The notes beneath the pieces were generated by a model that was not told where the DNA came from, did no database searches, and saw only the letters and a list, made by a program, of their open reading frames with translations. Positions 1 to 64,000 of a DNA stretch of 64,000 nt are shown here, one piece after another (the first letter of the stretch is position 1; every line of letters begins with the position of its first letter). Both the position numbers and the translations under genes were made by a program. Origin of the DNA: an uncultured Erysipelotrichaceae bacterium (GTDB lineage Bacteria; Bacillota_I; Bacilli_A; Erysipelotrichales; Erysipelotrichaceae); the NCBI GenBank assembly GCA_900314905.1, contig OMXA01000002.1:1-64000 (forward strand), given 5' to 3'.

Positions 1-690
1 AGGAGATATTCCTCCATAACTTCGGCGCCGCAGGTCACCAGCTTGGCCCCCTCTTTCAGGAGCGCCAGGGTTCCGGCGGCGTTTTCCGCATCAACATTGC
101 CGGGGATGGCAAAAATGTCCTTCCCCTGGTCGATGGCGTCATTCACAAAGAGGCGGGTTCCGCTTTTTTCCGGAGCCTCCACCACCACGACGCCGTCCGA
201 GAGTCCGGCCGCAATGCGGTTCCGTTCCCGGAAGAAGTGTCTGCTGCACTCCTTTCCCGGAGGATACTCGCTGACGAGAGCCCCCGAACGAAGAAGCTCT
301 CGGGCAATCTCGAGGCGGCACTGCTCATGCGGGGTTCCCAGGACGCCGACGCAGGGCCGGCCGGAACGAAGCGCGCCCCTGGCTGCCGCCTCATCCACGC
401 CGGAGGTCAGCAGGCTCACCACCGTGCCGCCGCAGCGCGAGATCTCATACGCCAGGCGCGCTCCCATCTTAACCCCGTAAGGGCTGGCTTTCCGCGTTCC
501 GATCACCGAGATCACGGGGATCAGATCCAGCGGAGGAAGCACCCCCTTCACATACAGGGCGGCCGGCGGCACCGCGATCTGGCGAAGCCGCTCCGGAAAT
601 TCCGGCGCATCGTAGGGGAGAACCGCGATCTCCTGTTCCTCACATTGCGCCAGAACCTCGTCCGCTTCTGTCATGGAACGCGCTTCCAGA
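1..690 (-). pseudogene. dprA: DprA/Smf DNA-processing protein fragment (foreign copy)
   Basis: The reverse strand is open from about 690 to the window edge and encodes a DprA Rossmann domain. Readable blocks, in protein order, are SVIGTRKASPYGVKMGARL, SGVDEAAARGALRSG, LVSEYPPGKE, RERNRIAAGLSDGVVVVEAP and PGNVDAENAAGTLALLKEGA. DprA binds single-stranded DNA and loads RecA during transformation. The C-terminus runs off the window and the N-terminus is lost at the join near 666-705. The fragment is clearly more G+C-rich than the rest, and a second, native dprA lies at 12643-13437, so this copy probably comes from another genome (chimeric contig) or a recent transfer. The family call is firm; the origin is inferred. 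Confidence 0.85.
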
Positions 691-705
691 AGCTTCAGAA
701 GCTGA
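666..705. other. Abrupt junction between unrelated sequences
   Basis: Left of this interval the minus strand encodes DprA; right of it the plus strand encodes a histidine kinase sensor region (KFSPENSNSRYQIF). DprA similarity is readable down to about 665 and kinase-like sequence from about 700. The join holds short AAGCTTCAGAAGCT-like microhomology. G+C drops across it. I infer a recombination or misassembly breakpoint. Confidence 0.7.
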
Positions 706-2324
706 ATGAGAAATTCTCTCCTGAGAATTCCAACTCCCGCTATCAGATCTTCACTGCAGACGGAAAACTGTTTGGAAACAACTGCCGGCAGGACGAGACG
801 TATGGAATCACGCAGAAGTTCCAGATCGCCTACAAGGATGGAAGTGCCTATATTACGGATGATCCTGATGAGGTGATCCTGACGGTAGCGATTGCCGTGA
901 TCGATCCGATCACGGTAAATGACCGCTATATGCCAAGCTATTCGGAATTCCGGAAACTATCGCAGCCTCTGTTTCAGGGCTGGGTATCCGTGCGGATGAT
1001 GGAAGGGATCGCAGGCGTTCTGATCCTCGCACTGCTGTTCTATGAATGCTCTGCTGCAGGCCATCAGAGAGGAACAGAAGGGATCACGCTTCTGTGGCCG
1101 GATCGGATTCCGTATGAATTTGTCTTGCTGGCGCTGGTGCTTCTGCTTCGCTGGTGGGATGGAAGAGACATCACTCCGGTGAGGGCAGGGATATTCGGAA
1201 TCTGCTTCTCGATCTTCGTGATCACGACTGCCTCACGGGTCAAGGCGAATTCCTTTTTCTCAGGCACTCTGCTTTCCCGCCTGATTCATCTGCTGCAGAT
1301 CGGGAATACGGGTCTGAACATCCTGGCAATGATGTGCCTGCTGATGGAGTATGCACAGACCTTCTATATGAGAGATCTGTTCGGCACCGAAGGGGTGCTG
1401 CTGATGATTGCGGCAGATGCGATTCTGACTTATGTTCTGCTGATGATGCTCTATGGAAACAAGGTGATTGCAGATGCCGCAGGACATCTGGCTGCGGGCG
1501 ATATGGAATACCGCATCCATGATGCTCAGAAAAAGAACCTGCTCGGTTCCTTGCATCAGCAGGCAGAAGCCCTGAATTCAATCGGAGATGGCATGAAGAT
1601 TGCGGTCCGGGATCAGATGAAGGCAGAACGCATGCAGGCAGCGCTGATCACCAACGTGAGTCATGACCTGAAGACGCCGCTTACCTCGATCATCAGCTAT
1701 ACCGATCTTCTGCAGAAAGACCATACTCCGGAGCAGGAGAAAGATTATCTGGATGCACTCAGCCGCCAGTCTGCCCGCCTGAAGCGGCTCTGCGAAGATA
1801 TCGTCGAAGCAAGCAAGGCTTCTTCGGGAATGATCGAAGCGGACCTTCGCGAGGTCTCTTTGAAAGAGCTGGCGGAGCAGGCGGCTGCCGAGTATCAGGA
1901 AAAGCTTCAGAAAGCAGAGATCGCTCTGATCATGGATCTGAAGCCGGAGAATCCGATCATCCGGGCAGATGGCAGGCTGCTCTGGCGGGTGCTCTCCAAC
2001 TTATTGAGCAATGTGGTAAAGTATGCTCAGCCAGGCACCAGGGCCTACTTCTCATCGCGGGAAGAAGAGCCAGGAAAGATCACGATCTCGCTGAAGAATA
2101 CAAGCAGGGAGCAGCTGAATATAGAACCCGAAGAACTGATGGAGCGCTTTGTGAGAGGGGATAATTCCCGCCATTCCGAAGGCTCCGGGCTGGGGCTGAG
2201 CATTGCCCGTTCCCTGACGGAGACGATGGGCGGAACCTTCCGCCTCGGGATCCAGGGAGATCTGTTTGAAGCGGTGATCACGCTGCCGGAAGCAGAAAGG
2301 AAACAGGATGAACCGCAAGCGTAA
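690..2324 (+). CDS. Membrane sensor histidine kinase, 5'-truncated
   Basis: Two-component sensor kinase that would phosphorylate a response regulator, which is not in the window. The visible part starts inside the extracellular sensor region, followed by several hydrophobic membrane segments (about 990-1460), a HAMP-like linker (about 1470-1620), the H-box NVSHDLKTPLTS with phospho-accepting His codon 1662-1664, an N-box LSNLLSNVVKYA (about 1990-2025) and the G-box GSGLGLSIAR (about 2181-2210). The frame stays open leftwards into antisense dprA only by chance, so a start near 237 is not real. The true start and any partner regulator were lost at the junction. Confidence 0.85.
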   Translation, partial: KLQKLNEKFSPENSNSRYQIFTADGKLFGNNCRQDETYGITQKFQIAYKDGSAYITDDPDEVILTVAIAVIDPITVNDRYMPSYSEFRKLSQPLFQGWVSVRMMEGIAGVLILALLFYECSAAGHQRGTEGITLLWPDRIPYEFVLLALVLLLRWWDGRDITPVRAGIFGICFSIFVITTASRVKANSFFSGTLLSRLIHLLQIGNTGLNILAMMCLLMEYAQTFYMRDLFGTEGVLLMIAADAILTYVLLMMLYGNKVIADAAGHLAAGDMEYRIHDAQKKNLLGSLHQQAEALNSIGDGMKIAVRDQMKAERMQAALITNVSHDLKTPLTSIISYTDLLQKDHTPEQEKDYLDALSRQSARLKRLCEDIVEASKASSGMIEADLREVSLKELAEQAAAEYQEKLQKAEIALIMDLKPENPIIRADGRLLWRVLSNLLSNVVKYAQPGTRAYFSSREEEPGKITISLKNTSREQLNIEPEELMERFVRGDNSRHSEGSGLGLSIARSLTETMGGTFRLGIQGDLFEAVITLPEAERKQDEPQA

Positions 2325-2466
2325 GTATTATTTCGGAAAACGGAGGCCGGTGCAGAAGCCGGCGGAATCGCTGAGCATTGAGGAGAAGAGAAAGATTCTG
2401 AAAGAGTCTTTGCTCTATCGCAGGCCGCTGCAGCCGAAGCTTCATAAAGAACCAGGAAAAAGATAG
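2308..2466 (+). CDS. Small basic protein of unknown function (52 aa)
   Basis: ATG at 2308 lies inside the end of the kinase gene, 17 bases before its stop, preceded by AGGAAACAGG, which can act as a ribosome-binding site. The 52-residue product begins MNRKRKYYFGKRRP, is strongly basic and lacks a membrane segment or known domain. It ends directly before a strong terminator, which suggests it closes the kinase operon. I do not recognise a family. Position and Shine-Dalgarno support it, but a chance frame is possible. Confidence 0.45.
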   Translation: MNRKRKYYFGKRRPVQKPAESLSIEEKRKILKESLLYRRPLQPKLHKEPGKR

Positions 2467-2474
2467 CAGCCCGA

Positions 2475-2507
2475 AGCACTGTACTTGTTTATGTACAGTG
2501 CTTTTTC
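2475..2507 (+). terminator. Rho-independent terminator
   Basis: Perfect 10-bp stem AGCACTGTAC / GTACAGTGCT (2475-2484 with 2493-2502), 8-base loop, then TTTTT. It ends the kinase transcript. Confidence 0.9.
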
Positions 2508-2542
2508 TTCCTTCTTTCATAATAAGGGCATGGAGGTAAGAG

Positions 2543-2746
2543 ATGAGTATGATCGGAAATCAGGGACTTGAAGCGCTGAGCCCGGAACAGTGTTTTGTGC
2601 TGCTGAAGGAATGGGAGAATCACCAGAGTGCGGCAGAGACAGCCGCCATGCTGGGGGTTACAAGAAGCCAGGCAATGAGATGTCTGCAGGAGATGAATCA
2701 GATTCTGGAAGGAGGAAGGAAACATGCTGACGCGTACCGGTCATGA
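2543..2746 (+). CDS. Small helix-turn-helix-like protein (67 aa)
   Basis: The ATG follows a GGAGG-type site (ATGGAGGTAAGAG). The predicted protein is mostly helical, with an HTH-like stretch (AAMLGVTRSQAMRCL, about residues 34-48), suggesting DNA binding. It overlaps the next frame by 23 bases, so the two are probably translated together. I do not recognise a named family. Its own start, ribosome-binding site and position after a terminator support a real gene; the function is inference. Confidence 0.6.
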   Translation: MSMIGNQGLEALSPEQCFVLLKEWENHQSAAETAAMLGVTRSQAMRCLQEMNQILEGGRKHADAYRS

Positions 2747-2990
2747 ACCGATCCGGCAGGATCAGGAAGAAGCCGCAAGAGCACTGAAGGCGGCGGATCA
2801 GGAACTGCGTGAGCATGGGAAGCTCAGTTTCACGGAAGCAGAGCTTCTCAAGGCCTGCTGGGCCCAGAAGAACAGCATCGATTCTGCAGCTATGAAGCTT
2901 GGCATGAGGAGAGAAACTGTACAGATGTGGTACTACCGGTTTGCAATGGCAGAAGTGCGTCAGGCAATCCGGGAATGCCATGCAAGCTGA
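2724..2990 (+). CDS. Small helix-turn-helix-like protein (88 aa)
   Basis: Starts inside the preceding small gene with GGAAGGAAAC before the ATG. The C-terminal half (AAMKLGMRRETVQMWYYRF) looks like a helix-turn-helix with a recognition helix; the N-terminal half is acidic and helical. The pair 2543-2990 has the look of a two-component DNA-binding unit or regulator of the following nucleoside gene, but nothing ties it to a known system. Function unknown. Confidence 0.6.
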   Translation: MLTRTGHEPIRQDQEEAARALKAADQELREHGKLSFTEAELLKACWAQKNSIDSAAMKLGMRRETVQMWYYRFAMAEVRQAIRECHAS

Positions 2991-2994
2991 AAAC

Positions 2995-3008
2995 GGTAAG
3001 CGCTTGCA
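2995..3008 (+). promoter_or_regulatory. Candidate cre (CcpA) site upstream of pdp
   Basis: GGTAAGCGCTTGCA matches the 14-base catabolite-responsive element consensus TGWAARCGYTWNCW with one mismatch at the first base. It lies 119 bases before the nucleoside phosphorylase start, which fits carbon catabolite control of nucleoside use. A second cre-like site precedes the nucleoside importer at 32034. Confidence 0.5.
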
Positions 3009-3126
3009 ATGAAAATCCGGAAAGCCGATAATAGAAGAACACAGAGGGTTTCCGGATAATCATGGATCGGGTTCATGCATGGTTTTTCGGATCGCCCCGG
3101 AAGAATGACAGGAGTGAAGAAAGAAC

Positions 3127-4449
3127 ATGCGTTTTGTGGATTCGATTGAAAAGAAGGAAGATGGCGGAAAGCTCACGGGAGAAGAAATCCAGTCCATGGT
3201 GACAGGATATGTGGATGGCTCGATTCCGGATTATCAGATGTCTGCCATGATGATGGCAATTCTTCTGAAAGGGATGGATGCGGAAGAAGCCACCGAACTG
3301 ACGATGGCGATGATGCATTCGGGCGATGTCGTGGATCTCAGTGATCTGCCCGGGGTGAAGCTGGACAAGCACAGCACCGGCGGAGTGGGCGATACGACGA
3401 CGCTCGTCGTGGCACCGCTGGTGGCAGCCTGCGGCGGAACGGTTGCCAAGATGAGCGGCCGGGGACTTGGCCATACGGGCGGAACTCTGGATAAGCTGGA
3501 GTCGGTTCCGGGCACGTGCATTGAACAGCCGATGGATCGGTTCAAGGAAATCGTCCGGCAGAATGGAGTCTGCGTCATCGGCCAGTCCGGAAATCTCGTG
3601 CCTGCTGACAAGAAGATGTATGCCCTGCGGGATGTGACGGCAACGGTCCGTTCAATTCCGCTGATTGCGTCTTCGATCATGTCCAAGAAGCTGGCAGCTG
3701 GTGCGGATGCGATCGTGCTGGATGTGAAGACCGGCAGCGGTGCTTTCATGCGCACGAAGGAAGAAGCCTTTGAGCTTGCCAAGCTCATGACGAATATCGG
3801 CAAGCTGGCCGGAAGAGAAGTCAGAGCGGTGGTCACGGATATGAACCAGCCGCTGGGCATGGCCGTAGGCAATGCCCTTGAAGTTCAGGAAGCAGTGGAA
3901 CTGCTCAGCGGAATGATTCCGGAAACGGATCCGCTCTATGAAGTATGCATGCTGCTGGGCAGCCAGATGCTGCAGATGGGAAAGCTTGCTGCGGATGACC
4001 AGGAAGCCAGAGCAATGCTGAAGGCTCATATCGCAGATGGAAGCGGTCTGGCTAAGCTGCAGAATATGTTCCGCCTGCTTGGCGGAGATGCTTCGTATGT
4101 CACTGCCGAAGGCATGAAGAAGCTTACTGCAGTGAAGCGGAAGATCGATGTCTGTGCAGAAAGCGATGGCTATGTGTCCTCGATGGCAGCGGAGCAGATC
4201 GGTACTGCCGCACAGCTGCTTGGGGCTGGCCGGGCTAAGAAAGAGGATCAGGTTGATCCGGCTGTGGGGCTGGTCATGAAGGTGCGCTGCGGCAGAAAGG
4301 TGCAGAAGGGCGATCCGCTCTGCACGCTGTATGTCAATGAGGAAAAGAACCTGGAGGATGCGATCAGTCTTCTGAAGCATGCCATTCACATCACTCCGGA
4401 GCTTGGCGAAGTAGAGCCGATGGTCTATGGTCTGGTGACTGCTGACTGA
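3127..4449 (+). CDS. pdp: Pyrimidine-nucleoside phosphorylase
   Basis: Cleaves thymidine, uridine or deoxyuridine with phosphate to base plus (deoxy)ribose-1-phosphate in the cytoplasm, feeding pentose into central metabolism. At 440 aa it has the usual family length. Diagnostic blocks are the phosphate-binding KHSTGGVGD (81-89) and the signature SGRGLGHTGGTLDKLES (110-126), followed by the glycine-rich catalytic domain and a C-terminal domain. The start follows ACAGGAGTGAAG. It appears monocistronic between a cre-like site and a terminator. Choice of pdp over deoA rests on Bacillota context and is inference. Confidence 0.95.
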   Translation: MRFVDSIEKKEDGGKLTGEEIQSMVTGYVDGSIPDYQMSAMMMAILLKGMDAEEATELTMAMMHSGDVVDLSDLPGVKLDKHSTGGVGDTTTLVVAPLVAACGGTVAKMSGRGLGHTGGTLDKLESVPGTCIEQPMDRFKEIVRQNGVCVIGQSGNLVPADKKMYALRDVTATVRSIPLIASSIMSKKLAAGADAIVLDVKTGSGAFMRTKEEAFELAKLMTNIGKLAGREVRAVVTDMNQPLGMAVGNALEVQEAVELLSGMIPETDPLYEVCMLLGSQMLQMGKLAADDQEARAMLKAHIADGSGLAKLQNMFRLLGGDASYVTAEGMKKLTAVKRKIDVCAESDGYVSSMAAEQIGTAAQLLGAGRAKKEDQVDPAVGLVMKVRCGRKVQKGDPLCTLYVNEEKNLEDAISLLKHAIHITPELGEVEPMVYGLVTAD

Positions 4450-4457
4450 TCGGACCG

Positions 4458-4494
4458 GCGTCTGTCCATAAGGGATGGACGCTTTTTCTTTTTT
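4458..4494 (+). terminator. Rho-independent terminator after pdp
   Basis: GCGTCTGTCC pairs with GGATGGACGC (two G-U pairs) around a short loop, then a long T-rich run (CTTTTTCTTTTTT). Confidence 0.85.
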
Positions 4495-4521
4495 CCTTGG
4501 TCTTCTTCCCGGTTCATTAAA

Positions 4522-4530
4522 TGGTATGAT
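4522..4530 (+). promoter_or_regulatory. Extended -10 promoter element
   Basis: TGGTATGAT is an extended -10 (TGN plus TATGAT at 4525-4530) lying 26 bases before the ATG of the TPR-GGDEF gene. No convincing -35 is visible. Confidence 0.5.
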
Positions 4531-4556
4531 GAAACATACATCAAGGGAGGCAGACC

Positions 4557-6182
4557 ATGCGAAGCGACATGTACGATCAGGAAACGATGAATCTGATTCA
4601 CGAACTGAGAACTTCTGCATCTCCTTCTGAGAAAGATGCAGATCGGCTGCTGCAGATCGGCCGCAGCATGCAGGAGGAGCATCTGCTCGGAATCGCCTTC
4701 TATTACAAGGCGAGAATTCATTTCCAGAAATCCCTCAAAATGGATGAGACACTCTCGGAACTGATGGAATCCGTGGCGCATGCCGAGGCGGCACATGATT
4801 ATGATACGCTGACTGCGGCCTACACGCTGCTTGGCATCGTCTCGGATATTCACTGCAATTATCCGCTTGCGGCGGCTTATTTCATCCAGGCCAGGGGGTA
4901 TTGCGCAAAGACAGAGGTGAGTCAGCGCTATCTGGCAGTTTCGGCTGCCAATATCGCTCATATCTTCTATGAGGTTCATGAATATCAGAAAGCCGGCTTC
5001 TATAACGGAATTGCCTTAGAAAAGTTTTCCCGGATGCCGGATGATGCTCAGCGATCGCAGGACCTTGCGTCCTACCATGTGGTTGCAGCATCTCTGGCTC
5101 TGGAGATGGGACCGGATATCGGAAAAGCAGAAGCAGAATGCGCCGCTGCAGAAGCCTTCCGGGGCAGGGAAGGCTGGGATGAGATCAGTGAACTCGATGT
5201 GCTGATCACGAAGATCCGGATTGCCGGAGCGAAGAATGATCGTTCCGAAGTGCTTTCATTGTTTCAGGAATTTCTGCCGAAGCAGAAGCAGTTTCCGATC
5301 ACGGGGGATTCCATTGACAATCTGCTGTTTCTGGCTTCGCTTCTGATCCGTCTGCAGGAAACAGATGCCTGCAGAGAGCTGTTTGACTATATTGATGCGA
5401 GTCTGAATACGGAAATACCAGGGGTTCTCATGAAGTTCTATGACCTGAAAATGCAGCTGGCGAAGGAGCTGGGGGATCAGACAGAGGAATCCCGGGTTGC
5501 CTTGAACTACTATGAGGCAAGCTGCCGCAAGCTTCAGGAAGAAGATCGGGCAGCGGTGATTGCCGTAGAAGGTTCGCTTTCCGGGGCAAAGCTTGCCGAG
5601 GAGAATGTACGTCTCCTGAAAGAAGCAGAAGCAGATGCTCTGACCGGACTGGCCAATCGCTATGCGCTGAACCGGCATGCAGAGGAAGTCTATGAGAGCT
5701 GCTACCGGAAACAGCAGAATCTCGGAATTGAGATTCTGGATGTGGACTACTTCAAGGAATACAACGACTCCTACGGTCATCCGAAAGGGGATGCCTGCCT
5801 GCAGGCGGCAGCGGAAGTGCTGAAGCAGCTTGCTGCCGAAGACCCGCGCATGTATCCGGCAAGATACGGCGGCGACGAGATGATTGTTGTGTACGAGAAT
5901 ATGACCCGGGAAGAAATGGAAGAAAAGCTGAAACGCATTTCAGATATGATCCGAAAACTGAAGATTCCGCATGAGCGATCGCAGGTTTCTGGGTATGTAA
6001 CCGTGTCTCAGGGTCTGTACTTCCATGAGCCCCAGCCTGAGAATCGTCTCTGGGATTACACCTCCGGCGCAGATTATGCGCTTTATTACGTCAAGAATCA
6101 CCATAAGGGAAGCTGGTTTCTCACGCAGCATACCATCCGGAAAGGAATCGCTCCGGATGGCGTGAAGGGCTGGGAAGACTAG
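4557..6182 (+). CDS. TPR-containing diguanylate cyclase (GGDEF)
   Basis: Soluble 541-aa protein. An N-terminal helical region of tetratricopeptide-like repeats (about 1-340) presumably senses a protein partner. The C-terminal GGDEF domain begins at DALTGLANR (about 360), has DVDYFKEYNDSYGHPKGD for metal and GTP binding, and the active loop RYGGDEM (about 436-442). The last residue is Met instead of Phe/Leu, a mild variant; the catalytic GGDE is intact. No RxxD inhibitory site is seen just upstream of the loop. Start chosen at GGGAGGCAGACC-ATG. Probable role: c-di-GMP synthesis. Confidence 0.9.
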   Translation: MRSDMYDQETMNLIHELRTSASPSEKDADRLLQIGRSMQEEHLLGIAFYYKARIHFQKSLKMDETLSELMESVAHAEAAHDYDTLTAAYTLLGIVSDIHCNYPLAAAYFIQARGYCAKTEVSQRYLAVSAANIAHIFYEVHEYQKAGFYNGIALEKFSRMPDDAQRSQDLASYHVVAASLALEMGPDIGKAEAECAAAEAFRGREGWDEISELDVLITKIRIAGAKNDRSEVLSLFQEFLPKQKQFPITGDSIDNLLFLASLLIRLQETDACRELFDYIDASLNTEIPGVLMKFYDLKMQLAKELGDQTEESRVALNYYEASCRKLQEEDRAAVIAVEGSLSGAKLAEENVRLLKEAEADALTGLANRYALNRHAEEVYESCYRKQQNLGIEILDVDYFKEYNDSYGHPKGDACLQAAAEVLKQLAAEDPRMYPARYGGDEMIVVYENMTREEMEEKLKRISDMIRKLKIPHERSQVSGYVTVSQGLYFHEPQPENRLWDYTSGADYALYYVKNHHKGSWFLTQHTIRKGIAPDGVKGWED

Positions 6183-6183
6183 C

Positions 6184-6396
6184 ATGCTGAATATCATCGG
6201 CGTGATTCTGATCCTCGTGCAGTTTCTGATGGATGGCATCAGCCTTGCCCATGGCGGCAGAGTATTTGCAGAAGGAAGCGACCTTCTGAAGTGGTATGCG
6301 CCCGGACTTTCCGGGGTGGTTCTCCTGCTGATTTTCCAGGCAGTTCAGAATCACCGCGTCCGGGCGGCAGAACAGAAAGCAGAGCACAGATTATGA
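6184..6396 (+). CDS. Small membrane protein of unknown function (70 aa)
   Basis: Starts one base after the stop of the GGDEF gene and overlaps the next start by ATGA coupling, so it belongs to one operon. Two hydrophobic segments (about 3-20 and 40-55) and a basic C-terminal tail suggest a two-pass membrane protein. I recognise no family. Tight spacing and coding potential support reality. Confidence 0.65.
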   Translation: MLNIIGVILILVQFLMDGISLAHGGRVFAEGSDLLKWYAPGLSGVVLLLIFQAVQNHRVRAAEQKAEHRL

Positions 6397-7085
6397 CAGA
6401 AATCCGGATATTATGCGGAATTGAAGGGGCGAAACAGGCAGAAGGAACCGCGGTGATCATCGATGTGTTCCGGGCTTTCACGCTGGAAGCGTATCTGTAT
6501 GCGGCTGATGCTGAAGCCATCTATGCGGTTGCCTCGGTAGAAGAAGCCCTGGCCTGGAAGCAGAAAGATCCTTCGGTGCTGCTGTGCGGAGAACGGGATG
6601 GAAAGATCTCCCCGGGCTTTGATTTCGGCAATTCTCCTGGAGCCATCGCTGGAAAATCGTTTGCAGGGAAGACGATCATCCATACGACGACCAATGGTGT
6701 CCAGGGTATTGCTTCTGCTCAGGCAGCCTCGGAAGTGCTGACCGGCTCACTGGTCAATGCCAGGGCGACCGCAGATTTCATCCGCCGGCAGAATCCCCGG
6801 CTGGTGAGCCTGGTATGCATGGGATGGAAGGGCAGACAGACCGAAGAAGATCAGCTATGTGCGGACTATCTGAAAGCTCTGATGGAAGGAACGTCTTTTC
6901 CGGAACTGGAAGAACGTGCCCTTGCCCTGAAAGAACAGGAAGGGAAGAAATTCTTCGACCCTGCTCAGCAGGAAGTATTCCCGGAAGCAGATTTCTGGAT
7001 GTGCATCCGGCATGATCTTTTTCCATTTGCCATCCGGGCAGAGAAAGAAGGAACCTGCTATCATAATCGGAAGCTGGAGGTCTGA
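6393..7085 (+). CDS. 2-phosphosulfolactate phosphatase-family protein (ComB-like)
   Basis: Member of the ComB family, Mg-dependent phosphatases that remove phosphate from 2-phosphosulfolactate in methanogen coenzyme M synthesis and occur sporadically in bacteria. Family blocks are IDVFRAFT (23-30) and HTTTNGVQGI (97-106), both in the usual positions, and the 230-aa length fits. Start at ATG 6393 because it overlaps the previous stop (ATGA); the frame opens earlier at 6291, inside the small membrane protein gene. No other sulfolactate gene is present, so the substrate here is unknown. It is directly followed by a HAD phosphatase. Confidence 0.8.
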   Translation: MTEIRILCGIEGAKQAEGTAVIIDVFRAFTLEAYLYAADAEAIYAVASVEEALAWKQKDPSVLLCGERDGKISPGFDFGNSPGAIAGKSFAGKTIIHTTTNGVQGIASAQAASEVLTGSLVNARATADFIRRQNPRLVSLVCMGWKGRQTEEDQLCADYLKALMEGTSFPELEERALALKEQEGKKFFDPAQQEVFPEADFWMCIRHDLFPFAIRAEKEGTCYHNRKLEV

Positions 7086-7859
7086 ATGCACAGAAAATAT
7101 TTCTTCTTTGATATTGACGGGACTCTGACAGACGATGCGACGCATAAGATCGTGCCGAGCGCGGAGCGCACGCTGCATGCCCTGGAAAGAAATGGACATT
7201 TTGTCTCCATTGCGACGGGAAGAGCGCATTATAAAGCCCAGGGGTTCGCGGATGCGATCGGGATCCGGAACCTGGTATGCAATGGCGGCGAATGTCTGGT
7301 TCTGAATGGAAAAGTCATTGAGAACCGGCCGCTGGATCATGAGATCGCGCTGTTTCTGATCCGTCATGCCGAAGCGGCAGGTCTTGGCTATCTGCTGATG
7401 TGCGATGACAGCGACCGGGTGTTCATGAAGGATACCCGTTTTCTCGAGCAGGCAGGAAGACGGACGGAACTGACGACGTATGTGCTGGATCCGGATCTTG
7501 ATCCAGAACAGATTCCGTCCATCTTCAAAGTCTATATCGCGATGCGGGAAGATCAGGAAGCAGCGAATCCATGGATCATGAAGCAGGGACATCTGCGCAT
7601 GGGCCCCGGGTATCTGAATTTCCAGCATGATGCCAAGAAAGACGGCATTCTGAGAATGCTGAAAGCAGTCGGCGGAAACGAAGCGGATGTCGTCGTCTTC
7701 GGCGATGCTGTGAATGACCTCGTGATGTTCGATCCGCGCTGGACGAGCATTGCCATGGGGAATGGCATGAGGGAACTGAAAGAGAAAGCCGACTATGTGA
7801 CGGCAGCGAATACGGATGATGGCATTGAGAAAGCATGCAGGAGGTTCGGATGGATCTGA
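7086..7859 (+). CDS. Cof-type HAD phosphatase
   Basis: Starts on the base after the ComB-like stop. Haloacid dehalogenase motif I is DIDGTLTDD (9-17), with nucleophile Asp9 and acid/base Asp11; motif II is SIATGRAHY (near 40), and motif IV FGDAVNDLVMF lies near 200. The long cap between motifs II and III marks the Cof/IIB group, which dephosphorylates sugar phosphates, phosphorylated cofactors or flavin precursors. Length 257 aa is normal. The substrate cannot be told from sequence; the operon suggests joint phosphatase work with its neighbour. Confidence 0.9.
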   Translation: MHRKYFFFDIDGTLTDDATHKIVPSAERTLHALERNGHFVSIATGRAHYKAQGFADAIGIRNLVCNGGECLVLNGKVIENRPLDHEIALFLIRHAEAAGLGYLLMCDDSDRVFMKDTRFLEQAGRRTELTTYVLDPDLDPEQIPSIFKVYIAMREDQEAANPWIMKQGHLRMGPGYLNFQHDAKKDGILRMLKAVGGNEADVVVFGDAVNDLVMFDPRWTSIAMGNGMRELKEKADYVTAANTDDGIEKACRRFGWI

Positions 7860-8242
7860 AAAAGACTGCGAGATGGGAAGCAGCGGTTTTCTTCGTGATG
7901 ATGCTGGTTTCTTCCTGGTCTGAGGCGACGGTTTCTTCAGGAGCTTTTTATGTCTTCGCGCTGATTGCAGCAGGGATTTCATTTCTGGTTTACTTTGCCG
8001 GCATGCATTTTCTGAGGAGGCTTCACGAGAAGGGGACCGGATGGAAACTGGTCCTTTCCGGCGGTCTTGCCGGAGCGCTTGCGGGTCTTCTGATGGCGGC
8101 GGTGTCAGGAAGTCTTGCTGCAGCAGGGGCCTTGATGATGGTGATGTTTCTAAGCGGAATGCTGTTCGGCTTTCTGTACTGGATCGTGAATCTGCAGATT
8201 CTGAAGTATCTGGAGTCCTCGGGGACTTCCTGGAAGGAATGA
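7850..8242 (+). CDS. Polytopic membrane protein of unknown function (130 aa)
   Basis: ATG 7850 is chosen because AGGAGG (7839-7844) sits five bases ahead, inside the end of the HAD gene; a start at 7835 has no such site. Four hydrophobic segments cover most of the protein, with a glycine/alanine-rich stretch GGLAGALAGLLMAA in the third. It resembles small four-helix membrane proteins of unknown role. Coupled to the phosphatase genes upstream. Confidence 0.75.
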   Translation: MDLKKTARWEAAVFFVMMLVSSWSEATVSSGAFYVFALIAAGISFLVYFAGMHFLRRLHEKGTGWKLVLSGGLAGALAGLLMAAVSGSLAAAGALMMVMFLSGMLFGFLYWIVNLQILKYLESSGTSWKE

Positions 8243-8316
8243 GATATGTGGCTGGATCTTCTATGTTTTGGAATTGCCCTCCTGCTGCATCATGCCGGCG
8301 TATTCTGAAAAAGCGC

Positions 8317-8345
8317 TTGATGACCCGGTTTCTGCGTGATACTAT
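8317..8345 (+). promoter_or_regulatory. Promoter of rplS
   Basis: TTGATG (8317-8322), a 17-base spacer, then TACTAT (8340-8345). It starts a leader of about 85 bases before rplS that contains GCGCAAAAGCGC and other short inverted repeats; autoregulation by L19 is possible but not shown. Confidence 0.55.
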
Positions 8346-8435
8346 ATACAAGCGCAAAAGCGCAGCCACTGTTCCGCTGGCCGCAATGGGACTATGAGCA
8401 GATCGGCGAAAACGTAAGCAGAAGGAGAAACAGAC

Positions 8436-8783
8436 ATGAGACTCGATTTAGTAGACAAGATCACAAAAGATCAGATCCGCAACGACATTCCTGAATTCCG
8501 CCCGGGCGACACGGTCAAGGTATTTGTCCGTATCCGTGAAGGTGAGAAGTCCCGTATTCAGCTGTTTGAAGGGGTTGTCGTAGGCATGCAGAACGGCGGG
8601 ATCGGCGAGACATTCACCGTCCGCAAGATTTCCAACGGCGTCGGTGTTCAGCGTACGTTCCCGAAGAACAGCCCGATCATCGATCATATCGAAGTAGCTC
8701 GTCACGGAAAAGTCCGCAGAGCAAAGCTCACTTACCTCAAGGGACGTTCCGCAAAGAATTCCCGTATCAAGGAAGATCGCTGA
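8436..8783 (+). CDS. rplS: 50S ribosomal protein L19
   Basis: 115 aa, the standard length. Family blocks [22 protein letters not shown] and [23 protein letters not shown] are present; L19 sits at the 30S-50S interface. The C-terminus [18 protein letters not shown] is typical. The start follows AGAAGGAGAAACAGAC. It has its own promoter and terminator, separate from the trmD/rimM genes that often accompany it. Confidence 0.98.
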
Positions 8784-8789
8784 GATCAG

Positions 8790-8815
8790 AAAAGGTGCCG
8801 CCTGGCACCTTTTTC
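8790..8815 (+). terminator. Rho-independent terminator after rplS
   Basis: AAAAGGTGCC, 4-base loop, GGCACCTTTTT. The A-rich left arm also makes it usable in the opposite direction for the minus-strand gene at 8938. Confidence 0.9.
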
Positions 8816-8937
8816 AATGCTTTTTCGGATCTGATGGGGCATGGGAAAGACATCCTGCTTTCCTTTCAGTTTTGGGATCGGATGCACAGGCTCCGTGTCT
8901 GCCAGACAGGCTCATACCAGAATCACCTGACTCTGTT

Positions 8938-9435
8938 TCAGAAGTCTTCGCCTGGAATCGGCCAATGATCCGGGCTTGCACAGCAGAACCCATACTTGCT
9001 TGCGGTAACATAAACTGCATCCTTTCCATCTGCCAGTTTCAGATACACATAGTCCTCATCTTTAAAATCGTCTGTGATCTCGAGTTCTCTGCAGCGCCAG
9101 TACAGGTAATACCTTCCATTGTTTTCATTCAGGGTGATGCGGTCTGCGATTTCATCAGCTATCTCCTCTGCAGTCATGGGATGCCTGTGAGTCCGCAGAC
9201 CATGATATGCAATCTCACAGCCGCTTCCGGTTTTACTGCCTGTCGCATCATGCACCGCATAGGCTTCTTCGCCGCTGAAATCTGCGGTCTCTGCCGTCAG
9301 CTCCCTATCTGTCCGGATCTCGCTCCAGACTCCGTCCGCATTCTCTGCATATACGCTCGCACTGCCAAGAAGAATCGCAGAGACTGCATATGCGGCGATC
9401 CGTCCTCTGCTCCATCTGGTTTTTTCTATCTTCAT
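8938..9435 (-). CDS. Secreted protein of unknown function (165 aa)
   Basis: Start taken at MKIEKTRWSRGRIA because GGAGGA precedes it by nine bases; the frame is open further upstream but without a site. An N-terminal signal peptide (basic start, hydrophobic AAYAVSAILLGSASVYA, predicted cleavage after AYA-like residues near 30) is followed by an acidic, cysteine-containing globular domain ending ASPDHWPIPGEDF. I recognise no family. It lies alone, convergent with rplS. Confidence 0.6.
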   Translation of the reverse strand: MKIEKTRWSRGRIAAYAVSAILLGSASVYAENADGVWSEIRTDRELTAETADFSGEEAYAVHDATGSKTGSGCEIAYHGLRTHRHPMTAEEIADEIADRITLNENNGRYYLYWRCRELEITDDFKDEDYVYLKLADGKDAVYVTASKYGFCCASPDHWPIPGEDF

Positions 9436-9697
9436 GATGCTTTCCTCCGGTACTTGCAGAAGATCTGCATTCGTTCCAATTGCTGAGAATGCGCGCTGAT
9501 CTCTGTTCCTGAGCTGTTTTCTGTCCATGAGCCAGCACTTCGCATTCTTCTGATTCGAAGGTCCTTCATTAATACTACGATTCAGAAGCGCAGACGGTTC
9601 CTCGTACCGCAGTCTTTTCTGCATCGGTGAAAATCCTCCGCCAATCGTCGGAAAACTGCCATGCCATTGAGAATGATTTCTTTATCTTGGCGCATGC

Positions 9698-9706
9698 TGA
9701 TATAAT
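9698..9706 (+). promoter_or_regulatory. Extended -10 promoter
   Basis: TGATATAAT with TATAAT at 9701-9706, 19 bases before the start of the next gene, giving a very short leader. The expected -35 position is only weakly conserved. Confidence 0.55.
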
Positions 9707-9725
9707 CTTCCGGAAAGGTACCCGC

Positions 9726-10124
9726 ATGCAGAAGAGGAAACAGAAGAAGAATACCGGCCTGAAGATTGTTCTGATCGTTCTGATTGCAGCGATCGTCCTG
9801 CTGGGAAGCTATTCGCGGCTGAAGAAAGCGGCGGTGAAGACAGCAGCCGAAGTCGTCATCCGGAATCAGCTGGCAGATTACGGAATCACGGATCAGCAGA
9901 TCGATTCAGTTCTCGATCAGATCGAGGAAGAAGATCAGGAAACCGTCACGTCCATCATCAGCGAGCATGTGAGCGGATCTTCGGTCCAGGCCGTTTCGGA
10001 TTACATTGCGTCAGGAGATCTGAAGGGACTTGCAGAATATGCAGAAAGCGAGCTTTCCGAGAACGAGAAGCAGGAATTGATCGGTCTGGCTGAAAAGTAC
10101 CGGAAAAAGATCACGCTGCCATAA
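9726..10124 (+). CDS. Membrane-anchored protein of unknown function (132 aa)
   Basis: ATG 9726 follows GGAAAGG and a TATAAT box; the frame opens upstream but would start inside the promoter. A basic N-terminus (MQKRKQKKN) and one hydrophobic helix (about 11-27, IVLIVLIAAIVLLG) give a single-pass anchor, followed by an acidic extracellular helical domain. No recognised family. Confidence 0.7.
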   Translation: MQKRKQKKNTGLKIVLIVLIAAIVLLGSYSRLKKAAVKTAAEVVIRNQLADYGITDQQIDSVLDQIEEEDQETVTSIISEHVSGSSVQAVSDYIASGDLKGLAEYAESELSENEKQELIGLAEKYRKKITLP

Positions 10125-10146
10125 AGAAAAGCCTCATCGCTGAGGC
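10123..10146 (-). terminator. Terminator for the minus-strand gene at 10194
   Basis: Read on the minus strand: GCCTCA, loop GCGA, TGAGGC, then TTTTCTTT. The plus strand has no T run after the stem, so it mainly serves the minus strand. Confidence 0.75.
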
Positions 10147-10193
10147 ATAGGAACAGGAAAGAAAGGCTGTGCAGAATGCATGGCCTTTTCTGA

Positions 10194-10388
10194 TCAGGAA
10201 TGGCATTCTTCCTGCAGGCGTTCCTTGAACCAGGCACTGCGGTTGTCCATCGATTCCAGGGCGTCGATCAGCTGCTGATCATGGCGGACATTCAGCTTGA
10301 ATACATACCGCTTCACATACTGCTTCTGATACGACTCATTGTATTTCATCCGTTTCTGCCGGGTATCCGGCTTTTTCTTTCTGCCCAT
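10194..10388 (-). CDS. Small basic protein, possibly DNA-binding (64 aa)
   Basis: Start at MGRKKKPDTRQKR, preceded by AAAGGAAGA. The basic N-terminus and the KLNVRHDQQLIDALESM...RSAWFKERL pattern resemble a ribbon-helix-helix (strand followed by two helices), a fold common in small regulators. Family assignment is uncertain. It has its own promoter and terminator and diverges from lepB. Confidence 0.65.
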   Translation of the reverse strand: MGRKKKPDTRQKRMKYNESYQKQYVKRYVFKLNVRHDQQLIDALESMDNRSAWFKERLQEECHS

Positions 10389-10422
10389 GGGTTCTTCCTT
10401 TCTTCTGATTGGTATCCCAATC

Positions 10423-10451
10423 ATTATAGTACTGCCTGGATCCGATCGCAA
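10423..10451 (-). promoter_or_regulatory. Promoter of the small basic protein gene
   Basis: Minus-strand TTGCGA (10451-10446), 17-base spacer, TATAAT (10428-10423), 35 bases before the start codon. Confidence 0.7.
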
Positions 10452-10466
10452 TCAGAAGGAGGGCCT

Positions 10467-10493
10467 TTGAGATCGGAAAATCTGCGGTATAAT
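10467..10493 (+). promoter_or_regulatory. Promoter of lepB-rbgA-rnhB
   Basis: TTGAGA (10467-10472), 15-base spacer, TATAAT (10488-10493), then lepB 25 bases on. It is divergent from the promoter at 10423-10451 with only 15 bases between the two -35 boxes, so the two may influence each other. Confidence 0.65.
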
Positions 10494-10518
10494 GGGCGGA
10501 TGAAAGCAGGTGTCATCT

Positions 10519-11106
10519 ATGGATAGCGAAGAGAACAGAAACGGTTCTTCAGAACCGGAAGAGAAGAAGAATTCATTCTGGGCAGAAACCTGGGATTTCA
10601 TCCGGACACTTGTGATCTCGATGGTCTGCGTGTTTCTGGTTGCGCATTTCCTGGTGCGGCCGATCCGGGTGCAGGGGAATTCGATGTATCCGACTCTCGA
10701 ATCGGAGTCCATCGGTCTTGCCAATGTGCTCGGTGTGGAGATGGGCGACCTGAAGCGCTTTGATATTGCGATCATCTATCTTCCTGAGAAGAAAGAATAT
10801 CTGGTCAAGCGCATTATCGGCCTGCCAGGAGAAACCGTGTCTTACCAGGACGGACAGCTTTTCATCAATGGAGAAGCTCTCCAGGAACCATTCCTGAATC
10901 AGGATTACATCGCGCAATGGGGCGATCAGTTCATGAGTGATGTGGAACCGGTCACCCTGGGAAGCGACGAATACTACTGCCTGGGCGACAATCGTCCTAA
11001 CAGCCGTGACAGCCGTTATTACGGTCCCTTTGCAAAGAGCCATATCATTGCCAAAGGGGCCCTGATTATCTGGCCGTTTTCAGAGTTCGGAGTGAAGTCA
11101 TGGTAG
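10519..11106 (+). CDS. lepB: Signal peptidase I
   Basis: Cleaves signal peptides of Sec-exported proteins at the outer face of the membrane. One membrane segment (about 27-44), then the catalytic Ser55 in GNSMYPTL and the general-base Lys97 in YLVKRIIGLPGE, plus the box GDNRPNSRDSRYYGP. At 195 aa it is a normal single-spanning Bacillota type. ATG 10519 follows AGCAGGTG; GTG 10510 in the same frame is an alternative. The end overlaps rbgA by a few bases. Confidence 0.95.
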   Translation: MDSEENRNGSSEPEEKKNSFWAETWDFIRTLVISMVCVFLVAHFLVRPIRVQGNSMYPTLESESIGLANVLGVEMGDLKRFDIAIIYLPEKKEYLVKRIIGLPGETVSYQDGQLFINGEALQEPFLNQDYIAQWGDQFMSDVEPVTLGSDEYYCLGDNRPNSRDSRYYGPFAKSHIIAKGALIIWPFSEFGVKSW

Positions 11107-11981
11107 CGGTGCAGTGGTATCCGGGCCATATGGAAAAAGCCCGCCGGGAGATGAGCGATCATCTCAAGGCGGTGGATATGGTCATTGAGCTGAGGGACGC
11201 AAGAATTCCGAAGAGCTCCAGAAATCCGATGCTCGATCAGATGGCCCAGGGCAAGCCGAAGCTGATTCTTCTGAGCAAGGCAGATCTTGCCGACCCGCAG
11301 GAGACCGAGAAATGGCTGAACTGCCTTGGCACACAGCCCGATCAGAAAGCGATGGCCATCGATCTTCAGCATGATCAGTCGTATCGTCAGAAGATCGTTT
11401 CTGCGTGCCTGCAGCTGACTGAGGCAAGACGGGCAAGAATGATCCGGAAGGGCATCCATCCCCGGCCGATGCGGGCGATGGTATGCGGTGTGCCGAATGC
11501 GGGCAAGTCCACGCTGATCAATCGCATCGCCGGAAAGAATCAGGTGCGTACCGCAGATAAGCCGGGAGTGACCAGGAAGCTGGTCTGGATCAAGGCAGAC
11601 AGGAACCTGGAAATCCTTGATACGCCTGGCGTGCTCTGGCCGAAGTTCAGCGACCCGAAGACCGGATCGCTGCTTGCCGCGACCGGGGCAGTCAATGAAG
11701 ATATTCTGAACCTGGAGGAGATTGCGATGGATACGATTCATACGATCCGTTCCAGGTATCCTGGCGTGCTGGAAGCAGAATACGGTGCGGATGAATCGAC
11801 CCGCACCGATGTGATGCTCGATCAGATTGCTGCAGCCCGCCGCTTAGTCATCGAAGGAGAACAGCCGGACCGCAAGCGCGCTGCCGGCGTGTTCCTGCAT
11901 GAAATGCGCCGGGGAAGACTCGGCCGCTTTACCCTGGAGTCGCCTGATGAAAACGAAATCAATCCATCTGTGTCCGAATGA
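11100..11981 (+). CDS. rbgA: Ribosome biogenesis GTPase RbgA (YlqF)
   Basis: Circularly permuted GTPase needed for late 50S assembly. The motif order is permuted as expected: G4 LLSKADL (57-63), then G1 GVPNAGKST (130-138), then G3 DTPGV (174-178). The N-terminal WYPGHMEKAR is the family signature. 293 aa. Translationally coupled to lepB and rnhB, the order usual in Bacillota. Confidence 0.97.
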   Translation: MVAVQWYPGHMEKARREMSDHLKAVDMVIELRDARIPKSSRNPMLDQMAQGKPKLILLSKADLADPQETEKWLNCLGTQPDQKAMAIDLQHDQSYRQKIVSACLQLTEARRARMIRKGIHPRPMRAMVCGVPNAGKSTLINRIAGKNQVRTADKPGVTRKLVWIKADRNLEILDTPGVLWPKFSDPKTGSLLAATGAVNEDILNLEEIAMDTIHTIRSRYPGVLEAEYGADESTRTDVMLDQIAAARRLVIEGEQPDRKRAAGVFLHEMRRGRLGRFTLESPDENEINPSVSE

Positions 11982-12588
11982 GTATGAACATGCTTTCTGG
12001 GCAGAGGGCAGTCTGGTCATCGGACTGGACGAAGCCGGAAGAGGACCTCTGGCAGGTCCTCTGAGCGTGGCTGGCGTCATCTTTCCGATCGGCTATGAGA
12101 ACCCGGAAATCTATGACTCCAAGGCACTCAGCGAGAAAAAGCGTGAAAGGCTCTATGACACGATTCTGGAAGATGCGCTCTGGGCAGAAGTCGTGGAAGT
12201 CTCTCCGGCAGACATCGACCGCTATGATATCTATCACGCAGATATGCGGGCAATGGAGCAGATTGCTTCAGAAAGCGGAGTGTCGTGCATTCTGACGGAT
12301 GCCATGCCTTTTCATAACGGAACAAAGGTGATTTCCCTGGTCAAAGGAGATCAGAAGAGCATCTCCATCGCGGCGGCAAGCATCCTTGCCAAAGTGACCA
12401 GAGATCGTCTGATGATCCAGTATGATCAGGAATACCCGCAGTATGGATTTGCAAAGCATAAAGGCTATCCGACGAAACAGCATCTGGAGGCTCTGAGAAC
12501 TTATGGCATCACGCCGATCCATCGGAAAAGCTTCCGTCCGGTGATGGTGCAGCAGGAACAGCTGGATCTGTTTCCGGAAGAAAAATAG
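11947..12588 (+). CDS. rnhB: Ribonuclease HII
   Basis: Removes ribonucleotides and RNA from RNA-DNA hybrids. Active-site block GLDEAGRGPLAGP (26-38) carries the first metal-binding Asp28 and Glu29; YDSKALSEKKR and SIAAASILAKVTRD follow. Start ATG 11947 lies within rbgA after CTGGAGTCGCCTG, giving 213 aa, the normal size. The frame also opens earlier, inside rbgA, without a better site. Confidence 0.95.
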   Translation: MKTKSIHLCPNEYEHAFWAEGSLVIGLDEAGRGPLAGPLSVAGVIFPIGYENPEIYDSKALSEKKRERLYDTILEDALWAEVVEVSPADIDRYDIYHADMRAMEQIASESGVSCILTDAMPFHNGTKVISLVKGDQKSISIAAASILAKVTRDRLMIQYDQEYPQYGFAKHKGYPTKQHLEALRTYGITPIHRKSFRPVMVQQEQLDLFPEEK

Positions 12589-12642
12589 AGAAGGAACCCA
12601 GGAACTCTTCTGCTAGATAGAGGCAGGAGGGTTTTCTGACTG

Positions 12643-13437
12643 ATGAGGAGTGAACGAGAACTGCTGGCGGCGTATGCCGTGCGCTATCAGGGCGACTGGA
12701 AGAAGATTTCAAGGGCAATTGCCAGCAAGGAACCGGTTCCGGTTTATGAAGGGAAGGACCCTTATCTGACGATTGCGGATGAAGAATATCCTTCCTGCCT
12801 GCGCAGGCTGCGGTTTCCGCCCTGGGTCCTGTTCTATGCCGGCAATCCGGAACTGCTGAACGATCCGGCCGTGACCATCATCGGTTCCCGTGACATGCAT
12901 GCCTACGGAAAGCAGATGACAGTGCTTTCTGCTTCGATTCTTGCAGAGCGCTATGTGCTGGTCTCGGGCTTAGCAAAAGGGGTGGATGGAATAGTTCATC
13001 GAACTGCCCTGGCCAGAGGCGGACATACGATCGGGGTCATCGGCTGCGGCATCAATATCTCCTATCCCCGCTGCAATCTGGATCTGTACCGCCGGATGTC
13101 AGAAGATCAGCTGATCCTGAGCGAATATCCCCGTGATACGATGCCGGAAGCCTGGCATTTTCCATGGCGCAACCGGATTCTGGCAGCACTTGGAGAAGCA
13201 GTGGTCGTCACGGAAGCTAAGCGGACCAGCGGCACGATGCATACCGTCAATGAAGCAATTTCCCTCAGCAGAGAAGTCTGGTGCGTGCCTTATCCCTTTG
13301 GAGCAGTGGAAGGAGAAGGGTGCAACCTGCTGATCTCAGAGGGAGCAAATCTTCTGGTCAATGAAGATTCCTTAAGGGATCTCGCCCATGGCGGCAAGGA
13401 CATGAGGCTTGCAGAGAACTGCGGAAGTGTTGTATAA
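12643..13437 (+). CDS. dprA: DNA-processing protein DprA (native copy)
   Basis: RecA-loading protein for incoming single-stranded DNA. Rossmann blocks: TIIGSRDMHAYGK, VSGLAKGVDGIVHRTAL, GVIGCGINISYP, LILSEYP and FPWRNRILAALGEAVVV-TEAKRTSGT. At 264 aa it lacks the C-terminal winged-helix domain of longer DprA proteins. It sits in the canonical rnhB-dprA-topA order with composition like its neighbours, unlike the fragment at 1-690. The start follows AGGAGGG with a 13-base gap. Confidence 0.93.
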   Translation: MRSERELLAAYAVRYQGDWKKISRAIASKEPVPVYEGKDPYLTIADEEYPSCLRRLRFPPWVLFYAGNPELLNDPAVTIIGSRDMHAYGKQMTVLSASILAERYVLVSGLAKGVDGIVHRTALARGGHTIGVIGCGINISYPRCNLDLYRRMSEDQLILSEYPRDTMPEAWHFPWRNRILAALGEAVVVTEAKRTSGTMHTVNEAISLSREVWCVPYPFGAVEGEGCNLLISEGANLLVNEDSLRDLAHGGKDMRLAENCGSVV

Positions 13438-13466
13438 ACAGGAGGTATTCTGAGGTAGCAGAACAT

Positions 13467-15674
13467 ATGAAAGATCTTGTAATCGTAGAGTCTCCGTCCA
13501 AATCGAAGACCATACAGAAATATCTCGGGCCGGGATACGAAGTCGTCTCCAGCAAGGGGCACATCCGCGACCTGGCAATCAGAGGGAAAGACGGGCTCGG
13601 GGTAGACATCGAAAACGAGTTCAGGCCGACCTATGAGATTTCCAAGGACAAGGAAGATACCGTGAAGGAGCTGCAGAAGCTAGCTTCGAAGAGCGGCAAA
13701 GTCTATCTGGCAACCGACCCGGATCGCGAAGGAGAAGCGATTTCCTGGCACCTGGCTCAGGTGCTGGATCTGCCGGAGGATGAAGTTGACCGGGTCACGT
13801 TCCATGAAATCACGCATGATGCAGTTCAGGAAGCGTTCGGGAAACCTCGCACCATTGATATGGACCTCGTCCATTCCCAGGAAACCCGCAGAATTCTCGA
13901 CCGCATCATCGGGTTCAAGCTTTCCAAGCTTCTGCATAACAAGATCCGCTCGAAGTCGGCCGGCCGCGTGCAGTCGGTAGCCCTGAAGCTGATCGTCGAA
14001 CGCGAAAAGGAAATCCGGGCATTTGTTCCGGAAGAATACTGGACCATCGATGCGAAGTTTGCCAAGGATGGAAAGGAATTCCCGGCCAGCCTGTCGAAAA
14101 TCAACGGACAGAAGGCAGAGCTTCATAATCAGGAAGAAGCAGACAAGGCGTTTGAGCAGTGCCAGGGGGAGTTTACCGTCACTGCCATCAAGCCGACCTC
14201 CAAGAGCACGGCAGCCTTCAAGCCATTCATCACTTCCACCCTGCAGCAGGAAGCTTCCACGAAGCTGGGCTTTTCGGCAAAGCGTACCATGGCGATTGCC
14301 CAGCGCTTATATGAAGGCATCGACCTTGGCAATGGCCAGGAAGGCCTGATCACCTATATGCGTACCGATTCCACCCGTCTGTCTGATGTGTATATGAAGG
14401 CGGCGCATGAACGGATCGGCGCTCTGTATGGCAAAGACTACCAGGGCTTCTATCATGCCAAGAATGATGCCAATGCCCAGGATGCCCATGAAGCAATCCG
14501 GCCGACGAATCTCGACAACGATCCGGAGAAGATCAGAGAACATCTGACCAATGAGCAGTATCGTTTGTATAAGATGATCTATGCAAGAGCGCTGGCTTCC
14601 CAGATGGCAAATGCCAGGTTCTCGGGCGAATCGCTCGTGCTTTCAAGAAATGGCTATGACTTCACGGCCAGCGGGAGCCGCATGGTGTTCGACGGCTGGC
14701 TGAAGGTATACGGGGATTACTACTCCAGCAAGGATACGGTTCTGCCGGATCTTAGCGAGAATGAAAAGCTGACACCGTCGGAAATCAAGCCGAATCAGCA
14801 TTTCACGGAACCGCCTGCCAGATATACCGAAGCAAAGCTGATCAAGGAGATGGAAGAAGAAGGCATCGGCCGTCCTTCTACGTATGCCATGATCATCGAT
14901 ACGATTCAGGCAAGAGGCTATGTCGAGCTGAAACGGGCAACCGAGAAGTCCAAGACGAAGGTCTTCTTCCCGACGGAACAGGGAGAGCTGACGGTTGAGA
15001 AGCTGGATGAATTCTTCTCCAGCATCATCAATGTCCGCTATACTGCCGATATGGAGACTGATCTCGATGAGATCGCCGAAGGCAAGGCAGATGAAGTGGA
15101 AACGCTGACAGCCTTCTGGAAGAAGTTCTCTCCATTGCTGGATGAAGCCTATGAGAAGATGGAAAAAGTCCAGCCGGAGAAAGTCGGAGAGAAATGCCCG
15201 GAATGCGGCGGTGACCTGGTCTACCGCAATGGCCGGTTCGGCAAGTTCATCTCCTGCTCCAATTTCCCGAAGTGCCGCTACACGAGGCAGCTTGACGGAA
15301 AAGAGAAAGAGAAGCCGGAGCCGACCGGGAAGATCTGCCCGGAGTGCGGCGGGGAGCTATTGAAGCGAAAGAGCCGCTTCGGAACCTATTTCCTTGGCTG
15401 CTCGAACTTCCCGAAGTGCCGTTATATGGAAAATCTGGATGGCGAGCGGATTCTTTCCAGGAAAGAACGCTATGCGAAAAAGCAGGAAGATCAGGCGGAA
15501 GAAAAACCGGCAGGAAAGAAAACCGTAAAGAAGACCGCCGTCAGGAAAGCTTCTGCAAAGAAAACCTCTGCAAAGAAGACCGCGGCAGGGAAGAAGACTT
15601 CATCCGGAACAGCAGCCGCGAAGAAGCCAGCTGCCCGGAAGAAAGCAGCCAGAAAGACGGAAACCGCAGAGTAG
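13467..15674 (+). CDS. topA: DNA topoisomerase I
   Basis: Relaxes negative supercoils by transient single-strand breaks. Toprim domain starts VIVESPSKSKTIQKYLG with the acidic DPDREGEA; the catalytic tyrosine is Tyr297 in ITYMRTDSTRLS. Two C-terminal four-cysteine zinc ribbons (CPECGG...CSNFPKC) follow. The protein ends in a tail of about 55 residues built of Lys, Ala, Thr and Ser (KKTAVRKASAKKTSAKK-like), resembling histone H1 tails and probably adding DNA affinity. 735 aa. Confidence 0.97.
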   Translation: MKDLVIVESPSKSKTIQKYLGPGYEVVSSKGHIRDLAIRGKDGLGVDIENEFRPTYEISKDKEDTVKELQKLASKSGKVYLATDPDREGEAISWHLAQVLDLPEDEVDRVTFHEITHDAVQEAFGKPRTIDMDLVHSQETRRILDRIIGFKLSKLLHNKIRSKSAGRVQSVALKLIVEREKEIRAFVPEEYWTIDAKFAKDGKEFPASLSKINGQKAELHNQEEADKAFEQCQGEFTVTAIKPTSKSTAAFKPFITSTLQQEASTKLGFSAKRTMAIAQRLYEGIDLGNGQEGLITYMRTDSTRLSDVYMKAAHERIGALYGKDYQGFYHAKNDANAQDAHEAIRPTNLDNDPEKIREHLTNEQYRLYKMIYARALASQMANARFSGESLVLSRNGYDFTASGSRMVFDGWLKVYGDYYSSKDTVLPDLSENEKLTPSEIKPNQHFTEPPARYTEAKLIKEMEEEGIGRPSTYAMIIDTIQARGYVELKRATEKSKTKVFFPTEQGELTVEKLDEFFSSIINVRYTADMETDLDEIAEGKADEVETLTAFWKKFSPLLDEAYEKMEKVQPEKVGEKCPECGGDLVYRNGRFGKFISCSNFPKCRYTRQLDGKEKEKPEPTGKICPECGGELLKRKSRFGTYFLGCSNFPKCRYMENLDGERILSRKERYAKKQEDQAEEKPAGKKTVKKTAVRKASAKKTSAKKTAAGKKTSSGTAAAKKPAARKKAARKTETAE

Positions 15675-15679
15675 AATGG

Positions 15680-15705
15680 AAACCGGGCAGCTCCCGGTTT
15701 TTATT
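15680..15705 (+). terminator. Terminator after topA
   Basis: AACCGGG (15681-15687), 5-base loop, CCCGGTT (15693-15699) and a T run (TTTTTATT). Confidence 0.8.
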
Positions 15706-15736
15706 CAGAACGGATATTGATCCCTGGGAGTGAAGG

Positions 15737-17038
15737 ATGGAAAAACATGCAGCAGTGATCGGAGCCGGCCTGGCTGGCTCAGAAGCAGCTTATCAGCTGA
15801 CAAAGCGGGGAATTGCCGTGGATCTCTATGAGATGAAACCTGCAAAGAAAACCCCGGCCCATAGTGAAGATACGTTTGCAGAGCTGGTCTGCTCGAATTC
15901 TCTGAAGAATGAAGCGCTGACCAATGCCTGCGGCTTATTGAAGCAGGAGATGAGAACAGTCGGATCTCTGATCCTCAATAGTGCAGAACACCATAAAGTT
16001 CCAGCCGGCGCAGCTCTGGCAGTAGACCGGGAAGGATTCTCCAGGGAAATTGATGCCTGGATCCGCAATTGTCCATTGATCACGGTCCATGAAGAAGAAG
16101 TCTCCGTGATTCCCGATGGACCATGCATCATCGCGACCGGACCGCTGACCAGCGACAGCCTGATGGCAGCGCTGAAACAGCTGTTTCCGGAAGAAGACTG
16201 CTATTTCTATGATGCGGAAGCACCGATTGTCACCGCAGAGTCGATTGATTTCTCAATTGCCTACCGCAAGTCCAGATATGACCGGGGAGAGGCGGATTAT
16301 ATCAACTGTCCGATGAATGAAGCAGAGTTCGATGCGTTCTATGATGCATTGATGAAGGCAGATACCGTGCCTCTGCATTCGTTTGAGAAAGAAGTCTACT
16401 TTGAAGGCTGCATGCCCTTTGAAGTCATGGCGAGAAGGGGAAAAAAGACGCTGCTCTTCGGACCGATGAAGCCGGTCGGCTTGAGAAAGCCGGATGGCAC
16501 GAGGCCTTATGCCGTCGTGCAGCTTCGTCAGGATGATGCGGCAGGCACGATGTACAACATCGTCGGCTTCCAGACGCACCTCACCTGGGGCGCCCAGAAG
16601 CAGGTTCTGCGCATGATTCCTGGTCTTCAGAATGCAGAATTTGTCAGATACGGTGTCATGCACCGGAATACCTATCTCAATGCACCGAAGCATCTGCTTC
16701 CAACCTTTCAGACCAGAGTGCGGCCGGATCTGTTCTTTGCCGGTCAGATCACGGGCGTTGAGGGATATGTGGAATCTGCAGCCAGCGGCATGCTGGCGGG
16801 AATCAATCTGGCGCATCTCCTTCATGGAGAACCCCTGGAGACTCTTGGCAATGATACGATGCTCGGCGCTCTGACCACTTATATCACGCAGGCGGACCCG
16901 GAGCATTTTCAGCCGATGAATGCCAGCTTCGGCATCATGCACCTGAAGACTCCGGTGAAGAAAGCAGAACGCAAGGAAGCCTATGCGAAGCAGTCTCTCC
17001 CCATCATCGAAGAAGAGGTCCGCAATGGCAGACTTTGA
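15737..17038 (+). CDS. trmFO: tRNA U54 methyltransferase, folate/FAD-dependent
   Basis: Makes ribothymidine at position 54 of tRNA using methylenetetrahydrofolate and FADH2. The N-terminal dinucleotide fold is [16 protein letters not shown]; the family blocks [20 protein letters not shown] and [16 protein letters not shown] are present. 433 aa is the usual length. RBS GGAGTGAAGG. It overlaps xerC by 14 bases, the common trmFO-xerC arrangement. Confidence 0.97.
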
Positions 17039-17945
17039 GGCTTCCCTGCAGGGATTTCTGAACCATATCGCCATCAGCCGCACGGGCTCGAAGGATACCC
17101 GTGATGCCTATGGCAGAGATGTGCGCCGCTTTCTCGACTATCTCAGCTCCCGCAGCATCACGGACTTTGAAGACGTCGACCGCCTGGTGGTCAGCGACTA
17201 TGTGACGAAATTGCGTTCCGGAGAGATCGGCGGCAAGCCTCTTTCCAATGCCAGCTATTCCCGCAGCCTCTCGAGCCTGCGCTCCTTTTTCCGGTACCTG
17301 AATCAATACGAAGGCGTGCAGCAGAATCCGGTCAGCTTATTCAAAGGGGCAAGCAGCCATCGGAAGCTGCCGGAATATCTGACTTTCGATCAGATGGAGC
17401 AGCTGCTGAATTCCTTTGATCTCTCTGATCCGGTTCAGGTCCGCAATCGCTGCATGATCGAAGTCATGTTTGCATGCGGGCTCCGGGTGAGCGAATGCGC
17501 TGGCCTCAAGATCGAGGATATCGATCTTACCGAGCGGACTCTGAAGGTATTCGGAAAGGAATCCAAGGAACGCATGGTCCCGTTCTATCCACGCTGCGGC
17601 CAGCTGATCGAGCTTTATCTTGCAGAAGCCAGGCCTCAGTTCATCCGGGAAGATCATCCGTATCTCTTCGTGAATGCAAGAGGAAAACCAGTCAGCTCCC
17701 GCTCCATCGAGCAGATGGTGGATCAGGCAGCCATCCATGCGGGTCTTACCATGCATGTGCATCCGCATATGATCCGTCATTCGTTTGCGACGCATCTGCT
17801 CGATAACGGAGCAGATCTGAGGATGGTGCAGGAACTGCTTGGGCATGAGAACCTCGGCACGACTCAGATCTATACCCACGTGACCCAGGATCGCATGCGC
17901 AAAGTAGTGGACAGAGCGCATCCGTTCGCAAAGCACGCCGAATGA
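17025..17945 (+). CDS. xerC: Tyrosine recombinase XerC
   Basis: Resolves chromosome dimers at dif with a partner recombinase. The N-terminal SAM-like DNA-binding domain (1-105) precedes the catalytic domain with Arg154 (CGLRVSE), Lys178, His248 and Arg251 (HMIRH), His274 (LGHE) and nucleophile Tyr283 (QIYTH). 306 aa. Start ATG 17025 is chosen over 16983 because it begins the conserved N-terminal domain. The hslVU-codY genes that often follow it in Bacillota are absent. Confidence 0.93.
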
Positions 17946-17977
17946 GAAAAAAAGGGCATGATCAGCGGAATAATGCT

Positions 17978-18005
17978 TTGCAGAGCGGTCGTCTTATGAT
18001 ACTAT
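17978..18005 (+). promoter_or_regulatory. Promoter of rpsB-tsf
   Basis: TTGCAG (17978-17983), 16-base spacer, TACTAT (18000-18005) preceded by TATGA. It resembles the rplS promoter. Confidence 0.65.
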
Positions 18006-18014
18006 AGTTCCCGG

Positions 18015-18050
18015 CATCCCTTTTCATGCGGTTTTCATGCCGCAGGGATG
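18015..18050 (+). promoter_or_regulatory. Structured rpsB leader hairpin
   Basis: CATCCCT (18015-18021) pairs with AGGGATG (18044-18050), with an inner GCGG/CCGC stem (18028-18031 with 18040-18043) and a 6-base bulge. It lies at the 5' end of a leader of about 160 bases before rpsB. Such leaders often mediate feedback by ribosomal proteins; here that is inference. Confidence 0.5.
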
Positions 18051-18171
18051 TACTACTCACACAGTGGATTCATCATCCCGTGCATGTATCTTTCCGTTTT
18101 CAAGGGAGATGGGTGTTGATGGTGACCGAAGCTGTGGCGGAAAACAACGGAAAGCGAGGTAAATAAAAATT

Positions 18172-19134
18172 ATGACTGTTGTCTCCATGAGGAAAATGCT
18201 TGAGAATGGTGTTCATTTCGGACATCAGACTCGGAAATGGAACCCGAAGTTCCGCCCTTACATCTACACTGCAAAGAATGGTATTTACATCATCGATCTT
18301 GAAAAGACTCAGGAACAGCTGAACAAAGCTTATGATGCCCTGAAGAAGATCACGGAAGATGGCGGCAAGGTTCTGTTCGTCGGCACGAAGAAACAGGCTC
18401 AGGCTCCGGTTCTTGCAGAAGCTCTGCGTTCCGGCAGCTTCTATGTCAACCAGAGATGGCTCGGCGGAACTCTGACGAACTTCCGCACGATTCAGAAGTC
18501 CATCAAGAAGCTGGTTGATATCGAAGAGATGGAAACCAGCGGAACCATCAGCGTCTATACGAAGAAGGAACAGGCTGTTCTTCTGAAGAAGAAGGATCGT
18601 CTCGAGAACTTCCTCGGCGGCATCAAGGAAATGAAGAAGCTCCCGGATGCGCTGTTCGTCGTAGACCCGATTGAAGAGCACAATGCAGTTGCAGAAGCAC
18701 GCAAGCTCAATATCCCGGTATTCGCTCTGATCGATACGAATGCGGATCCGAACATGGTCGATTATCCGATCCCGGCAAATGATGATGCGGTCCGTTCCAT
18801 CACGCTGATGGTCGGTGTCATCGCTGATGCAATCTGCGAAGCGAAGGGCGGCGTTCTGGAATTCGCTCACCAGGAAGATGAGACAGTTGCGGATATCTCC
18901 ATGAAGGATGTCATGGTTGAGGTTGACCGTCAGGCAGCAGAATATGAGAAGCGCAAGCGTCAGAGATATGAAGAGAATCGTGCTAGGATGCAGGCAGCAG
19001 GCGGACGCCGTTTCGACCGCGGCAATGGCCAGAATGGCGAGCGCCGTGTATTCCGCAGAGACAGCCGTTCCAATGGTGCTCCGCGTCCGGCAGCTTCTTC
19101 TGCTCCGGCAGCAGCTAAGGAGGAAACGAAGTAA
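18172..19134 (+). CDS. rpsB: 30S ribosomal protein S2 with long C-terminal tail
   Basis: Core S2 (about 1-240) is clear: [26 protein letters not shown]-like strands, [10 protein letters not shown] and ALIDTNADP. At 320 aa it is much longer than usual (about 230-260). The extra C-terminus is rich in Arg, Gly and Asn ([14 protein letters not shown]) and then Ala/Pro, likely disordered and RNA-binding. It overlaps tsf by one base. Confidence 0.96.
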
Positions 19135-20021
19135 TGGCAATTACAGCTAGTCAGGTCAAGGAGCTCCGTGAAATCACCGGAGCTGGAATGATGGACTGCA
19201 AGAAGGCACTCGTTGCGACGGACGGTGACGTCAAGAAGGCAATCGACTGGCTTCGTGAAAAGGGCATCTCCAAGGCCGCAAAGAAAGAAGGACGCACTGC
19301 TGCAGACGGACTTTCCAGAGTTGCAGTCAGCGGCAACCGCGCTGTGATCGTTGAACTCAACTCCGAGACAGACTTCGTTGCGAAGAACGAGAAGTTCCTC
19401 GGACTGCTGGATGACTGCGTCAATGCAATCATGAACAGCGATGCAAAGACACTTGATGACGCACTGGCTCTGAAGTCCGGCGAGGGAACCCTCAAGGACG
19501 AGATCATCAGCGCTACTGCAATCATCGGCGAGCACATCGCACTGAGACGTTTTGCGATCGTTGAGAAGCAGGATGATGAGATCTTCGGAACCTATATGCA
19601 CAACAACGGCGTCATTTCCGCTGTCTGCGTCGTGAAGGGCACTTCCGATGCTCAGATTGCCAAGAACATGGCAATGCAGATCGCTTCCATGTCTCCGAGC
19701 TATGTATCCCGCAAGGATATGCCGCAGGATATCGTGAACCATGAGCGCGAGATTCAGCAGCAGCTCGTCGCAAATGATGAGTCTCTGGCAAACAAGCCGG
19801 AGAAGGTCAAGGCTGGCATCGTCGAAGGACGTCTGTCCAAGTCTCTCCAGGATATGTGCCTGGTCGACCAGATCTTCTTCCTCGATCCGGAGAAGAAGTG
19901 CGGGGAATACCTCAAGGAAAACAACGCTGAAGTCGTTACCTTCGTGAAGTACAAGGTCGGCGAAGGCATTGAGAAGAAGGCAGAAAACTTCGCAGAAGAA
20001 GTTGCTGCCATGACAAAGTAA
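19134..20021 (+). CDS. tsf: Elongation factor Ts
   Basis: Nucleotide exchange factor for EF-Tu. The N-terminal UBA-like start ITASQVKELREITGAGMMDCKKAL and the KEGRTAADGL and VIVELNSETDFVAKNEKF blocks are diagnostic. 295 aa. The ATG uses the last base of the rpsB stop, so the two are tightly coupled. A terminator follows directly; pyrH, usually next, is displaced by more than 10 kb. Confidence 0.98.
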   Translation: MAITASQVKELREITGAGMMDCKKALVATDGDVKKAIDWLREKGISKAAKKEGRTAADGLSRVAVSGNRAVIVELNSETDFVAKNEKFLGLLDDCVNAIMNSDAKTLDDALALKSGEGTLKDEIISATAIIGEHIALRRFAIVEKQDDEIFGTYMHNNGVISAVCVVKGTSDAQIAKNMAMQIASMSPSYVSRKDMPQDIVNHEREIQQQLVANDESLANKPEKVKAGIVEGRLSKSLQDMCLVDQIFFLDPEKKCGEYLKENNAEVVTFVKYKVGEGIEKKAENFAEEVAAMTK

Positions 20022-20036
20022 TCAGTCATCTTCTGA

Positions 20037-20066
20037 AACATGGTCTGCAATGGACCATGTTTTTCT
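20037..20066 (+). terminator. Terminator after tsf
   Basis: ACATGGTC (20038-20045) pairs with GACCATGT (20053-20060), followed by TTTTTCTTTT. The next frame's ATG (20057) lies inside its right arm. Confidence 0.9.
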
Positions 20067-23000
20067 TTTGCCCGCAGGATAGGCTTCTGCAGTGCCTTTC
20101 CTGCGAGCTGACATTACGTTGCGATCATTTGGAAGAGATTCCGGGTTCCTGGCAGTATGATTTTGCATTGGTAAAAAGGAATTTCAGTGTCAAAGGCCTG
20201 GATATCAATAATCCTGTGATTGAATCTTCTGAGTGTTCTGGAACCTTGATTGGGAAAATTCAGCAGAATGCTGCTGTGACAATTTCTAATGTAATTGTTC
20301 ATGGGAATGATTCGGAGGAGGCAGCAATCACGGATTCAGTTTCTGGTACATATGCTGGTGGGCTTATCGGCTATGTAGAAGATGCATCTCGTGTTGATTT
20401 AGAGAATTCTTTTGCTGGTGGCAGAAATTTTCAAATTACCGGAGAACAGTATGCTGGTGGCCTGATCGGATATGCATATTCTTCATATCAGACTTCTTCC
20501 TATGGTAAAAATCTGACCATTAGTAACTGTGCTGCATCCGCTTATGTAGTTCAGAAGGAAAGTGATAATGATGCTGAAAGGAGTAATTATGCTGCTGGCG
20601 GATTGATAGGTTATATATACTATGGAACTGCTTCTGCAACGATTAACAATTCCTACTCAAGTGGACATTTAGCTGAGGAACAATCAGCTTCTCTGAATGA
20701 AGGTAATATTTGCTCATATCAGGGAAATGCTGGCGGATTAATCGGAATGCAAGCTGGTTCTATCTCCATTATAGACAGTTTCTCTACTGCTTCTGTATAC
20801 GGAGCGGATAAGAACATGAGCGGAGGGTTAATCGGATATAGTAGCTATTCGTATTATTCCGACTCAAATTCGTATCTGCAGTCGGTTTCGATTAATCATT
20901 CTTACTTCGGCGGGAAAATAATTATTCCTTTAAATGAATCCCATCACATTGTGTCTCCAATTCTGAATGGATTTGGTGAACCCTCTAAATCGAAAAATTG
21001 GAAGTATCATATTTTCTTGACTGATGTCGGTTATTTGGATCAGGGGGATTCTACCAGCGGGTTTAACCTAATAGATCGTGACCAAAAGATAATCCACTAT
21101 GATGATTCCGCTCTCAAGATCAATAAACTGTCGGCCGATTCTCTTAAGAATAAGGTTGTTTCTGATACTTCAGATGTCGAGAACACGGTGCCTTTTGATT
21201 CTTCTCTGACCGGTAAAAAATATCCTTATCCAATCTATACTATACTGAAGAACTCTGCTTCCGATTCGACACCGAAGCGTACCTATATCGGTGACTGGAC
21301 GGAAACAGAGAATGCTTCTGCGAAAGTCAATTTCTTCATCGAAGAAGTTCCGGAAGATGAATCAGAGTTCTTCAGCAGTGAAGAGGTGTCTCCTTCTCCG
21401 GAAGCCAGTGCAGGTGCATCGGCAGAAAGCACGGAAACTCCGGAAGCCAGTGCATCCGCGGATGCTGATGCAGATGCTTCTCCGAGTGCTTCTGCAGAGA
21501 CTGAGCCAATCGAGAGCCCGGCTCCTGCTTCTTCTGCAGGTGCAATGAACACGGATGAGGAGGCTTCTTCATCTTCTTCTGCAGGCGGAGGAACTGCTGT
21601 TCCGTATGTGCATGCACTGAAGCTTTCCTATCCGCTTCTGAAAGAAGAAGAGACGGAAGAACCTTCCGGTACTTCAGAGCCTTCAGCTGCTTCTGAACCA
21701 TCAGAAGGAGTGGAAACCGAAGCGGACGATCTTGTCACAGAAGAAGACAATATGATGACGATTGCACGTACGGTAGAGGTCGGAAAGACAGTTTCTTTAT
21801 CTCCGATTCATCCGGTTCAGGATGGCTATACCTTGGTCGGATGGCGGTTAGTGGATTCGGCGGAAGACGAAGCGAATACAGGAAGTGTGTCTCTGGAAGT
21901 CATGGATGGGTCAGGCAATCAAGGGGCAGTTCATTATGACTATGATCCTGATGCAGTCGTGACGGTACAAGGAGATATGAATCTGAAGGCGGTGTTTGTG
22001 AGGAATGATCTGCTTTCCTTCGGCAATACCTGGACTTCTTCTGCAAGTGCTGCCTATAATCCATATCCTGGCAATACGGATAACTGCACGTGGACTGCTT
22101 GGCAGCTTGTTTATGAGACCATGGGGCTTCGTCTTCCTGCCTGGGGAGATGCCGGTTACTGGCTGATCCGGGCAAAGGCAGCTGGTTTTACAGTGTCTTC
22201 AGAGCCTTCGGTCCATTCGCTGGTGGTGTTCTCGAACCATGTCGGCTTTGTGACAGATGTCAGTGAAGATGGACAGATGGTCTATATCAGGGAAGGCAAT
22301 TACAGCGGCATGTATCATGAGGGCTGGTGGCCTGCGTATGGAGATCGCCATGGTCAGAAGAGATATGGCTATATCTGGCTGAGCGGGTCTGGAGAATCGA
22401 ATATCTCTGAGGAAGAAATCGCAGAGATGGAAAGCGACCAGGCGGCTCGGGAAGAGGCAGAAACAGAACAGAAAGAAACCGAAGAGACGATTGTCATCTC
22501 GGATGGATATTATGTAGGAAACAATGAAACAGCGTTACTTCAGGATCTTGCTGAGAAGGGTCTTTCTGTCGGAACCAGAAGCGAAGCATACAGCAATACT
22601 GCCGAGGCAGGAACGATTATTGCGCATGACAGCGGAACCTTTGCAAAGGGTGCTGCCGTGAATTATACCGTTTCGCTCGGAAAAGAACAGGTGACGGAAG
22701 AAACTGCAGAGCCGTCTCTGACTCCAGAAGCTTCTGCATCGGCAAGTGCTTCTTCAGTTCCATCCGCTTCTGCAAGTGCAAGTGCTTCTGCACCGGCTCC
22801 GTCGGTATCTGAGATCACTGAAACTGTGGTTCCTTCTGCAAGTGCATCTGCTCCAGCACCATCTGTTTCTGAAATCACTGTAACTGCAGCACCCTCAGAG
22901 ACCTCAGAACCTGCCAATACTCCGGTTCCTTCTGTAACTGAGATCGAAGCTTCTCCTTCTGCTGCAGCAAGTACCGCTCCGGCAGAATCTGCACCGGTTC

Positions 23001-23068
23001 CTTCCGTGAAGGAGATTGTGCCGGCAGCTTCTGAGACGCCGTCAGCTTCTGCGTCTGGTGAGGAATGA
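20057..23068 (+). pseudogene. GLUG-repeat/CHAP surface protein, 5'-truncated
   Basis: The 1003-codon frame has no signal peptide and its only ATG lies in the tsf terminator without a ribosome-binding site, so the 5' end is missing. Domains: GLUG repeats (YAGGLIGY and variants, about 90-265); a Ser/Ala/Pro/Glu linker (about 435-510); a bacterial-repeat-like segment; a CHAP peptidase or amidase domain (about 654-778) with Cys677 (NCTWTAW) and His728 (SNHVGFV); a PASTA-like domain (about 812-875); and a Ser-Ala-Pro tail. The first 1.2 kb is A+T-rich compared with flanking DNA. Location before pilus genes suggests a pilus-linked adhesin or wall hydrolase. Expression is doubtful as drawn. Confidence 0.75.
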
Positions 23069-23069
23069 T

Positions 23070-23501
23070 ATGAAGAAGCTAGGGGGAAACAGAGGAGAGA
23101 TCAGTGTTCTGGAGCTGATCCTGATTCCGCTGATTGTCTTCTTTGCGGTGTTCTTCCTGATTCAGGGAGGAGACTGGATGAAGATCCGGGTGAATCATGG
23201 AAATGATGGCCTGACTGCCAATACGGCAGAATCGGTTGCCAGGATCAATTCGAATAATGGTCTGAACTGTCCGGTAGATGGCAGCAGCGGCAGATGCCCG
23301 CACTGGACGAGCAGCGGGTATATTGCGTATTACGACAATGTAGGAAATACGATCGTCGGAGAGAAGCCATATGGATATAACGAGGATTCGACGATGGTCA
23401 TTGACGGGAAGAAGTATTATGGCGATCCGGGAACCATGGTTATCAAAGTCGTCTGCTCAGAGGGCAGGATCACGCTGAGCTGGGAAGAGGGCAGGCAATG
23501 A
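23070..23501 (+). CDS. Pilin-like single-pass protein
   Basis: Begins one base after the preceding stop. A short basic leader (MKKLGGNRGE) precedes a hydrophobic helix (ISVLELILIPLIVFFAVFFLI), followed by a small exported domain with paired cysteines (NCPVDGSSGRCPHW). The leader-helix layout resembles type IV prepilins or minor pilins, although a canonical G-FTLIE site is not present. It directly precedes the prepilin peptidase gene (4-base overlap), supporting the pilin reading. Start ATG 23070. Confidence 0.65.
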   Translation: MKKLGGNRGEISVLELILIPLIVFFAVFFLIQGGDWMKIRVNHGNDGLTANTAESVARINSNNGLNCPVDGSSGRCPHWTSSGYIAYYDNVGNTIVGEKPYGYNEDSTMVIDGKKYYGDPGTMVIKVVCSEGRITLSWEEGRQ

Positions 23502-24280
23502 GACTCAGTTCTTTTTCGATTGGTTTTCATATCTGGGTTCTGGTGCTGTGCTTCGCTCTCGGTGCTGCTATGGGCAGCTTCATGAACTGCATTGCGGGAA
23601 GAATGGTCCGGCAGGAAGACTGGATTCATGGCCGCTCGAAGTGTGATGCCTGCGGGCATGTGCTTGGCTGGAAGGACCTCATTCCGGTATTCGGCTATAT
23701 TTCTGCAAAGGGCAGATGCAGATACTGCAAAGCAGAGATTCCTCGTGACTGCTTATGGACCGAGGCTGGTCTTGGGGCTTTATTTGCAGTTTGCGCAGAA
23801 TGGTTCGGCCTCAGCATGGAAGCAGTTAGGGCAATGGGGCTTGCCAGCATTCTGCTTGGGTTATCGCTCGTGGATCTTGCAAGTTATGAGATTCCGGATG
23901 GGTTTATCATTTCCGGGATTGTGTGGTGGGCGATCTTTCTTCCGTTTATGGGAGGATCCATCGGTTCTCTTGCAATAAACGGGCTGATCGGCGGCTTTGC
24001 GATCGCAGGGGGCATGCTTGCATTCTCGCTGCTTTTCGATCGGATCAGTGGAAAAGACAGCATGGGCGGCGGAGATATCAAGCTGTATTTCATGGTTTCG
24101 CTGTATCTTGGCCTTGCCAGAGGTTTTCTGAATGTGATTCTGTCCTGCATCGTAGGGCTTTTATTCGTGGTATTATTACACCGGCATAAGATACCGTTCG
24201 GGCCGTCGATCTCAATCAGTTCCCTGATCTGCCTGATGGTCGGTATGCCGATCGTAAGCTGGTATTTCAGCTTGTTCTGA
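23498..24280 (+). CDS. pilD: Type IV prepilin peptidase (A24A)
   Basis: Integral-membrane aspartic protease that cleaves prepilin leaders. It has the N-terminal zinc-binding/methylase-type region with Cys49, Cys52, Cys74 and Cys77, then six or more membrane helices with catalytic Asp126 (SLVDLASYEIPD) and Asp193 in GGGDIKLYF. 260 aa. It overlaps the pilin-like gene and is followed by pilM-N-O in one operon. Confidence 0.92.
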   Translation: MRLSSFSIGFHIWVLVLCFALGAAMGSFMNCIAGRMVRQEDWIHGRSKCDACGHVLGWKDLIPVFGYISAKGRCRYCKAEIPRDCLWTEAGLGALFAVCAEWFGLSMEAVRAMGLASILLGLSLVDLASYEIPDGFIISGIVWWAIFLPFMGGSIGSLAINGLIGGFAIAGGMLAFSLLFDRISGKDSMGGGDIKLYFMVSLYLGLARGFLNVILSCIVGLLFVVLLHRHKIPFGPSISISSLICLMVGMPIVSWYFSLF

Positions 24281-24294
24281 AAGGGTTTTTACTT

Positions 24295-25293
24295 ATGGCA
24301 AATGGATTGCTTGGGATGGAGTTCGGCTCCAGCCGTCTGAAAATTGCTGAAGTGAGGGATCATAAGGTAGTCCGGTTTGCGACTGCTGATATGCCTGACA
24401 ATATCATCCGCAATGGAGAGATTGTGTCCCTGGATGGGCTTGCGGATGTTCTTCAGGAAGTGCTGAAGGAACAGAAGTTCAGTGCGAAGAAGGTGTGTTT
24501 TGCGGTTCCGGATGCAGAGACAATCATCCGCCGTCTGCAGTTTCCGCTGATGACCGAAGCTCAGCTGAAGGTGAATCTTCCGTTTGAGTTTCATGATTTT
24601 ATTACGGGAGAGAAAGACGATTATCTGTTTGACTATGCGATGATCGGCATTGAGAGCGATGAGTCCGGGAAGGATACCGGCATGGATCTGCTCGGGGTGG
24701 CGGTTTCAAAGCAGAAGATGCTGGATTATCAGACAATGTTCCGGAGAATCGGTCTGAAGCTTGTGGAGGCTGCTCCGGCTTCGCTGGCGATCGGCTGTCT
24801 TCTGAACCAGCTGGTTCCGGAAAGCAGAAACCGGGATTTTGCAGTTCTGGATCTTGGTTATCATTCTTCGGATATTCTGATGTTCTCCGATGGCATCTAT
24901 GATACCAAGCGGACATATGAGCTTGGGTGTGAGGCAATGGCGCAGCGGATTGCAGAACAGAGAAATTGCGATGTTCATATTGCTTCGCTGCATCTGAAGC
25001 AGAATACCGATGGGATTCAGGACAGCGAGGCGGTTTCAGATAGCTCCGGAGAGATTGCCGTCAATGTGATGCGGGCGGTCAACTACTATACGTATGAGAA
25101 GCGGGATAATTCTCTGGAAACGCTGTATGTGACCGGGGGCGGTGCCTGGATGGAACCGCTGGTGAAGCAGATCAGCGATACGGTTCCGCTGAAGGTAGTT
25201 CTGCTCAGTTCCCTGAAGAATGCAGCAGTTTCTGATGAGGAAGCACTGATCAGCGGACCTGCAGCCTGCGGGATCTGCTTCTATGGGGAGTGA
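24295..25293 (+). CDS. pilM: Type IV pilus assembly protein PilM
   Basis: Actin-like cytoplasmic ATPase-fold protein that binds the PilN N-terminus. N-terminal GMEFGSSRLKIAEV is the phosphate-1-type loop; FAVPDAETIIRRLQFP, FAVLDLGYHSSDILMFSDG and YVTGGGAWM (adenosine region) follow. 332 aa is normal. Spaced 14 bases from pilD. Confidence 0.88.
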   Translation: MANGLLGMEFGSSRLKIAEVRDHKVVRFATADMPDNIIRNGEIVSLDGLADVLQEVLKEQKFSAKKVCFAVPDAETIIRRLQFPLMTEAQLKVNLPFEFHDFITGEKDDYLFDYAMIGIESDESGKDTGMDLLGVAVSKQKMLDYQTMFRRIGLKLVEAAPASLAIGCLLNQLVPESRNRDFAVLDLGYHSSDILMFSDGIYDTKRTYELGCEAMAQRIAEQRNCDVHIASLHLKQNTDGIQDSEAVSDSSGEIAVNVMRAVNYYTYEKRDNSLETLYVTGGGAWMEPLVKQISDTVPLKVVLLSSLKNAAVSDEEALISGPAACGICFYGE

Positions 25294-25304
25294 GGTGCTG
25301 ATCG

Positions 25305-25919
25305 ATGAGTGAAAAGAAGAGCATCTTCTCAAAGGAAATCAGTCTGAAGCCTGTTAAGGTTCGCTATCCGGAAAAGACGTATATCAATCTGGTCATCAAT
25401 GAGCAGAAAGCAAAGGATCAGAAAGCAGTCATCTGGTTTGCGGTGTTTCTGGCGGTTCTGGCAGTATTCGTGAAAGTGGGGGTCTATGACCGCATGGATG
25501 AGCTCAATGCGGCGGAAGCGCAGTATAACCAGATGGCCGCGCAGCTGACGAAGCTGCAGGAAGCTAACGCCAGCTATGATTCCATCAAGGAACAGTATGA
25601 TGAAGTGACAGACTGGTACATGACGGATGAAGAGAAGATGGAAGCAGACAAGGGCAGTGTCTTCGATATGCTGGATGAGGATATGATGCCGTATGTGAAG
25701 CTGGAGAATGTCTCGATCAGCGGCAGCACCATCACGGTGCAGACCGGCGTGACGGATCTTTCCACGGTATCAACATTTCTGAAGGCATTGCAGAATGATT
25801 CCCGCAATGGGTATGTTACGGTAACGACCGCAGCGGCTTCCGGAGATGAGACCGGAAACCTCGTGACGGCAAGTGTCGTGATTACCTGGGCTACTTCTTC
25901 AGAAGGGGGGAATCAGTGA
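25305..25919 (+). CDS. pilN: PilN-like pilus assembly protein
   Basis: A short cytoplasmic N-terminus containing the NLVINEQKAKDQK stretch (PilM-binding INLxP-like region), one membrane helix (about 43-62), a coiled coil (about 66-100) and a periplasm-side-type ferredoxin-like domain. 204 aa. Overlaps pilO by four bases. The family is recognised mainly by architecture and position between PilM and PilO. Confidence 0.75.
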   Translation: MSEKKSIFSKEISLKPVKVRYPEKTYINLVINEQKAKDQKAVIWFAVFLAVLAVFVKVGVYDRMDELNAAEAQYNQMAAQLTKLQEANASYDSIKEQYDEVTDWYMTDEEKMEADKGSVFDMLDEDMMPYVKLENVSISGSTITVQTGVTDLSTVSTFLKALQNDSRNGYVTVTTAAASGDETGNLVTASVVITWATSSEGGNQ

Positions 25920-26572
25920 TGCTGTCGCATGAATTCACGAAACGGGAGAAGGTTCTTCTTCTCATCTGCGCCATTCTGTTCCTCGGATTCTTCTATTATG
26001 AGGTGGTCTACCGGAATGTGCAGGCCAGGCTTGCGGATTACAATACGGACTCGCTGGTGACCGAAATTCAGGTCGAGACGGCAAAGGCATCGAAGATCAG
26101 CCAGATGCAGCGGGTCATTGAAGATTCTGAAGGAAAAGTTACCGGTGATCTCAGCATCTACAACAATCAGAGCGCAGAGATCACGGCCATGGGCGAAATC
26201 TTCGATGAAGATGCAGATAATGTCAGCATCTCCTGGAGCGATCCGGTTCTGAGCCAGACGATCGTGCGCAGAGATGTGACGATCTCATTCCACTGCACTT
26301 CGTATCAGAATTTCCGGAATGTTCTGCAGAAGATGTCTGAGATGAAGTACCGGTGTCTGATCAGGGATGTGACGGTTTCCGGTTATGACCGGAATGCCGG
26401 AACGGGAATCCAGGATGGCAATGATCTGAATGCATCGATTCAGGTAACCTTCTTCGAGACGACGGAGGGAGCTTCCAATCTTTCCGGCCTCACGGTCAGC
26501 CAGGATGACAGCAGTTCGGATGATTCGCTTCCAGAAGAGCTGGAGAATCGGGCACAAGCATACAGCAATTAG
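25916..26572 (+). CDS. pilO: PilO-like pilus assembly protein
   Basis: One membrane helix near the N-terminus (LLLICAILFLGFFYYEVVY), a coiled coil, then an exported domain of about 150 residues. PilO pairs with PilN in the alignment complex. 218 aa. It is the last pilus gene; PilB, PilC and PilT are not in the window. Assignment depends strongly on context. Confidence 0.72.
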   Translation: MMLSHEFTKREKVLLLICAILFLGFFYYEVVYRNVQARLADYNTDSLVTEIQVETAKASKISQMQRVIEDSEGKVTGDLSIYNNQSAEITAMGEIFDEDADNVSISWSDPVLSQTIVRRDVTISFHCTSYQNFRNVLQKMSEMKYRCLIRDVTVSGYDRNAGTGIQDGNDLNASIQVTFFETTEGASNLSGLTVSQDDSSSDDSLPEELENRAQAYSN

Positions 26573-26597
26573 CAGGGACACGGAGTTCCTGCTTTTC
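26571..26597 (+). terminator. Terminator after pilO
   Basis: AGCAGGGA (26571-26578) pairs with TTCCTGCT (26586-26593, one G-U), then TTTTCT. It begins on the pilO stop codon. Confidence 0.65.
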
Positions 26598-26606
26598 TGA
26601 TGGGAA

Positions 26607-26635
26607 TTGCAGATCAACTTCGTGACAGGTACAAT
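26607..26635 (+). promoter_or_regulatory. Promoter of the GT2 gene
   Basis: TTGCAG (26607-26612), 17-base spacer, TACAAT (26630-26635), 20 bases before the start codon. Confidence 0.6.
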
Positions 26636-26654
26636 GTCTCAAGAGGTATCCTGT

Positions 26655-27626
26655 ATGACGAATAAACCTGTGCTCTGGATCGTGATTCCCTGTTACAACG
26701 AACAGGAGGTGCTGCCGATTACGGCGCCCTTGTTTCTGAAGAAGATTCAGGATCTTGCCAGTCAGGGGCTGATTGCAGAAGATTCGAAGATTCTGTTTGT
26801 CAATGATGGCAGCAAAGATTCTACCTGGCAGATCATCAAGGATCTGTCTGAACAGGATAAGCACTATCTCGGCATTGCCCAGTCCCGCAACCGGGGGCAT
26901 CAGAATGCCGTTCTTGCCGGCCTCATGGAAGCCAAGGATCATTGCGATATCACGATTTCGATTGACTGCGACGGGCAGGATGATATCAATGCGATGGATC
27001 AGATGGTAAAGGAATACCGGAGCGGTGCGGAGATTGTCTACGGGGTCAGATCAAAGCGGGACACAGATACATGGTTCAAGCGGACAAGTGCTGAATCATT
27101 CTATAAGTTCATGAACCGGATGGGGGTTGAGACGGTTTACAACCATGCGGATTATCGCCTGGTCAGTTCCAGGGTTCTGCAGCATTTTGCAGATTTCCGG
27201 GAAGTGAATATCTTTCTGCGCGGCATGTTTCCGCTGGTCGGGTTCAGGAGTACCTGCGTATATTATGAGCGTCATGAACGCATGGCGGGCAAGAGCCACT
27301 ATCCGCTGAAGAAGATGATCAATCTAGCAGTGGATGGCATCACGAGTCTTTCGATTGAACCGATCCATCTGATTGCCAAGCTCGGCATCCTGGTATCGCT
27401 GATCGGCATCATCGGCATCATCTGGGCGATTGTGCGGGCAGTGACCGGACATACGGTAGCTGGCTGGGCTTCGCTGGTCTGCATCATCTGCTTCTTAGGA
27501 GGCATCATCCTCTTAAGTCTGGGCATCATCGGCGAATATGTCGGCAAGACCTATCTGGAGACCAAGCATCGTCCTCGCTACATCATCAGCGAACGGACTT
27601 CGGATCGAAAACAAGATCCTGACTGA
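26655..27626 (+). CDS. GT2 glycosyltransferase, polyprenyl-phosphate type
   Basis: Resembles DPM1/GtrB enzymes that transfer a sugar from a nucleotide donor to undecaprenyl phosphate. The GT-A domain starts WIVIPCYNEQEVL, with FVNDGSKDST, the metal-binding ISIDCDGQDD and the QNAVLAG block; two C-terminal membrane helices (about 235-300) anchor it. 323 aa. Start ATG 26655 follows AAGAGGTATC and a promoter. It may feed glycosylation of wall polymers or surface proteins; no flippase is adjacent. Confidence 0.88.
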   Translation: MTNKPVLWIVIPCYNEQEVLPITAPLFLKKIQDLASQGLIAEDSKILFVNDGSKDSTWQIIKDLSEQDKHYLGIAQSRNRGHQNAVLAGLMEAKDHCDITISIDCDGQDDINAMDQMVKEYRSGAEIVYGVRSKRDTDTWFKRTSAESFYKFMNRMGVETVYNHADYRLVSSRVLQHFADFREVNIFLRGMFPLVGFRSTCVYYERHERMAGKSHYPLKKMINLAVDGITSLSIEPIHLIAKLGILVSLIGIIGIIWAIVRAVTGHTVAGWASLVCIICFLGGIILLSLGIIGEYVGKTYLETKHRPRYIISERTSDRKQDPD

Positions 27627-27651
27627 CTATTTTTCAGTACAGTGCTACAAT
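27623..27651 (+). promoter_or_regulatory. Promoter of the GGDEF/EAL gene
   Basis: CTGACT (27623-27628), 17-base spacer, TACAAT (27646-27651). Confidence 0.55.
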
Positions 27652-27682
27652 AGGCTTCAAAGAGGGGTAGATTGTTTCAATC

Positions 27683-30508
27683 ATGCAGAAAGAGAACTCT
27701 CGTACATGGTTCCGGAGTCATTTTGATATGAGAACGTTTCCGGCTTCTCTTCTGGAGATGGCTTTCCGGACGAATCTGAGGTTTTCGAAAAGCCTGGCAG
27801 TGTTTTCAATGGCTGCGGTGTTTGTCATGTATCGGAAGACCGTCTGGAAGATCGGGCTTTGTCCGAAGGCAGTCTACTTTCTGTTATGTGCGGAGGTGCT
27901 GATCAGCAGCCTGGTTCTGCTGATTGCGTCCGGAAACAGGGAGATCCGCAATTCTTCATCAAGATATCATAGGTATCTCTGGTTTTATATTCTTTCTGCC
28001 TGCCTGGTCAGTCCTGTCATCGCTGCCCTGGATTACCTGGCTAAGGGACAGGAGATCTTTTTTGTCCCGCTGACTGCTGCCGTATTCTGCGGATTATGTC
28101 TTCCGCCGATTGCAAGTCTGCTTCTTCCGCTGGTTTCCTATCTTCTGATTCCTTTCCTGGTCACAGGCTTCATGGGAATCGAGCCGGTCTTTCATCCGGT
28201 CATGTGGTTCCTGACGATCCTGATGAGTTCGGTTTCGCTTCTGAGATGGGATTTCATGTGCGATCTTGCAAACATGGAAACAAAGCTGACTGCAACGAAT
28301 CAGCGGCTGAAGAATGTCAGCGAGAAAGATGAGCTGACCGGACTCAGAAACCGCATGGGACTGCGGAATGATTATGATCGCTATGCCAATATGCGGCTGA
28401 TCGTGGCGATGGCGGATATCGATAATTTCAAATTCTACAATGATACCTACGGGCATGATGTCGGCGACCTGATTCTGAAAGATCTTGCCGGCAGCCTGAA
28501 GAAGCAGTTCGGGGAAAACGGGGTCTACCGGTTCGGCGGGGATGAGTTTCTGATCATTCAGACCGGTCTGGACAAGCAGGACTTCGAGCGGACGGCGGTG
28601 AACTGGAAGAAGGGGATGAAGCCGCGCATGTTCGGCGATCTGGAGCTATGTCCGGAATTCACGCTTGGCTTTGTCTATGGCAATACCCATGAGCGGGATG
28701 ATCTGAGAAAGATGATCTCGCAGGCGGATGAGCAGCTGTATCAGGGAAAAGTGTCAGGCAAGGGAAGAATCAGCGGCGCAAGATTCTCAGAGGAACCGGT
28801 GAAGGCGGAAGCAGATCATGAGAATGCCCCGAGAGTGCTGGACGCAGATCCGCTGACCGGGCTTCCGAATGCCATGTATTTCCGCGTGAAGTCGGATCTT
28901 CAGGTGGAGGCGCTGCGCAAGGCTGGCAAAGATCCGGTGCTTGTTTTCACGAGCATTGATGAGTTTCCTGAGTTCAGACGGAATCTGGGGATTGCGGAAG
29001 GAGACCTGCTGCTGAAAGAATTGTCAGAAGATCTCAGAACCGTATTTCCTTCGGATCTGATCTGCCGGTTCTCGGAAGATCATTTCCTGGTTCTGAGCGA
29101 TCGGGATCGGGTCAAGCATATGCAGACGGTGTTTCCGGAGATGGTTTCGAAGTCTCCGGCACTGTCTTCGATGCGGGTTCATATGGGGCTCTATGCCTGC
29201 AGCAGAACTTCATCCGGAGCTTCTGAAAACGTCGATTGTGCCCGCATGGCCTGCGAGGAAATCGCAGGTACGGATGTCATGTTCTTCTGGTATGACTGGA
29301 ACCTGCAGCAGAAGCGGAGCAGGAATAGCTATCTTCTGACGCATCTGACCGAAGCGATTGAAAAACGGCGGATTGAAGTGCAGCTGGTGCCGGCAGTGCG
29401 CACGGTCAGCCAGAAGACCGCAGAGCTGGAACTGCGCTCGGTCTGGAATGATCCAAGATGGGGCATGATGCAGGAAGAAGAATATCTTCCTGCTCTGGAA
29501 GAAGCAGGAAAATCGATGGAACTGAATCGCTATCTGATCGCAGAATGCGTACGGTTCATGGCGAAGCGCAGGCAGGCGGGCAGGCAATGCGTGCCGATCG
29601 TCCGCAAGCTTTCTGGAAAGGGATTCCTGAATCTCAAGCTTCGGAATGAGTTCCTGGATCAGATTGATGAAGCGGGACTGGAACATGAGCTTTTTTCGTT
29701 CGGTATTTCCGAGTGCGCATTCCGCACCGAGAACCGAGCCCTGAGCCGTGAGGTCAGGGCGATGCGCGAACTGGGGTTCCGGGTCTGGCTGGATGATTTC
29801 GGAGCCGGAAAAATGGTCATCGGCGGATTGATGAATCCGGAGTTTGATGCGGTCCGGATCAATCTTGGAACGATGAAACAGACTGGCGGGGATGAGAGAA
29901 AACAGGAAGTTCTGATGGCGATGCTGTCGCTGAGCAGAGCCATGAAGCTGACTTCCGTGGTTTCCGGAGCCGGCGGTGCCGAAGAAGAAACTCAGCTTGC
30001 TTTGATGGGATGCCAGAAGCTGCAGAAGAATGCGGCTGAAGCAGCCTTTCCGCTGGAACACCTGGACGAATGTCTGCAGAAAGGCTTCCTGCCGCCGCTG
30101 GAAGAGAAGTCCTTGCGTCATTATTACGATAAGATCGGATCGATCCCGCTCATGGGTTTTCCTGACCAGATCGCTCCTTCCCCTGCAGCCATCTTTGAAG
30201 AAAATGATGGACACTGCCGCTGCCTGCGCTGGAATCAGGAGTTTCTGGATCTTCTGGAAGTATTCGATATCAGTTCCATCCGCGAGCTGGATCAGAAGCT
30301 GGATCTTGAACCATATCATTCTCTGGCAGAAGCTCAGATGAAGGCCGCGAAGATTGATCAGAGATGGCAGGCAATCCGCTTCGAAGAGCAGGTTTCCATG
30401 AATGGGGCATGCCGGTTTGCGGCGTGCAGCGATACTGATCATCGCATAGCAGTGCTGGCCGTATTCTTCGGGTCATTGCAGAACAAGATTGAGATCCCAG
30501 AACTCTGA
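27683..30508 (+). CDS. Membrane GGDEF-(degenerate GGDEF)-(degenerate EAL) protein
   Basis: Several N-terminal membrane helices (about 35-190) are followed by an intact GGDEF domain (DELTGLRNR near 215, FGGDEF near 284). A second GGDEF fold (PLTGLPNAM) has the active loop replaced by FSEDHF, so it is catalytically dead. An EAL-like domain follows (about 555-790): the EAL motif is altered (LELRSVW) and the later motif VAEGVE is VVSGAGG, although LDDFGAG (near 703) survives, so phosphodiesterase activity is unlikely. A C-terminal PAS-like region ends the 941-aa protein. Probably a diguanylate cyclase with c-di-GMP- or GTP-sensing tail. The ATG has only a distant AGAGGGG site. Confidence 0.85.
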   Translation: MQKENSRTWFRSHFDMRTFPASLLEMAFRTNLRFSKSLAVFSMAAVFVMYRKTVWKIGLCPKAVYFLLCAEVLISSLVLLIASGNREIRNSSSRYHRYLWFYILSACLVSPVIAALDYLAKGQEIFFVPLTAAVFCGLCLPPIASLLLPLVSYLLIPFLVTGFMGIEPVFHPVMWFLTILMSSVSLLRWDFMCDLANMETKLTATNQRLKNVSEKDELTGLRNRMGLRNDYDRYANMRLIVAMADIDNFKFYNDTYGHDVGDLILKDLAGSLKKQFGENGVYRFGGDEFLIIQTGLDKQDFERTAVNWKKGMKPRMFGDLELCPEFTLGFVYGNTHERDDLRKMISQADEQLYQGKVSGKGRISGARFSEEPVKAEADHENAPRVLDADPLTGLPNAMYFRVKSDLQVEALRKAGKDPVLVFTSIDEFPEFRRNLGIAEGDLLLKELSEDLRTVFPSDLICRFSEDHFLVLSDRDRVKHMQTVFPEMVSKSPALSSMRVHMGLYACSRTSSGASENVDCARMACEEIAGTDVMFFWYDWNLQQKRSRNSYLLTHLTEAIEKRRIEVQLVPAVRTVSQKTAELELRSVWNDPRWGMMQEEEYLPALEEAGKSMELNRYLIAECVRFMAKRRQAGRQCVPIVRKLSGKGFLNLKLRNEFLDQIDEAGLEHELFSFGISECAFRTENRALSREVRAMRELGFRVWLDDFGAGKMVIGGLMNPEFDAVRINLGTMKQTGGDERKQEVLMAMLSLSRAMKLTSVVSGAGGAEEETQLALMGCQKLQKNAAEAAFPLEHLDECLQKGFLPPLEEKSLRHYYDKIGSIPLMGFPDQIAPSPAAIFEENDGHCRCLRWNQEFLDLLEVFDISSIRELDQKLDLEPYHSLAEAQMKAAKIDQRWQAIRFEEQVSMNGACRFAACSDTDHRIAVLAVFFGSLQNKIEIPEL

Positions 30509-30652
30509 TGTTTGAAAAACAACATTCCCGCCTGGAAGAATCCGCAGACTGATGGCTTCTGACCGCATGGGACAGCGATGAAAGGACCTCGGAAATCAGA
30601 CGGTGTGAGCCCGAACATGCAGTGAAATTGCTGTAGCAGGACAATTGCAGGA

Positions 30653-30661
30653 TGCTATAAT
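30653..30661 (+). promoter_or_regulatory. Extended -10 promoter of pyrH-frr
   Basis: TGCTATAAT with TATAAT at 30656-30661, 25 bases before the pyrH start. The upstream 30509-30652 holds nothing else recognisable. Confidence 0.6.
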
Positions 30662-30685
30662 GAAGTTCAGGAAATGAGGGCACAA

Positions 30686-31387
30686 ATGTATAAGCGAGTA
30701 TTACTGAAACTGAGCGGGGAAGCACTTTCCGGTCAGGAGAAGAATTTTGATCCGGCTGTTCTCAGACATCTTGCTGAGGAAATCAAAGAGGCGAGCACAC
30801 TCGGCGTGCAGATCGCAATTGTGGTCGGGGGCGGCAATTTCATCCGCGGCAAGACTGTTGCAGAAATCGGCATCGACCGGGTACAGGGCGATTATATGGG
30901 CATGCTTGCAACCATCATCAATGCGCTGGCTCTGCAGTCGAGCCTGGAAGGCATCGGCGTCGATACCCGCGTGCAGACAAGCATCGATATTCCGAAGGTG
31001 GCGGAACCCTTCATTCAGAGAAGAGCGGTCCGGCATCTGGAGAAGGGCAGAGTCGTGATCTTCGGCGGTGGCACCGGAAGCCCGTATTTCTCAACCGATA
31101 CGACGGCAGCGTTGCGGGCGTCCGAGATCAAGGCAGATGTGATCCTGATGGCGAAGAATGGCGTCGATGGCGTCTATTCAGCGGATCCGAAGAAGGATCC
31201 GGCTGCGGTCCGCTACAGCCATCTGACCTATATGGATCTATTGAGCAAAGGCCTGCAGGTCATGGACAGCACGGCGACCAGCATGTGCATGGATAACCAT
31301 ATGAAGCTGATGGTATTCAATATGAATCAGTCTGGCAATATCGTGAAGGCAGTACGCGGTGAGGAAATCGGCACCGTCATTGAATAG
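30686..31387 (+). CDS. pyrH: UMP kinase
   Basis: Phosphorylates UMP to UDP in pyrimidine synthesis. Blocks: [13 protein letters not shown] at the start, [29 protein letters not shown] and [12 protein letters not shown]. 233 aa with start MYKRVL at 30686, preferred to ATG 30674 because GAGGG lies six bases ahead. It has its own promoter since it is separated from tsf by the pilus island. Confidence 0.96.
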
Positions 31388-31406
31388 GACATAAGGAGAG
31401 AAGAAT

Positions 31407-31955
31407 ATGGCTTACCCGATCGTTGAATCATCCGAAGCAAAGATGCAGAAACAGATTGAGCACCTCAGAGATGAACTCAATACTGTCCGTACCGGCATGG
31501 CGAATCCGAACATGCTCGCAGATGTGAATGTGGATTATTACGGCAGCCCGACCCCGCTGAATCAGATCGCTTCCATCAAGGTGGAAGAAGGCAGAACGCT
31601 GGTGGTGAAGCCGTTTGATCCGTCTTCCCTCAAGAATATCGAAAAGGCGATCAACATGGCTGATCTCGGGATCGCTCCGCAGAATGACGGCAAGGTTGTC
31701 CGTCTTTCCGTTCCGCAGCTGACGGGTGAAACCCGCAAGGAGATGACCAAGAAGGTCGGCAAGATTGCAGAAGAAGCCAAGGTTGCGATCCGCAATATCC
31801 GCAGAGATGCGAATACGGCAATCAAGAAGGACAAGACCATGGATGAAGACATCCAGAAGGATGCCGAGAACGAGATTCAGAAGCTGACGGATAAATACAA
31901 TAAGCAGGCGGATGAACTCGCTGACAAGAAGAGCAAGGAAGTACTGAAAGTCTGA
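31407..31955 (+). CDS. frr: Ribosome recycling factor
   Basis: Splits post-termination ribosomes with EF-G. Blocks: LRDELNTVRTGMANPNML, YYGSPTPLNQIASI, VVKPFD and the C-terminal helical bundle DEDIQKDAENEIQKLTDKY. 182 aa, standard. RBS AAGGAGAG. Follows pyrH by 19 bases. Confidence 0.98.
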   Translation: MAYPIVESSEAKMQKQIEHLRDELNTVRTGMANPNMLADVNVDYYGSPTPLNQIASIKVEEGRTLVVKPFDPSSLKNIEKAINMADLGIAPQNDGKVVRLSVPQLTGETRKEMTKKVGKIAEEAKVAIRNIRRDANTAIKKDKTMDEDIQKDAENEIQKLTDKYNKQADELADKKSKEVLKV

Positions 31956-31962
31956 TCACAGC

Positions 31963-31992
31963 ACAGCCAGGGCATAGGTCCTGGCTGTTTTC
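31963..31992 (+). terminator. Terminator after frr
   Basis: CAGCCAGG (31964-31971), loop, CCTGGCTG (31980-31987), TTTTC. Confidence 0.85.
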
Positions 31993-32033
31993 AGCGGATG
32001 AATGCATGTTCATTCCGGAATTGCATTACAGCA

Positions 32034-32047
32034 TGTAAGCGTTTAAA
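32034..32047 (+). promoter_or_regulatory. Candidate cre (CcpA) site upstream of the nucleoside importer
   Basis: TGTAAGCGTTTAAA matches the cre consensus with one mismatch near the 3' end. It sits 52 bases before the BMP lipoprotein start, where binding would affect initiation or early elongation. Confidence 0.5.
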
Positions 32048-32098
32048 ATGTAAGTAAAGTTCGTCCATCAGAACCTTAAAAGGAGGAAAGTAGAACGG

Positions 32099-33295
32099 AT
32101 GAAAAAAGTCTTATCATTGACTCTGGTCGCGCTGATGTCACTCAGCCTGGCCGGCTGCGGCGGAGGATCTTCTTCTGCAGCAGCAACCTCAGCAGCAGCT
32201 GCTTCTGAAGCAGCTTCCGAAGCTCCGGCAGAAACTGCCGCTGCAGCCGCATCGTCTTCTGACATGAAGGTCGCGATGGTCACCGACTATGGGGATATCA
32301 CCGACAAGTCCTTCAACCAGACCACGTATGAAGCTTCCAAGGCTTTCTGCGAAGAGAACGGAATCGAATTCGAGTACAAGAAGCCGGCCAGCGACGCAGA
32401 CGCAGACCGTGAAGCTTCGATCGAGGATGCGATTGCGGAAGGCTACAATGTCATCGTCATGCCGGGCTTTGCATTTGCCCAGGCAATTGCGGATGAAGCG
32501 CCGCTCTATCCGGATGTGAAATTCGTCGCTCTTGATGTTGCAAAGGCTGATCTGGATAAGGCAGCTGGCGGAACCTTCTCGGCTGACAATGTCTATTCCG
32601 CAGTCTACCAGGAAGAACTGGCTGGATACATGGCTGGCTATGCAGCAGTGAAGCTCGGCTACACGAAGCTCGGCTTCCTTGGCGGCATGGCAGTTCCGTC
32701 AGTTGTCCGCTATGGTTCCGGATATATTCAGGGTGCTAATGAAGCAGCGAAGGAACTCGGCAATACCGCTGATGTCGAAGTGAAGTACATCTACGGCGGC
32801 CAGTTCTATGGCGACGCAGATATCACCTCCGTCATGGATACCTGGTATCAGGGCGGCACGGAAATTGTCTTCGCCTGCGGCGGCGGCATCTACAGCTCCG
32901 CAGCAGAAGCAGCTGTTAAGACCGGCGGAAAGGTCATCGGCGTTGACGTTGATCAGGCTGCTACGATCGACGGCGATTACGGCGATGGCATCACGGTTAC
33001 TTCCGCAATGAAAGGTCTTGCTGCAACCGTCAATACACTGCTCACCGCGATCCGCGACGGCAAGTGGGATGAGTACAAGGGCAAGGTTGAAACCCTCGGC
33101 ATCGTTTCTGATACTCCGAGCGAGAACTATGTGCAGCTGCCTGACACCACGCAGTGGGGCGATGGCTTCACCGAAGATGATTACAAGCAGCTGGTTGCTG
33201 ACATGCACAGCGGCAAGATCACGGTTGACAATTCCATTGATGCATTGCCATCCGTTGAGATCACGGTTGACGATCAGGGTTCCATCAAGGGCTGA
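32099..33295 (+). CDS. BMP-family nucleoside-binding lipoprotein
   Basis: Substrate-binding lipoprotein of an ABC importer. Signal peptide MKKVLSLTLVALMSLSLAGC with lipobox Cys20, an Ala/Ser/Glu linker (about 24-55), then a PnrA/BmpA fold: VAMVTDYGDITDKSFNQTTY, VIVMPGFAF, GFLGGMAVPSVVRYGSGYI and KVIGVDVDQ. 398 aa. Ribosome-binding site AAGGAGGAAAG is strong. Followed by a terminator, then the ATPase and permeases, so binding protein is likely made in excess. Probable ligands: purine nucleosides. Confidence 0.92.
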   Translation: MKKVLSLTLVALMSLSLAGCGGGSSSAAATSAAAASEAASEAPAETAAAAASSSDMKVAMVTDYGDITDKSFNQTTYEASKAFCEENGIEFEYKKPASDADADREASIEDAIAEGYNVIVMPGFAFAQAIADEAPLYPDVKFVALDVAKADLDKAAGGTFSADNVYSAVYQEELAGYMAGYAAVKLGYTKLGFLGGMAVPSVVRYGSGYIQGANEAAKELGNTADVEVKYIYGGQFYGDADITSVMDTWYQGGTEIVFACGGGIYSSAAEAAVKTGGKVIGVDVDQAATIDGDYGDGITVTSAMKGLAATVNTLLTAIRDGKWDEYKGKVETLGIVSDTPSENYVQLPDTTQWGDGFTEDDYKQLVADMHSGKITVDNSIDALPSVEITVDDQGSIKG

Positions 33296-33318
33296 TCTTT
33301 CATCCATCATCATGATAT

Positions 33319-33346
33319 GCAGAGGGTTCGTCCCTCTGCTTTTTTC
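33319..33346 (+). terminator. Terminator after the BMP lipoprotein gene
   Basis: GCAGAGGG, loop TTCGT, CCCTCTGC, TTTTTT. Confidence 0.9.
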
Positions 33347-33767
33347 GTTCCTGACGGTAAAAATGCAGGATTTCGGTATCATGAAGATCATCAGAGAGTC
33401 AAAAGAGAGAATCAGAATGAAAGATCGTTCTTCAGAGGATCAGCCTGAGCCAGCGATCCAGCCGATTTCCATGTGAGGATCTCTCGTGTCCATGCGGATG
33501 TTCGCATTTTTATTTTCGGACTGATTCCTGCGCTCATATGGGGCTGGTCTTCTCGAAAGGTCATCTGCAGGAATATATCACATCCTTCTGGGCGTACTCT
33601 TTCAGATCCTCTGCGCATCTTCCGGGCGTTTCTGCAGAATGATGGTGAAGCTGTTCTTTCTGAAAAGGTTACATTCAGGAATGATTCAGATGGCTCCCTT
33701 TTCCAGGAACTTCCTGCATGCATGCCGCAGAATGAAATTTAATCCCGTCATCAGTCTCTGAATCCGG
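33347..33767. other. Intergenic region without a recognisable gene
   Basis: About 420 bases between the BMP terminator and the promoter of the ABC genes. Short frames occur on both strands but none has a good start site or recognisable protein. I see no tRNA, small RNA or repeat signature here. Confidence 0.5.
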
Positions 33768-33773
33768 TATAAT
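33768..33773 (+). promoter_or_regulatory. -10 element of the nucleoside ABC operon
   Basis: TATAAT 48 bases before the ATPase start, after CCGG. The -35 region is not convincing. Confidence 0.45.
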
Positions 33774-33820
33774 TTAACTTAAAGCAACCGTTTTTGAGAA
33801 AATTGGAAGGGAGGACAATT

Positions 33821-35371
33821 ATGGCAGAGGAACAATGCCCATATGCAGTCGAAATGCTGCATATCACAAAGCGTTTCCCCGGAATTGTCGCAAATGATGA
33901 TATTACCCTTCAGCTGAAGAAGGGGGAGATTCATGCGCTGCTTGGGGAAAATGGCGCAGGCAAGTCTACCCTGATGTCCGTATTGTTCGGAATGATTCAG
34001 CCGGAAGAAGGGGTCATCAGACTGAATGGAAAAGAAGTGAAGATCAATGATCCGAATGATGCCAATGCCTATGGCATCGGCATGGTTCATCAGCATTTCA
34101 AGCTGGTCCAGGTTTTTACCGTACTCGAGAATATCATGCTCGGAGTGGAAACCACGAAGCATGGAATCCTGCAGAAGGATGAGGCAAGGAAGAAAGTCAT
34201 TGAGCTCAGCGAGCGCTATGGCCTTTCGGTAGATCCGGATGCGAAGATCCAGGACATCACGGTAGGCATGCAGCAGAGGACTGAGATCCTCAAGATGCTG
34301 TACCGGGAGAATGATATTCTGATCTTCGATGAGCCGACCGCAGTTCTGACACCGCAGGAAATCGAAGAGCTCATGCAGATCATGAAGAATCTTGCCAAAG
34401 AAGGAAAGTCGATTCTGTTCATTTCGCATAAGCTCAATGAAATCATGGAAGTGGCAGATCGGGTCACGGTTCTTCGCAAGGGCAGGTGCATCGGCACGGT
34501 CAATGTCAGCGACACGACTCCGGAGGAGCTGAGCCGCATGATGGTCGGAAGACCGGTACAGCTGGTCGTCGACAAGAAGCCCGCAAAGCCGGGAGAGACC
34601 GTTCTGGAAGTCAGGGATCTCACGATTGCCAGCAAGATCCATAAGAACAACGCAGTAAAGCATGTCAGCTTTGATGTTCATGCCGGAGAGATCGTGTGCA
34701 TTGCCGGCATTGATGGCAATGGCCAGACCGAACTGGTCTATGGAATCACCGGACTTGAGAATGCGGTCAGCGGAACCGTGAGGCTTTGCGGAAAAGATAT
34801 CACGAATGCTTCGATCCGCGAGCGCTCAGAAGAGATGTCGCATATCCCGGAAGACCGCCAGAAACATGGTCTCGTGCTGGATTATCCGCTGGAATACAAT
34901 CTGGTGCTGGAACGTTATTTCCAGCCTGAATTCACCAGCAAGGCAGGCTTTCTGAAAAAGCAGGCGATCCGGAATTATGCAGATCAGCTGATTGAAGAAT
35001 ATGACATCCGGTCTGCGCTCGGACCGGCTACGATTGTGCGCAACATGTCCGGCGGCAATCAGCAGAAAGCAATTGTCGCAAGAGAACTGGACAAGCACCA
35101 TAAGCTGCTGGTCGCCGTGCAGCCGACGCGCGGACTCGACGTCGGTGCGATTGAGAATATTCATCGCCAGCTTGTGGCACAGCGTGATGCCGGGGATGCC
35201 GTTCTGCTGGTTTCTCTGGAACTGGAAGAAGTGATGAATGTCAGCGATCGCATTCTGGTCATGTATGAAGGCGAGATTGTCGGCGACCTCGATCCGAAGA
35301 AGATCACCACCGATGAGCTTGGTCTCTACATGGCAGGGGCGAAACGCATGAAGGAAGGAGCAGCCGCATGA
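33821..35371 (+). CDS. Nucleoside ABC importer ATPase (NupO-like)
   Basis: Two fused ABC domains that power a BMP/NupOPQ-type importer. Domain 1 has Walker A GENGAGKST (42-50), a modified signature (ITVGMQQRTEIL) and Walker B ILIFDEPTAVL. Domain 2 has a degenerate Walker A (IDGNGQTE) and an intact signature MSGGNQQKAIVARE. This asymmetry is typical of sugar and nucleoside ATPases. 516 aa. Start 33821 follows GGAAGGGAGGACAATT; an upstream TTG is less likely. Overlaps the first permease by four bases. Confidence 0.93.
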   Translation: MAEEQCPYAVEMLHITKRFPGIVANDDITLQLKKGEIHALLGENGAGKSTLMSVLFGMIQPEEGVIRLNGKEVKINDPNDANAYGIGMVHQHFKLVQVFTVLENIMLGVETTKHGILQKDEARKKVIELSERYGLSVDPDAKIQDITVGMQQRTEILKMLYRENDILIFDEPTAVLTPQEIEELMQIMKNLAKEGKSILFISHKLNEIMEVADRVTVLRKGRCIGTVNVSDTTPEELSRMMVGRPVQLVVDKKPAKPGETVLEVRDLTIASKIHKNNAVKHVSFDVHAGEIVCIAGIDGNGQTELVYGITGLENAVSGTVRLCGKDITNASIRERSEEMSHIPEDRQKHGLVLDYPLEYNLVLERYFQPEFTSKAGFLKKQAIRNYADQLIEEYDIRSALGPATIVRNMSGGNQQKAIVARELDKHHKLLVAVQPTRGLDVGAIENIHRQLVAQRDAGDAVLLVSLELEEVMNVSDRILVMYEGEIVGDLDPKKITTDELGLYMAGAKRMKEGAAA

Positions 35372-36501
35372 ACAACAGAAAAGGCAGCCTGCTGGAGAGC
35401 GAAGGATTCCGTACGTTTCTTTCCTCGATGATCTGCATTCTGGTCGGTCTTCTGATCGGCTGGGCAGTTCTTGCAATCATCAATCCTTCCGGATCAGGCC
35501 AGGCGATCCGTACAATTCTTCTCAACTTCCTGACTAAGGCTACCGGTCCTGCCCGGCTGAAAGCCCTCGGCAATACGCTTGCCAAAACTGCACCGCTTCT
35601 GATGTGTGCACTGAGCATCTGCTTCTGCTACAAGACCGGTCTCTTCAACATCGGTGCTGCCGGTCAGTATGAACTCGGAGCAGGGGCAGCCCTGTATGCT
35701 GCTCTGGCCTGGAACTGGCCATGGTACCTGTGCCTGCTTTTCGCAGCTGCTGCCGGAGCATTGCTCGGCGCGATTTCCGGAGCGCTCAAGGCTTACCGCA
35801 ATGTCAATGAAGTCATCTCGGGCATCATGCTGAACTGGATCACGCTCTATTTCGTGAATATGATTCTCGGCTCCGGTGCTCCGAAAGACAATGCCAGCCC
35901 GTATACGAAGAAACTTGCAGGTGCCAATCCTTCGGCAGTTCTGCCAGGTCTTGGCCTTGATCAGCTGTTTGCAAATAACCGCACCGTAACGATTGCCATT
36001 CCGCTGTCCATCCTGGCTGCGATTCTGATCAGCATTGTTCTGAATCGCACCCGCTTCGGCTATGAGCTCAAGGCAACCGGATATAACCGTGAAGCTGCCC
36101 GCTATGCTGGCATGAAAGAAAAGAAGAATGTCATCCTGACGCTGGCCATCGGCGGAGGCCTTGCCGGAATCGGGGCTGCCTTCCTGTTTCTCTCCACCTA
36201 TCAGGAGTGGTCTACGACTCAGACCTCCGTTCCTGCCATGGGATTCAATGGAATCGCGGCAACCTTCCTGGGCGGATTGTCACCGATCGGGTCCATCTTC
36301 GCTTCCTTCTTCATTCAGCAGATTACCGACGGCGGTTCGCTGATTGATAAGGCAATCTATCCATCCCAGATCTCAGATCTGATTTCCTCGATCATCATCT
36401 ATCTCTGCGGATTTGTCGGCTTCTTCAGGTTCGTGATGAAGCAGCATGCAGGTGCCCGCAGGCAGAAGAATGACACTGAGAAGAAAGAGGAGGAGAAATA
36501 A
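35368..36501 (+). CDS. Nucleoside ABC importer permease 1 (NupP-like)
   Basis: Integral membrane protein with about eight to ten helices, of the BPD_transp_2 type. Typical stretches are ICFCYKTGLFNIGAAGQYE, NVNEVISGIMLNWI and a late GFNGIAATFLGGLSPIGS. 377 aa. Coupled to the ATPase by ATGA and to permease 2 by a 2-base gap. Confidence 0.92.
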   Translation: MNNRKGSLLESEGFRTFLSSMICILVGLLIGWAVLAIINPSGSGQAIRTILLNFLTKATGPARLKALGNTLAKTAPLLMCALSICFCYKTGLFNIGAAGQYELGAGAALYAALAWNWPWYLCLLFAAAAGALLGAISGALKAYRNVNEVISGIMLNWITLYFVNMILGSGAPKDNASPYTKKLAGANPSAVLPGLGLDQLFANNRTVTIAIPLSILAAILISIVLNRTRFGYELKATGYNREAARYAGMKEKKNVILTLAIGGGLAGIGAAFLFLSTYQEWSTTQTSVPAMGFNGIAATFLGGLSPIGSIFASFFIQQITDGGSLIDKAIYPSQISDLISSIIIYLCGFVGFFRFVMKQHAGARRQKNDTEKKEEEK

Positions 36502-36503
36502 CG

Positions 36504-37445
36504 ATGCTGCTGTTAGTGCAATATACTCTGATCTTCGCATCCGTGCTGATGCTGGTAGCACTCGGCGGATGCTTCTCGGAACATTCCGGTGTCATCAACC
36601 TCGGCCTGGAAGGAATCATGGTCATGGGTGCGCTTGGCGGAGCTCTTGCCATGAAATACATGGGAGCAGATGCTTCCGCTCCCGCTCTCATTTTCGTCAC
36701 GACGCTTGCAGCAATAGCCTGCGGTGTGATCTTCTCCATGCTGCTGGCGTTTGCCTGCGTGAACTTCAATGCAGATCAGACCCTCGTCGGAACTGCGATG
36801 AATCTTCTTGCAACTGCGCTTGCAACGATCATTGCCAGAGCCATCAATACGGCTGAGGATCCGAACAATGTATCCAATACCATTCAGTACATTCAGCAGA
36901 AGAAAGCGCTGATTGTGAATCTCAATGGCTTCGAGTTCAGCTGGTTCATGCTGTTTGCGCTCATCGCACTGATTCTTGCCTATATCATTCTTTACAAGAC
37001 CCGCTTCGGACTCCGTCTGATTGCCTGCGGCGAAAATCCTCAGGCAGCGGATTCCGTGGGCATCAATGTTTACAGGATGCGCTGGGCAGGTGTCCTGATC
37101 TCCGGGCTTCTCGGCGGACTGGGCGGAATCGTCTACATCACTGCCGGTGTCTCTGAATGGAAGTTTGAAGTAGGGGTTGCCGGCTTCGGCTTCCTGTCTC
37201 TGGCAGTCATGATCTTCGGCCAGTGGAAACCGCAGCGCATTGCTCTGGCTGCTCTGATGTTCGGGTTCTTCCGCGCATTATCCAATGTCTATTCCGGCAT
37301 TGCCTTCCTGAATGCACTGAACATCGATTCCAAGATCTATAACATGATGCCTTACATCATCTCGCTGATTGTCCTTGCATTTACTTCCAGGAACTCCGCG
37401 GCACCGAAAGCGGAAGGCATCCCATACGAGAAAGGATCCAGGTAG
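36504..37445 (+). CDS. Nucleoside ABC importer permease 2 (NupQ-like)
   Basis: Second BPD_transp_2 permease, forming the heterodimeric channel with permease 1. Blocks: SEHSGVINLGLEGIMVMGAL, TLVGTAMNLLATAL and GVAGFGFLSLAVMIFGQWKP. 313 aa, the usual shorter partner. Complete importer: lipoprotein 32099, ATPase, two permeases; with pdp at 3127 it suggests nucleosides as a carbon or base source. Confidence 0.92.
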   Translation: MLLLVQYTLIFASVLMLVALGGCFSEHSGVINLGLEGIMVMGALGGALAMKYMGADASAPALIFVTTLAAIACGVIFSMLLAFACVNFNADQTLVGTAMNLLATALATIIARAINTAEDPNNVSNTIQYIQQKKALIVNLNGFEFSWFMLFALIALILAYIILYKTRFGLRLIACGENPQAADSVGINVYRMRWAGVLISGLLGGLGGIVYITAGVSEWKFEVGVAGFGFLSLAVMIFGQWKPQRIALAALMFGFFRALSNVYSGIAFLNALNIDSKIYNMMPYIISLIVLAFTSRNSAAPKAEGIPYEKGSR

Positions 37446-37451
37446 CAGGCA

Positions 37452-37748
37452 ATGTACAAGCCGGAAATTGTATTCACAGGAAAAGACATTGCCCGTACCA
37501 TCTCCGATGCCAGAGGCATTACCAGGAAACAGGCAGGGGAATATGTTGATTCCGTCTTCGAAGCCATGAAAAAAGAACTTGCAGAAGGGAAGAATATCTC
37601 CATATACGGGTTCGGAAGCTTCGAACAGAAAGTCCGTCCGGAACGGGATGGCATCAATCCGCGCACGAAGGAAATAGTCCGCATCCCGAAGTCGCATACC
37701 GTCGTCTTCCATCCAGCCAAAGCACTGAAAGACAAAGTTTCTGATTAA
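37452..37748 (+). CDS. HU-family DNA-binding protein
   Basis: 98-aa histone-like protein that bends DNA as a dimer. The N-terminal helices (FTGKDIARTISDARGITRKQ) and the arm-base motif YGFGSFEQKVRPERDG-INPRTKE are typical HU/IHF; the arm carries the INP residue series that intercalates. It starts six bases after the permease stop, so it is probably co-transcribed with the importer, an unusual position. Whether it is the main HU cannot be told. Confidence 0.9.
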   Translation: MYKPEIVFTGKDIARTISDARGITRKQAGEYVDSVFEAMKKELAEGKNISIYGFGSFEQKVRPERDGINPRTKEIVRIPKSHTVVFHPAKALKDKVSD

Positions 37749-37756
37749 TCCATTAG

Positions 37757-37790
37757 CCAGTATCTGAAAACAAGGTACTGGTTTTTCTTT
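37757..37790 (+). terminator. Terminator after the HU gene
   Basis: CCAGTATC (37757-37764) with GGTACTGG (37774-37781, one G-U), then TTTTTCTTT. Confidence 0.8.
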
Positions 37791-37814
37791 CCGAAGGATC
37801 GGAATCGAACAGAT

Positions 37815-37824
37815 GAAACGTTTC
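37815..37824 (+). promoter_or_regulatory. Palindrome upstream of the SRR gene
   Basis: GAAACGTTTC is a perfect 10-base palindrome about 43 bases before the -10 box. It is shorter than a cre half-site pair and could be an operator for an unknown regulator. Confidence 0.3.
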
Positions 37825-37863
37825 CAATATTCATGCATTATCCCCGGAAATCGCTCAGACCCG

Positions 37864-37872
37864 TGCTATGAT
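37864..37872 (+). promoter_or_regulatory. Extended -10 promoter of the SRR adhesin
   Basis: TGCTATGAT with TATGAT at 37867-37872. No clear -35. It begins a leader of about 115 bases. Confidence 0.55.
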
Positions 37873-37878
37873 AGGGAT

Positions 37879-37959
37879 ACGGAAATTGACCGGCTGTTTT
37901 CTTGCTGAAACTCGCGATTTCCGTGAAGACTGAGCCTTCTCTTGCAGGAGCTTTCCTGC
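37879..37959 (+). promoter_or_regulatory. Structured 5' leader of the SRR gene
   Basis: Two inverted repeats: ACGGAAAT (37879-37886) with ATTTCCGT (37917-37924), and GCAGGA (37944-37949) with TCCTGC (37954-37959). The second is a tight hairpin with a 4-base loop and no T run, so it is not a terminator. A role in mRNA stability or translation is inference. Confidence 0.4.
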
Positions 37960-37994
37960 CGTATTCTCCATCCGACTCTACTGGGGTAGATCTT

Positions 37995-40900
37995 ATGAAA
38001 ACAAGAAAAAAGAAACGCAATCACATGGCATCAGAAAGCGGAAACAGACGCTTTTAGGGCGTGCTGCCGCCACTGGTACGATTCTCGGCGCCGCCCTCGC
38101 TGCTCAGGGCAATACGGTATATGCACAGGAAATGGAATCAGAGAGCGCTGCTGACAGCGAGAATGATTACCAGGTAAACGCTCAGGCATCTGAGTCTGAG
38201 GCGGAATCCTTAAATCCGGAATCTGAGAATCAGGAACCGACACAATCTGAAGCAGAAACAAAAGAGACCGAGATGGAATCGGTGTATCAGGCAAGTGAAT
38301 CTGCTCAGCAGTCTGATTCCATCTCTGCAGCTTCCGCTGCTTCACAATCAGAGTCTGCAGCAATCATGCGTTCTGAACAGACAGAAAGAATTCACTCTGC
38401 CTCAGAATCCGCATCTGAATCAGATGCAGCGCAGAATCAGTCTCTCAAGGAAGCTTCCACCTCAGTTCTGGAGAAATCTTCAGAAGAAACAGAAACTCTG
38501 AATTCAGAGAGTGCTTCTGCCTCACTGAGCAGATCTCTCAGCCTTGCTGAAGGCTCCATAGCAGCCAGCACTTCTCATAGTCTGAGCACTGATGCATCCG
38601 CCTATGGAAAGAGTGAGCAGGCCGTCAGCCTGTCTCTGAGCCAGAGCAATTCCATCAGCACCAGTGCTTTGCTCTCTGCAGAAGCCAGCCAGGCATCCGG
38701 ACGGAACTCTGAAATCGGTTCTCAGAGCAATGCTGCTTCAGAATCAGCCTCATTCTCTGCATCCGCAGCAGTTTCTGCTTCTGAGTCTGCAGCTGCTTCT
38801 CTGAATCAGGAAAATACCTCACTGAACCAGCTTTCCGGATCCGTTTCTGCATCCGGAAGCACTTCAGCTTCAGAATCACAGTCTTCTTCTCTGAGCGTGA
38901 AGCATTCTGAGAGTGCTCATGCTTCTTCTGCTTCCCTCAGCAGCTTTGAAAGTGCTGCATTTGCTTCTCAAAGCAGAAGTACTTCTGCCTCTGTCCGTGC
39001 TGCCTCAGAATCTGAAAGCAGCTCATTATCCGAGAGCAGCTCTGCAGAGAATGCAAGCCAGTCCTCTAGCAGAAGCACTTCTCTTTCTGAACAATCCAGC
39101 GAATCCCTGAGCCAGAGTCAGTCTCTGAACGATGCAAGTGAAGCAGCGAAAGCTTCCCTCAGCACTTCTGCTTCTATGGCAGGATCTGTTTCTGACTCTG
39201 CCTCGGCAATTCTTTCGGAACGCACTTCCAGCAGTGCCAGCGAATCTGCGTCCGCTTCCGGATCATCTTCCGGATCCGCCAGTGCATCTGATGCAGCAGT
39301 TTCTGCGTTCGAATCTGAAAGCAGAAGCACTTCAGCGAGTGTCCGTTCGTCTGAAGATCAGCTGAGCACTTCTCTGAGTCTCAGCGCAGCTTCTGAAAGT
39401 GAATCTGCTTCCCTAAGCGGCAGCAAAGCAGCCAGCCTCAGTGCATCCGAGAGCACTTCGCTTTTCAAGAGCGGTTCTGAAAGCGCAAGTGCTGCAAGTG
39501 CAAGCACTGCAGCTTCTGATTCGATCAGCACCTCCATCTCTGAACACGAATCTTCTCTCAGTGCTTCCGCAAGTGATTCTGTGTCCGTTTCAGAGTCCTC
39601 AAGGAACGCAGCTTCTCTCTCTGCTTCCGTTTCAGATAGCAATGCAGAGGTTTCTGATTCCGCTTCTGCTTCCCTTTCTGAATCTGATTCCGTTTCAGCT
39701 TCGGAGCGCAATTCCATCAGTGTCATTGAAGCATCAGAGTCTGCTTCTGCTTATCAGAGCGAGATGGCCAGCCTGTCTGAAGCAATCAGCACAGCAGATT
39801 CTGCATTTGCCTCGGCTTCGATTCAGTTTTCACAGTCAAATCTGCAGGACCAGTATCTGGAAGATCTGATTGCCAGAATTGAGAGGGCCCGGGCTGAACT
39901 GAAATCCATTCAGCAGGGATTCATCACAAGAGGAGAGAGCTACGTTTATGGAGATTACTGGACAAAAGGCAATGAACTTGCCAATCTCCTCGTCGAATAC
40001 CGGTTCTATCAGGAAAGTCAGGTTACCACAATCTTCGAAGGAAAATGGGAACAGAATTCCGGTGCGGGTAACTATGTCAAAGTAACCTACATGGGCAATG
40101 ATCAGAGAGAACATACTGCATACTTTGACTACATCACGGTGGATAAGAATGGAAATCCGCTTTTCGATACATTGAATCAGGAAGGCTCTAAGGGCTCAAA
40201 CGATCCGAACGTGATCGGAGGAATTCTGGTTCTTCAGAAAACACTCGGAAAAGGAGGACAGTTCATTCCTTCTTCCCGCAGCGACGTAGCGAATTTCGGA
40301 CAAAAAGGATATGCCTATTTCTCGGAACAGGACTTTGACAAGGGAGTAGATGAATATCACAGCAATCGCAGTACGGTCACCTCAGCCTCCCAGAGCCTGA
40401 GCCAGCTGGTTTCTGAATCCGTGAAGAATTCCGGATCCGTTTCCTCCAGCCTCAGCAGCAGTCAGTCTCTCAGCAATCATCTTTCCTCATCCAGCGAATC
40501 TGAATCGAAGAAACAGTCTGAATCTGCTTCCTCTCGTTCCCTGTCTGAACAGGAATCAGGAAGCAACAGCAGATCAGCCTCTGAATCTGCCTCTGTTTCC
40601 TTTAAGGAATCCCAGTCAGCAAGTGCTTCGATCAGCGAGAGCAGGTCTGAGGAAGCGTCGGTTTCTGTATCGGAAAGCACGATGGAGTCTCAGAAGTCTG
40701 CATCAGCGTATGATTCAGAATCAGCTTCTGCATCAGCGTCTTCCAGCCAGAGCGCCTCCGCAAGCCAGTCTTCCGCTTCCGTCTCTGGTTCTGTCTCCGC
40801 CTCAGCTAGTGCTTCCGGATCCGTCAGCAAGTCAGCAAGTACCGACTCTGTTCAGAACAGCGAGTTCCTCAGCACCAGTGACAGAGAATCTGAAAGCAGC

Positions 40901-43822
40901 AGTGCGTCTGCGAGTACCTCTGCCTCTGAGGCGGCAAGCAGGTCTTCCAGCCAATCCTTCTCTGAAAGCATCCGTGATTCAGAGAGTGCCAGCAGCAAGC
41001 AGAGTGAATCTGTCCTTCATAGTGAAAGCACATCGGCATCTGTTTCTGAAGTGCAGAGTGTGTCTTTCTCTGAAGAGGGAATCAGCAGTCAGAGCCAGTC
41101 AGAGGCAGATCGCAAATCCGCCAGCACAAGCACGTCAGGAAGCATTTCTGAATCGGAAAGCCTGAATGCGTCTGAATCCGGTTCTGCTTCTGAAAGCAAG
41201 CATGCCTCTGAAAGTGAATTCACTTCTCAGAAGGAATCAGAATCCTCCAGCATTGCAGCATCAGAGTCAGAAAACATCTCAGAGGCAAATATCAGTTCTG
41301 AAAGCAGGTCACTTTCCGAATCAAAGAGCATCTCAGACGAGAAATCTGCTTCTGCAAGCAATGCGTCTGAAGCAAGCCGTTCAGAGAGCCTTTCGCTTTC
41401 TGAATTGGAAAGTGCTTCGCTGGAAATCAGCGCTTCGGATAGTACTGAGAAATCTGCATCCATCAGCGATTCCGGAAGCACCAGTATTTCCGCAAGCGAA
41501 AGTGATTCTCTTTCGAAAAGCATTTCTGTCAGCAGATCCGCTTCACAAAGCGCTGACACCTCTACCTCAAAGAGTGAATCCCTGAGCATCAGTGCCAGCA
41601 CTTCCGCAAGTGCTTCCGCTTCCATCAGCACCAGCACTTCACTCAGTGCAGACCAATCCGAGAGCCTCAGCACTTCTGCCAGCAATAGCAATTCTGTCAG
41701 CAGAAAAGAATCCGAGAGTACAAGCCGGCAGGCAAGTGAATCGGAATCAGATTCCAGAAGAGAATCTGCAAGCATATCTGCATCTTTCAGTGATAGCATC
41801 AGCAGCAGTTTAAGCTCTGAAATTGAACATTCCGCTTCTATCAGTACTTCTGAAAGCATCAGTGCTTCCCTCAGCAAGAGTGCTTCTCTTAGCCTGAGTA
41901 CTTCTGAGAGTGTGAGCAGATCGCTCAGTATCAGCGGAAGTATTTCCTCAAGCACATCAGCAAGCCAGAGCACCAGTGATTCTAAGAGTACCAGCACCTC
42001 TGATAGTCTCAGTGTTTCTTCAAGCACAAGCACATCTGCCTTGAAGAGCGTCAGTGCGTCAGAATCCGAGAGTGCCAGCACTTCTGATTCCACGAGCGAG
42101 TCTGTAAGCACATCAGAATCTGAAAGCGAAAGTGAGTCTGAAAGCGAAAGCACCTCCGAATCAGAGAGTGAGTCTGAAAGCACATCAGAATCTGAAAGCG
42201 AAAGTGAGTCTGAGAGCGAAAGCACCTCCGAATCAGAGAGCGAGTCTGAAAGCACATCAGAATCTGAAAGCGAAAGTGAGTCTGAGAGCGTGAGCACCTC
42301 CGAATCAGAGAGTGAGTCTGTAAGCACATCAGAATCTGAAAGCGAAAGTACGTCAGAATTTGAAAGTGAAAGTGAGTCTGAGAGCGAAAGCACCTCCGAA
42401 TCAGTAAGTGAGTCTGCAAGCACATCAGGATCTGAGAGTGTGAGCAGATCGCTCAGTATCAGCGGAAGTATTTCCTCAAGCACATCAGCAAGTCAGAGCA
42501 CCAGTGATTCTAAGAGTGCCAGCACCTCTGATAGTCTCAGTGTTTCTTCAAGCAGCAGCACATCAGAATTCGAAAGCGAAAGTAGTTCGGAATCAGAAAG
42601 TGAAAGTGAATCTGAGAGTGTTATTGAATCTGAAAGCGTAAGCACTTCGGAATCCGAGAGTATCAGCGAATTTGTTAGCACCTCAGAGAGTGAGTCTGAT
42701 AGCGAAAGTAGTTCGGAATCAGAAAGTGAGAGTGAGTCTGAGAGCGTTATTGAATCTGAAAGCGTAAGCAGTTCGGAATCCGAGAGCATCAGCGAATCTG
42801 TTAGCACCTCAGAGAGTGAGGCTGATAGCGAAAGCACATCAGAATTCGAAAGCGAAAGTGAGTCTGAAAGCACTTCAGAATCAGAGAGTGAGTCTTCAAG
42901 CACGTCAGGATCTGAGAGCGTGAGTAGTTCGGAATCAGAAAGTGAAAGTGAATCAGAGAGTGTCATTGAATCTGAGAGCGTGTCGGGATCTGAAAGCGTA
43001 AGCAGTTCGGAATCTCGTAGTGCATCCTCAAGGTCTGAGAGCAATAGTGTTTCTGCTTCGGAATCTATGAAGTCTGCAAGTGAGAGTACTTCCTCCTCTA
43101 TGGCGGAGAGCGTTAGCACATCAGAGTCTGAAAGGGAGCTCGAGAGCACTTCGAAATCAGCAAGCGAAATTGAATCTGCAAGTATTTCAGAAAGTGATAG
43201 TGTTAGTACTTCTGAATCTGATCGGACATCAGCAGGTTCAGCGAGTGATAGTGTCTCTGCATCTGAATCTGCAAGCATCAGCAATTCAGCTTCAGAGTCT
43301 GCTGCAAATGAGAACTTCATTGGTTCTGAAGTCAGCCAGACTGGTTCAGCAGGAAGCGAAATTGCTGGTTCTATGACCGCTGAGGTTCAGCCGGTGTCAT
43401 TGAGTCTGACTGCTCCGGATGCTGGCGGTTCAGAGGTGAACACGGTATCTGCGCATCCGGCGGAAGTTCGTGCGTCAGAGACAGGCAGGATTGAGAGGGA
43501 AGGATCTGTCTCGACTTCAGAAAGCAGAAGTCAGAGAGGAAGCTCGAGTGACAGTGCAAGTGCAGCAGCAAGCGAAAGCAAGTCTGCTTCTGCTTCGACG
43601 GCTGCTTCAGAGTCGGAATCCGAGAACAGCAACAGTATTTCGAACAGTATCCGGATGTCCGCGGAAGATTCGTTCAGCGAGATGTCGAGCAATCATATGA
43701 CGGAGCGCAGTTTCAGCGGTAATGAACTCAGCGCTTCGCGGACGGCTTCTGCCGCTGGAACGGTGTCATCGGAACTGGAAGAGCTGAATGGCGAAGTTCT
43801 GCTTCAGGTGAGAAAGCATTAA
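37995..43822 (+). CDS. Serine-rich-repeat glycoprotein adhesin, start frameshifted
   Basis: Cargo of the accessory Sec system. ATG 37995 follows GGGG at a good distance, but its frame stops at 38055. The -1 frame encodes a signal peptide (basic GIRKRKQTLLGRAAAT, hydrophobic core, cleavage after VYA near 38122) and continues to 43822; the frames meet at A AAA AAG (38006-38012). That frame has no ATG, GTG or TTG between its preceding stop (37931) and ATG 38132, which lies after the signal peptide. After an N-terminal serine-rich region comes a non-repeat segment (about 39835-40380, likely ligand-binding) and then a long second Ser-Xaa region dominated by SESES and SASTS repeats. No LPXTG or C-terminal membrane helix is visible. 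About 1940 residues if frameshifted. Confidence 0.85.
38006..38012 (+). other. A AAA AAG slippery heptamer / homopolymeric tract
   Basis: Six A and a G, read in the ATG-37995 frame as A AAA AAG, the same heptamer as E. coli dnaX. A -1 slip here enters the signal-peptide frame of the SRR adhesin; insertion of one A would do the same at the DNA level. A weak stem (GCGG...CCGC with inner ACGC/GCGT) lies about 25 bases downstream. Confidence 0.6.
41903..42037 (+). repeat. 135-bp direct repeat, copy 1, inside SRR region
   Basis: Nearly identical to 42431-42565 (a handful of base differences), offset by 528 bases. Both encode the same run of serine-rich units beginning SESVSRSLSISGS. This points to a recent duplication or recombination within the gene. 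Confidence 0.85.
42110..42425 (+). repeat. Tandem SE/STSE repeat array
   Basis: Short units of the type TCAGAATCTGAAAGCGAAAG and TCTGAGAGCGAAAGCACC recur in near-tandem, encoding SESESESTSESES. Copy number changes here would alter stalk length, and assemblies of this part may be unreliable. Confidence 0.8.
42431..42565 (+). repeat. 135-bp direct repeat, copy 2, inside SRR region
   Basis: Second copy of the segment at 41903-42037. Confidence 0.85.
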
Positions 43823-43842
43823 GAAGTCAGAAACACATAACT

Positions 43843-43868
43843 GGTCATTCGTCAGCTGGCGGATGACC
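43843..43868 (+). promoter_or_regulatory. Hairpin between SRR adhesin and secY2
   Basis: GGTCATTCGTC pairs with GGCGGATGACC around a 4-base loop. No T run follows, so it may attenuate or protect mRNA between the adhesin and the export genes rather than end transcription. Confidence 0.5.
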
Positions 43869-43918
43869 ATTATGCGTATCTGAAGTTTTCAGATTGAATG
43901 GAAGGGTTATTATTCTGG

Positions 43919-45118
43919 ATGAAGATACAGAAAACACATGAGCTGCCTAGCCGGATCCTGTTTACGATTCTGGTGGCTGCGGTCTATCTGTTCTGCCGAA
44001 GTATTGTTCTGTATGGCATCGATGCGGAATCAGTCAATGGCGGTGCAGCGGATGTGCAGGCGTTGCTTTCGATGATGGTGAGCGGGGATCGCTATCGGGT
44101 GACGGTGATGGCGCTTGGCATCATGCCTTATATCAATGCGTCGCTTCTGGTGCAGATTCTCTTTGCGTTCCGCAGTGCTGCTTCAAGAGCAAAGATCTCG
44201 AAGATGGAGAGCGATCGCTGGATGCGGACGGCAGCGATCCTGTTCAGCATCGTGATGGCCATCATGAGGTCTTATGAACTGACTTATCGGAGTGATATCG
44301 GACCGTTATGGTCTCTCAGACTGATCGTGATTCTGGAGATGATTGCCGGCGCGGTAGGAATCAGCTTTCTCTGCTTTGAGAATGAGAAACATGGAGTCGG
44401 TGCTTCCATGCCGATCATCCTGATCAATATTCTGACGTCGCTTGCGCAGAATATGAATGCAAATCATTTCTTTGCGTTTCGGCCGATGGTCTGGCTCTGC
44501 GTCATCGTGATTGCCGGGACCATTCTGATGGAGAACTCCATCATCCGGATTCCGCTGCAGCGGGTGTCGATTCACAATGTGCACGCGGATCAGAACTATC
44601 TTGCGTACAAGCGGGCCCCGATGGGAATCATGCCGGTGATGTTTGCGGCTTCTGCGTTTTTCGTTCCGTATTATCTCGTGAAAATGCTTGCGTATTTCTT
44701 CCCGGACAATGCATCGCTGAGTGTGGCAAGTGAGAATCTGGTGCTGACAAAGCCTCTTGGTGTGATTGTCTATCTGATTCTGATTGTGGTTCTTTCCGTG
44801 GTTTTCTCGATGCTGATGCTGAATCCGAAGGAAACAGCACGTCAGCTGCAGCGCAATGGCGACAGTATCATCGGAATGGCAGCAGGAAAGAAGACGAAGA
44901 ATTATCTGACTGGCCTTGTGCTGAGGTGGAGCCTGATCAGCGGGCTTCTGCAGGCGTTATGCATGGCAGTTTCGATGGTGCTTTCGTTGAGAGGACAGAT
45001 TCCTGCTGCATTGGCGATGGTTCCGTCTTCCGTGATGATTCTTGTCAGCATCGTGTGCAGCCTTGTTCATGAAATCGGGACGTATTACCGGTATGACGCA
45101 TATCGGTTCTTCCTGTAA
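43919..45118 (+). CDS. secY2: Accessory Sec translocon channel SecY2
   Basis: Ten-helix SecY homologue dedicated to SRR glycoprotein export. SecY-like features: LALGIMPYINASLLVQIL (plug and second helix region), a truncated set of cytosolic loops and a late AYKRAPMGIMPVMFAASAF segment. About 399 aa, the usual SecY2 size. Start 43919 is chosen because GGAAGGG lies ahead; 43898, seven codons upstream, is possible but lacks a site. First gene of the export cluster. Confidence 0.9.
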   Translation: MKIQKTHELPSRILFTILVAAVYLFCRSIVLYGIDAESVNGGAADVQALLSMMVSGDRYRVTVMALGIMPYINASLLVQILFAFRSAASRAKISKMESDRWMRTAAILFSIVMAIMRSYELTYRSDIGPLWSLRLIVILEMIAGAVGISFLCFENEKHGVGASMPIILINILTSLAQNMNANHFFAFRPMVWLCVIVIAGTILMENSIIRIPLQRVSIHNVHADQNYLAYKRAPMGIMPVMFAASAFFVPYYLVKMLAYFFPDNASLSVASENLVLTKPLGVIVYLILIVVLSVVFSMLMLNPKETARQLQRNGDSIIGMAAGKKTKNYLTGLVLRWSLISGLLQALCMAVSMVLSLRGQIPAALAMVPSSVMILVSIVCSLVHEIGTYYRYDAYRFFL

Positions 45119-45136
45119 GCAGGAAAGGAGAGAATC

Positions 45137-46741
45137 ATGCAGTATTTCATTCCGGCGTGGTATCAGGAAAATGACTGGAGAGAAAACGAGCAGGTCTGGT
45201 ACCGGGCAAGGACGGTGACGGAGTTTGATGATACCGTCAAGCAGGTTCAGCTGTTTTTCCGCCGCAAGGTTGCTCCGCTTAAGATCCTGCTTCTGAGCTT
45301 TTCTCCGAATTTCCGTCATTTCCTGCATCGGCAGGGTGTCTATCATGTGCCGTACTGGTCATGCTTTGATGCGATGCAGGCGATTTCAGGAAGAGCCATG
45401 CATACGTTTTCGTTCCATGATCTTTCGTGGCCGGAAGATGTGGAGTTTGTCTATTCTCCCTTTGCGGTGCTGGTCATGCGGAATCATCAGAAATATGCCG
45501 AGATCAGCTTTGCGGAAGATGGCAACATGTTCCGGGTGGATCTGTTTCAGAATGGACTTCTGACCGCCAGCAATCATTATGATGACCGCGGTTTTGTCTC
45601 GCTGCAGACTGCTTATGAAAACGGGGCTCCTGTCTTTGAACGCTATTTTGATGAGCAGGGGGTATGGAAGTTTGCAAGATATCTGAAGGATGGCCATGTC
45701 GTCATCAATCCGGAGAGGGCGTTCTTCCTGAATGGAGCAGAAAGAGTCCCTTATGCAAAAGGACGGTATCAGAATCTTGGTGAAGTCATCGCAGAAGTGC
45801 TGAGCTGCTTTCTGAAGGACACCGATCCTTCCGATGTGTTTGCCATTGCGATGCATCCGCTGCACTCACAGGTGCTGAATGCGGTTCTGAAGGATCGGCA
45901 TAAGATTCTTTCGTTTTTCGAGCGGCGGATGGAGGAACACGCACTCACAGAAGCAGAACAGGAACTTCTGGATTCGGCTGGCTGCATTGTGGCCGATAAG
46001 GAAAGCACTGCTGAAGCGGTGAAGAAGCATCTGCATGCAAGTACGCCGATCCGGGTCATCACGCCATATGAAGCCAGAGTGGAGTTCGGCATCAGCCAGC
46101 ATCTGCATGTGCAGAATATTCTCGCGGCCTGCGATCATCTGTCAGAAGAGCAGTTCAATCAGATGATCGTGCTGCTTGCTGGATATATCCTGAACCGGAA
46201 TCATCGGGCAAGAGTCTGCCTGTTTACGAGATCTTCGAAATATGAGGAAAAGATCAGCTTGCTGAAACGGGCTCAGAATGCACTTAGCCTAGCGGGCCTG
46301 GATCCGGAAATGGCAGGCAGCGAAGAAGGGGTTTCGGAGAATTCCGTATCTGATGATCCATTTGCCAGAGTCTTCTCGGTTGCTCAGTGCGTGGATGAGA
46401 TGCATGTGAGCAGAACGCTCAGGGAACAGCGGGCAGTATGCGATCTTTCGCCGCTGCCGGATCAGTTCCTGGAGATTTCTGCCATGAGCATGGGCATTCC
46501 GCAGATCACGAGGCAGAAGACGGAATACATCGAGGATGGAAAGAACGGAAAGATCCTGAAGGATGTCTTGGAACTGCCAGAGGCAGCGGATTATTATCTT
46601 GGCAGTGTGGAACATTTCAATGAAGCTCAGATTGCGTCTTATGAGCTTGGCAGCAGGTTCACGGCACCGGAGCTTGAGAAGGCATGGAAGGAGGTGATCG
46701 AGATTGATCAGCATTCAGGCACTGCAGCTGGGCGGAAATGA
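45137..46741 (+). CDS. asp1: Accessory Sec system protein Asp1
   Basis: Starts MQYFIPAWYQENDWRE, close to the conserved start of Asp1 (GT-B-like fold, scaffold of the Asp1-2-3 complex that binds GlcNAc-modified adhesin). 534 aa is typical. RBS GGAAAGGAGAG. It overlaps asp2 by 38 bases. Open throughout. Confidence 0.9.
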   Translation: MQYFIPAWYQENDWRENEQVWYRARTVTEFDDTVKQVQLFFRRKVAPLKILLLSFSPNFRHFLHRQGVYHVPYWSCFDAMQAISGRAMHTFSFHDLSWPEDVEFVYSPFAVLVMRNHQKYAEISFAEDGNMFRVDLFQNGLLTASNHYDDRGFVSLQTAYENGAPVFERYFDEQGVWKFARYLKDGHVVINPERAFFLNGAERVPYAKGRYQNLGEVIAEVLSCFLKDTDPSDVFAIAMHPLHSQVLNAVLKDRHKILSFFERRMEEHALTEAEQELLDSAGCIVADKESTAEAVKKHLHASTPIRVITPYEARVEFGISQHLHVQNILAACDHLSEEQFNQMIVLLAGYILNRNHRARVCLFTRSSKYEEKISLLKRAQNALSLAGLDPEMAGSEEGVSENSVSDDPFARVFSVAQCVDEMHVSRTLREQRAVCDLSPLPDQFLEISAMSMGIPQITRQKTEYIEDGKNGKILKDVLELPEAADYYLGSVEHFNEAQIASYELGSRFTAPELEKAWKEVIEIDQHSGTAAGRK

Positions 46742-48212
46742 TCTTTCCGAAGAGATGGTGCTCAGCGAGGATGTGAAATGGAATTATGAGCCCGGACTGA
46801 ACGCTTCTGATCCGGAGTATGAGATCGCCTTCATTCTGAGAGAACTCAGCGAAGAGGAAGCGGAGTATCTGAACCGGCATGTGCGGGCCAATTGTCTGTT
46901 TTTCCTGGAGGGACTGAGCTTGAATGCCGCAATGGAGCGGCTGAAGCAGTCCAGGATCGCAAGGACCATCAGCCAGGCAGAACTGCGGCCGTTTCTTTCC
47001 GATCAGCTGAAGAACTATGAGTCCAGGTCTTATGGCGAGAAGTTTGATCCGCACATGATGTCGGTTTCTCCGTATTTCCATGGCTTCGTTTCCTGGAACG
47101 GATATTCGGAAGCGGTCCTTGAGGGGACGTTCGGAGATACGATGCACCAGGCGGTATTCTGGCGAGGTAATATTCCAGTGGAACATGGCCAGGCGATTGA
47201 TTTCTGGCTGGAGTATGAAAAGGATGACAGTGTCTCGATCGAACTGCAGATCACCCAGTTCCCCAGCGGCAGCGTCTCAGCAATTCAGAATACCTGGACG
47301 TTTTCTGAACAGGAACTCAGACAGCCTGTGACCATTGATAATGAGAAGCGATCCGGTCCGGTCTTTGTTTCTCTGAATGCATGCGGGCATGGCAAGCTGA
47401 AGATCAGAGCGCTTCATGACCGCTATTCCAGAAGAGGAAATGGTGCCTTTCTTCCAGGAGGAAAGCGCCTGGTCACTTCTGCTGGAGAAGAAGTATTCAC
47501 GTACTTTGATCCGGGGGATCTGAAACCGCCGCTTTGTGTGTATTTCTCCGGATACAAGACCATGGAAGGCTTTGAGGGATACCGGATGATGAGAAGGATG
47601 GGATGCCCGTTTCTGTTGGTCAGCGAATCGCGGCTGGAAGGCGGAGCGTTTTATCTTGGGGATGAAGAATATGAATCGCTGATTCTCGAAGCGATCCGCA
47701 AGGCCTGCAGCACCCTTGGATTCCAGGAGAATCAGGTCGTGCTTTCCGGTCTTTCGATGGGCACGTTCGGTGCTCTGTATTATGCCACCCGCATTGCGGC
47801 TGGCAATGTGATTGTCGGCAAGCCGCTCGTAAGTCTTGGCAATGTGGCTGAAAATGAGCGCCTGCTCAGGCCGGGATTGTTTGCGACTTCTCTCGATGTG
47901 CTCTGGAAGTCAGAGGGAAGTCTCAGCCATGATGCAGCAGAAGCGCTCAATGCGCGTTTCTGGGATCGGTTTGACCATACTGACTGGTCGGGCCGGACGA
48001 TCTATGCGGCTTACATGATTGAGGATGACTATGATCAGGATGCGTATCAGAAGCTGCTGGCTCATGTGAAGGGCGCTTCGGCAAGGATGATCTGCAAAGG
48101 CCTGCATGGCCGTCATAACGATGATACGCATGGCATTGTCAGCTGGTTTGTCTGGCAGTATCAGCGCGTGCTGCGGAAAGAATTCGGAAGAGAGCAGAAA
48201 CAGGATGAATGA
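46704..48212 (+). CDS. asp2: Accessory Sec system protein Asp2 (O-acetyltransferase)
   Basis: Alpha/beta-hydrolase-like enzyme that O-acetylates GlcNAc on SRR adhesins while helping their export. The nucleophile is Ser351 in LSGLSMGTFGALY; the C-terminal GLHGRHNDDTHG supplies the His. 502 aa. The start is TTG 46704: a perfect AAGGAGGTGA (46688-46697) sits six bases ahead, and no ATG in frame is nearby. Confidence 0.92.
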   Translation: MISIQALQLGGNDLSEEMVLSEDVKWNYEPGLNASDPEYEIAFILRELSEEEAEYLNRHVRANCLFFLEGLSLNAAMERLKQSRIARTISQAELRPFLSDQLKNYESRSYGEKFDPHMMSVSPYFHGFVSWNGYSEAVLEGTFGDTMHQAVFWRGNIPVEHGQAIDFWLEYEKDDSVSIELQITQFPSGSVSAIQNTWTFSEQELRQPVTIDNEKRSGPVFVSLNACGHGKLKIRALHDRYSRRGNGAFLPGGKRLVTSAGEEVFTYFDPGDLKPPLCVYFSGYKTMEGFEGYRMMRRMGCPFLLVSESRLEGGAFYLGDEEYESLILEAIRKACSTLGFQENQVVLSGLSMGTFGALYYATRIAAGNVIVGKPLVSLGNVAENERLLRPGLFATSLDVLWKSEGSLSHDAAEALNARFWDRFDHTDWSGRTIYAAYMIEDDYDQDAYQKLLAHVKGASARMICKGLHGRHNDDTHGIVSWFVWQYQRVLRKEFGREQKQDE

Positions 48213-48651
48213 ACTTGGAAACAGCTGGAAAGTAACCTGGAATGAATATGCGGGGGATACGTACCTGTATGGATCAGAAATCAGATTTCATGCTCCGGAG
48301 GATGTGGAATTCCGCAATGCGCTGATGCCGGCCGGGACGGTGATCAAAGTCTGGTATTCGATGGTCAATTATCAGGCGGGAAGAATCGAGCCTTCGCTGC
48401 CGATCATCGATGGAGAAGGAAGCTATCATGTTTCCCTGAAGATTGACACGGATGTGCCGCAGGGAATCTTTCTGCGCTTTGTATTTCATGGCAAAAATGG
48501 GGAGGAAGCAGGGAGTATGGTCATGGACCAGCCGGAAATGGATCTGAAGTGTCCGCTGAAGGCATACAGCTATGAGGCTCAGCTGATCTGTGCCGGGGCG
48601 CATGCCTTTCACTTCCATTCCTTCACGATTACGGAGATCTCTAGACCATGA
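48205..48651 (+). CDS. asp3: Accessory Sec system protein Asp3
   Basis: Small beta-sandwich-type partner of Asp1 and Asp2. 148 aa from ATG 48205, which overlaps the asp2 stop by eight bases and follows AGAAACAGG. Features shared with Asp3: an N-terminal WKVTWNEYAGDTYLYGSEI and the hydrophobic FHFHSFTITEI end. The assignment rests largely on order asp1-asp2-asp3-secA2. The frame opens earlier at 48106, inside asp2, but the overlap start is more likely. Confidence 0.85.
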   Translation: MNELGNSWKVTWNEYAGDTYLYGSEIRFHAPEDVEFRNALMPAGTVIKVWYSMVNYQAGRIEPSLPIIDGEGSYHVSLKIDTDVPQGIFLRFVFHGKNGEEAGSMVMDQPEMDLKCPLKAYSYEAQLICAGAHAFHFHSFTITEISRP

Positions 48652-50975
48652 GCGATCGAAAGCTGAAACAGATCACTGAAGCGGTCAGAGCGAAGGCAGA
48701 GATGATTTCTCGTCTTAGCGACCAGGAGCTTCGGATGGAGACGAAGAAACTGAAGCAGGAGCTTGCGGAAGGAAAGAGCCTGGATGAGATTCTTCCGGAG
48801 GCCTATGCGGCAATTGCGGAAGCAGATCGCAGAATCCTTGGAATCTAACCGTTTGAGGAGCAGATCTATGGAGCGGCCGCATTGCATCTGGGATGCCTGG
48901 CCGAGATGAATACCGGCGAGGGGAAGACGCTGACGGCGACGATGCCGTTATATCTTCATGCCCTGACGGGAAAAAGCACGATTCTGGTCACGGCGAATGA
49001 ATACCTGGCTTATCGGGATGCCTAGCAGCTGAGAGGAGTATTCTCATTTATGGGACTGACTGAACGGGCAGGGGTCACCAGGACTCCGGATCGTTCTTTC
49101 ACCAATGCTGAGAAACGGGTGAACTATGCGGCAGATATTCTGTATACGACGCACTGCGTGCTGGCGTTTGATTATCTGCTGAACAATCTCGTGATGCGCT
49201 CGGAAGACCGGTTTCTGCGTCCGTTTGAATTCATCCTGATTGATGAAGCGGATTCCGTTCTGCTGGATGGAGCGCAGATGCCGCTGGTAATCTCCGGCTC
49301 GCCGCGGGTGCAGTCAGATCTTTATGAAAGTGCGGATTTCTTTGTCTCGACGCTGAAAGAAGGAAGAGACTATGAGACCGAAGAGAAGTCGGTCTGGCTC
49401 ACAGAGGCAGGCACTGCATATGCAGAACGGTTCTTCGGGATCTCCGATCTCTTTGCGCATGAAAATTTCGAGCTGAACCGGCATATTCAGCTGGCATTGA
49501 GGGCAAGAGTGCTGTTCCAGATTCAGAAGGACTACATGATTTCGGATTCCGGAGAGATTGTCCTGCTCGATAACAGCACCGGCAGAAGCCTGCCGGGAAT
49601 GAAGCTGAGAGGGGGTGTTCATCAGGCCATTGAGCAGAAAGAACATCTTCGTCTGTCAAAGGAGCAGCGTTCTATCGCTTCAATCACCTATCAGAATCTG
49701 TTCCTGATGTTTCCGCAGATGTGCGGCATGAGCGGCACGTTCCGGGATGCGAGAAAAGAGCTGCGGGAAGTGTATCACAAGCGGGTGGTCATCGTTCCGC
49801 CTCATAAGAAACTGCAGCGCATCGACTATGCGGACAGGTATTATGCGACTGCCGAAGAACAATATGAAGCAGCGCTGAAGGAAACGCTGCATCATCATGC
49901 CACAGGTCAGCCGGTGCTGATTGTCACGGCAACGATCCAGGATACGCAGATCTTCTCGCGGATGCTGGTAGACAAGCATGTGGCGCACAGCGTTCTGAAT
50001 GCGAGCAATGCGTACTGGGAAGCCGAGATCATCGCTGCGGCCGGCAGAAAGAATGCAGTGACGGTATCGACCGGCATGGCTGGAAGAGGAACCGATATCA
50101 AGCTTGAAGATGGCGTGCAGGAGCTTGGCGGTCTGGCGGTGATCGGCATCGGCCGCATGGAGAATACCCGTCTGGAACGGCAGGCCAGAGGAAGAGCAGG
50201 CCGTCAGGGCGATCCTGGCAGCAGCCAGTTCTTCGTATCGCTGGAAGATGAGATTGTGACCGAGATGTTTCCGGATCAGACCGAGGCAGTCCTCTCCGGA
50301 AAGAAATCCATTTCTCATGCCCGATTGAAGCGATTGATTCAGAAGGCACAGCGGACCATGGAAGAACAGAGTGTCGCGACTCGTGAGCAGGCAGTCCGGT
50401 ATGATCGGGTTCTGAGAAGACAGCGGGAAATCCTGTATGATGCCAGAAACCGGCTGCTGGATGGCGAAGCGGTGCCCGAAGATCTTCTGAAGAACCTCGT
50501 GCATGAGAATCTGAAGCGGTTTGCAAGCAGCCATCGCTCCATCAGTGAGAGCGAGCTAAGCCGCTATGTGCTGGATCATCTTTCGTATGAAGTGGATCCG
50601 GACGTTCTTTCATTCTCGGAAAAAGGGAATTCTGCTGCGCTTCTGAACCGGCTGGAAATCTATGCAGAGGAGCTTCTGAAGCAGAAAGAGGCATCATTTG
50701 CGCATGCTGAGGAGCTGCAGGAGTTCGTGCGGGAATGCATGCTGAAGGCACTGGACGAAGGATGGGTCGAGGAAGTTGACTATCTGCAGCAGCTGCAGTA
50801 TGCGATCGCTTCGCGCGGGACTGCTCAGAGAAATCCGATCTTCGAGTACAGCCGGGAAGCGTATCGTTCCTTTGCAGACATGGAACAGACGATGATGGAG
50901 AATATTATCCGGAATTTCTTCCTGGCAGAGCTCTTTCAGGGAGCGGATGGGAAGCAGAGAATTCTGTTTCCGTAA
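48648..50975 (+). pseudogene. secA2: Accessory Sec ATPase SecA2, two nonsense codons
   Basis: Motor ATPase for SRR export. One continuous frame from ATG 48648 (overlapping asp3) is cut by TAA 48846-48848 ([13 protein letters not shown]) and TAG 49023-49025 (LAYRDA*QLRG). Homology to SecA runs across both without a gap. Walker A GEGKT (48915-48929) lies between the stops; the DEAD-like LIDEADSVL, GRGTDIKL and RGRAGRQGDPG motifs lie after. Restart at ATG 49050 would give 641 aa lacking Walker A, so no active ATPase is expected. Confidence 0.88.
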
Positions 50976-50986
50976 GGAGAAGCGGC

Positions 50987-52484
50987 ATGATCTACAATTT
51001 CAATCTCGGCATCGGCTGGGCTTCCAGCGGCGTCGAATATGCGCAGCTCTATAGGGCAAGGATGTTCCGGGTGCTGAAAGAACCGGCAAAGTTCGTCTTC
51101 ACCGATATGTTTCCGCAGGAGAACCTGGAGCATTTCACGAAGCATATCGGCTTTGCGGATGAGGAAGTGATCTGGCTTTATACGTATTTCACCGATTTCA
51201 GAATTTCCCCGGTGACGTATACGCTGTCACAGTTTGAAGCTTCCCTTGCGGATCAGAAGTACTCTTTCCAGAGAACCGGAAAGACCGGGAGGCTGAAGTT
51301 TCAGGATCCCGGTCACTGGTGCACGGTTTATTTCACTGATGAGAAACAGGATCTCGTTCATCGGGCGGAGTATGTTTCCCGCGGGGCTCTGATCCGCAAG
51401 GACTACTTCACGTATGGAAGAATCTATTCGGAATATTATGCGCCGCTGAATGGAAGTGCCCATCTGTATCTGAGAAGATTTTTCAATGAAGATGGGTCCA
51501 TTGCCTATGAGGAACTGATCGGCGGGAAGAATTCCATGTATCGCTTTGCAGATCATATCTTCGATTCGAAAGAAGACTTTGTCGGCTATTTCGTGAAATG
51601 CCTCCATCTTTCCAGGCACGATCTCGTGATCGTGGACCGCACGACCGGCATCGGCCAGGCAATCTTCGAGAATGCCGGCGATGCAAGAGTCTGCGTCGTC
51701 GTGCATGCGGACCATTACAGCCTGTCCGGCACGGATCAGGAGCATATTCTCTGGAACAACTATTATGAGTATCCGTTTGATCTGTGGCGGCATATCAGTT
51801 TCTTCATCGCCTCCACACAAGCCCAGAAGCAGAAGATGGCAGAGCAGTTTGAACACTATATCGGAACGATACCGGAGATTGAGGTGATCCCGGTCGGTTC
51901 CCTCGACCGGCTGAGAGGTGCCGGAAAAGCCGAGAAAGCCGTATTCGATCGTGACTGCTTCGCGGCTTGCCAGCGAGAAACATCTGGACTGGGTCATTGA
52001 AGCATGCATTCTTGCCAGAGCAGAGGTTCCGGAACTGACGCTGGATATCTGCGGGGAAGGCGGAGAGCATCAGCGCCTGGCGGAACTGATCGAGACCAGG
52101 AATGCGTCCGGATATATTCATCTGCTCGGACAGCAGGAGATGAACGATCTTTATCAGAACTATGAGCTGTATCTGTCCGGCTCCACAAGCGAAGGATTCG
52201 GACTCAGTCTTATGGAAGCGGTCGGGAGCGGTCTCGCGATGATTGGGTTTGAGGTTCCTTATGGAAATCCGTCCTTCATCCGCAATGGGAAGAACGGAAC
52301 GCTGATTCCGGTTTCGGAATCGATGAGTGAGAAAGAGCGGGTAAATGCCCTGGCAAAGGTGGTCGTGCAGTATTTCAGGACGGCAGATCGCAAGGCGTAC
52401 TCAGAGTGCTCTTATGAGATTGCTTCGGCGTATCTGACAGAAAACGTGGTGCAGAAATGGAAAAACGTGATACAGGCAGAATAG
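50987..52484 (+). pseudogene. gtfA: SRR glycosyltransferase GtfA, frameshifted
   Basis: GtfA with GtfB forms the O-GlcNAc transferase that initiates glycosylation of SRR adhesins. The first part (50987 to about 51912, MIYNFNLGIGWASSGVEYAQ...EVIPVGSLDRLR) and the second (from about 51915, PEKPRKPYSIVTASRLASEK...STSEGFGLSLMEA) are collinear with one GT4 protein but lie in different frames; the shift falls in CTGAGAGGTG (51911-51920). The catalytic second GT-B half is therefore not made in frame. Total length fits an intact family member of about 500 aa. Confidence 0.88.
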
Positions 52485-53896
52485 GTCAGGAAGGAATTCT
52501 GCTTCTTGATCATTATGATGAAGCCGCAAAGATGCTGAAGGAATCGTTCAGGATGGCAGGCTTTTCCGGGCCGGTGCTTGTGCTTTCTGAAGAAGCGTAC
52601 TTGCCGGATGATGTCGGTTCGCTGTATGGCATGTATTGCCAGGAGGAGGAACCATGTGCATTTCCTGGAGCGGTTCATTCGCCCAGAGAGAAGAGCGAGG
52701 CAGAGATCCGGGAATACCAGCTGCGTCATGCTGGCTGGCGGCCTGGCATGAGCCGGTATTTCAATCAGATCGAGCTTCCGGATTACTGGGAGATCAGTGC
52801 GGATGGCATGTCGGCAAGGGTCTATGACCGCAATCACCTGCGGGCAAGGATCTTCTATGCAAAGAACGGAAAAAGCCGGATTGTCAGCGATGCTGACTGG
52901 CTGGATGAGAATGGAACCGTGCGGTTCACGGATCACTATGATCTCCACGGGCTGCTCTATGCAAGAACTTCCTTCAATGAGAAAGGCGAACGTTTCTGCT
53001 GCTCCTGGATGGATCAGGAGGGAAGAGAACGGGTTGTCGAGAACTACGTGACTGGCGATATTCTGGTCACCAGGAATGGCACTGTCAGCCTGTTTCATAA
53101 CCGGACTGAACTTGCCGTGCAGCTGATCAGGGAACTTGGCTATGAAGGACAGCGGATCTTCTACAATTCGCTGTCGACGCCGCTGTTTGTCAGCGAGCGC
53201 CTGTCTTCTTCAGACGCGGACAACGTCCTCTTCTGGCAAGAAGGCAAGCGGCCTGATATTCCCGGAAACATGCAGATGATCTTAGCAGGGGCTTCCCATA
53301 CGAACCGCATCCTCGTGCAGAATCAGGAGAGCTTCAGAAAGCTCTGCTCGCTCGGGGCTTCTCTTGACTATGTGCGTCCATTCGGCTTCGTTTATCCCTT
53401 TGATCACGCTCACAGGAACCGGTCTGAGGTGCTGATCTGCACGAACTCGGATCAGATTGCTGAGCTGGAGGCGCTGGTGAAGGGATTGCCCCAGATGAAC
53501 TTCATGATTGCGGCAGTTACGGAGATGTCTTCGAAGCTGCTTTCCTTCGGTTCCTGTCCGAATGTGCGTCTGTATCCGGCTGCTTCCAGCCAGATTCTGA
53601 GTCAGCTCTTTGCAGAGTGCGGCTGGTACTTCGATATCAATTATGGCAATGAGATCGTTTCGGCTGTGAAGCATGCGTTTCTCAATGAGATGCTGATCAC
53701 GGGATTCCGATCCACGCTCCATCGGCCGCAATACGTTGCCGAGAACCTGGTGGCAGAGGATGCAGAGGAGTTGATCAGGACTGTAAAGAAGCTGATGCAG
53801 TCAGAAGCCTTGCAGGAAGAATCCCTGCAGCTGCAGAAACAATCGGCGATGTCAGAACCGATCTCTGCTTATCAGCAATTATTCCGGAATGAATGA
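52457..53896 (+). CDS. gtfB: SRR glycosylation partner GtfB
   Basis: Co-activator of GtfA that binds the SRR acceptor. 479 aa, inactive GT-B-like architecture; blocks such as QIELPDYWEISADGM, DWLDENG-TVRFTDHYDLHG and YFDINYGNEIVSAV are typical of GtfB. It starts inside the end of gtfA (28-base overlap). The frame is intact. Last gene of the locus, before a terminator. Confidence 0.88.
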   Translation: MEKRDTGRIGQEGILLLDHYDEAAKMLKESFRMAGFSGPVLVLSEEAYLPDDVGSLYGMYCQEEEPCAFPGAVHSPREKSEAEIREYQLRHAGWRPGMSRYFNQIELPDYWEISADGMSARVYDRNHLRARIFYAKNGKSRIVSDADWLDENGTVRFTDHYDLHGLLYARTSFNEKGERFCCSWMDQEGRERVVENYVTGDILVTRNGTVSLFHNRTELAVQLIRELGYEGQRIFYNSLSTPLFVSERLSSSDADNVLFWQEGKRPDIPGNMQMILAGASHTNRILVQNQESFRKLCSLGASLDYVRPFGFVYPFDHAHRNRSEVLICTNSDQIAELEALVKGLPQMNFMIAAVTEMSSKLLSFGSCPNVRLYPAASSQILSQLFAECGWYFDINYGNEIVSAVKHAFLNEMLITGFRSTLHRPQYVAENLVAEDAEELIRTVKKLMQSEALQEESLQLQKQSAMSEPISAYQQLFRNE

Positions 53897-53922
53897 TCTG
53901 CCTGCAGAGGCAGATTTTTTCT
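53896..53922 (+). terminator. Terminator of the accessory Sec locus
   Basis: ATCTGCCT (53896-53903), loop GCAG, AGGCAGAT (53908-53915), TTTTTT. It begins at the gtfB stop. Confidence 0.92.
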
Positions 53923-53966
53923 TCTGCAGCATCCCACGAGAATCAGCAGATGGCGTGCAGATCGTT

Positions 53967-53972
53967 TATAAT
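53967..53972 (+). promoter_or_regulatory. -10 element before the cell-wall gene group
   Basis: TATAAT, but only seven bases before the ATG at 53980, so the transcript would be almost leaderless or the true start lies elsewhere. Confidence 0.35.
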
Positions 53973-53979
53973 AAGGAAC

Positions 53980-54990
53980 ATGACAGGAAAAGATGAACTG
54001 AAAACTTCCCGGATTCTGATTGCAGCAGTACTCATTCTGACAGCAGTGATTGCGGTATTTCTGTTTCTGCTGCAGAATGGCGATCACAGGCCTGCTGCTT
54101 CTTCGGATCCGGATACGATCGGACAGAAGGCAGCCCTGGCTTCCCAGGGGGCGATGAGTGTTCCTTCTGAGACTTCAGAGATGGCTTCTCTTGGGGTTTC
54201 AGTCAATGATTACAGGGTGTTTGCATTAGATGGTCTGGGGTTCCGGTTCGTGATTGCCAATGTGCATGTCAGCGGAACGAGCCCTCTCAATGTGCCGCTT
54301 TCTCATTTCACGACCAGCGAAGGAATCCGGCTGGATCAGGTTCAGGACTATGTGAATGCCCTGGAAGAGAAGAACCTGTTTCTCGGCAGGCAGAATGTGA
54401 TGTTCTCATTGATTTCTGAAACTTCTCCGCTTGATGCCAATCTCTTCATCCCGGTGAAGGATGCTTCGCTTGATTCCGTCACGGTCTCCGCAGACTTCCA
54501 GAAACAGGTTCTTTCCTTTTCTTTAAAGGAACCCAAGGGAACAGAGGGGATGCTGACGTATACCGACGGAGATGTGATCACGGATGGCCGGACGTATCAG
54601 ATGACGGTATCGAAGGCAAGAGAAATCACCGGCGAGCCGCTGTATCAGACCGTGAATGGCGAAGACCAGGAATACCTGCTTCCGTCGACCACCAAGGTCT
54701 ATGCCTTCCAGGTCGATGCGGTTTCGCTGTATGGCGATACGATCTCCCTGGACAGTGCGCAGTATGTGCCGGAGAATTCTTCGGAAGTATTCGAAGCACT
54801 GCCAGCAGAGATTCATACCCTGAAGTTCAGGAATATGCTCGGACAGACCATTTCAGATACGTCTTCCGGCTATCTGTTCTTCTATGCCTATGATCCGGAG
54901 GATCATCCGATCACGTATACCGGCGTTCTCAAGCTGAAAGTCAGCGGCCAGAATACCTGGATCACGGTCAATGTGGACCTGAACGAATAA
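53980..54990 (+). CDS. Membrane-anchored extracellular protein of unknown function
   Basis: One N-terminal membrane helix (about 10-29, ILIAAVLILTAVIAVFLFLL) with a basic-acidic start and a 300-residue exported domain predicted to be mostly beta. I do not recognise a named domain. It is followed 13 bases later by a GH73 glucosaminidase gene and then a PASTA protein gene, so a role in wall metabolism is suggested. 336 aa. Start ATG 53980; GGAA just ahead. Confidence 0.75.
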   Translation: MTGKDELKTSRILIAAVLILTAVIAVFLFLLQNGDHRPAASSDPDTIGQKAALASQGAMSVPSETSEMASLGVSVNDYRVFALDGLGFRFVIANVHVSGTSPLNVPLSHFTTSEGIRLDQVQDYVNALEEKNLFLGRQNVMFSLISETSPLDANLFIPVKDASLDSVTVSADFQKQVLSFSLKEPKGTEGMLTYTDGDVITDGRTYQMTVSKAREITGEPLYQTVNGEDQEYLLPSTTKVYAFQVDAVSLYGDTISLDSAQYVPENSSEVFEALPAEIHTLKFRNMLGQTISDTSSGYLFFYAYDPEDHPITYTGVLKLKVSGQNTWITVNVDLNE

Positions 54991-55003
54991 AAGGAGCGGC
55001 AGA

Positions 55004-58000
55004 ATGAGAAAGATTCCGATTCTGACAGCAGCGATCAGTCTTGCGGCTTCTCTGGTCACTGCTTTGCCAGCGATGACCATCGAAGTCTCAGCCAGAGAAG
55101 AATATGACTACTACCCGATGGCCTGCAGTCTCTATGAAGTGGATCAGGTGGTTTCCTCGGGCAGCGGCGTGAGGTTTCAGATGACTGCCTGCACAGGCAA
55201 TTATTCTGAGGCAAAGCGGCAGATGTATGCGCTCGGCAATGCCGGGGTCATCCGCAGCAGTGTGTCGTATTCGCCAAGCCGGATCATCGATATGAGTGCC
55301 GGCGTCGTCTATACGTATCCGCAGCGCTCCGGATCCAATATCGTCACGATCAGCCAGTACTATGACCTTTCCAGCGGAATGCCTGCCTATAACAAGAGCA
55401 CTGCCGTCACGTGGCACCGGGAGCTTCAGTATCTCGGTCTTTATTCCGCTGCGGACAGTGATGGCAATGCGCAGGTACTTGTCAATGCGTCCGGCTTCGA
55501 AGGATATGTGAACCTGAAGAATGTCGATCTGATTCCGATGGCAGTCATTGAGAATGGCTGGGGCATGTACCTCGGCGGCAATTCGACTTATGATGGCGAA
55601 CAGCCGTTTCTGACTTATGCCCATCAGCAGTATTACAAAGCTGAGACCAACGGGAATTATGTCGATCTGGTTCTGCACTATTACAGCGGCTGGGGAAATC
55701 CTGACAAAGGCGGCCAGGTGCAGGAATGGACGAGTGCCGTCGGTCCTGCGGCAGACTGGATGAAAGCCGGAGACGTCTATTACAGCTATGACAATACGAC
55801 GTTCTATACCGATCGCACGTGCCGGAATCAGGCCGGGGTCTATTATCCGTATTATGAATTCGTTTTTCTGCGCTCGAAGACCGGAATTTCCGAGGCCACG
55901 TTCAATCAGTTCCTGAGCAGCGTCGGAAAGGACTCTTCCAGCAAGCTCTGGGATACCGGTTCCATCTGGCTGTCTGCTCAGCAGAAGTACGGAGTGAATG
56001 CCCTGGAGATCTTTGCGATGGCATGTCTGGAATCGGGGTATGGGATGAGCGAATTTGCCCAGAAGCGAAATAACCTGTTCGGCTGGAATGCGGTGGATTC
56101 CGATCCGGGTCAGGCTTCGTATTTCACCAGTGTCGCCCAGGCGATCAACGAGCAGATGAGCATCAACCTCAGAGGGTTTCTGGATATCAATGACGGCAGG
56201 TATTTCGGGTCGCATCTTGGCAATAAGGGATCCGGCTTCAATGTGAAGTATGCAACGGATAATTACTGGGGCGTCAAGATCGCTTCGATTGCCTATGCAA
56301 TGGACAAGTGCGATAACGGCTGGAACGGGAAGCTGACGGATTATAATACCGTGAGCCTTGGCATCGTGAAGGATGATGCGCATGTCGATATCCTGAAATC
56401 GGTCAATGGTCCCGTGCTCTACAATACCGAATATGGCTCGCGCTATCAGAAGAATCATACGCTGTCCATCCTGGCCGAACGGGATGGCTGGTATGAAGTG
56501 CAGTCCACGAATGTGCTTGATACTTCGGGCAACGTTGTCACCAATCTCAGGAACATGGGGGCACTGGATTATAACTTTGATACGATGGTCGGCTGGATCC
56601 GGAAGGATCAGGTGACTCTGATCAATACGGCGCCGATCCAGATTACCGGAAGGACGGCTTCCGGCGATCCGGTAGAGACCGTGGATGCCATCCGCTGGAA
56701 TGAGGACGGCACGCTGCATCTGGAGGGCAGAAGCTATGTGCCAGGCATTCTGACCGACAGCGGGAATACGGTTTCGGAAACGCTGAGCATTCTGAGTGAT
56801 TCGTTTGCGTCTGCCTCTGAGATCGCGCTTTCGCCTGCAAGTGAAGGCGATGTCGTGAAGTGGAGCACGGATGCGGATGTCTCATCGCTTGCGGAAGGAA
56901 CGTATTTCTTCCGTTTCACCAGGTCTTATTCCGCTGTTTCACAATACAGCAGCACGTACTGGCTGTCAGCGGTGCAGAGTCTTCCGGAGATGCATTCTGC
57001 TGGCGGCAGAACGTATACGTTCTCTGCCACCACACTGTCTGGCTCAGAAGGGCTTGCGCTCAGGGTTCAGAACATCAGCTGCGGGGTCAATGCGGCTTAT
57101 GATGAGGCATCCGGAAGCTGTATCTGCAATGAAGGGTATGAGAATTACGCGGAGGGCACAGGCTGCTCGCTGAAGCCGATCGAAGAGAATTCGCTGAGTG
57201 TGATGAGAGGCGTGGAGAGTGCTTCTCTGAAAGATCAGGTGCTGACGATCAGCGGCATGGCCTTCTTCCGTGGCATGGATGCCGGTGATGAAAATCAGGT
57301 TTCTCTGGTATTGAAGAATATGGAAACGGAAGAAGAGACTGCCTATGAGGCTAAGATGAGCGATCTTCCCTCGCCTGTGAGCCTTGGCGATTCGTACACG
57401 TATACGCATGTGCTTTATGAAGGCGCTCTGGATCTTTCCGCAGCAGCGGATGGTACGTATGAGATTCAGGTGAAGGTCACTAACGGCAGTCAGACCGATA
57501 CGGTGCCGCTGTACTGCACGAAGGATGGCATCGATCAGAGCGAGGAAAGAACCGATGGCTCTGCAGTGAGCCTGCATGCAGAACCGATGTACAACTATCG
57601 TCTGGAGGTATCGATCGGAACCTCGGGCATTGACCGCAGCGTCATCCGCAAGCCGATCCGCAGCGCTTCCATCTTCGGAACGAATGCGCTCACGCTGAAA
57701 GACGGGAAACTCAGCCTGGATGCGTATGGTCTTCTGCGAGGAACCTCAATCACGGCAGAAGATCATCCGTCGTATACGATTCTGCTGGAAGATCCCAGCG
57801 GGACCGTCACCTCTTATTCGATGAATACGAAGGCATGCCCGGTGGATCTCGGCAAGATGCTGCAGTCGGGTTACACGGCAGATGAAGCATGCTTTGATGG
57901 CGTGATTGATCTTTCTGCGCTTCCGGAAGGAACCTATACGCTGTATCTTGATCTGAAGACGGATTCTGCAAGAGATATCTATGAGCTGTACAGCCTCCGG

Positions 58001-58117
58001 GATCTGGATCCTCTTTCAGAAAGCTATGAGGGCAGGACGTATACCCTTTCCAAGGGAAAGATCCATGATCGCTTTGAACTGACGATTGCGGCAGATGAGG
58101 AAAATGCAAATGGTTAG
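55004..58117 (+). CDS. Secreted GH73 glucosaminidase-like wall hydrolase
   Basis: Signal peptide (MRKIPILTAAISLAASLVTALPAM, cleavage near 30), a large N-terminal region, then a GH73 N-acetylglucosaminidase domain (about 320-440) with catalytic Glu343 in ACLESGYGMSEFA, NLFGWNAVDSDPG and YWGVKIASIAYAMDK. An SH3-like stretch follows (VLYNTEYGSRYQKNHTLSIL). The C-terminal half is made of beta repeats and a short Cys-containing segment (CGVNAAYDEASGSCICNEGY), possibly for wall binding. 1037 aa. RBS AAGGAGCGG. Function: peptidoglycan turnover. Confidence 0.88.
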   Translation: MRKIPILTAAISLAASLVTALPAMTIEVSAREEYDYYPMACSLYEVDQVVSSGSGVRFQMTACTGNYSEAKRQMYALGNAGVIRSSVSYSPSRIIDMSAGVVYTYPQRSGSNIVTISQYYDLSSGMPAYNKSTAVTWHRELQYLGLYSAADSDGNAQVLVNASGFEGYVNLKNVDLIPMAVIENGWGMYLGGNSTYDGEQPFLTYAHQQYYKAETNGNYVDLVLHYYSGWGNPDKGGQVQEWTSAVGPAADWMKAGDVYYSYDNTTFYTDRTCRNQAGVYYPYYEFVFLRSKTGISEATFNQFLSSVGKDSSSKLWDTGSIWLSAQQKYGVNALEIFAMACLESGYGMSEFAQKRNNLFGWNAVDSDPGQASYFTSVAQAINEQMSINLRGFLDINDGRYFGSHLGNKGSGFNVKYATDNYWGVKIASIAYAMDKCDNGWNGKLTDYNTVSLGIVKDDAHVDILKSVNGPVLYNTEYGSRYQKNHTLSILAERDGWYEVQSTNVLDTSGNVVTNLRNMGALDYNFDTMVGWIRKDQVTLINTAPIQITGRTASGDPVETVDAIRWNEDGTLHLEGRSYVPGILTDSGNTVSETLSILSDSFASASEIALSPASEGDVVKWSTDADVSSLAEGTYFFRFTRSYSAVSQYSSTYWLSAVQSLPEMHSAGGRTYTFSATTLSGSEGLALRVQNISCGVNAAYDEASGSCICNEGYENYAEGTGCSLKPIEENSLSVMRGVESASLKDQVLTISGMAFFRGMDAGDENQVSLVLKNMETEEETAYEAKMSDLPSPVSLGDSYTYTHVLYEGALDLSAAADGTYEIQVKVTNGSQTDTVPLYCTKDGIDQSEERTDGSAVSLHAEPMYNYRLEVSIGTSGIDRSVIRKPIRSASIFGTNALTLKDGKLSLDAYGLLRGTSITAEDHPSYTILLEDPSGTVTSYSMNTKACPVDLGKMLQSGYTADEACFDGVIDLSALPEGTYTLYLDLKTDSARDIYELYSLRDLDPLSESYEGRTYTLSKGKIHDRFELTIAADEENANG

Positions 58118-60089
58118 ACTTGCAAAGACAACAAAGATCCTGCTCGGTGTGGCAGTTGGCCTCGGAACGGTGACGGTCGGCACGGCAGCGTACTATTTCT
58201 CATCTGTTCCGGAATCCCAGAAGGTCACGGTTCCTTCGTTTCCCGGAAAGACGAAGAGCGATGTCGAAAGCTGGATGTCACAGAATTCTCTGAGCAGCGA
58301 CCGGTGCTTGTTTGACTATGCTTATGACGAAGAAAAAGATCGTGATGTCGTCCTTTCCCAGAGCATCGAGGCGGATTCGGTATTAGGGCCCCAGGAGGTT
58401 CTTACGATCACGCTTTCCGACGGGCCGGATCCGGACAAGGAATTTCAGATGCCTGATTTCAGCGGGAAAAAGCAGGAAGAAGTTGAACAGTGGTTTGAAG
58501 ACCATCGGTTTTCTTCGGTGAGCTACGCGTTTGAGAGCGATGAGAAGATTGAGAAGGGATTGTTTCTGAAGGCTTCCGCAGAGGCGGGAAAGAAGGTAAA
58601 GCGCTCGCAGGAACTGAAGATCACGTTCTCAAGCGGATCCAAAGAAGACCAGCAGGCAGAGGTGACGGTTCCGGACTTCTCTTCGTATTCCAGAAAGAAT
58701 ATGCAGGCATGGGCTTCTGAGAATGGCATCACGCTGACGTTTGCTTCAAAGGCCTCCGATACGGTGGCCAGCGGAGGCTTCCTGTCGCAGAGCGTGAAGG
58801 CAGGCACGAAGGTGAAATCGGGAACTGCGATCACGGTGACCTTGTCTTCCGGCAAGGCGATTGCGATTGTGAGCTACGTCGGAAAGACGAGAAAAGAAGC
58901 AGAAGCCTGGGCTGGTTCGAAAGGACTGAAGAGCAGCGTCACGATTCTCTACAGCACCAGCGATGCCGGCATCGTTCTTTCGCAGTCTCCGGATTCCGGT
59001 ACCGTCGCAGAAGGAACGGCGGTGAAATTCACGGTTTCTGCGGGAAGAGTGAACCTGGCGGATTATACCGGAAAGACGAAATCTCAGTTTGATTCCTATC
59101 TTTCCTCGCTGAATGCAGAAAACAGCGGCAGTGCGAAGATCACGGTATCCTATCAGGATACAGAAAGCACGTCAGCGTCGGGAACGATTCTTGCTCAGAG
59201 CGTGAGCGGTCTTCTGGATCCTGGTACGAGTGTCACGGTCAAAGTCGCAGTCGGAAAGAAATACAGCGTAGCCAGCCAGGCCGGCAAGTCGCTGGACAGC
59301 TTCCGCAGCTACCTCAGCTCGATGGGGCTGAATCTCGGCAATGTGTCTTATGTCTTCAGCGACAGCTACGGGTCAGGGGTCCTGGTATCCAATGATACGG
59401 GCAGCTTTGAATCCGGAGCTTCGATCAACTGTGTCGTCTCAAAGGGTTCCTATTCCTGGGATCCGGGTGATCTCACTGCAGCCGGTGCGAGCTGGAGCGC
59501 GCTGTACAGCGCTTCTGCAGATGCGAGAAAGAATGGCTACAGCGTGAGCAAGACGGATGAGGAAAGCCAGTATCCGGAAGGGCAGATCATTGCCTGCTCG
59601 ATCAGCGGGAAGTCGATTTCCTGCCGGGTATCGATCGGCTCGTATGTGACCGTTGCGGATGTGACGGGAAAGGATCATTCCGAAGCATCTTCGATCCTGA
59701 GCGGATCCGGACTTTCGGTAACGGAAGTGGAACAGAGCAATTACAGCGATGTTCCATCTGGTCAGGTCATCGGTCAGTCGCTTTCTGCCGGAACGAAAGT
59801 GAAAGCAGGAACAGCGATCACGATTACCTATTCCAGGGGACCGGAGCCGGTGGTGACGGCGGCGATTCCGACGATCTATTCCGCGCTTTATGATGGCATG
59901 AAAGGATCAGAGATTGTCTCGAGTCTGACGGCTACGCTGAATGCGGCAGGCTTCTACAACCTGAACTTCGTGAAGATCCCCACGGGCAATACGACGAGTA
60001 AAAATGCCCTGAAGTCGGTATCGCCTGCCCCTGGTTCCCTCATCAATGTGAAAGATCAGATCACGATCGAGTATTATTCGGCAGACTGA
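58110..60089 (+). CDS. Multi-PASTA membrane-anchored protein, no kinase
   Basis: Start ATG 58110 follows GAGGAAA and overlaps the GH73 stop by eight bases. One N-terminal membrane helix (about 10-28) is followed by about eight PASTA-like repeats (blocks such as VPSFPGKTKSDVESW, VPDFSSYSRKNMQAW, VADVTGKDHSEASSIL) and a divergent last one. PASTA domains bind muropeptides and wall glycans. No Ser/Thr kinase or transpeptidase domain is attached. 659 aa. Likely a wall-sensing or spacer protein working with the hydrolase upstream. Confidence 0.88.
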   Translation: MVRLAKTTKILLGVAVGLGTVTVGTAAYYFSSVPESQKVTVPSFPGKTKSDVESWMSQNSLSSDRCLFDYAYDEEKDRDVVLSQSIEADSVLGPQEVLTITLSDGPDPDKEFQMPDFSGKKQEEVEQWFEDHRFSSVSYAFESDEKIEKGLFLKASAEAGKKVKRSQELKITFSSGSKEDQQAEVTVPDFSSYSRKNMQAWASENGITLTFASKASDTVASGGFLSQSVKAGTKVKSGTAITVTLSSGKAIAIVSYVGKTRKEAEAWAGSKGLKSSVTILYSTSDAGIVLSQSPDSGTVAEGTAVKFTVSAGRVNLADYTGKTKSQFDSYLSSLNAENSGSAKITVSYQDTESTSASGTILAQSVSGLLDPGTSVTVKVAVGKKYSVASQAGKSLDSFRSYLSSMGLNLGNVSYVFSDSYGSGVLVSNDTGSFESGASINCVVSKGSYSWDPGDLTAAGASWSALYSASADARKNGYSVSKTDEESQYPEGQIIACSISGKSISCRVSIGSYVTVADVTGKDHSEASSILSGSGLSVTEVEQSNYSDVPSGQVIGQSLSAGTKVKAGTAITITYSRGPEPVVTAAIPTIYSALYDGMKGSEIVSSLTATLNAAGFYNLNFVKIPTGNTTSKNALKSVSPAPGSLINVKDQITIEYYSAD

Positions 60090-60093
60090 AAGA

Positions 60094-60143
60094 ATCACCA
60101 GGTTTCCGCTGAATCCATGGAATCAGCGGAGGACCTGGTGATT
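60094..60143 (+). terminator. Long inverted repeat between PASTA gene and uppS
   Basis: AATCACCAGGT pairs with ACCTGGTGATT, with an inner CCGCTGA/TCAGCGG stem. There is no T run after it, so termination is probable but weak; the uppS promoter follows at once. Confidence 0.6.
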
Positions 60144-60144
60144 A

Positions 60145-60153
60145 TGCTATAAT
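60145..60153 (+). promoter_or_regulatory. Extended -10 promoter of uppS
   Basis: TGCTATAAT with TATAAT at 60148-60153, 27 bases before uppS. It matches the pyrH promoter core exactly. Confidence 0.65.
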
Positions 60154-60180
60154 CCTTTTGGCGAAAAAGAGAGCAGACCT

Positions 60181-60882
60181 ATGAAAGAATGCAGACACGT
60201 TGCGATTATCATGGACGGAAACGGGAGATGGGCGAAGGCACAGGGAAAACCGCGGACCTATGGTCATCTGGTCGGCTCCGATAATGTCCGCACCATTGCG
60301 ATTGCGGCGGATGAGCTGGGCGTGAAATATCTGACGCTTTATGCGTTTTCCACAGAGAACTGGAAGCGGTCGCAGGAAGAGGTAGGCTATATCATGAAGC
60401 TGCCTGCGTATTTCTTCCGGAAGTATATGCAGGAGTTTCTGGACCGGGGATATCAGATGCATATGATCGGCGAGCTGGATGCCTTGCCCAGCAGCACAAG
60501 AAAAGTGCTTCTTGATGCCGTGGAAGAATCCAGGAACAATACCGGTCTGAATCTGAATATCGCCATCAATTACGGCTCTCACCGCGAGATCGTGCTGGCT
60601 GCCAATGCATATGCGAAAGATGTAAAAGAAGGAAAAGCAGAGCTTGGCATTGATGAAAAGGGCTTTGAGAAGTATCTGATGACGAAGGATTTCCCGCCCG
60701 TGGATCTTCTGATCCGCACCAGCGGAGAAGAGCGGATCTCGAATTACCTGCTCTGGCAGATTGCCTATGCGGAACTGGAATTCGTTCCGGAGAGCTGGCC
60801 GGAGTTCACACCGGAGGTTTTCAGACGCTGCCTGCAGGAATACCAGGAGCGGGATCGCAGATTCGGAGGCGTGAAAGCATGA
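60181..60882 (+). CDS. uppS: Undecaprenyl diphosphate synthase
   Basis: cis-Prenyltransferase making the C55 lipid carrier for wall synthesis. Blocks: HVAIIMDGNGRWAK with catalytic Asp12, YALF-like YAFSTENWKR and RTSGEERISNYLLWQIAYAE. 233 aa. Overlaps cdsA by four bases; the order uppS-cdsA-dxr-rseP is classical. Confidence 0.98.
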   Translation: MKECRHVAIIMDGNGRWAKAQGKPRTYGHLVGSDNVRTIAIAADELGVKYLTLYAFSTENWKRSQEEVGYIMKLPAYFFRKYMQEFLDRGYQMHMIGELDALPSSTRKVLLDAVEESRNNTGLNLNIAINYGSHREIVLAANAYAKDVKEGKAELGIDEKGFEKYLMTKDFPPVDLLIRTSGEERISNYLLWQIAYAELEFVPESWPEFTPEVFRRCLQEYQERDRRFGGVKA

Positions 60883-61661
60883 GTGACACGAAGAAGCGGA
60901 TTCTCACCGCCGCAGTGCTGGTTGCGATCATCATTCCGCCGTTTCTTGCCGGCGGAATCTGGATTGATCTGCTCATGGCGGTCATCTCGTTTTTCGGGGC
61001 ATATGAGCTTGCCAGCATGAGCGATCAGAAGCCGCACTGGGGCATGACGATCCTGACGGCTGCTGCAATCATTCTTCTGTATCATCTGAAGGGCGAGCGG
61101 ATCCTGGCGGGATTTGCGTTATGGATCATCGTCCTGTTTGCGATCCATATCATCTATGAACCATTCTCGACCGATCAGGTCGTTTATATCTATGCGATTT
61201 CCGGCATTGTGGCGATGGCCTGGAATTGCGTGGAACGAATCTATGACACTGCCCTTGGCCCGAATGCGATGATCTATGTTGCGCTGGCTTGCTTTCTATG
61301 TGATACCGGAGCCTGGTTCTTCGGCAGGAAATTCGGCAGGCATAAGATGATTCCGCGCATTTCTCCGAAGAAGACCTGGGAGGGGAGCATCGGCGGCTAT
61401 CTGACCGGCTTTCTGATTTCTCTGATCTATGGCCTGCTCTTTATCCCGGCAATGCCGAAAGGACTTCTGGTGTGCGGGTCTCTGGTGCTTCCTGCTGCTG
61501 CAGAGATCGGCGATCTTTCGTTTTCGAGCACGAAGCGGCATTTCGGCATCAAGGATTTCGGCAAGCTGCTGCCTGGTCATGGCGGCATTCTGGACCGGAT
61601 TGACAGCCTGGTATTCTGCTTCATGGCTTTCAATGCGCTGATGCTGGCATGGGGGATCTGA
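60879..61661 (+). CDS. cdsA: Phosphatidate cytidylyltransferase
   Basis: Makes CDP-diacylglycerol for phospholipid synthesis. Multi-pass membrane protein with the family signature CDTGAWFFGRKFGRHKM-then ISPKKTWEGSIGG and the final FGKLLPGHGGILDRIDS block. 260 aa. Confidence 0.97.
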   Translation: MSDTKKRILTAAVLVAIIIPPFLAGGIWIDLLMAVISFFGAYELASMSDQKPHWGMTILTAAAIILLYHLKGERILAGFALWIIVLFAIHIIYEPFSTDQVVYIYAISGIVAMAWNCVERIYDTALGPNAMIYVALACFLCDTGAWFFGRKFGRHKMIPRISPKKTWEGSIGGYLTGFLISLIYGLLFIPAMPKGLLVCGSLVLPAAAEIGDLSFSSTKRHFGIKDFGKLLPGHGGILDRIDSLVFCFMAFNALMLAWGI

Positions 61662-61663
61662 AT

Positions 61664-62830
61664 ATGACGAAGAGATTTGTTCTGCTCGGAGCGAGCGGTT
61701 CGATCGGCACGCAGACGATCGATGTGATTCTTCAGCATCCGGATCGTTTTTCTTTAACTGCATTCGGGGTCGGCCGCCGGATTGAAGCGGCAAGGAAGCT
61801 CCTTGGTCTGTTTCCGGTAAGCAAGGTTTCCGTAATGCGGAAAGAAGATGCAGAAAGCCTGGCGGCAGAATTTCCGCATACGAAGTTCGTATGGGGAGAA
61901 GAAGGCATGGAAGAGCTGGCCTCTGGAGCGGATTATGATGTGCTGATCAATGCCCTGGTCGGGTTTGCCGGGTTTGCGCCGACCATGGCTGCGATGAAGG
62001 CGCACCATGATGTGGCGCTGGCCAATAAGGAGACCCTTGTCTGCGGGGGATCGCTGATCCGAAAAGCCATGCAGGAATACGGCGTGCGGCTGTATCCGAT
62101 TGACAGCGAGCATTCTGCGATCTGGCAATGCCTGCAGGGAAATCAGATGAAACAGGTGAAGCGGCTGATCATCACCTGCAGCGGCGGCGCCTTCCGGGAT
62201 AAGAACCGGGAAGAGCTTGCCCATGTGACGCTATCCGATGCACTGGCGCATCCCAACTGGTCCATGGGGCCGAAGATCACGGTAGACTGTGCCAATCTCA
62301 TGAATAAGGGATTTGAAGTCACAGAGGCGCACTGGCTGTTTGATCTGCCGTATGAAGAAATCGACGTGCTGATGCATCGGGAGTCCGTGATTCATTCGAT
62401 GGTCGAGTATTGCGATCATAGCGTGATTGCCCAGCTCGGGGCGCCGGACATGAGACTGCCGATTCAGTATGCGATGAGCTGGCCGGATCGGCTGCCATTG
62501 CATCAGGAGCACCCGCTGGATCTTTCAGAGATCGGAACGCTTCATTTTGAGAAACCGGATCCTGAGCGCTATCCGCTGCTTGGGCTGGCCTATGAAGCGG
62601 GAAAGAAGGGCGGCAATCTCGGAGCGATCATGAATGCGGCAAATGAAGCTGCCAATGCGGCGTTTCGAAGAGATGAGATTCCGTTTCTTTCGATCGAGCA
62701 GATTGTGATTGACACGGTGCATCATGCGCCGTTTGCAGAGCTTTCCAGCGTACAGGATCTGATTCAGGCAGATGCCTGGGGCAGAGCCTATGCGGAAGAA
62801 CAGATCAGAGGAGCAAAGATCAGTAAATGA
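61664..62830 (+). CDS. dxr: 1-deoxy-D-xylulose-5-phosphate reductoisomerase
   Basis: Second step of the MEP isoprenoid pathway, NADPH-dependent. GASGSIGTQTIDVI nucleotide-binding start, then NALVGFAGFAPT, NKETLVCGG, PIDSEHSAIWQCLQG (metal-binding) and CSGGAFRD. 388 aa from ATG 61664, preferred to 61649 because GGGGGAT lies eight bases ahead and the protein start MTKRFVLLG is typical. Confidence 0.97.
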   Translation: MTKRFVLLGASGSIGTQTIDVILQHPDRFSLTAFGVGRRIEAARKLLGLFPVSKVSVMRKEDAESLAAEFPHTKFVWGEEGMEELASGADYDVLINALVGFAGFAPTMAAMKAHHDVALANKETLVCGGSLIRKAMQEYGVRLYPIDSEHSAIWQCLQGNQMKQVKRLIITCSGGAFRDKNREELAHVTLSDALAHPNWSMGPKITVDCANLMNKGFEVTEAHWLFDLPYEEIDVLMHRESVIHSMVEYCDHSVIAQLGAPDMRLPIQYAMSWPDRLPLHQEHPLDLSEIGTLHFEKPDPERYPLLGLAYEAGKKGGNLGAIMNAANEAANAAFRRDEIPFLSIEQIVIDTVHHAPFAELSSVQDLIQADAWGRAYAEEQIRGAKISK

Positions 62831-63888
62831 CGATTATCTACTTTATCCTTCTATTGACGGTGATCATCTGCATCCATGAGGCGGGTCACCTCTTTGCGGC
62901 AAAGAAATTCGGTGTCTACTGCTATGAGTATTCGTTCGGCATGGGATCGGTTATCTGGAAGCATAAGAAGGGCGAAACCCAGTACAGCATCCGGGCAATT
63001 CCGATCGGCGGGTTTGTTGCGATGGCGGGAGAGCAGGATGGCGATGCGGCTTATCCGGATGTCGAGGTTCCATCAGGAAGACGTCTGACTGAGAAGCCAT
63101 GGTGGCAGAAAGTCATCATCATGCTGGCAGGTGTCTTCATGAACTTCCTGCTCTGCTGGGCGATCTTCTCGCTGATCATCCTGCATGCAGGTTCGTTTGC
63201 GGTTTCCCCGAAAGCGGTGATCGAAGAAGTCATTGCCGGCAGTCCTGCGGAAGCAGCGGGACTTGAGGCAGGGGATGAGGTCACTAGAATCGTGCTTTCC
63301 GATGGAACTGTCTATCATCCTTCGACGTATGAAGATCTGCAGCTGGAGCTGTCGTCTCTGACGGATCAGGAAATCCAGGTGACCGTATTGCGGGATGGCA
63401 GTGAGCTTTCCGTATCATTGACTCCGGAATATAACGAAGAATACCAGTATTACATGATCGGCATCCGCGGACCTGCTCCGGAAGTGAAAGAAGTGAATCT
63501 ATGGAACTGCTGGGCATATGGCGCCAAGGAGATGCATACGGTGACGAAGCTCATGATCAGCGCGATCCGCAATCTCTTTGCGGGCCGGAATCTGGATCAG
63601 CTCAGCGGGCCGGTCGGGATCTATCAGGCGACGGAACAGACGGTTTCCTATGGCTTCTCGAGCTTCCTGTTCCTGATGGCGGAGCTTTCGCTGAATGTCG
63701 GCATCTTCAACCTGATTCCGCTGCCGGTCCTGGATGGCGGTCAGGTCGTGATCACGATTGCGGAAGCAATTGCCCATCGCCGCCTGAATGAGAAGGTCAG
63801 ACTCGGACTCATGGGAGCCTGCTGGGTTCTGCTGATCGCACTGATGCTGTTTGTGACCTGGAATGATGTATCCAGAATCATCAGATAG
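62827..63888 (+). CDS. rseP: Site-2 intramembrane metalloprotease RseP
   Basis: Zinc protease of the membrane (M50). HEAGH zinc motif at 17-21, a PDZ domain (about 110-200), and NLIPLPVLDGGQ supplying the third zinc ligand near the C-terminus. 353 aa. Overlaps dxr by four bases. Typical targets are anti-sigma factors and signal-peptide remnants. Confidence 0.96.
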   Translation: MTIIYFILLLTVIICIHEAGHLFAAKKFGVYCYEYSFGMGSVIWKHKKGETQYSIRAIPIGGFVAMAGEQDGDAAYPDVEVPSGRRLTEKPWWQKVIIMLAGVFMNFLLCWAIFSLIILHAGSFAVSPKAVIEEVIAGSPAEAAGLEAGDEVTRIVLSDGTVYHPSTYEDLQLELSSLTDQEIQVTVLRDGSELSVSLTPEYNEEYQYYMIGIRGPAPEVKEVNLWNCWAYGAKEMHTVTKLMISAIRNLFAGRNLDQLSGPVGIYQATEQTVSYGFSSFLFLMAELSLNVGIFNLIPLPVLDGGQVVITIAEAIAHRRLNEKVRLGLMGACWVLLIALMLFVTWNDVSRIIR

Positions 63889-63905
63889 AAAGAAGGTATA
63901 CACAC

Positions 63906-64000
63906 ATGACAACTATTCTTGTAACCGGCGGAACCGGATATATCGGTTCCCACACATGCGTTTCTCTGATCCAGGCAGGATATGAGGTCATCGCGCTCGA
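63906..64000 (+). CDS. galE: UDP-glucose 4-epimerase, N-terminal part only
   Basis: The reading frame from ATG 63906 runs off the window end. The visible 31 codons show the NAD-binding Rossmann start ILVTGGTGYIGSHTCVSL of the epimerase family. RBS AGAAAGAAGG. GalE specifically, rather than another sugar epimerase, is the best match of this opening. Confidence 0.75.
   Translation, partial: MTTILVTGGTGYIGSHTCVSLIQAGYEVIAL

What the first reader, a model, noticed from the sequence alone, without database searches (positions are those of the whole stretch)
37995..38140. SRR adhesin start and signal peptide in different frames, joined exactly at A AAA AAG
Seen: ATG 37995 with a GGGG site opens a 20-codon frame, while a clear signal peptide (basic region, hydrophobic core, cleavage after VYA) lies in the -1 frame and leads into the 5.7-kb adhesin frame. 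That frame has no ATG, GTG or TTG ahead of the signal peptide. The two overlap at 38006-38012, read as A AAA AAG, the dnaX-type -1 slippery heptamer. A -1 shift there yields MKTRKKETQSHGIRKRKQ followed by the signal core. Alternatives are an A6/A7 phase-variable tract, transcriptional slippage, a fixed null mutation or a sequencing error.
Basis: partly seen in the sequence, partly recalled or inferred. Interest (0 to 1): 0.85.

Follow-up and report, generated by a model that had tools for sequence, protein, structure and literature searches.

The report
Broken adhesin gene in decaying cluster
The start of a large surface-adhesin gene is out of frame with the rest, most likely because this adhesin and parts of its private export machinery are recently broken genes rather than because the cell shifts frame on purpose.

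Summary
The split is real: ATG 37995 opens a 20-codon frame (TAG 38055), while a signal peptide and a 5.8-kb serine-rich-repeat (SRR) adhesin lie in the -1 frame, without ATG/GTG/TTG before the signal peptide. A AAA AAG (38006-38012) is there and in phase, but both frames are open over 37995-38054, so they are not joined 'exactly' at it. The same island has three more lesions: two in-frame stops in secA2 (48846, 49023) with the Walker A motif between them, and a frame change in gtfA near 51913-51921. All 4 related adhesins with a held N-terminus have an in-frame ATG; 2 of these 4 also carry A AAA AAG in frame without needing a shift. RNA after the heptamer folds no better than shuffles. Best reading: a recently inactivated SRR/accessory-Sec island, present in 1 of 71 genus genomes. 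Assembly error, phase variation or recoding are not excluded without reads or peptides. Pseudo-SRRPs are in print (PMC6973325, PMC4667477). In passing: an unannotated, highly conserved C-terminal block.

The parts
37995..38057 (+). 20-codon frame from ATG 37995 to TAG 38055: leader start of the adhesin, out of frame with the signal peptide
38006..38012 (+). A AAA AAG in zero-frame phase (A6 run 38006-38011)
38012..43822 (+). SRR adhesin frame: signal peptide (VYA end), Ser-rich region 1, non-repeat region, Ser-rich region 2, C-terminus without LPXTG; frame open from after TGA 37931, first ATG 38132
39836..40375 (+). non-repeat (putative binding) region of the adhesin; 43% identical to the matching region of Olsenella porci L010
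   Evidence: no NCBIfam match and only a chance-level Pfam match (E 0.083)
43541..43660 (+). 40-residue C-terminal block, 80-100% identical in 11 of 11 related adhesin C-termini
43898..45118 (+). secY2, uninterrupted
45137..46741 (+). asp1, uninterrupted
46704..48212 (+). asp2, uninterrupted
48106..48651 (+). asp3, uninterrupted
48645..50975 (+). secA2, broken: in-frame TAA 48846 and TAG 49023; Walker A (GEGKT) lies between the two stops; the long ORF 49050-50975 lacks it
50987..52484 (+). gtfA, broken: 5' part (model positions 3-315 of 500) and 3' part 51918-52484 (313-498 of 500) in different frames, change near 51913-51921
52457..53896 (+). gtfB, uninterrupted

Best explanation
An SRR adhesin plus accessory Sec (aSec) island that this species, alone among the 71 held genomes of its genus, carries, and that has recently been inactivated. 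A small indel between ATG 37995 and the signal peptide put the start and the rest of the adhesin in different frames. Two nonsense mutations in secA2 and a frameshift in gtfA interrupt the export motor and the first glycosyltransferase. Shown: the frame split, the other three lesions, relatives with uninterrupted genes. Inferred: that the adhesin is not exported, that the lesions are fixed in the population, and that they are young (little extra divergence, repeats still open).
For: Three further lesions in two more genes of the same pathway. Relatives: in-frame ATG in 4 of 4 adhesins with a held N-terminus (L010, L013, two in L018); no internal secA2 stop in 10 of 10 loci, though L018 lacks the middle of the gene; gtfA in one frame in 9 of 9 loci that show it (no gtfA or gtfB match in L017). 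The distance from ATG 37995 to the hydrophobic core is about that of the four related leaders (roughly 50-60 nt, hand count), so ATG 37995 is probably the ancestral start. Lesions cluster: 4 in 15,937 coding nt of the island, none recognised in 44,844 nt of the other 41 window ORFs (P = 0.005, post hoc; P = 0.077 against only 13 ORFs with a full-length family match). asp1 in 1 of 71 genus genomes and 7 of 316 of the order, this genome included. All aSec components are required for SRR export in streptococci (PMC7948813, abstract). Similar damage in the clade: one adhesin of L018 appears split by a single in-frame stop (5326-6762 / 6766-8496).
Against: The adhesin frame has no stop in 1,936 codons although 723 single substitutions would make one (secA2: 281); with only two nonsense events, the chance that neither falls in the adhesin is about 0.4 (hand calculation). 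secY2, asp1-3 and gtfB are open, and the C-terminal block equals that of Olsenella at protein level. The broken genes are hardly more diverged than the same genes of relatives (secA2 main piece 74.8% to L010, L010-L011 75.5%; gtfA 3' part is lower, 66.3% against 77.7%, but not relative to the outgroup L013), so relaxed selection is not shown by rate. Only 33 of the 41 other window ORFs were given to a family search, and partial matches among them (for example 6291-7085 and 12643-13437) were not judged, so lesions outside the island may be missed. Two other SecA-like proteins exist in the genome, so loss of secA2 need not end export. No reads, transcripts or peptides were available.
Confidence: 0.73

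Rival explanations
1. Assembly or base-calling error, or a consensus of mixed strains, in a draft genome makes an intact gene look broken at this site, perhaps at the other sites too.
For: Draft assembly of 76 contigs, 94.6% complete, 3.8% contamination. A short A-run is a typical place for an indel error (general knowledge). Uninterrupted genes in relatives.
Against: Four lesions of two kinds (two in-frame stops, two frame changes) in three genes of one pathway and none recognised in the other window ORFs searched. No run of six or more lies at the gtfA junction or the secA2 stops.
Confidence: 0.13
2. Phase variation: the A-run at the start of the gene changes length by slippage and switches the adhesin on and off; the assembled genome is in the off state.
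For: An A6 run lies between start and signal peptide, and A-runs of up to 7 occur in related leaders that are in frame. Adhesins switched by slippage in repeat tracts are described in other bacteria (titles and abstract starts in the listing).
Against: A6 is short, and 13 other runs of six or more of one base (A, T or G) occur in the window. The secA2 stops are not reversible by slippage, so switching the adhesin back would not restore its dedicated motor. The tract is not conserved: longest A-runs in the 4 related leaders are 3, 7, 5 and 6.
Confidence: 0.08
3. Programmed -1 ribosomal frameshifting or transcriptional slippage at A AAA AAG joins start and adhesin on purpose and limits export to a fraction of the product.
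For: Heptamer in the right phase at a usable place; A AAA AAG is a known slippery sequence (PMC3711429, passages).
Against: No conserved shift: 4 of 4 related adhesins start in frame. No significant structure (z -1.27, -0.12, 0.37, 0.07) and, by eye, no Shine-Dalgarno-like stimulator just upstream. The GeneTack table asks for a cluster of five or more genes with a conserved site, and the same paper names A-runs longer than 7 for transcriptional slippage (PMC3711429, passages). It does not account for secA2 and gtfA.
Confidence: 0.04
4. Translation of the adhesin frame starts at a non-canonical codon (for example ATC 38030), giving a short normal signal peptide.
For: ATC 38030 lies directly before a basic stretch and the hydrophobic core.
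Against: ATC is a very poor start (general knowledge), with no Shine-Dalgarno sequence seen by eye in the 20 bases before it; relatives have ATG at about the place of ATG 37995.
Confidence: 0.02

Closest known systems
Pseudo-SRRPs and incomplete aSec clusters of gut lactobacilli and streptococci (PMC6973325, passages; PMC4667477, passages: in L. [quoted passage not shown]
   Same: SRR adhesin gene broken beside aSec genes; clusters vary between strains and hosts
   Different: Here the break lies in the signal-peptide leader, and secA2 and gtfA are broken too; the review passages list Lactobacillales, and I could not name the window's species
SRR/aSec islands of Olsenella porci (L010), Pseudoramibacter porci (L013) and Clostridiales, Lachnospiraceae and other MAGs (L011, L012, L014-L018)
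   Same: Asp1 55-67% identical, linked secY2, asp1, asp2, secA2, same C-terminal block and no LPXTG in the last 100 residues; same kind of signal peptide where held (L010, L013, L018)
   Different: Adhesin start in frame where held (4 of 4); no internal secA2 stop in any, though L018 lacks part of secA2 and L017 shows no gtfA or gtfB
dnaX -1 programmed frameshift
   Same: A AAA AAG in phase
   Different: No stimulator found, no conservation of the shift, no known second product

Membership tests
SRR adhesin (SRRP) | Signal peptide, two Ser-rich regions around a non-repeat region | tested here: met
   in the -1 frame; signal peptide hits TIGR04224 ser_adhes_Nterm only weakly (E 0.055, 13.5 bits, cut-off 25)
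SRR adhesin (SRRP) | Linked aSec genes | tested here: met
   secY2, asp1-3, secA2, gtfA, gtfB follow; two of them broken
SRR adhesin (SRRP) | LPXTG cell-wall anchor | tested here: not met
   none in the last 100 residues of the window adhesin or of 11 related C-termini; LPXTG-less SRRPs are in print (PMC6973325)
SRR adhesin (SRRP) | Glycosylated and exported | not testable with these tools
   needs protein data
Inactivated SRRP/aSec cluster (pseudogenes) | Inactivating lesions in more than one gene of the cluster | tested here: met
Inactivated SRRP/aSec cluster (pseudogenes) | Uninterrupted relatives exist | tested here: met
Inactivated SRRP/aSec cluster (pseudogenes) | Faster divergence of the broken genes | tested here: inconclusive
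   no clear acceleration
Inactivated SRRP/aSec cluster (pseudogenes) | No functional product | not testable with these tools
   needs reads, transcripts, peptides
Programmed -1 frameshift (dnaX type) | Slippery heptamer in zero-frame phase | tested here: met
Programmed -1 frameshift (dnaX type) | Upstream Shine-Dalgarno-like and downstream hairpin stimulators | tested here: not met
   no fold beyond shuffles in 4 stretches, by eye: only GGGG of the start site, 19 nt before the heptamer
Programmed -1 frameshift (dnaX type) | Shift site conserved in relatives | tested here: not met
   0 of 4 related adhesins need a shift
Phase-variable homopolymer gene | Tract length varies in the population | not testable with these tools
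   one genome per species, no reads
Phase-variable homopolymer gene | Long or conserved tract at the start of the gene | tested here: not met
   A6; longest A-runs in 4 related leaders 3, 7, 5, 6

The most novel reading that the evidence does not exclude
The A-run in the leader is a switch (slippage in replication, transcription or translation) that decides whether a 20-residue peptide or an export-ready SRR adhesin is made, and export uses one of the two other SecA-like proteins because the island's own secA2 is gone.
Probability: 0.04. Interest if true: 0.7.

Novelty: new member of a known kind. Interest (0 to 1): 0.22.

Why it matters
It takes a tempting case of programmed frameshifting off the list and shows that a slippery heptamer in a lysine-rich signal-peptide leader is weak evidence: 2 of 4 in-frame relatives carry it too. 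It adds an SRR/aSec island, patchily distributed and probably recently inactivated in one lineage, to the known cases of adhesin loss. It also points to a shared C-terminal block in LPXTG-less SRR adhesins for which no family was found in Pfam or NCBIfam.

Tried and rejected
A search of relatives with the leader DNA found only the own genome (1 of 61 genomes: own, 36 of the genus, 24 of the order), so the tract could not be compared within the genus. Reassigned stop codons: not pursued, since the two secA2 stops are different codons, TAA and TAG, and the island's other genes read as full families under table 11. Island as a compositional stranger: GC 0.49 (adhesin) and 0.52 (aSec) against 0.52 and 0.53 around it, no signal. 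Synteny: in stretches from five same-genus genomes only the three ABC-transporter ORFs before the island matched, so no empty site was defined. Contigs: 10 loci; 7 of them hold no adhesin N-terminus (six cut by the contig start, no Ser-rich ORF found in L019) and were dropped from the leader comparison. The tblastn of the signal-peptide piece matched L010 and L013 but not L018 at E <= 1; likeness to L018 rests on the MAFFT alignment. In one search a stretch further upstream was meant as a control for the C-terminal end motif and turned out to be as conserved or more so (7-16 of 16 against 7-11 of 16); that led to the block, which was therefore chosen after the fact. The window's species was not identified.

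Full report
What is there. ATG 37995, preceded by GGGG at 37983-37986, opens a frame of 20 codons ending at TAG 38055. The -1 frame is open from after TGA 37931 to TAA 43820 and holds a signal peptide ending in VYA and an SRR protein; its only ATG, GTG or TTG between 37934 and 38134 is ATG 38132, past the signal peptide. A AAA AAG at 38006-38012 is in zero-frame phase. The two frames are open together over 37995-38054, so nothing in the frames themselves points to the heptamer as the junction.

The surroundings. Downstream lie secY2, asp1, asp2, asp3, secA2, gtfA and gtfB, the gene set of an accessory Sec (aSec) export system. Two of these are broken. secA2 is read in one frame from 48648 but has TAA at 48846 and TAG at 49023; the Walker A motif GEGKT lies in the 58-codon piece between them, and the long ORF 49050-50975 lacks it. 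gtfA matches its model in two pieces, positions 3-315 and 313-498 of 500, in different frames with the change near 51913-51921. secY2, asp1, asp2, asp3 and gtfB are uninterrupted.

Relatives. Asp1 occurs in 1 of 71 genomes of the genus (this one; 1 of 42 among the more complete) and at E <= 0.001 in 7 of 316 of the order, 6 of them over the curated cut-off, this genome included. A scan of genome contigs with Asp1 gave 10 loci, 46-67% identical, among them Olsenella porci (L010) and Pseudoramibacter porci (L013). Four adhesins in three of these loci have a held N-terminus (L010, L013, two in L018). In 4 of 4 an ATG is in frame with a signal peptide of the same kind; by tblastn the window's signal-peptide piece matches L010 at 56% (E 4e-8) and L013 at 55% (E 5e-4), and not L018 at E <= 1. 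The distance from ATG to core is about alike (roughly 50-60 nt; hand count). secA2 has no internal stop in 10 of 10 loci, though L018 lacks its middle part; gtfA lies in one frame in 9 of 9 loci that show it, and L017 shows neither gtfA nor gtfB. In L018 one adhesin appears split by an in-frame stop, so damage in this clade is not unique to the window.

Is the heptamer informative? In-frame A AAA AAG occurs once in 17,862 codon positions of 48 window ORFs (the adhesin not among them), in trmFO, which matches its family over nearly its full length in the zero frame. But 2 of the 4 related leaders also contain it in frame and need no shift: lysine-rich leaders make it. The stretch after the heptamer folds no better than shuffles (z -1.27 for 70 nt, -0.12 for 100 nt; two stretches across the start 0.37 and 0.07). 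In the 70-nt fold the first pair begins at the 13th base after the heptamer; in the 100-nt fold three long-range pairs begin at the 4th. By the GeneTack table (PMC3711429, passages read) a programmed shift is recognised by a cluster of five or more genes with a conserved site; here none of 4 relatives needs a shift.

Age and error. Four lesions fall in 15,937 coding bases of the island and none was recognised in 44,844 bases of the 41 other window ORFs (P = 0.005; P = 0.077 against only 13 of them, 14,364 bases, whose full-length family match I counted). The test is post hoc; 33 of the 41 were given to a family search and partial matches were not judged. Broken genes are hardly more diverged than those of relatives: secA2 main piece 74.8% to L010 (L010-L011 75.5%); gtfA 3' part 66.3% to L010 (L010-L011 77.7%) but 61.4% to the outgroup L013, against 58.7% and 59.2% for L010 and L011. 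The adhesin frame keeps 1,936 codons without a stop although 723 single changes would make one. So the lesions are probably young. They could in part be errors of a draft assembly (76 contigs), which only reads can tell.

How it most likely works. It probably does not work now. In relatives the leader ATG starts an export-ready adhesin; by analogy with studied systems GtfA and GtfB begin its glycosylation (PMC6973325, passages) and SecA2, SecY2 and Asp proteins export it; all aSec components are needed for SRR export (PMC7948813, abstract). Here the start yields a 20-residue peptide, and motor and first glycosyltransferase are interrupted. Loss of export is inferred, not shown. The genome has two other SecA-like proteins; one exceeds the cut-off of housekeeping SecA models even as a piece, so a residual route cannot be ruled out.

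Comparison with what is known. Pseudo-SRRPs and incomplete aSec clusters are described for gut lactobacilli and streptococci (PMC6973325, passages), and in L. reuteri I5007 the SRRP is a pseudogene (PMC4667477, passages). This case is another of that kind. Of the searches for SRR proteins with pseudogene or frameshift (18 of 18 papers listed), with phase variation (20 of 148 listed) and for frameshifting with signal peptides (18 of 18 listed), no listed title or shown start of an abstract describes a programmed shift in an SRR leader; I read only those listings and the passages named.

A by-product. Near its end the adhesin holds a 40-residue block (43541-43660) that is 80-100% identical in 11 of 11 related C-termini and 100% identical to Olsenella, while 19 of 40 codons differ synonymously; SecY2, Asp1 and Asp2 of the window are 53-68% identical to those of the same loci. 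All 12 C-termini lack LPXTG in the last 100 residues and end in a similar short motif. NCBIfam gave only chance-level Ser-rich hits and Pfam none. The block was picked after seeing the alignment. It may be a retention or recognition domain that stands in for the wall anchor; that is a guess.

Noticed in passing
43541-43819: C-terminal block of the SRR adhesin nearly invariant at protein level across Olsenella, Pseudoramibacter and other loci (80-100% in 11 of 11) with about half of the conserved codons synonymously changed; no LPXTG, shared end motif, no Pfam or NCBIfam family; one copy in the own genome.
   Followed up: partly
39836-40375: 180-residue non-repeat (putative binding) region without a family; the only significant relative among the loci compared is in Olsenella porci L010 (43%).
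   Followed up: partly
L018:5326-8496 and L018:13554-15038: An adhesin of an uncultured Eubacteriaceae MAG appears split by one in-frame stop, and its secA2 lacks an internal stretch.
   Followed up: no
L061, L062 and L063 (G000 contigs C43 and C35): Two further SecA-like proteins in the genome besides the broken secA2; the C43 one exceeds SecA model cut-offs.
   Followed up: partly
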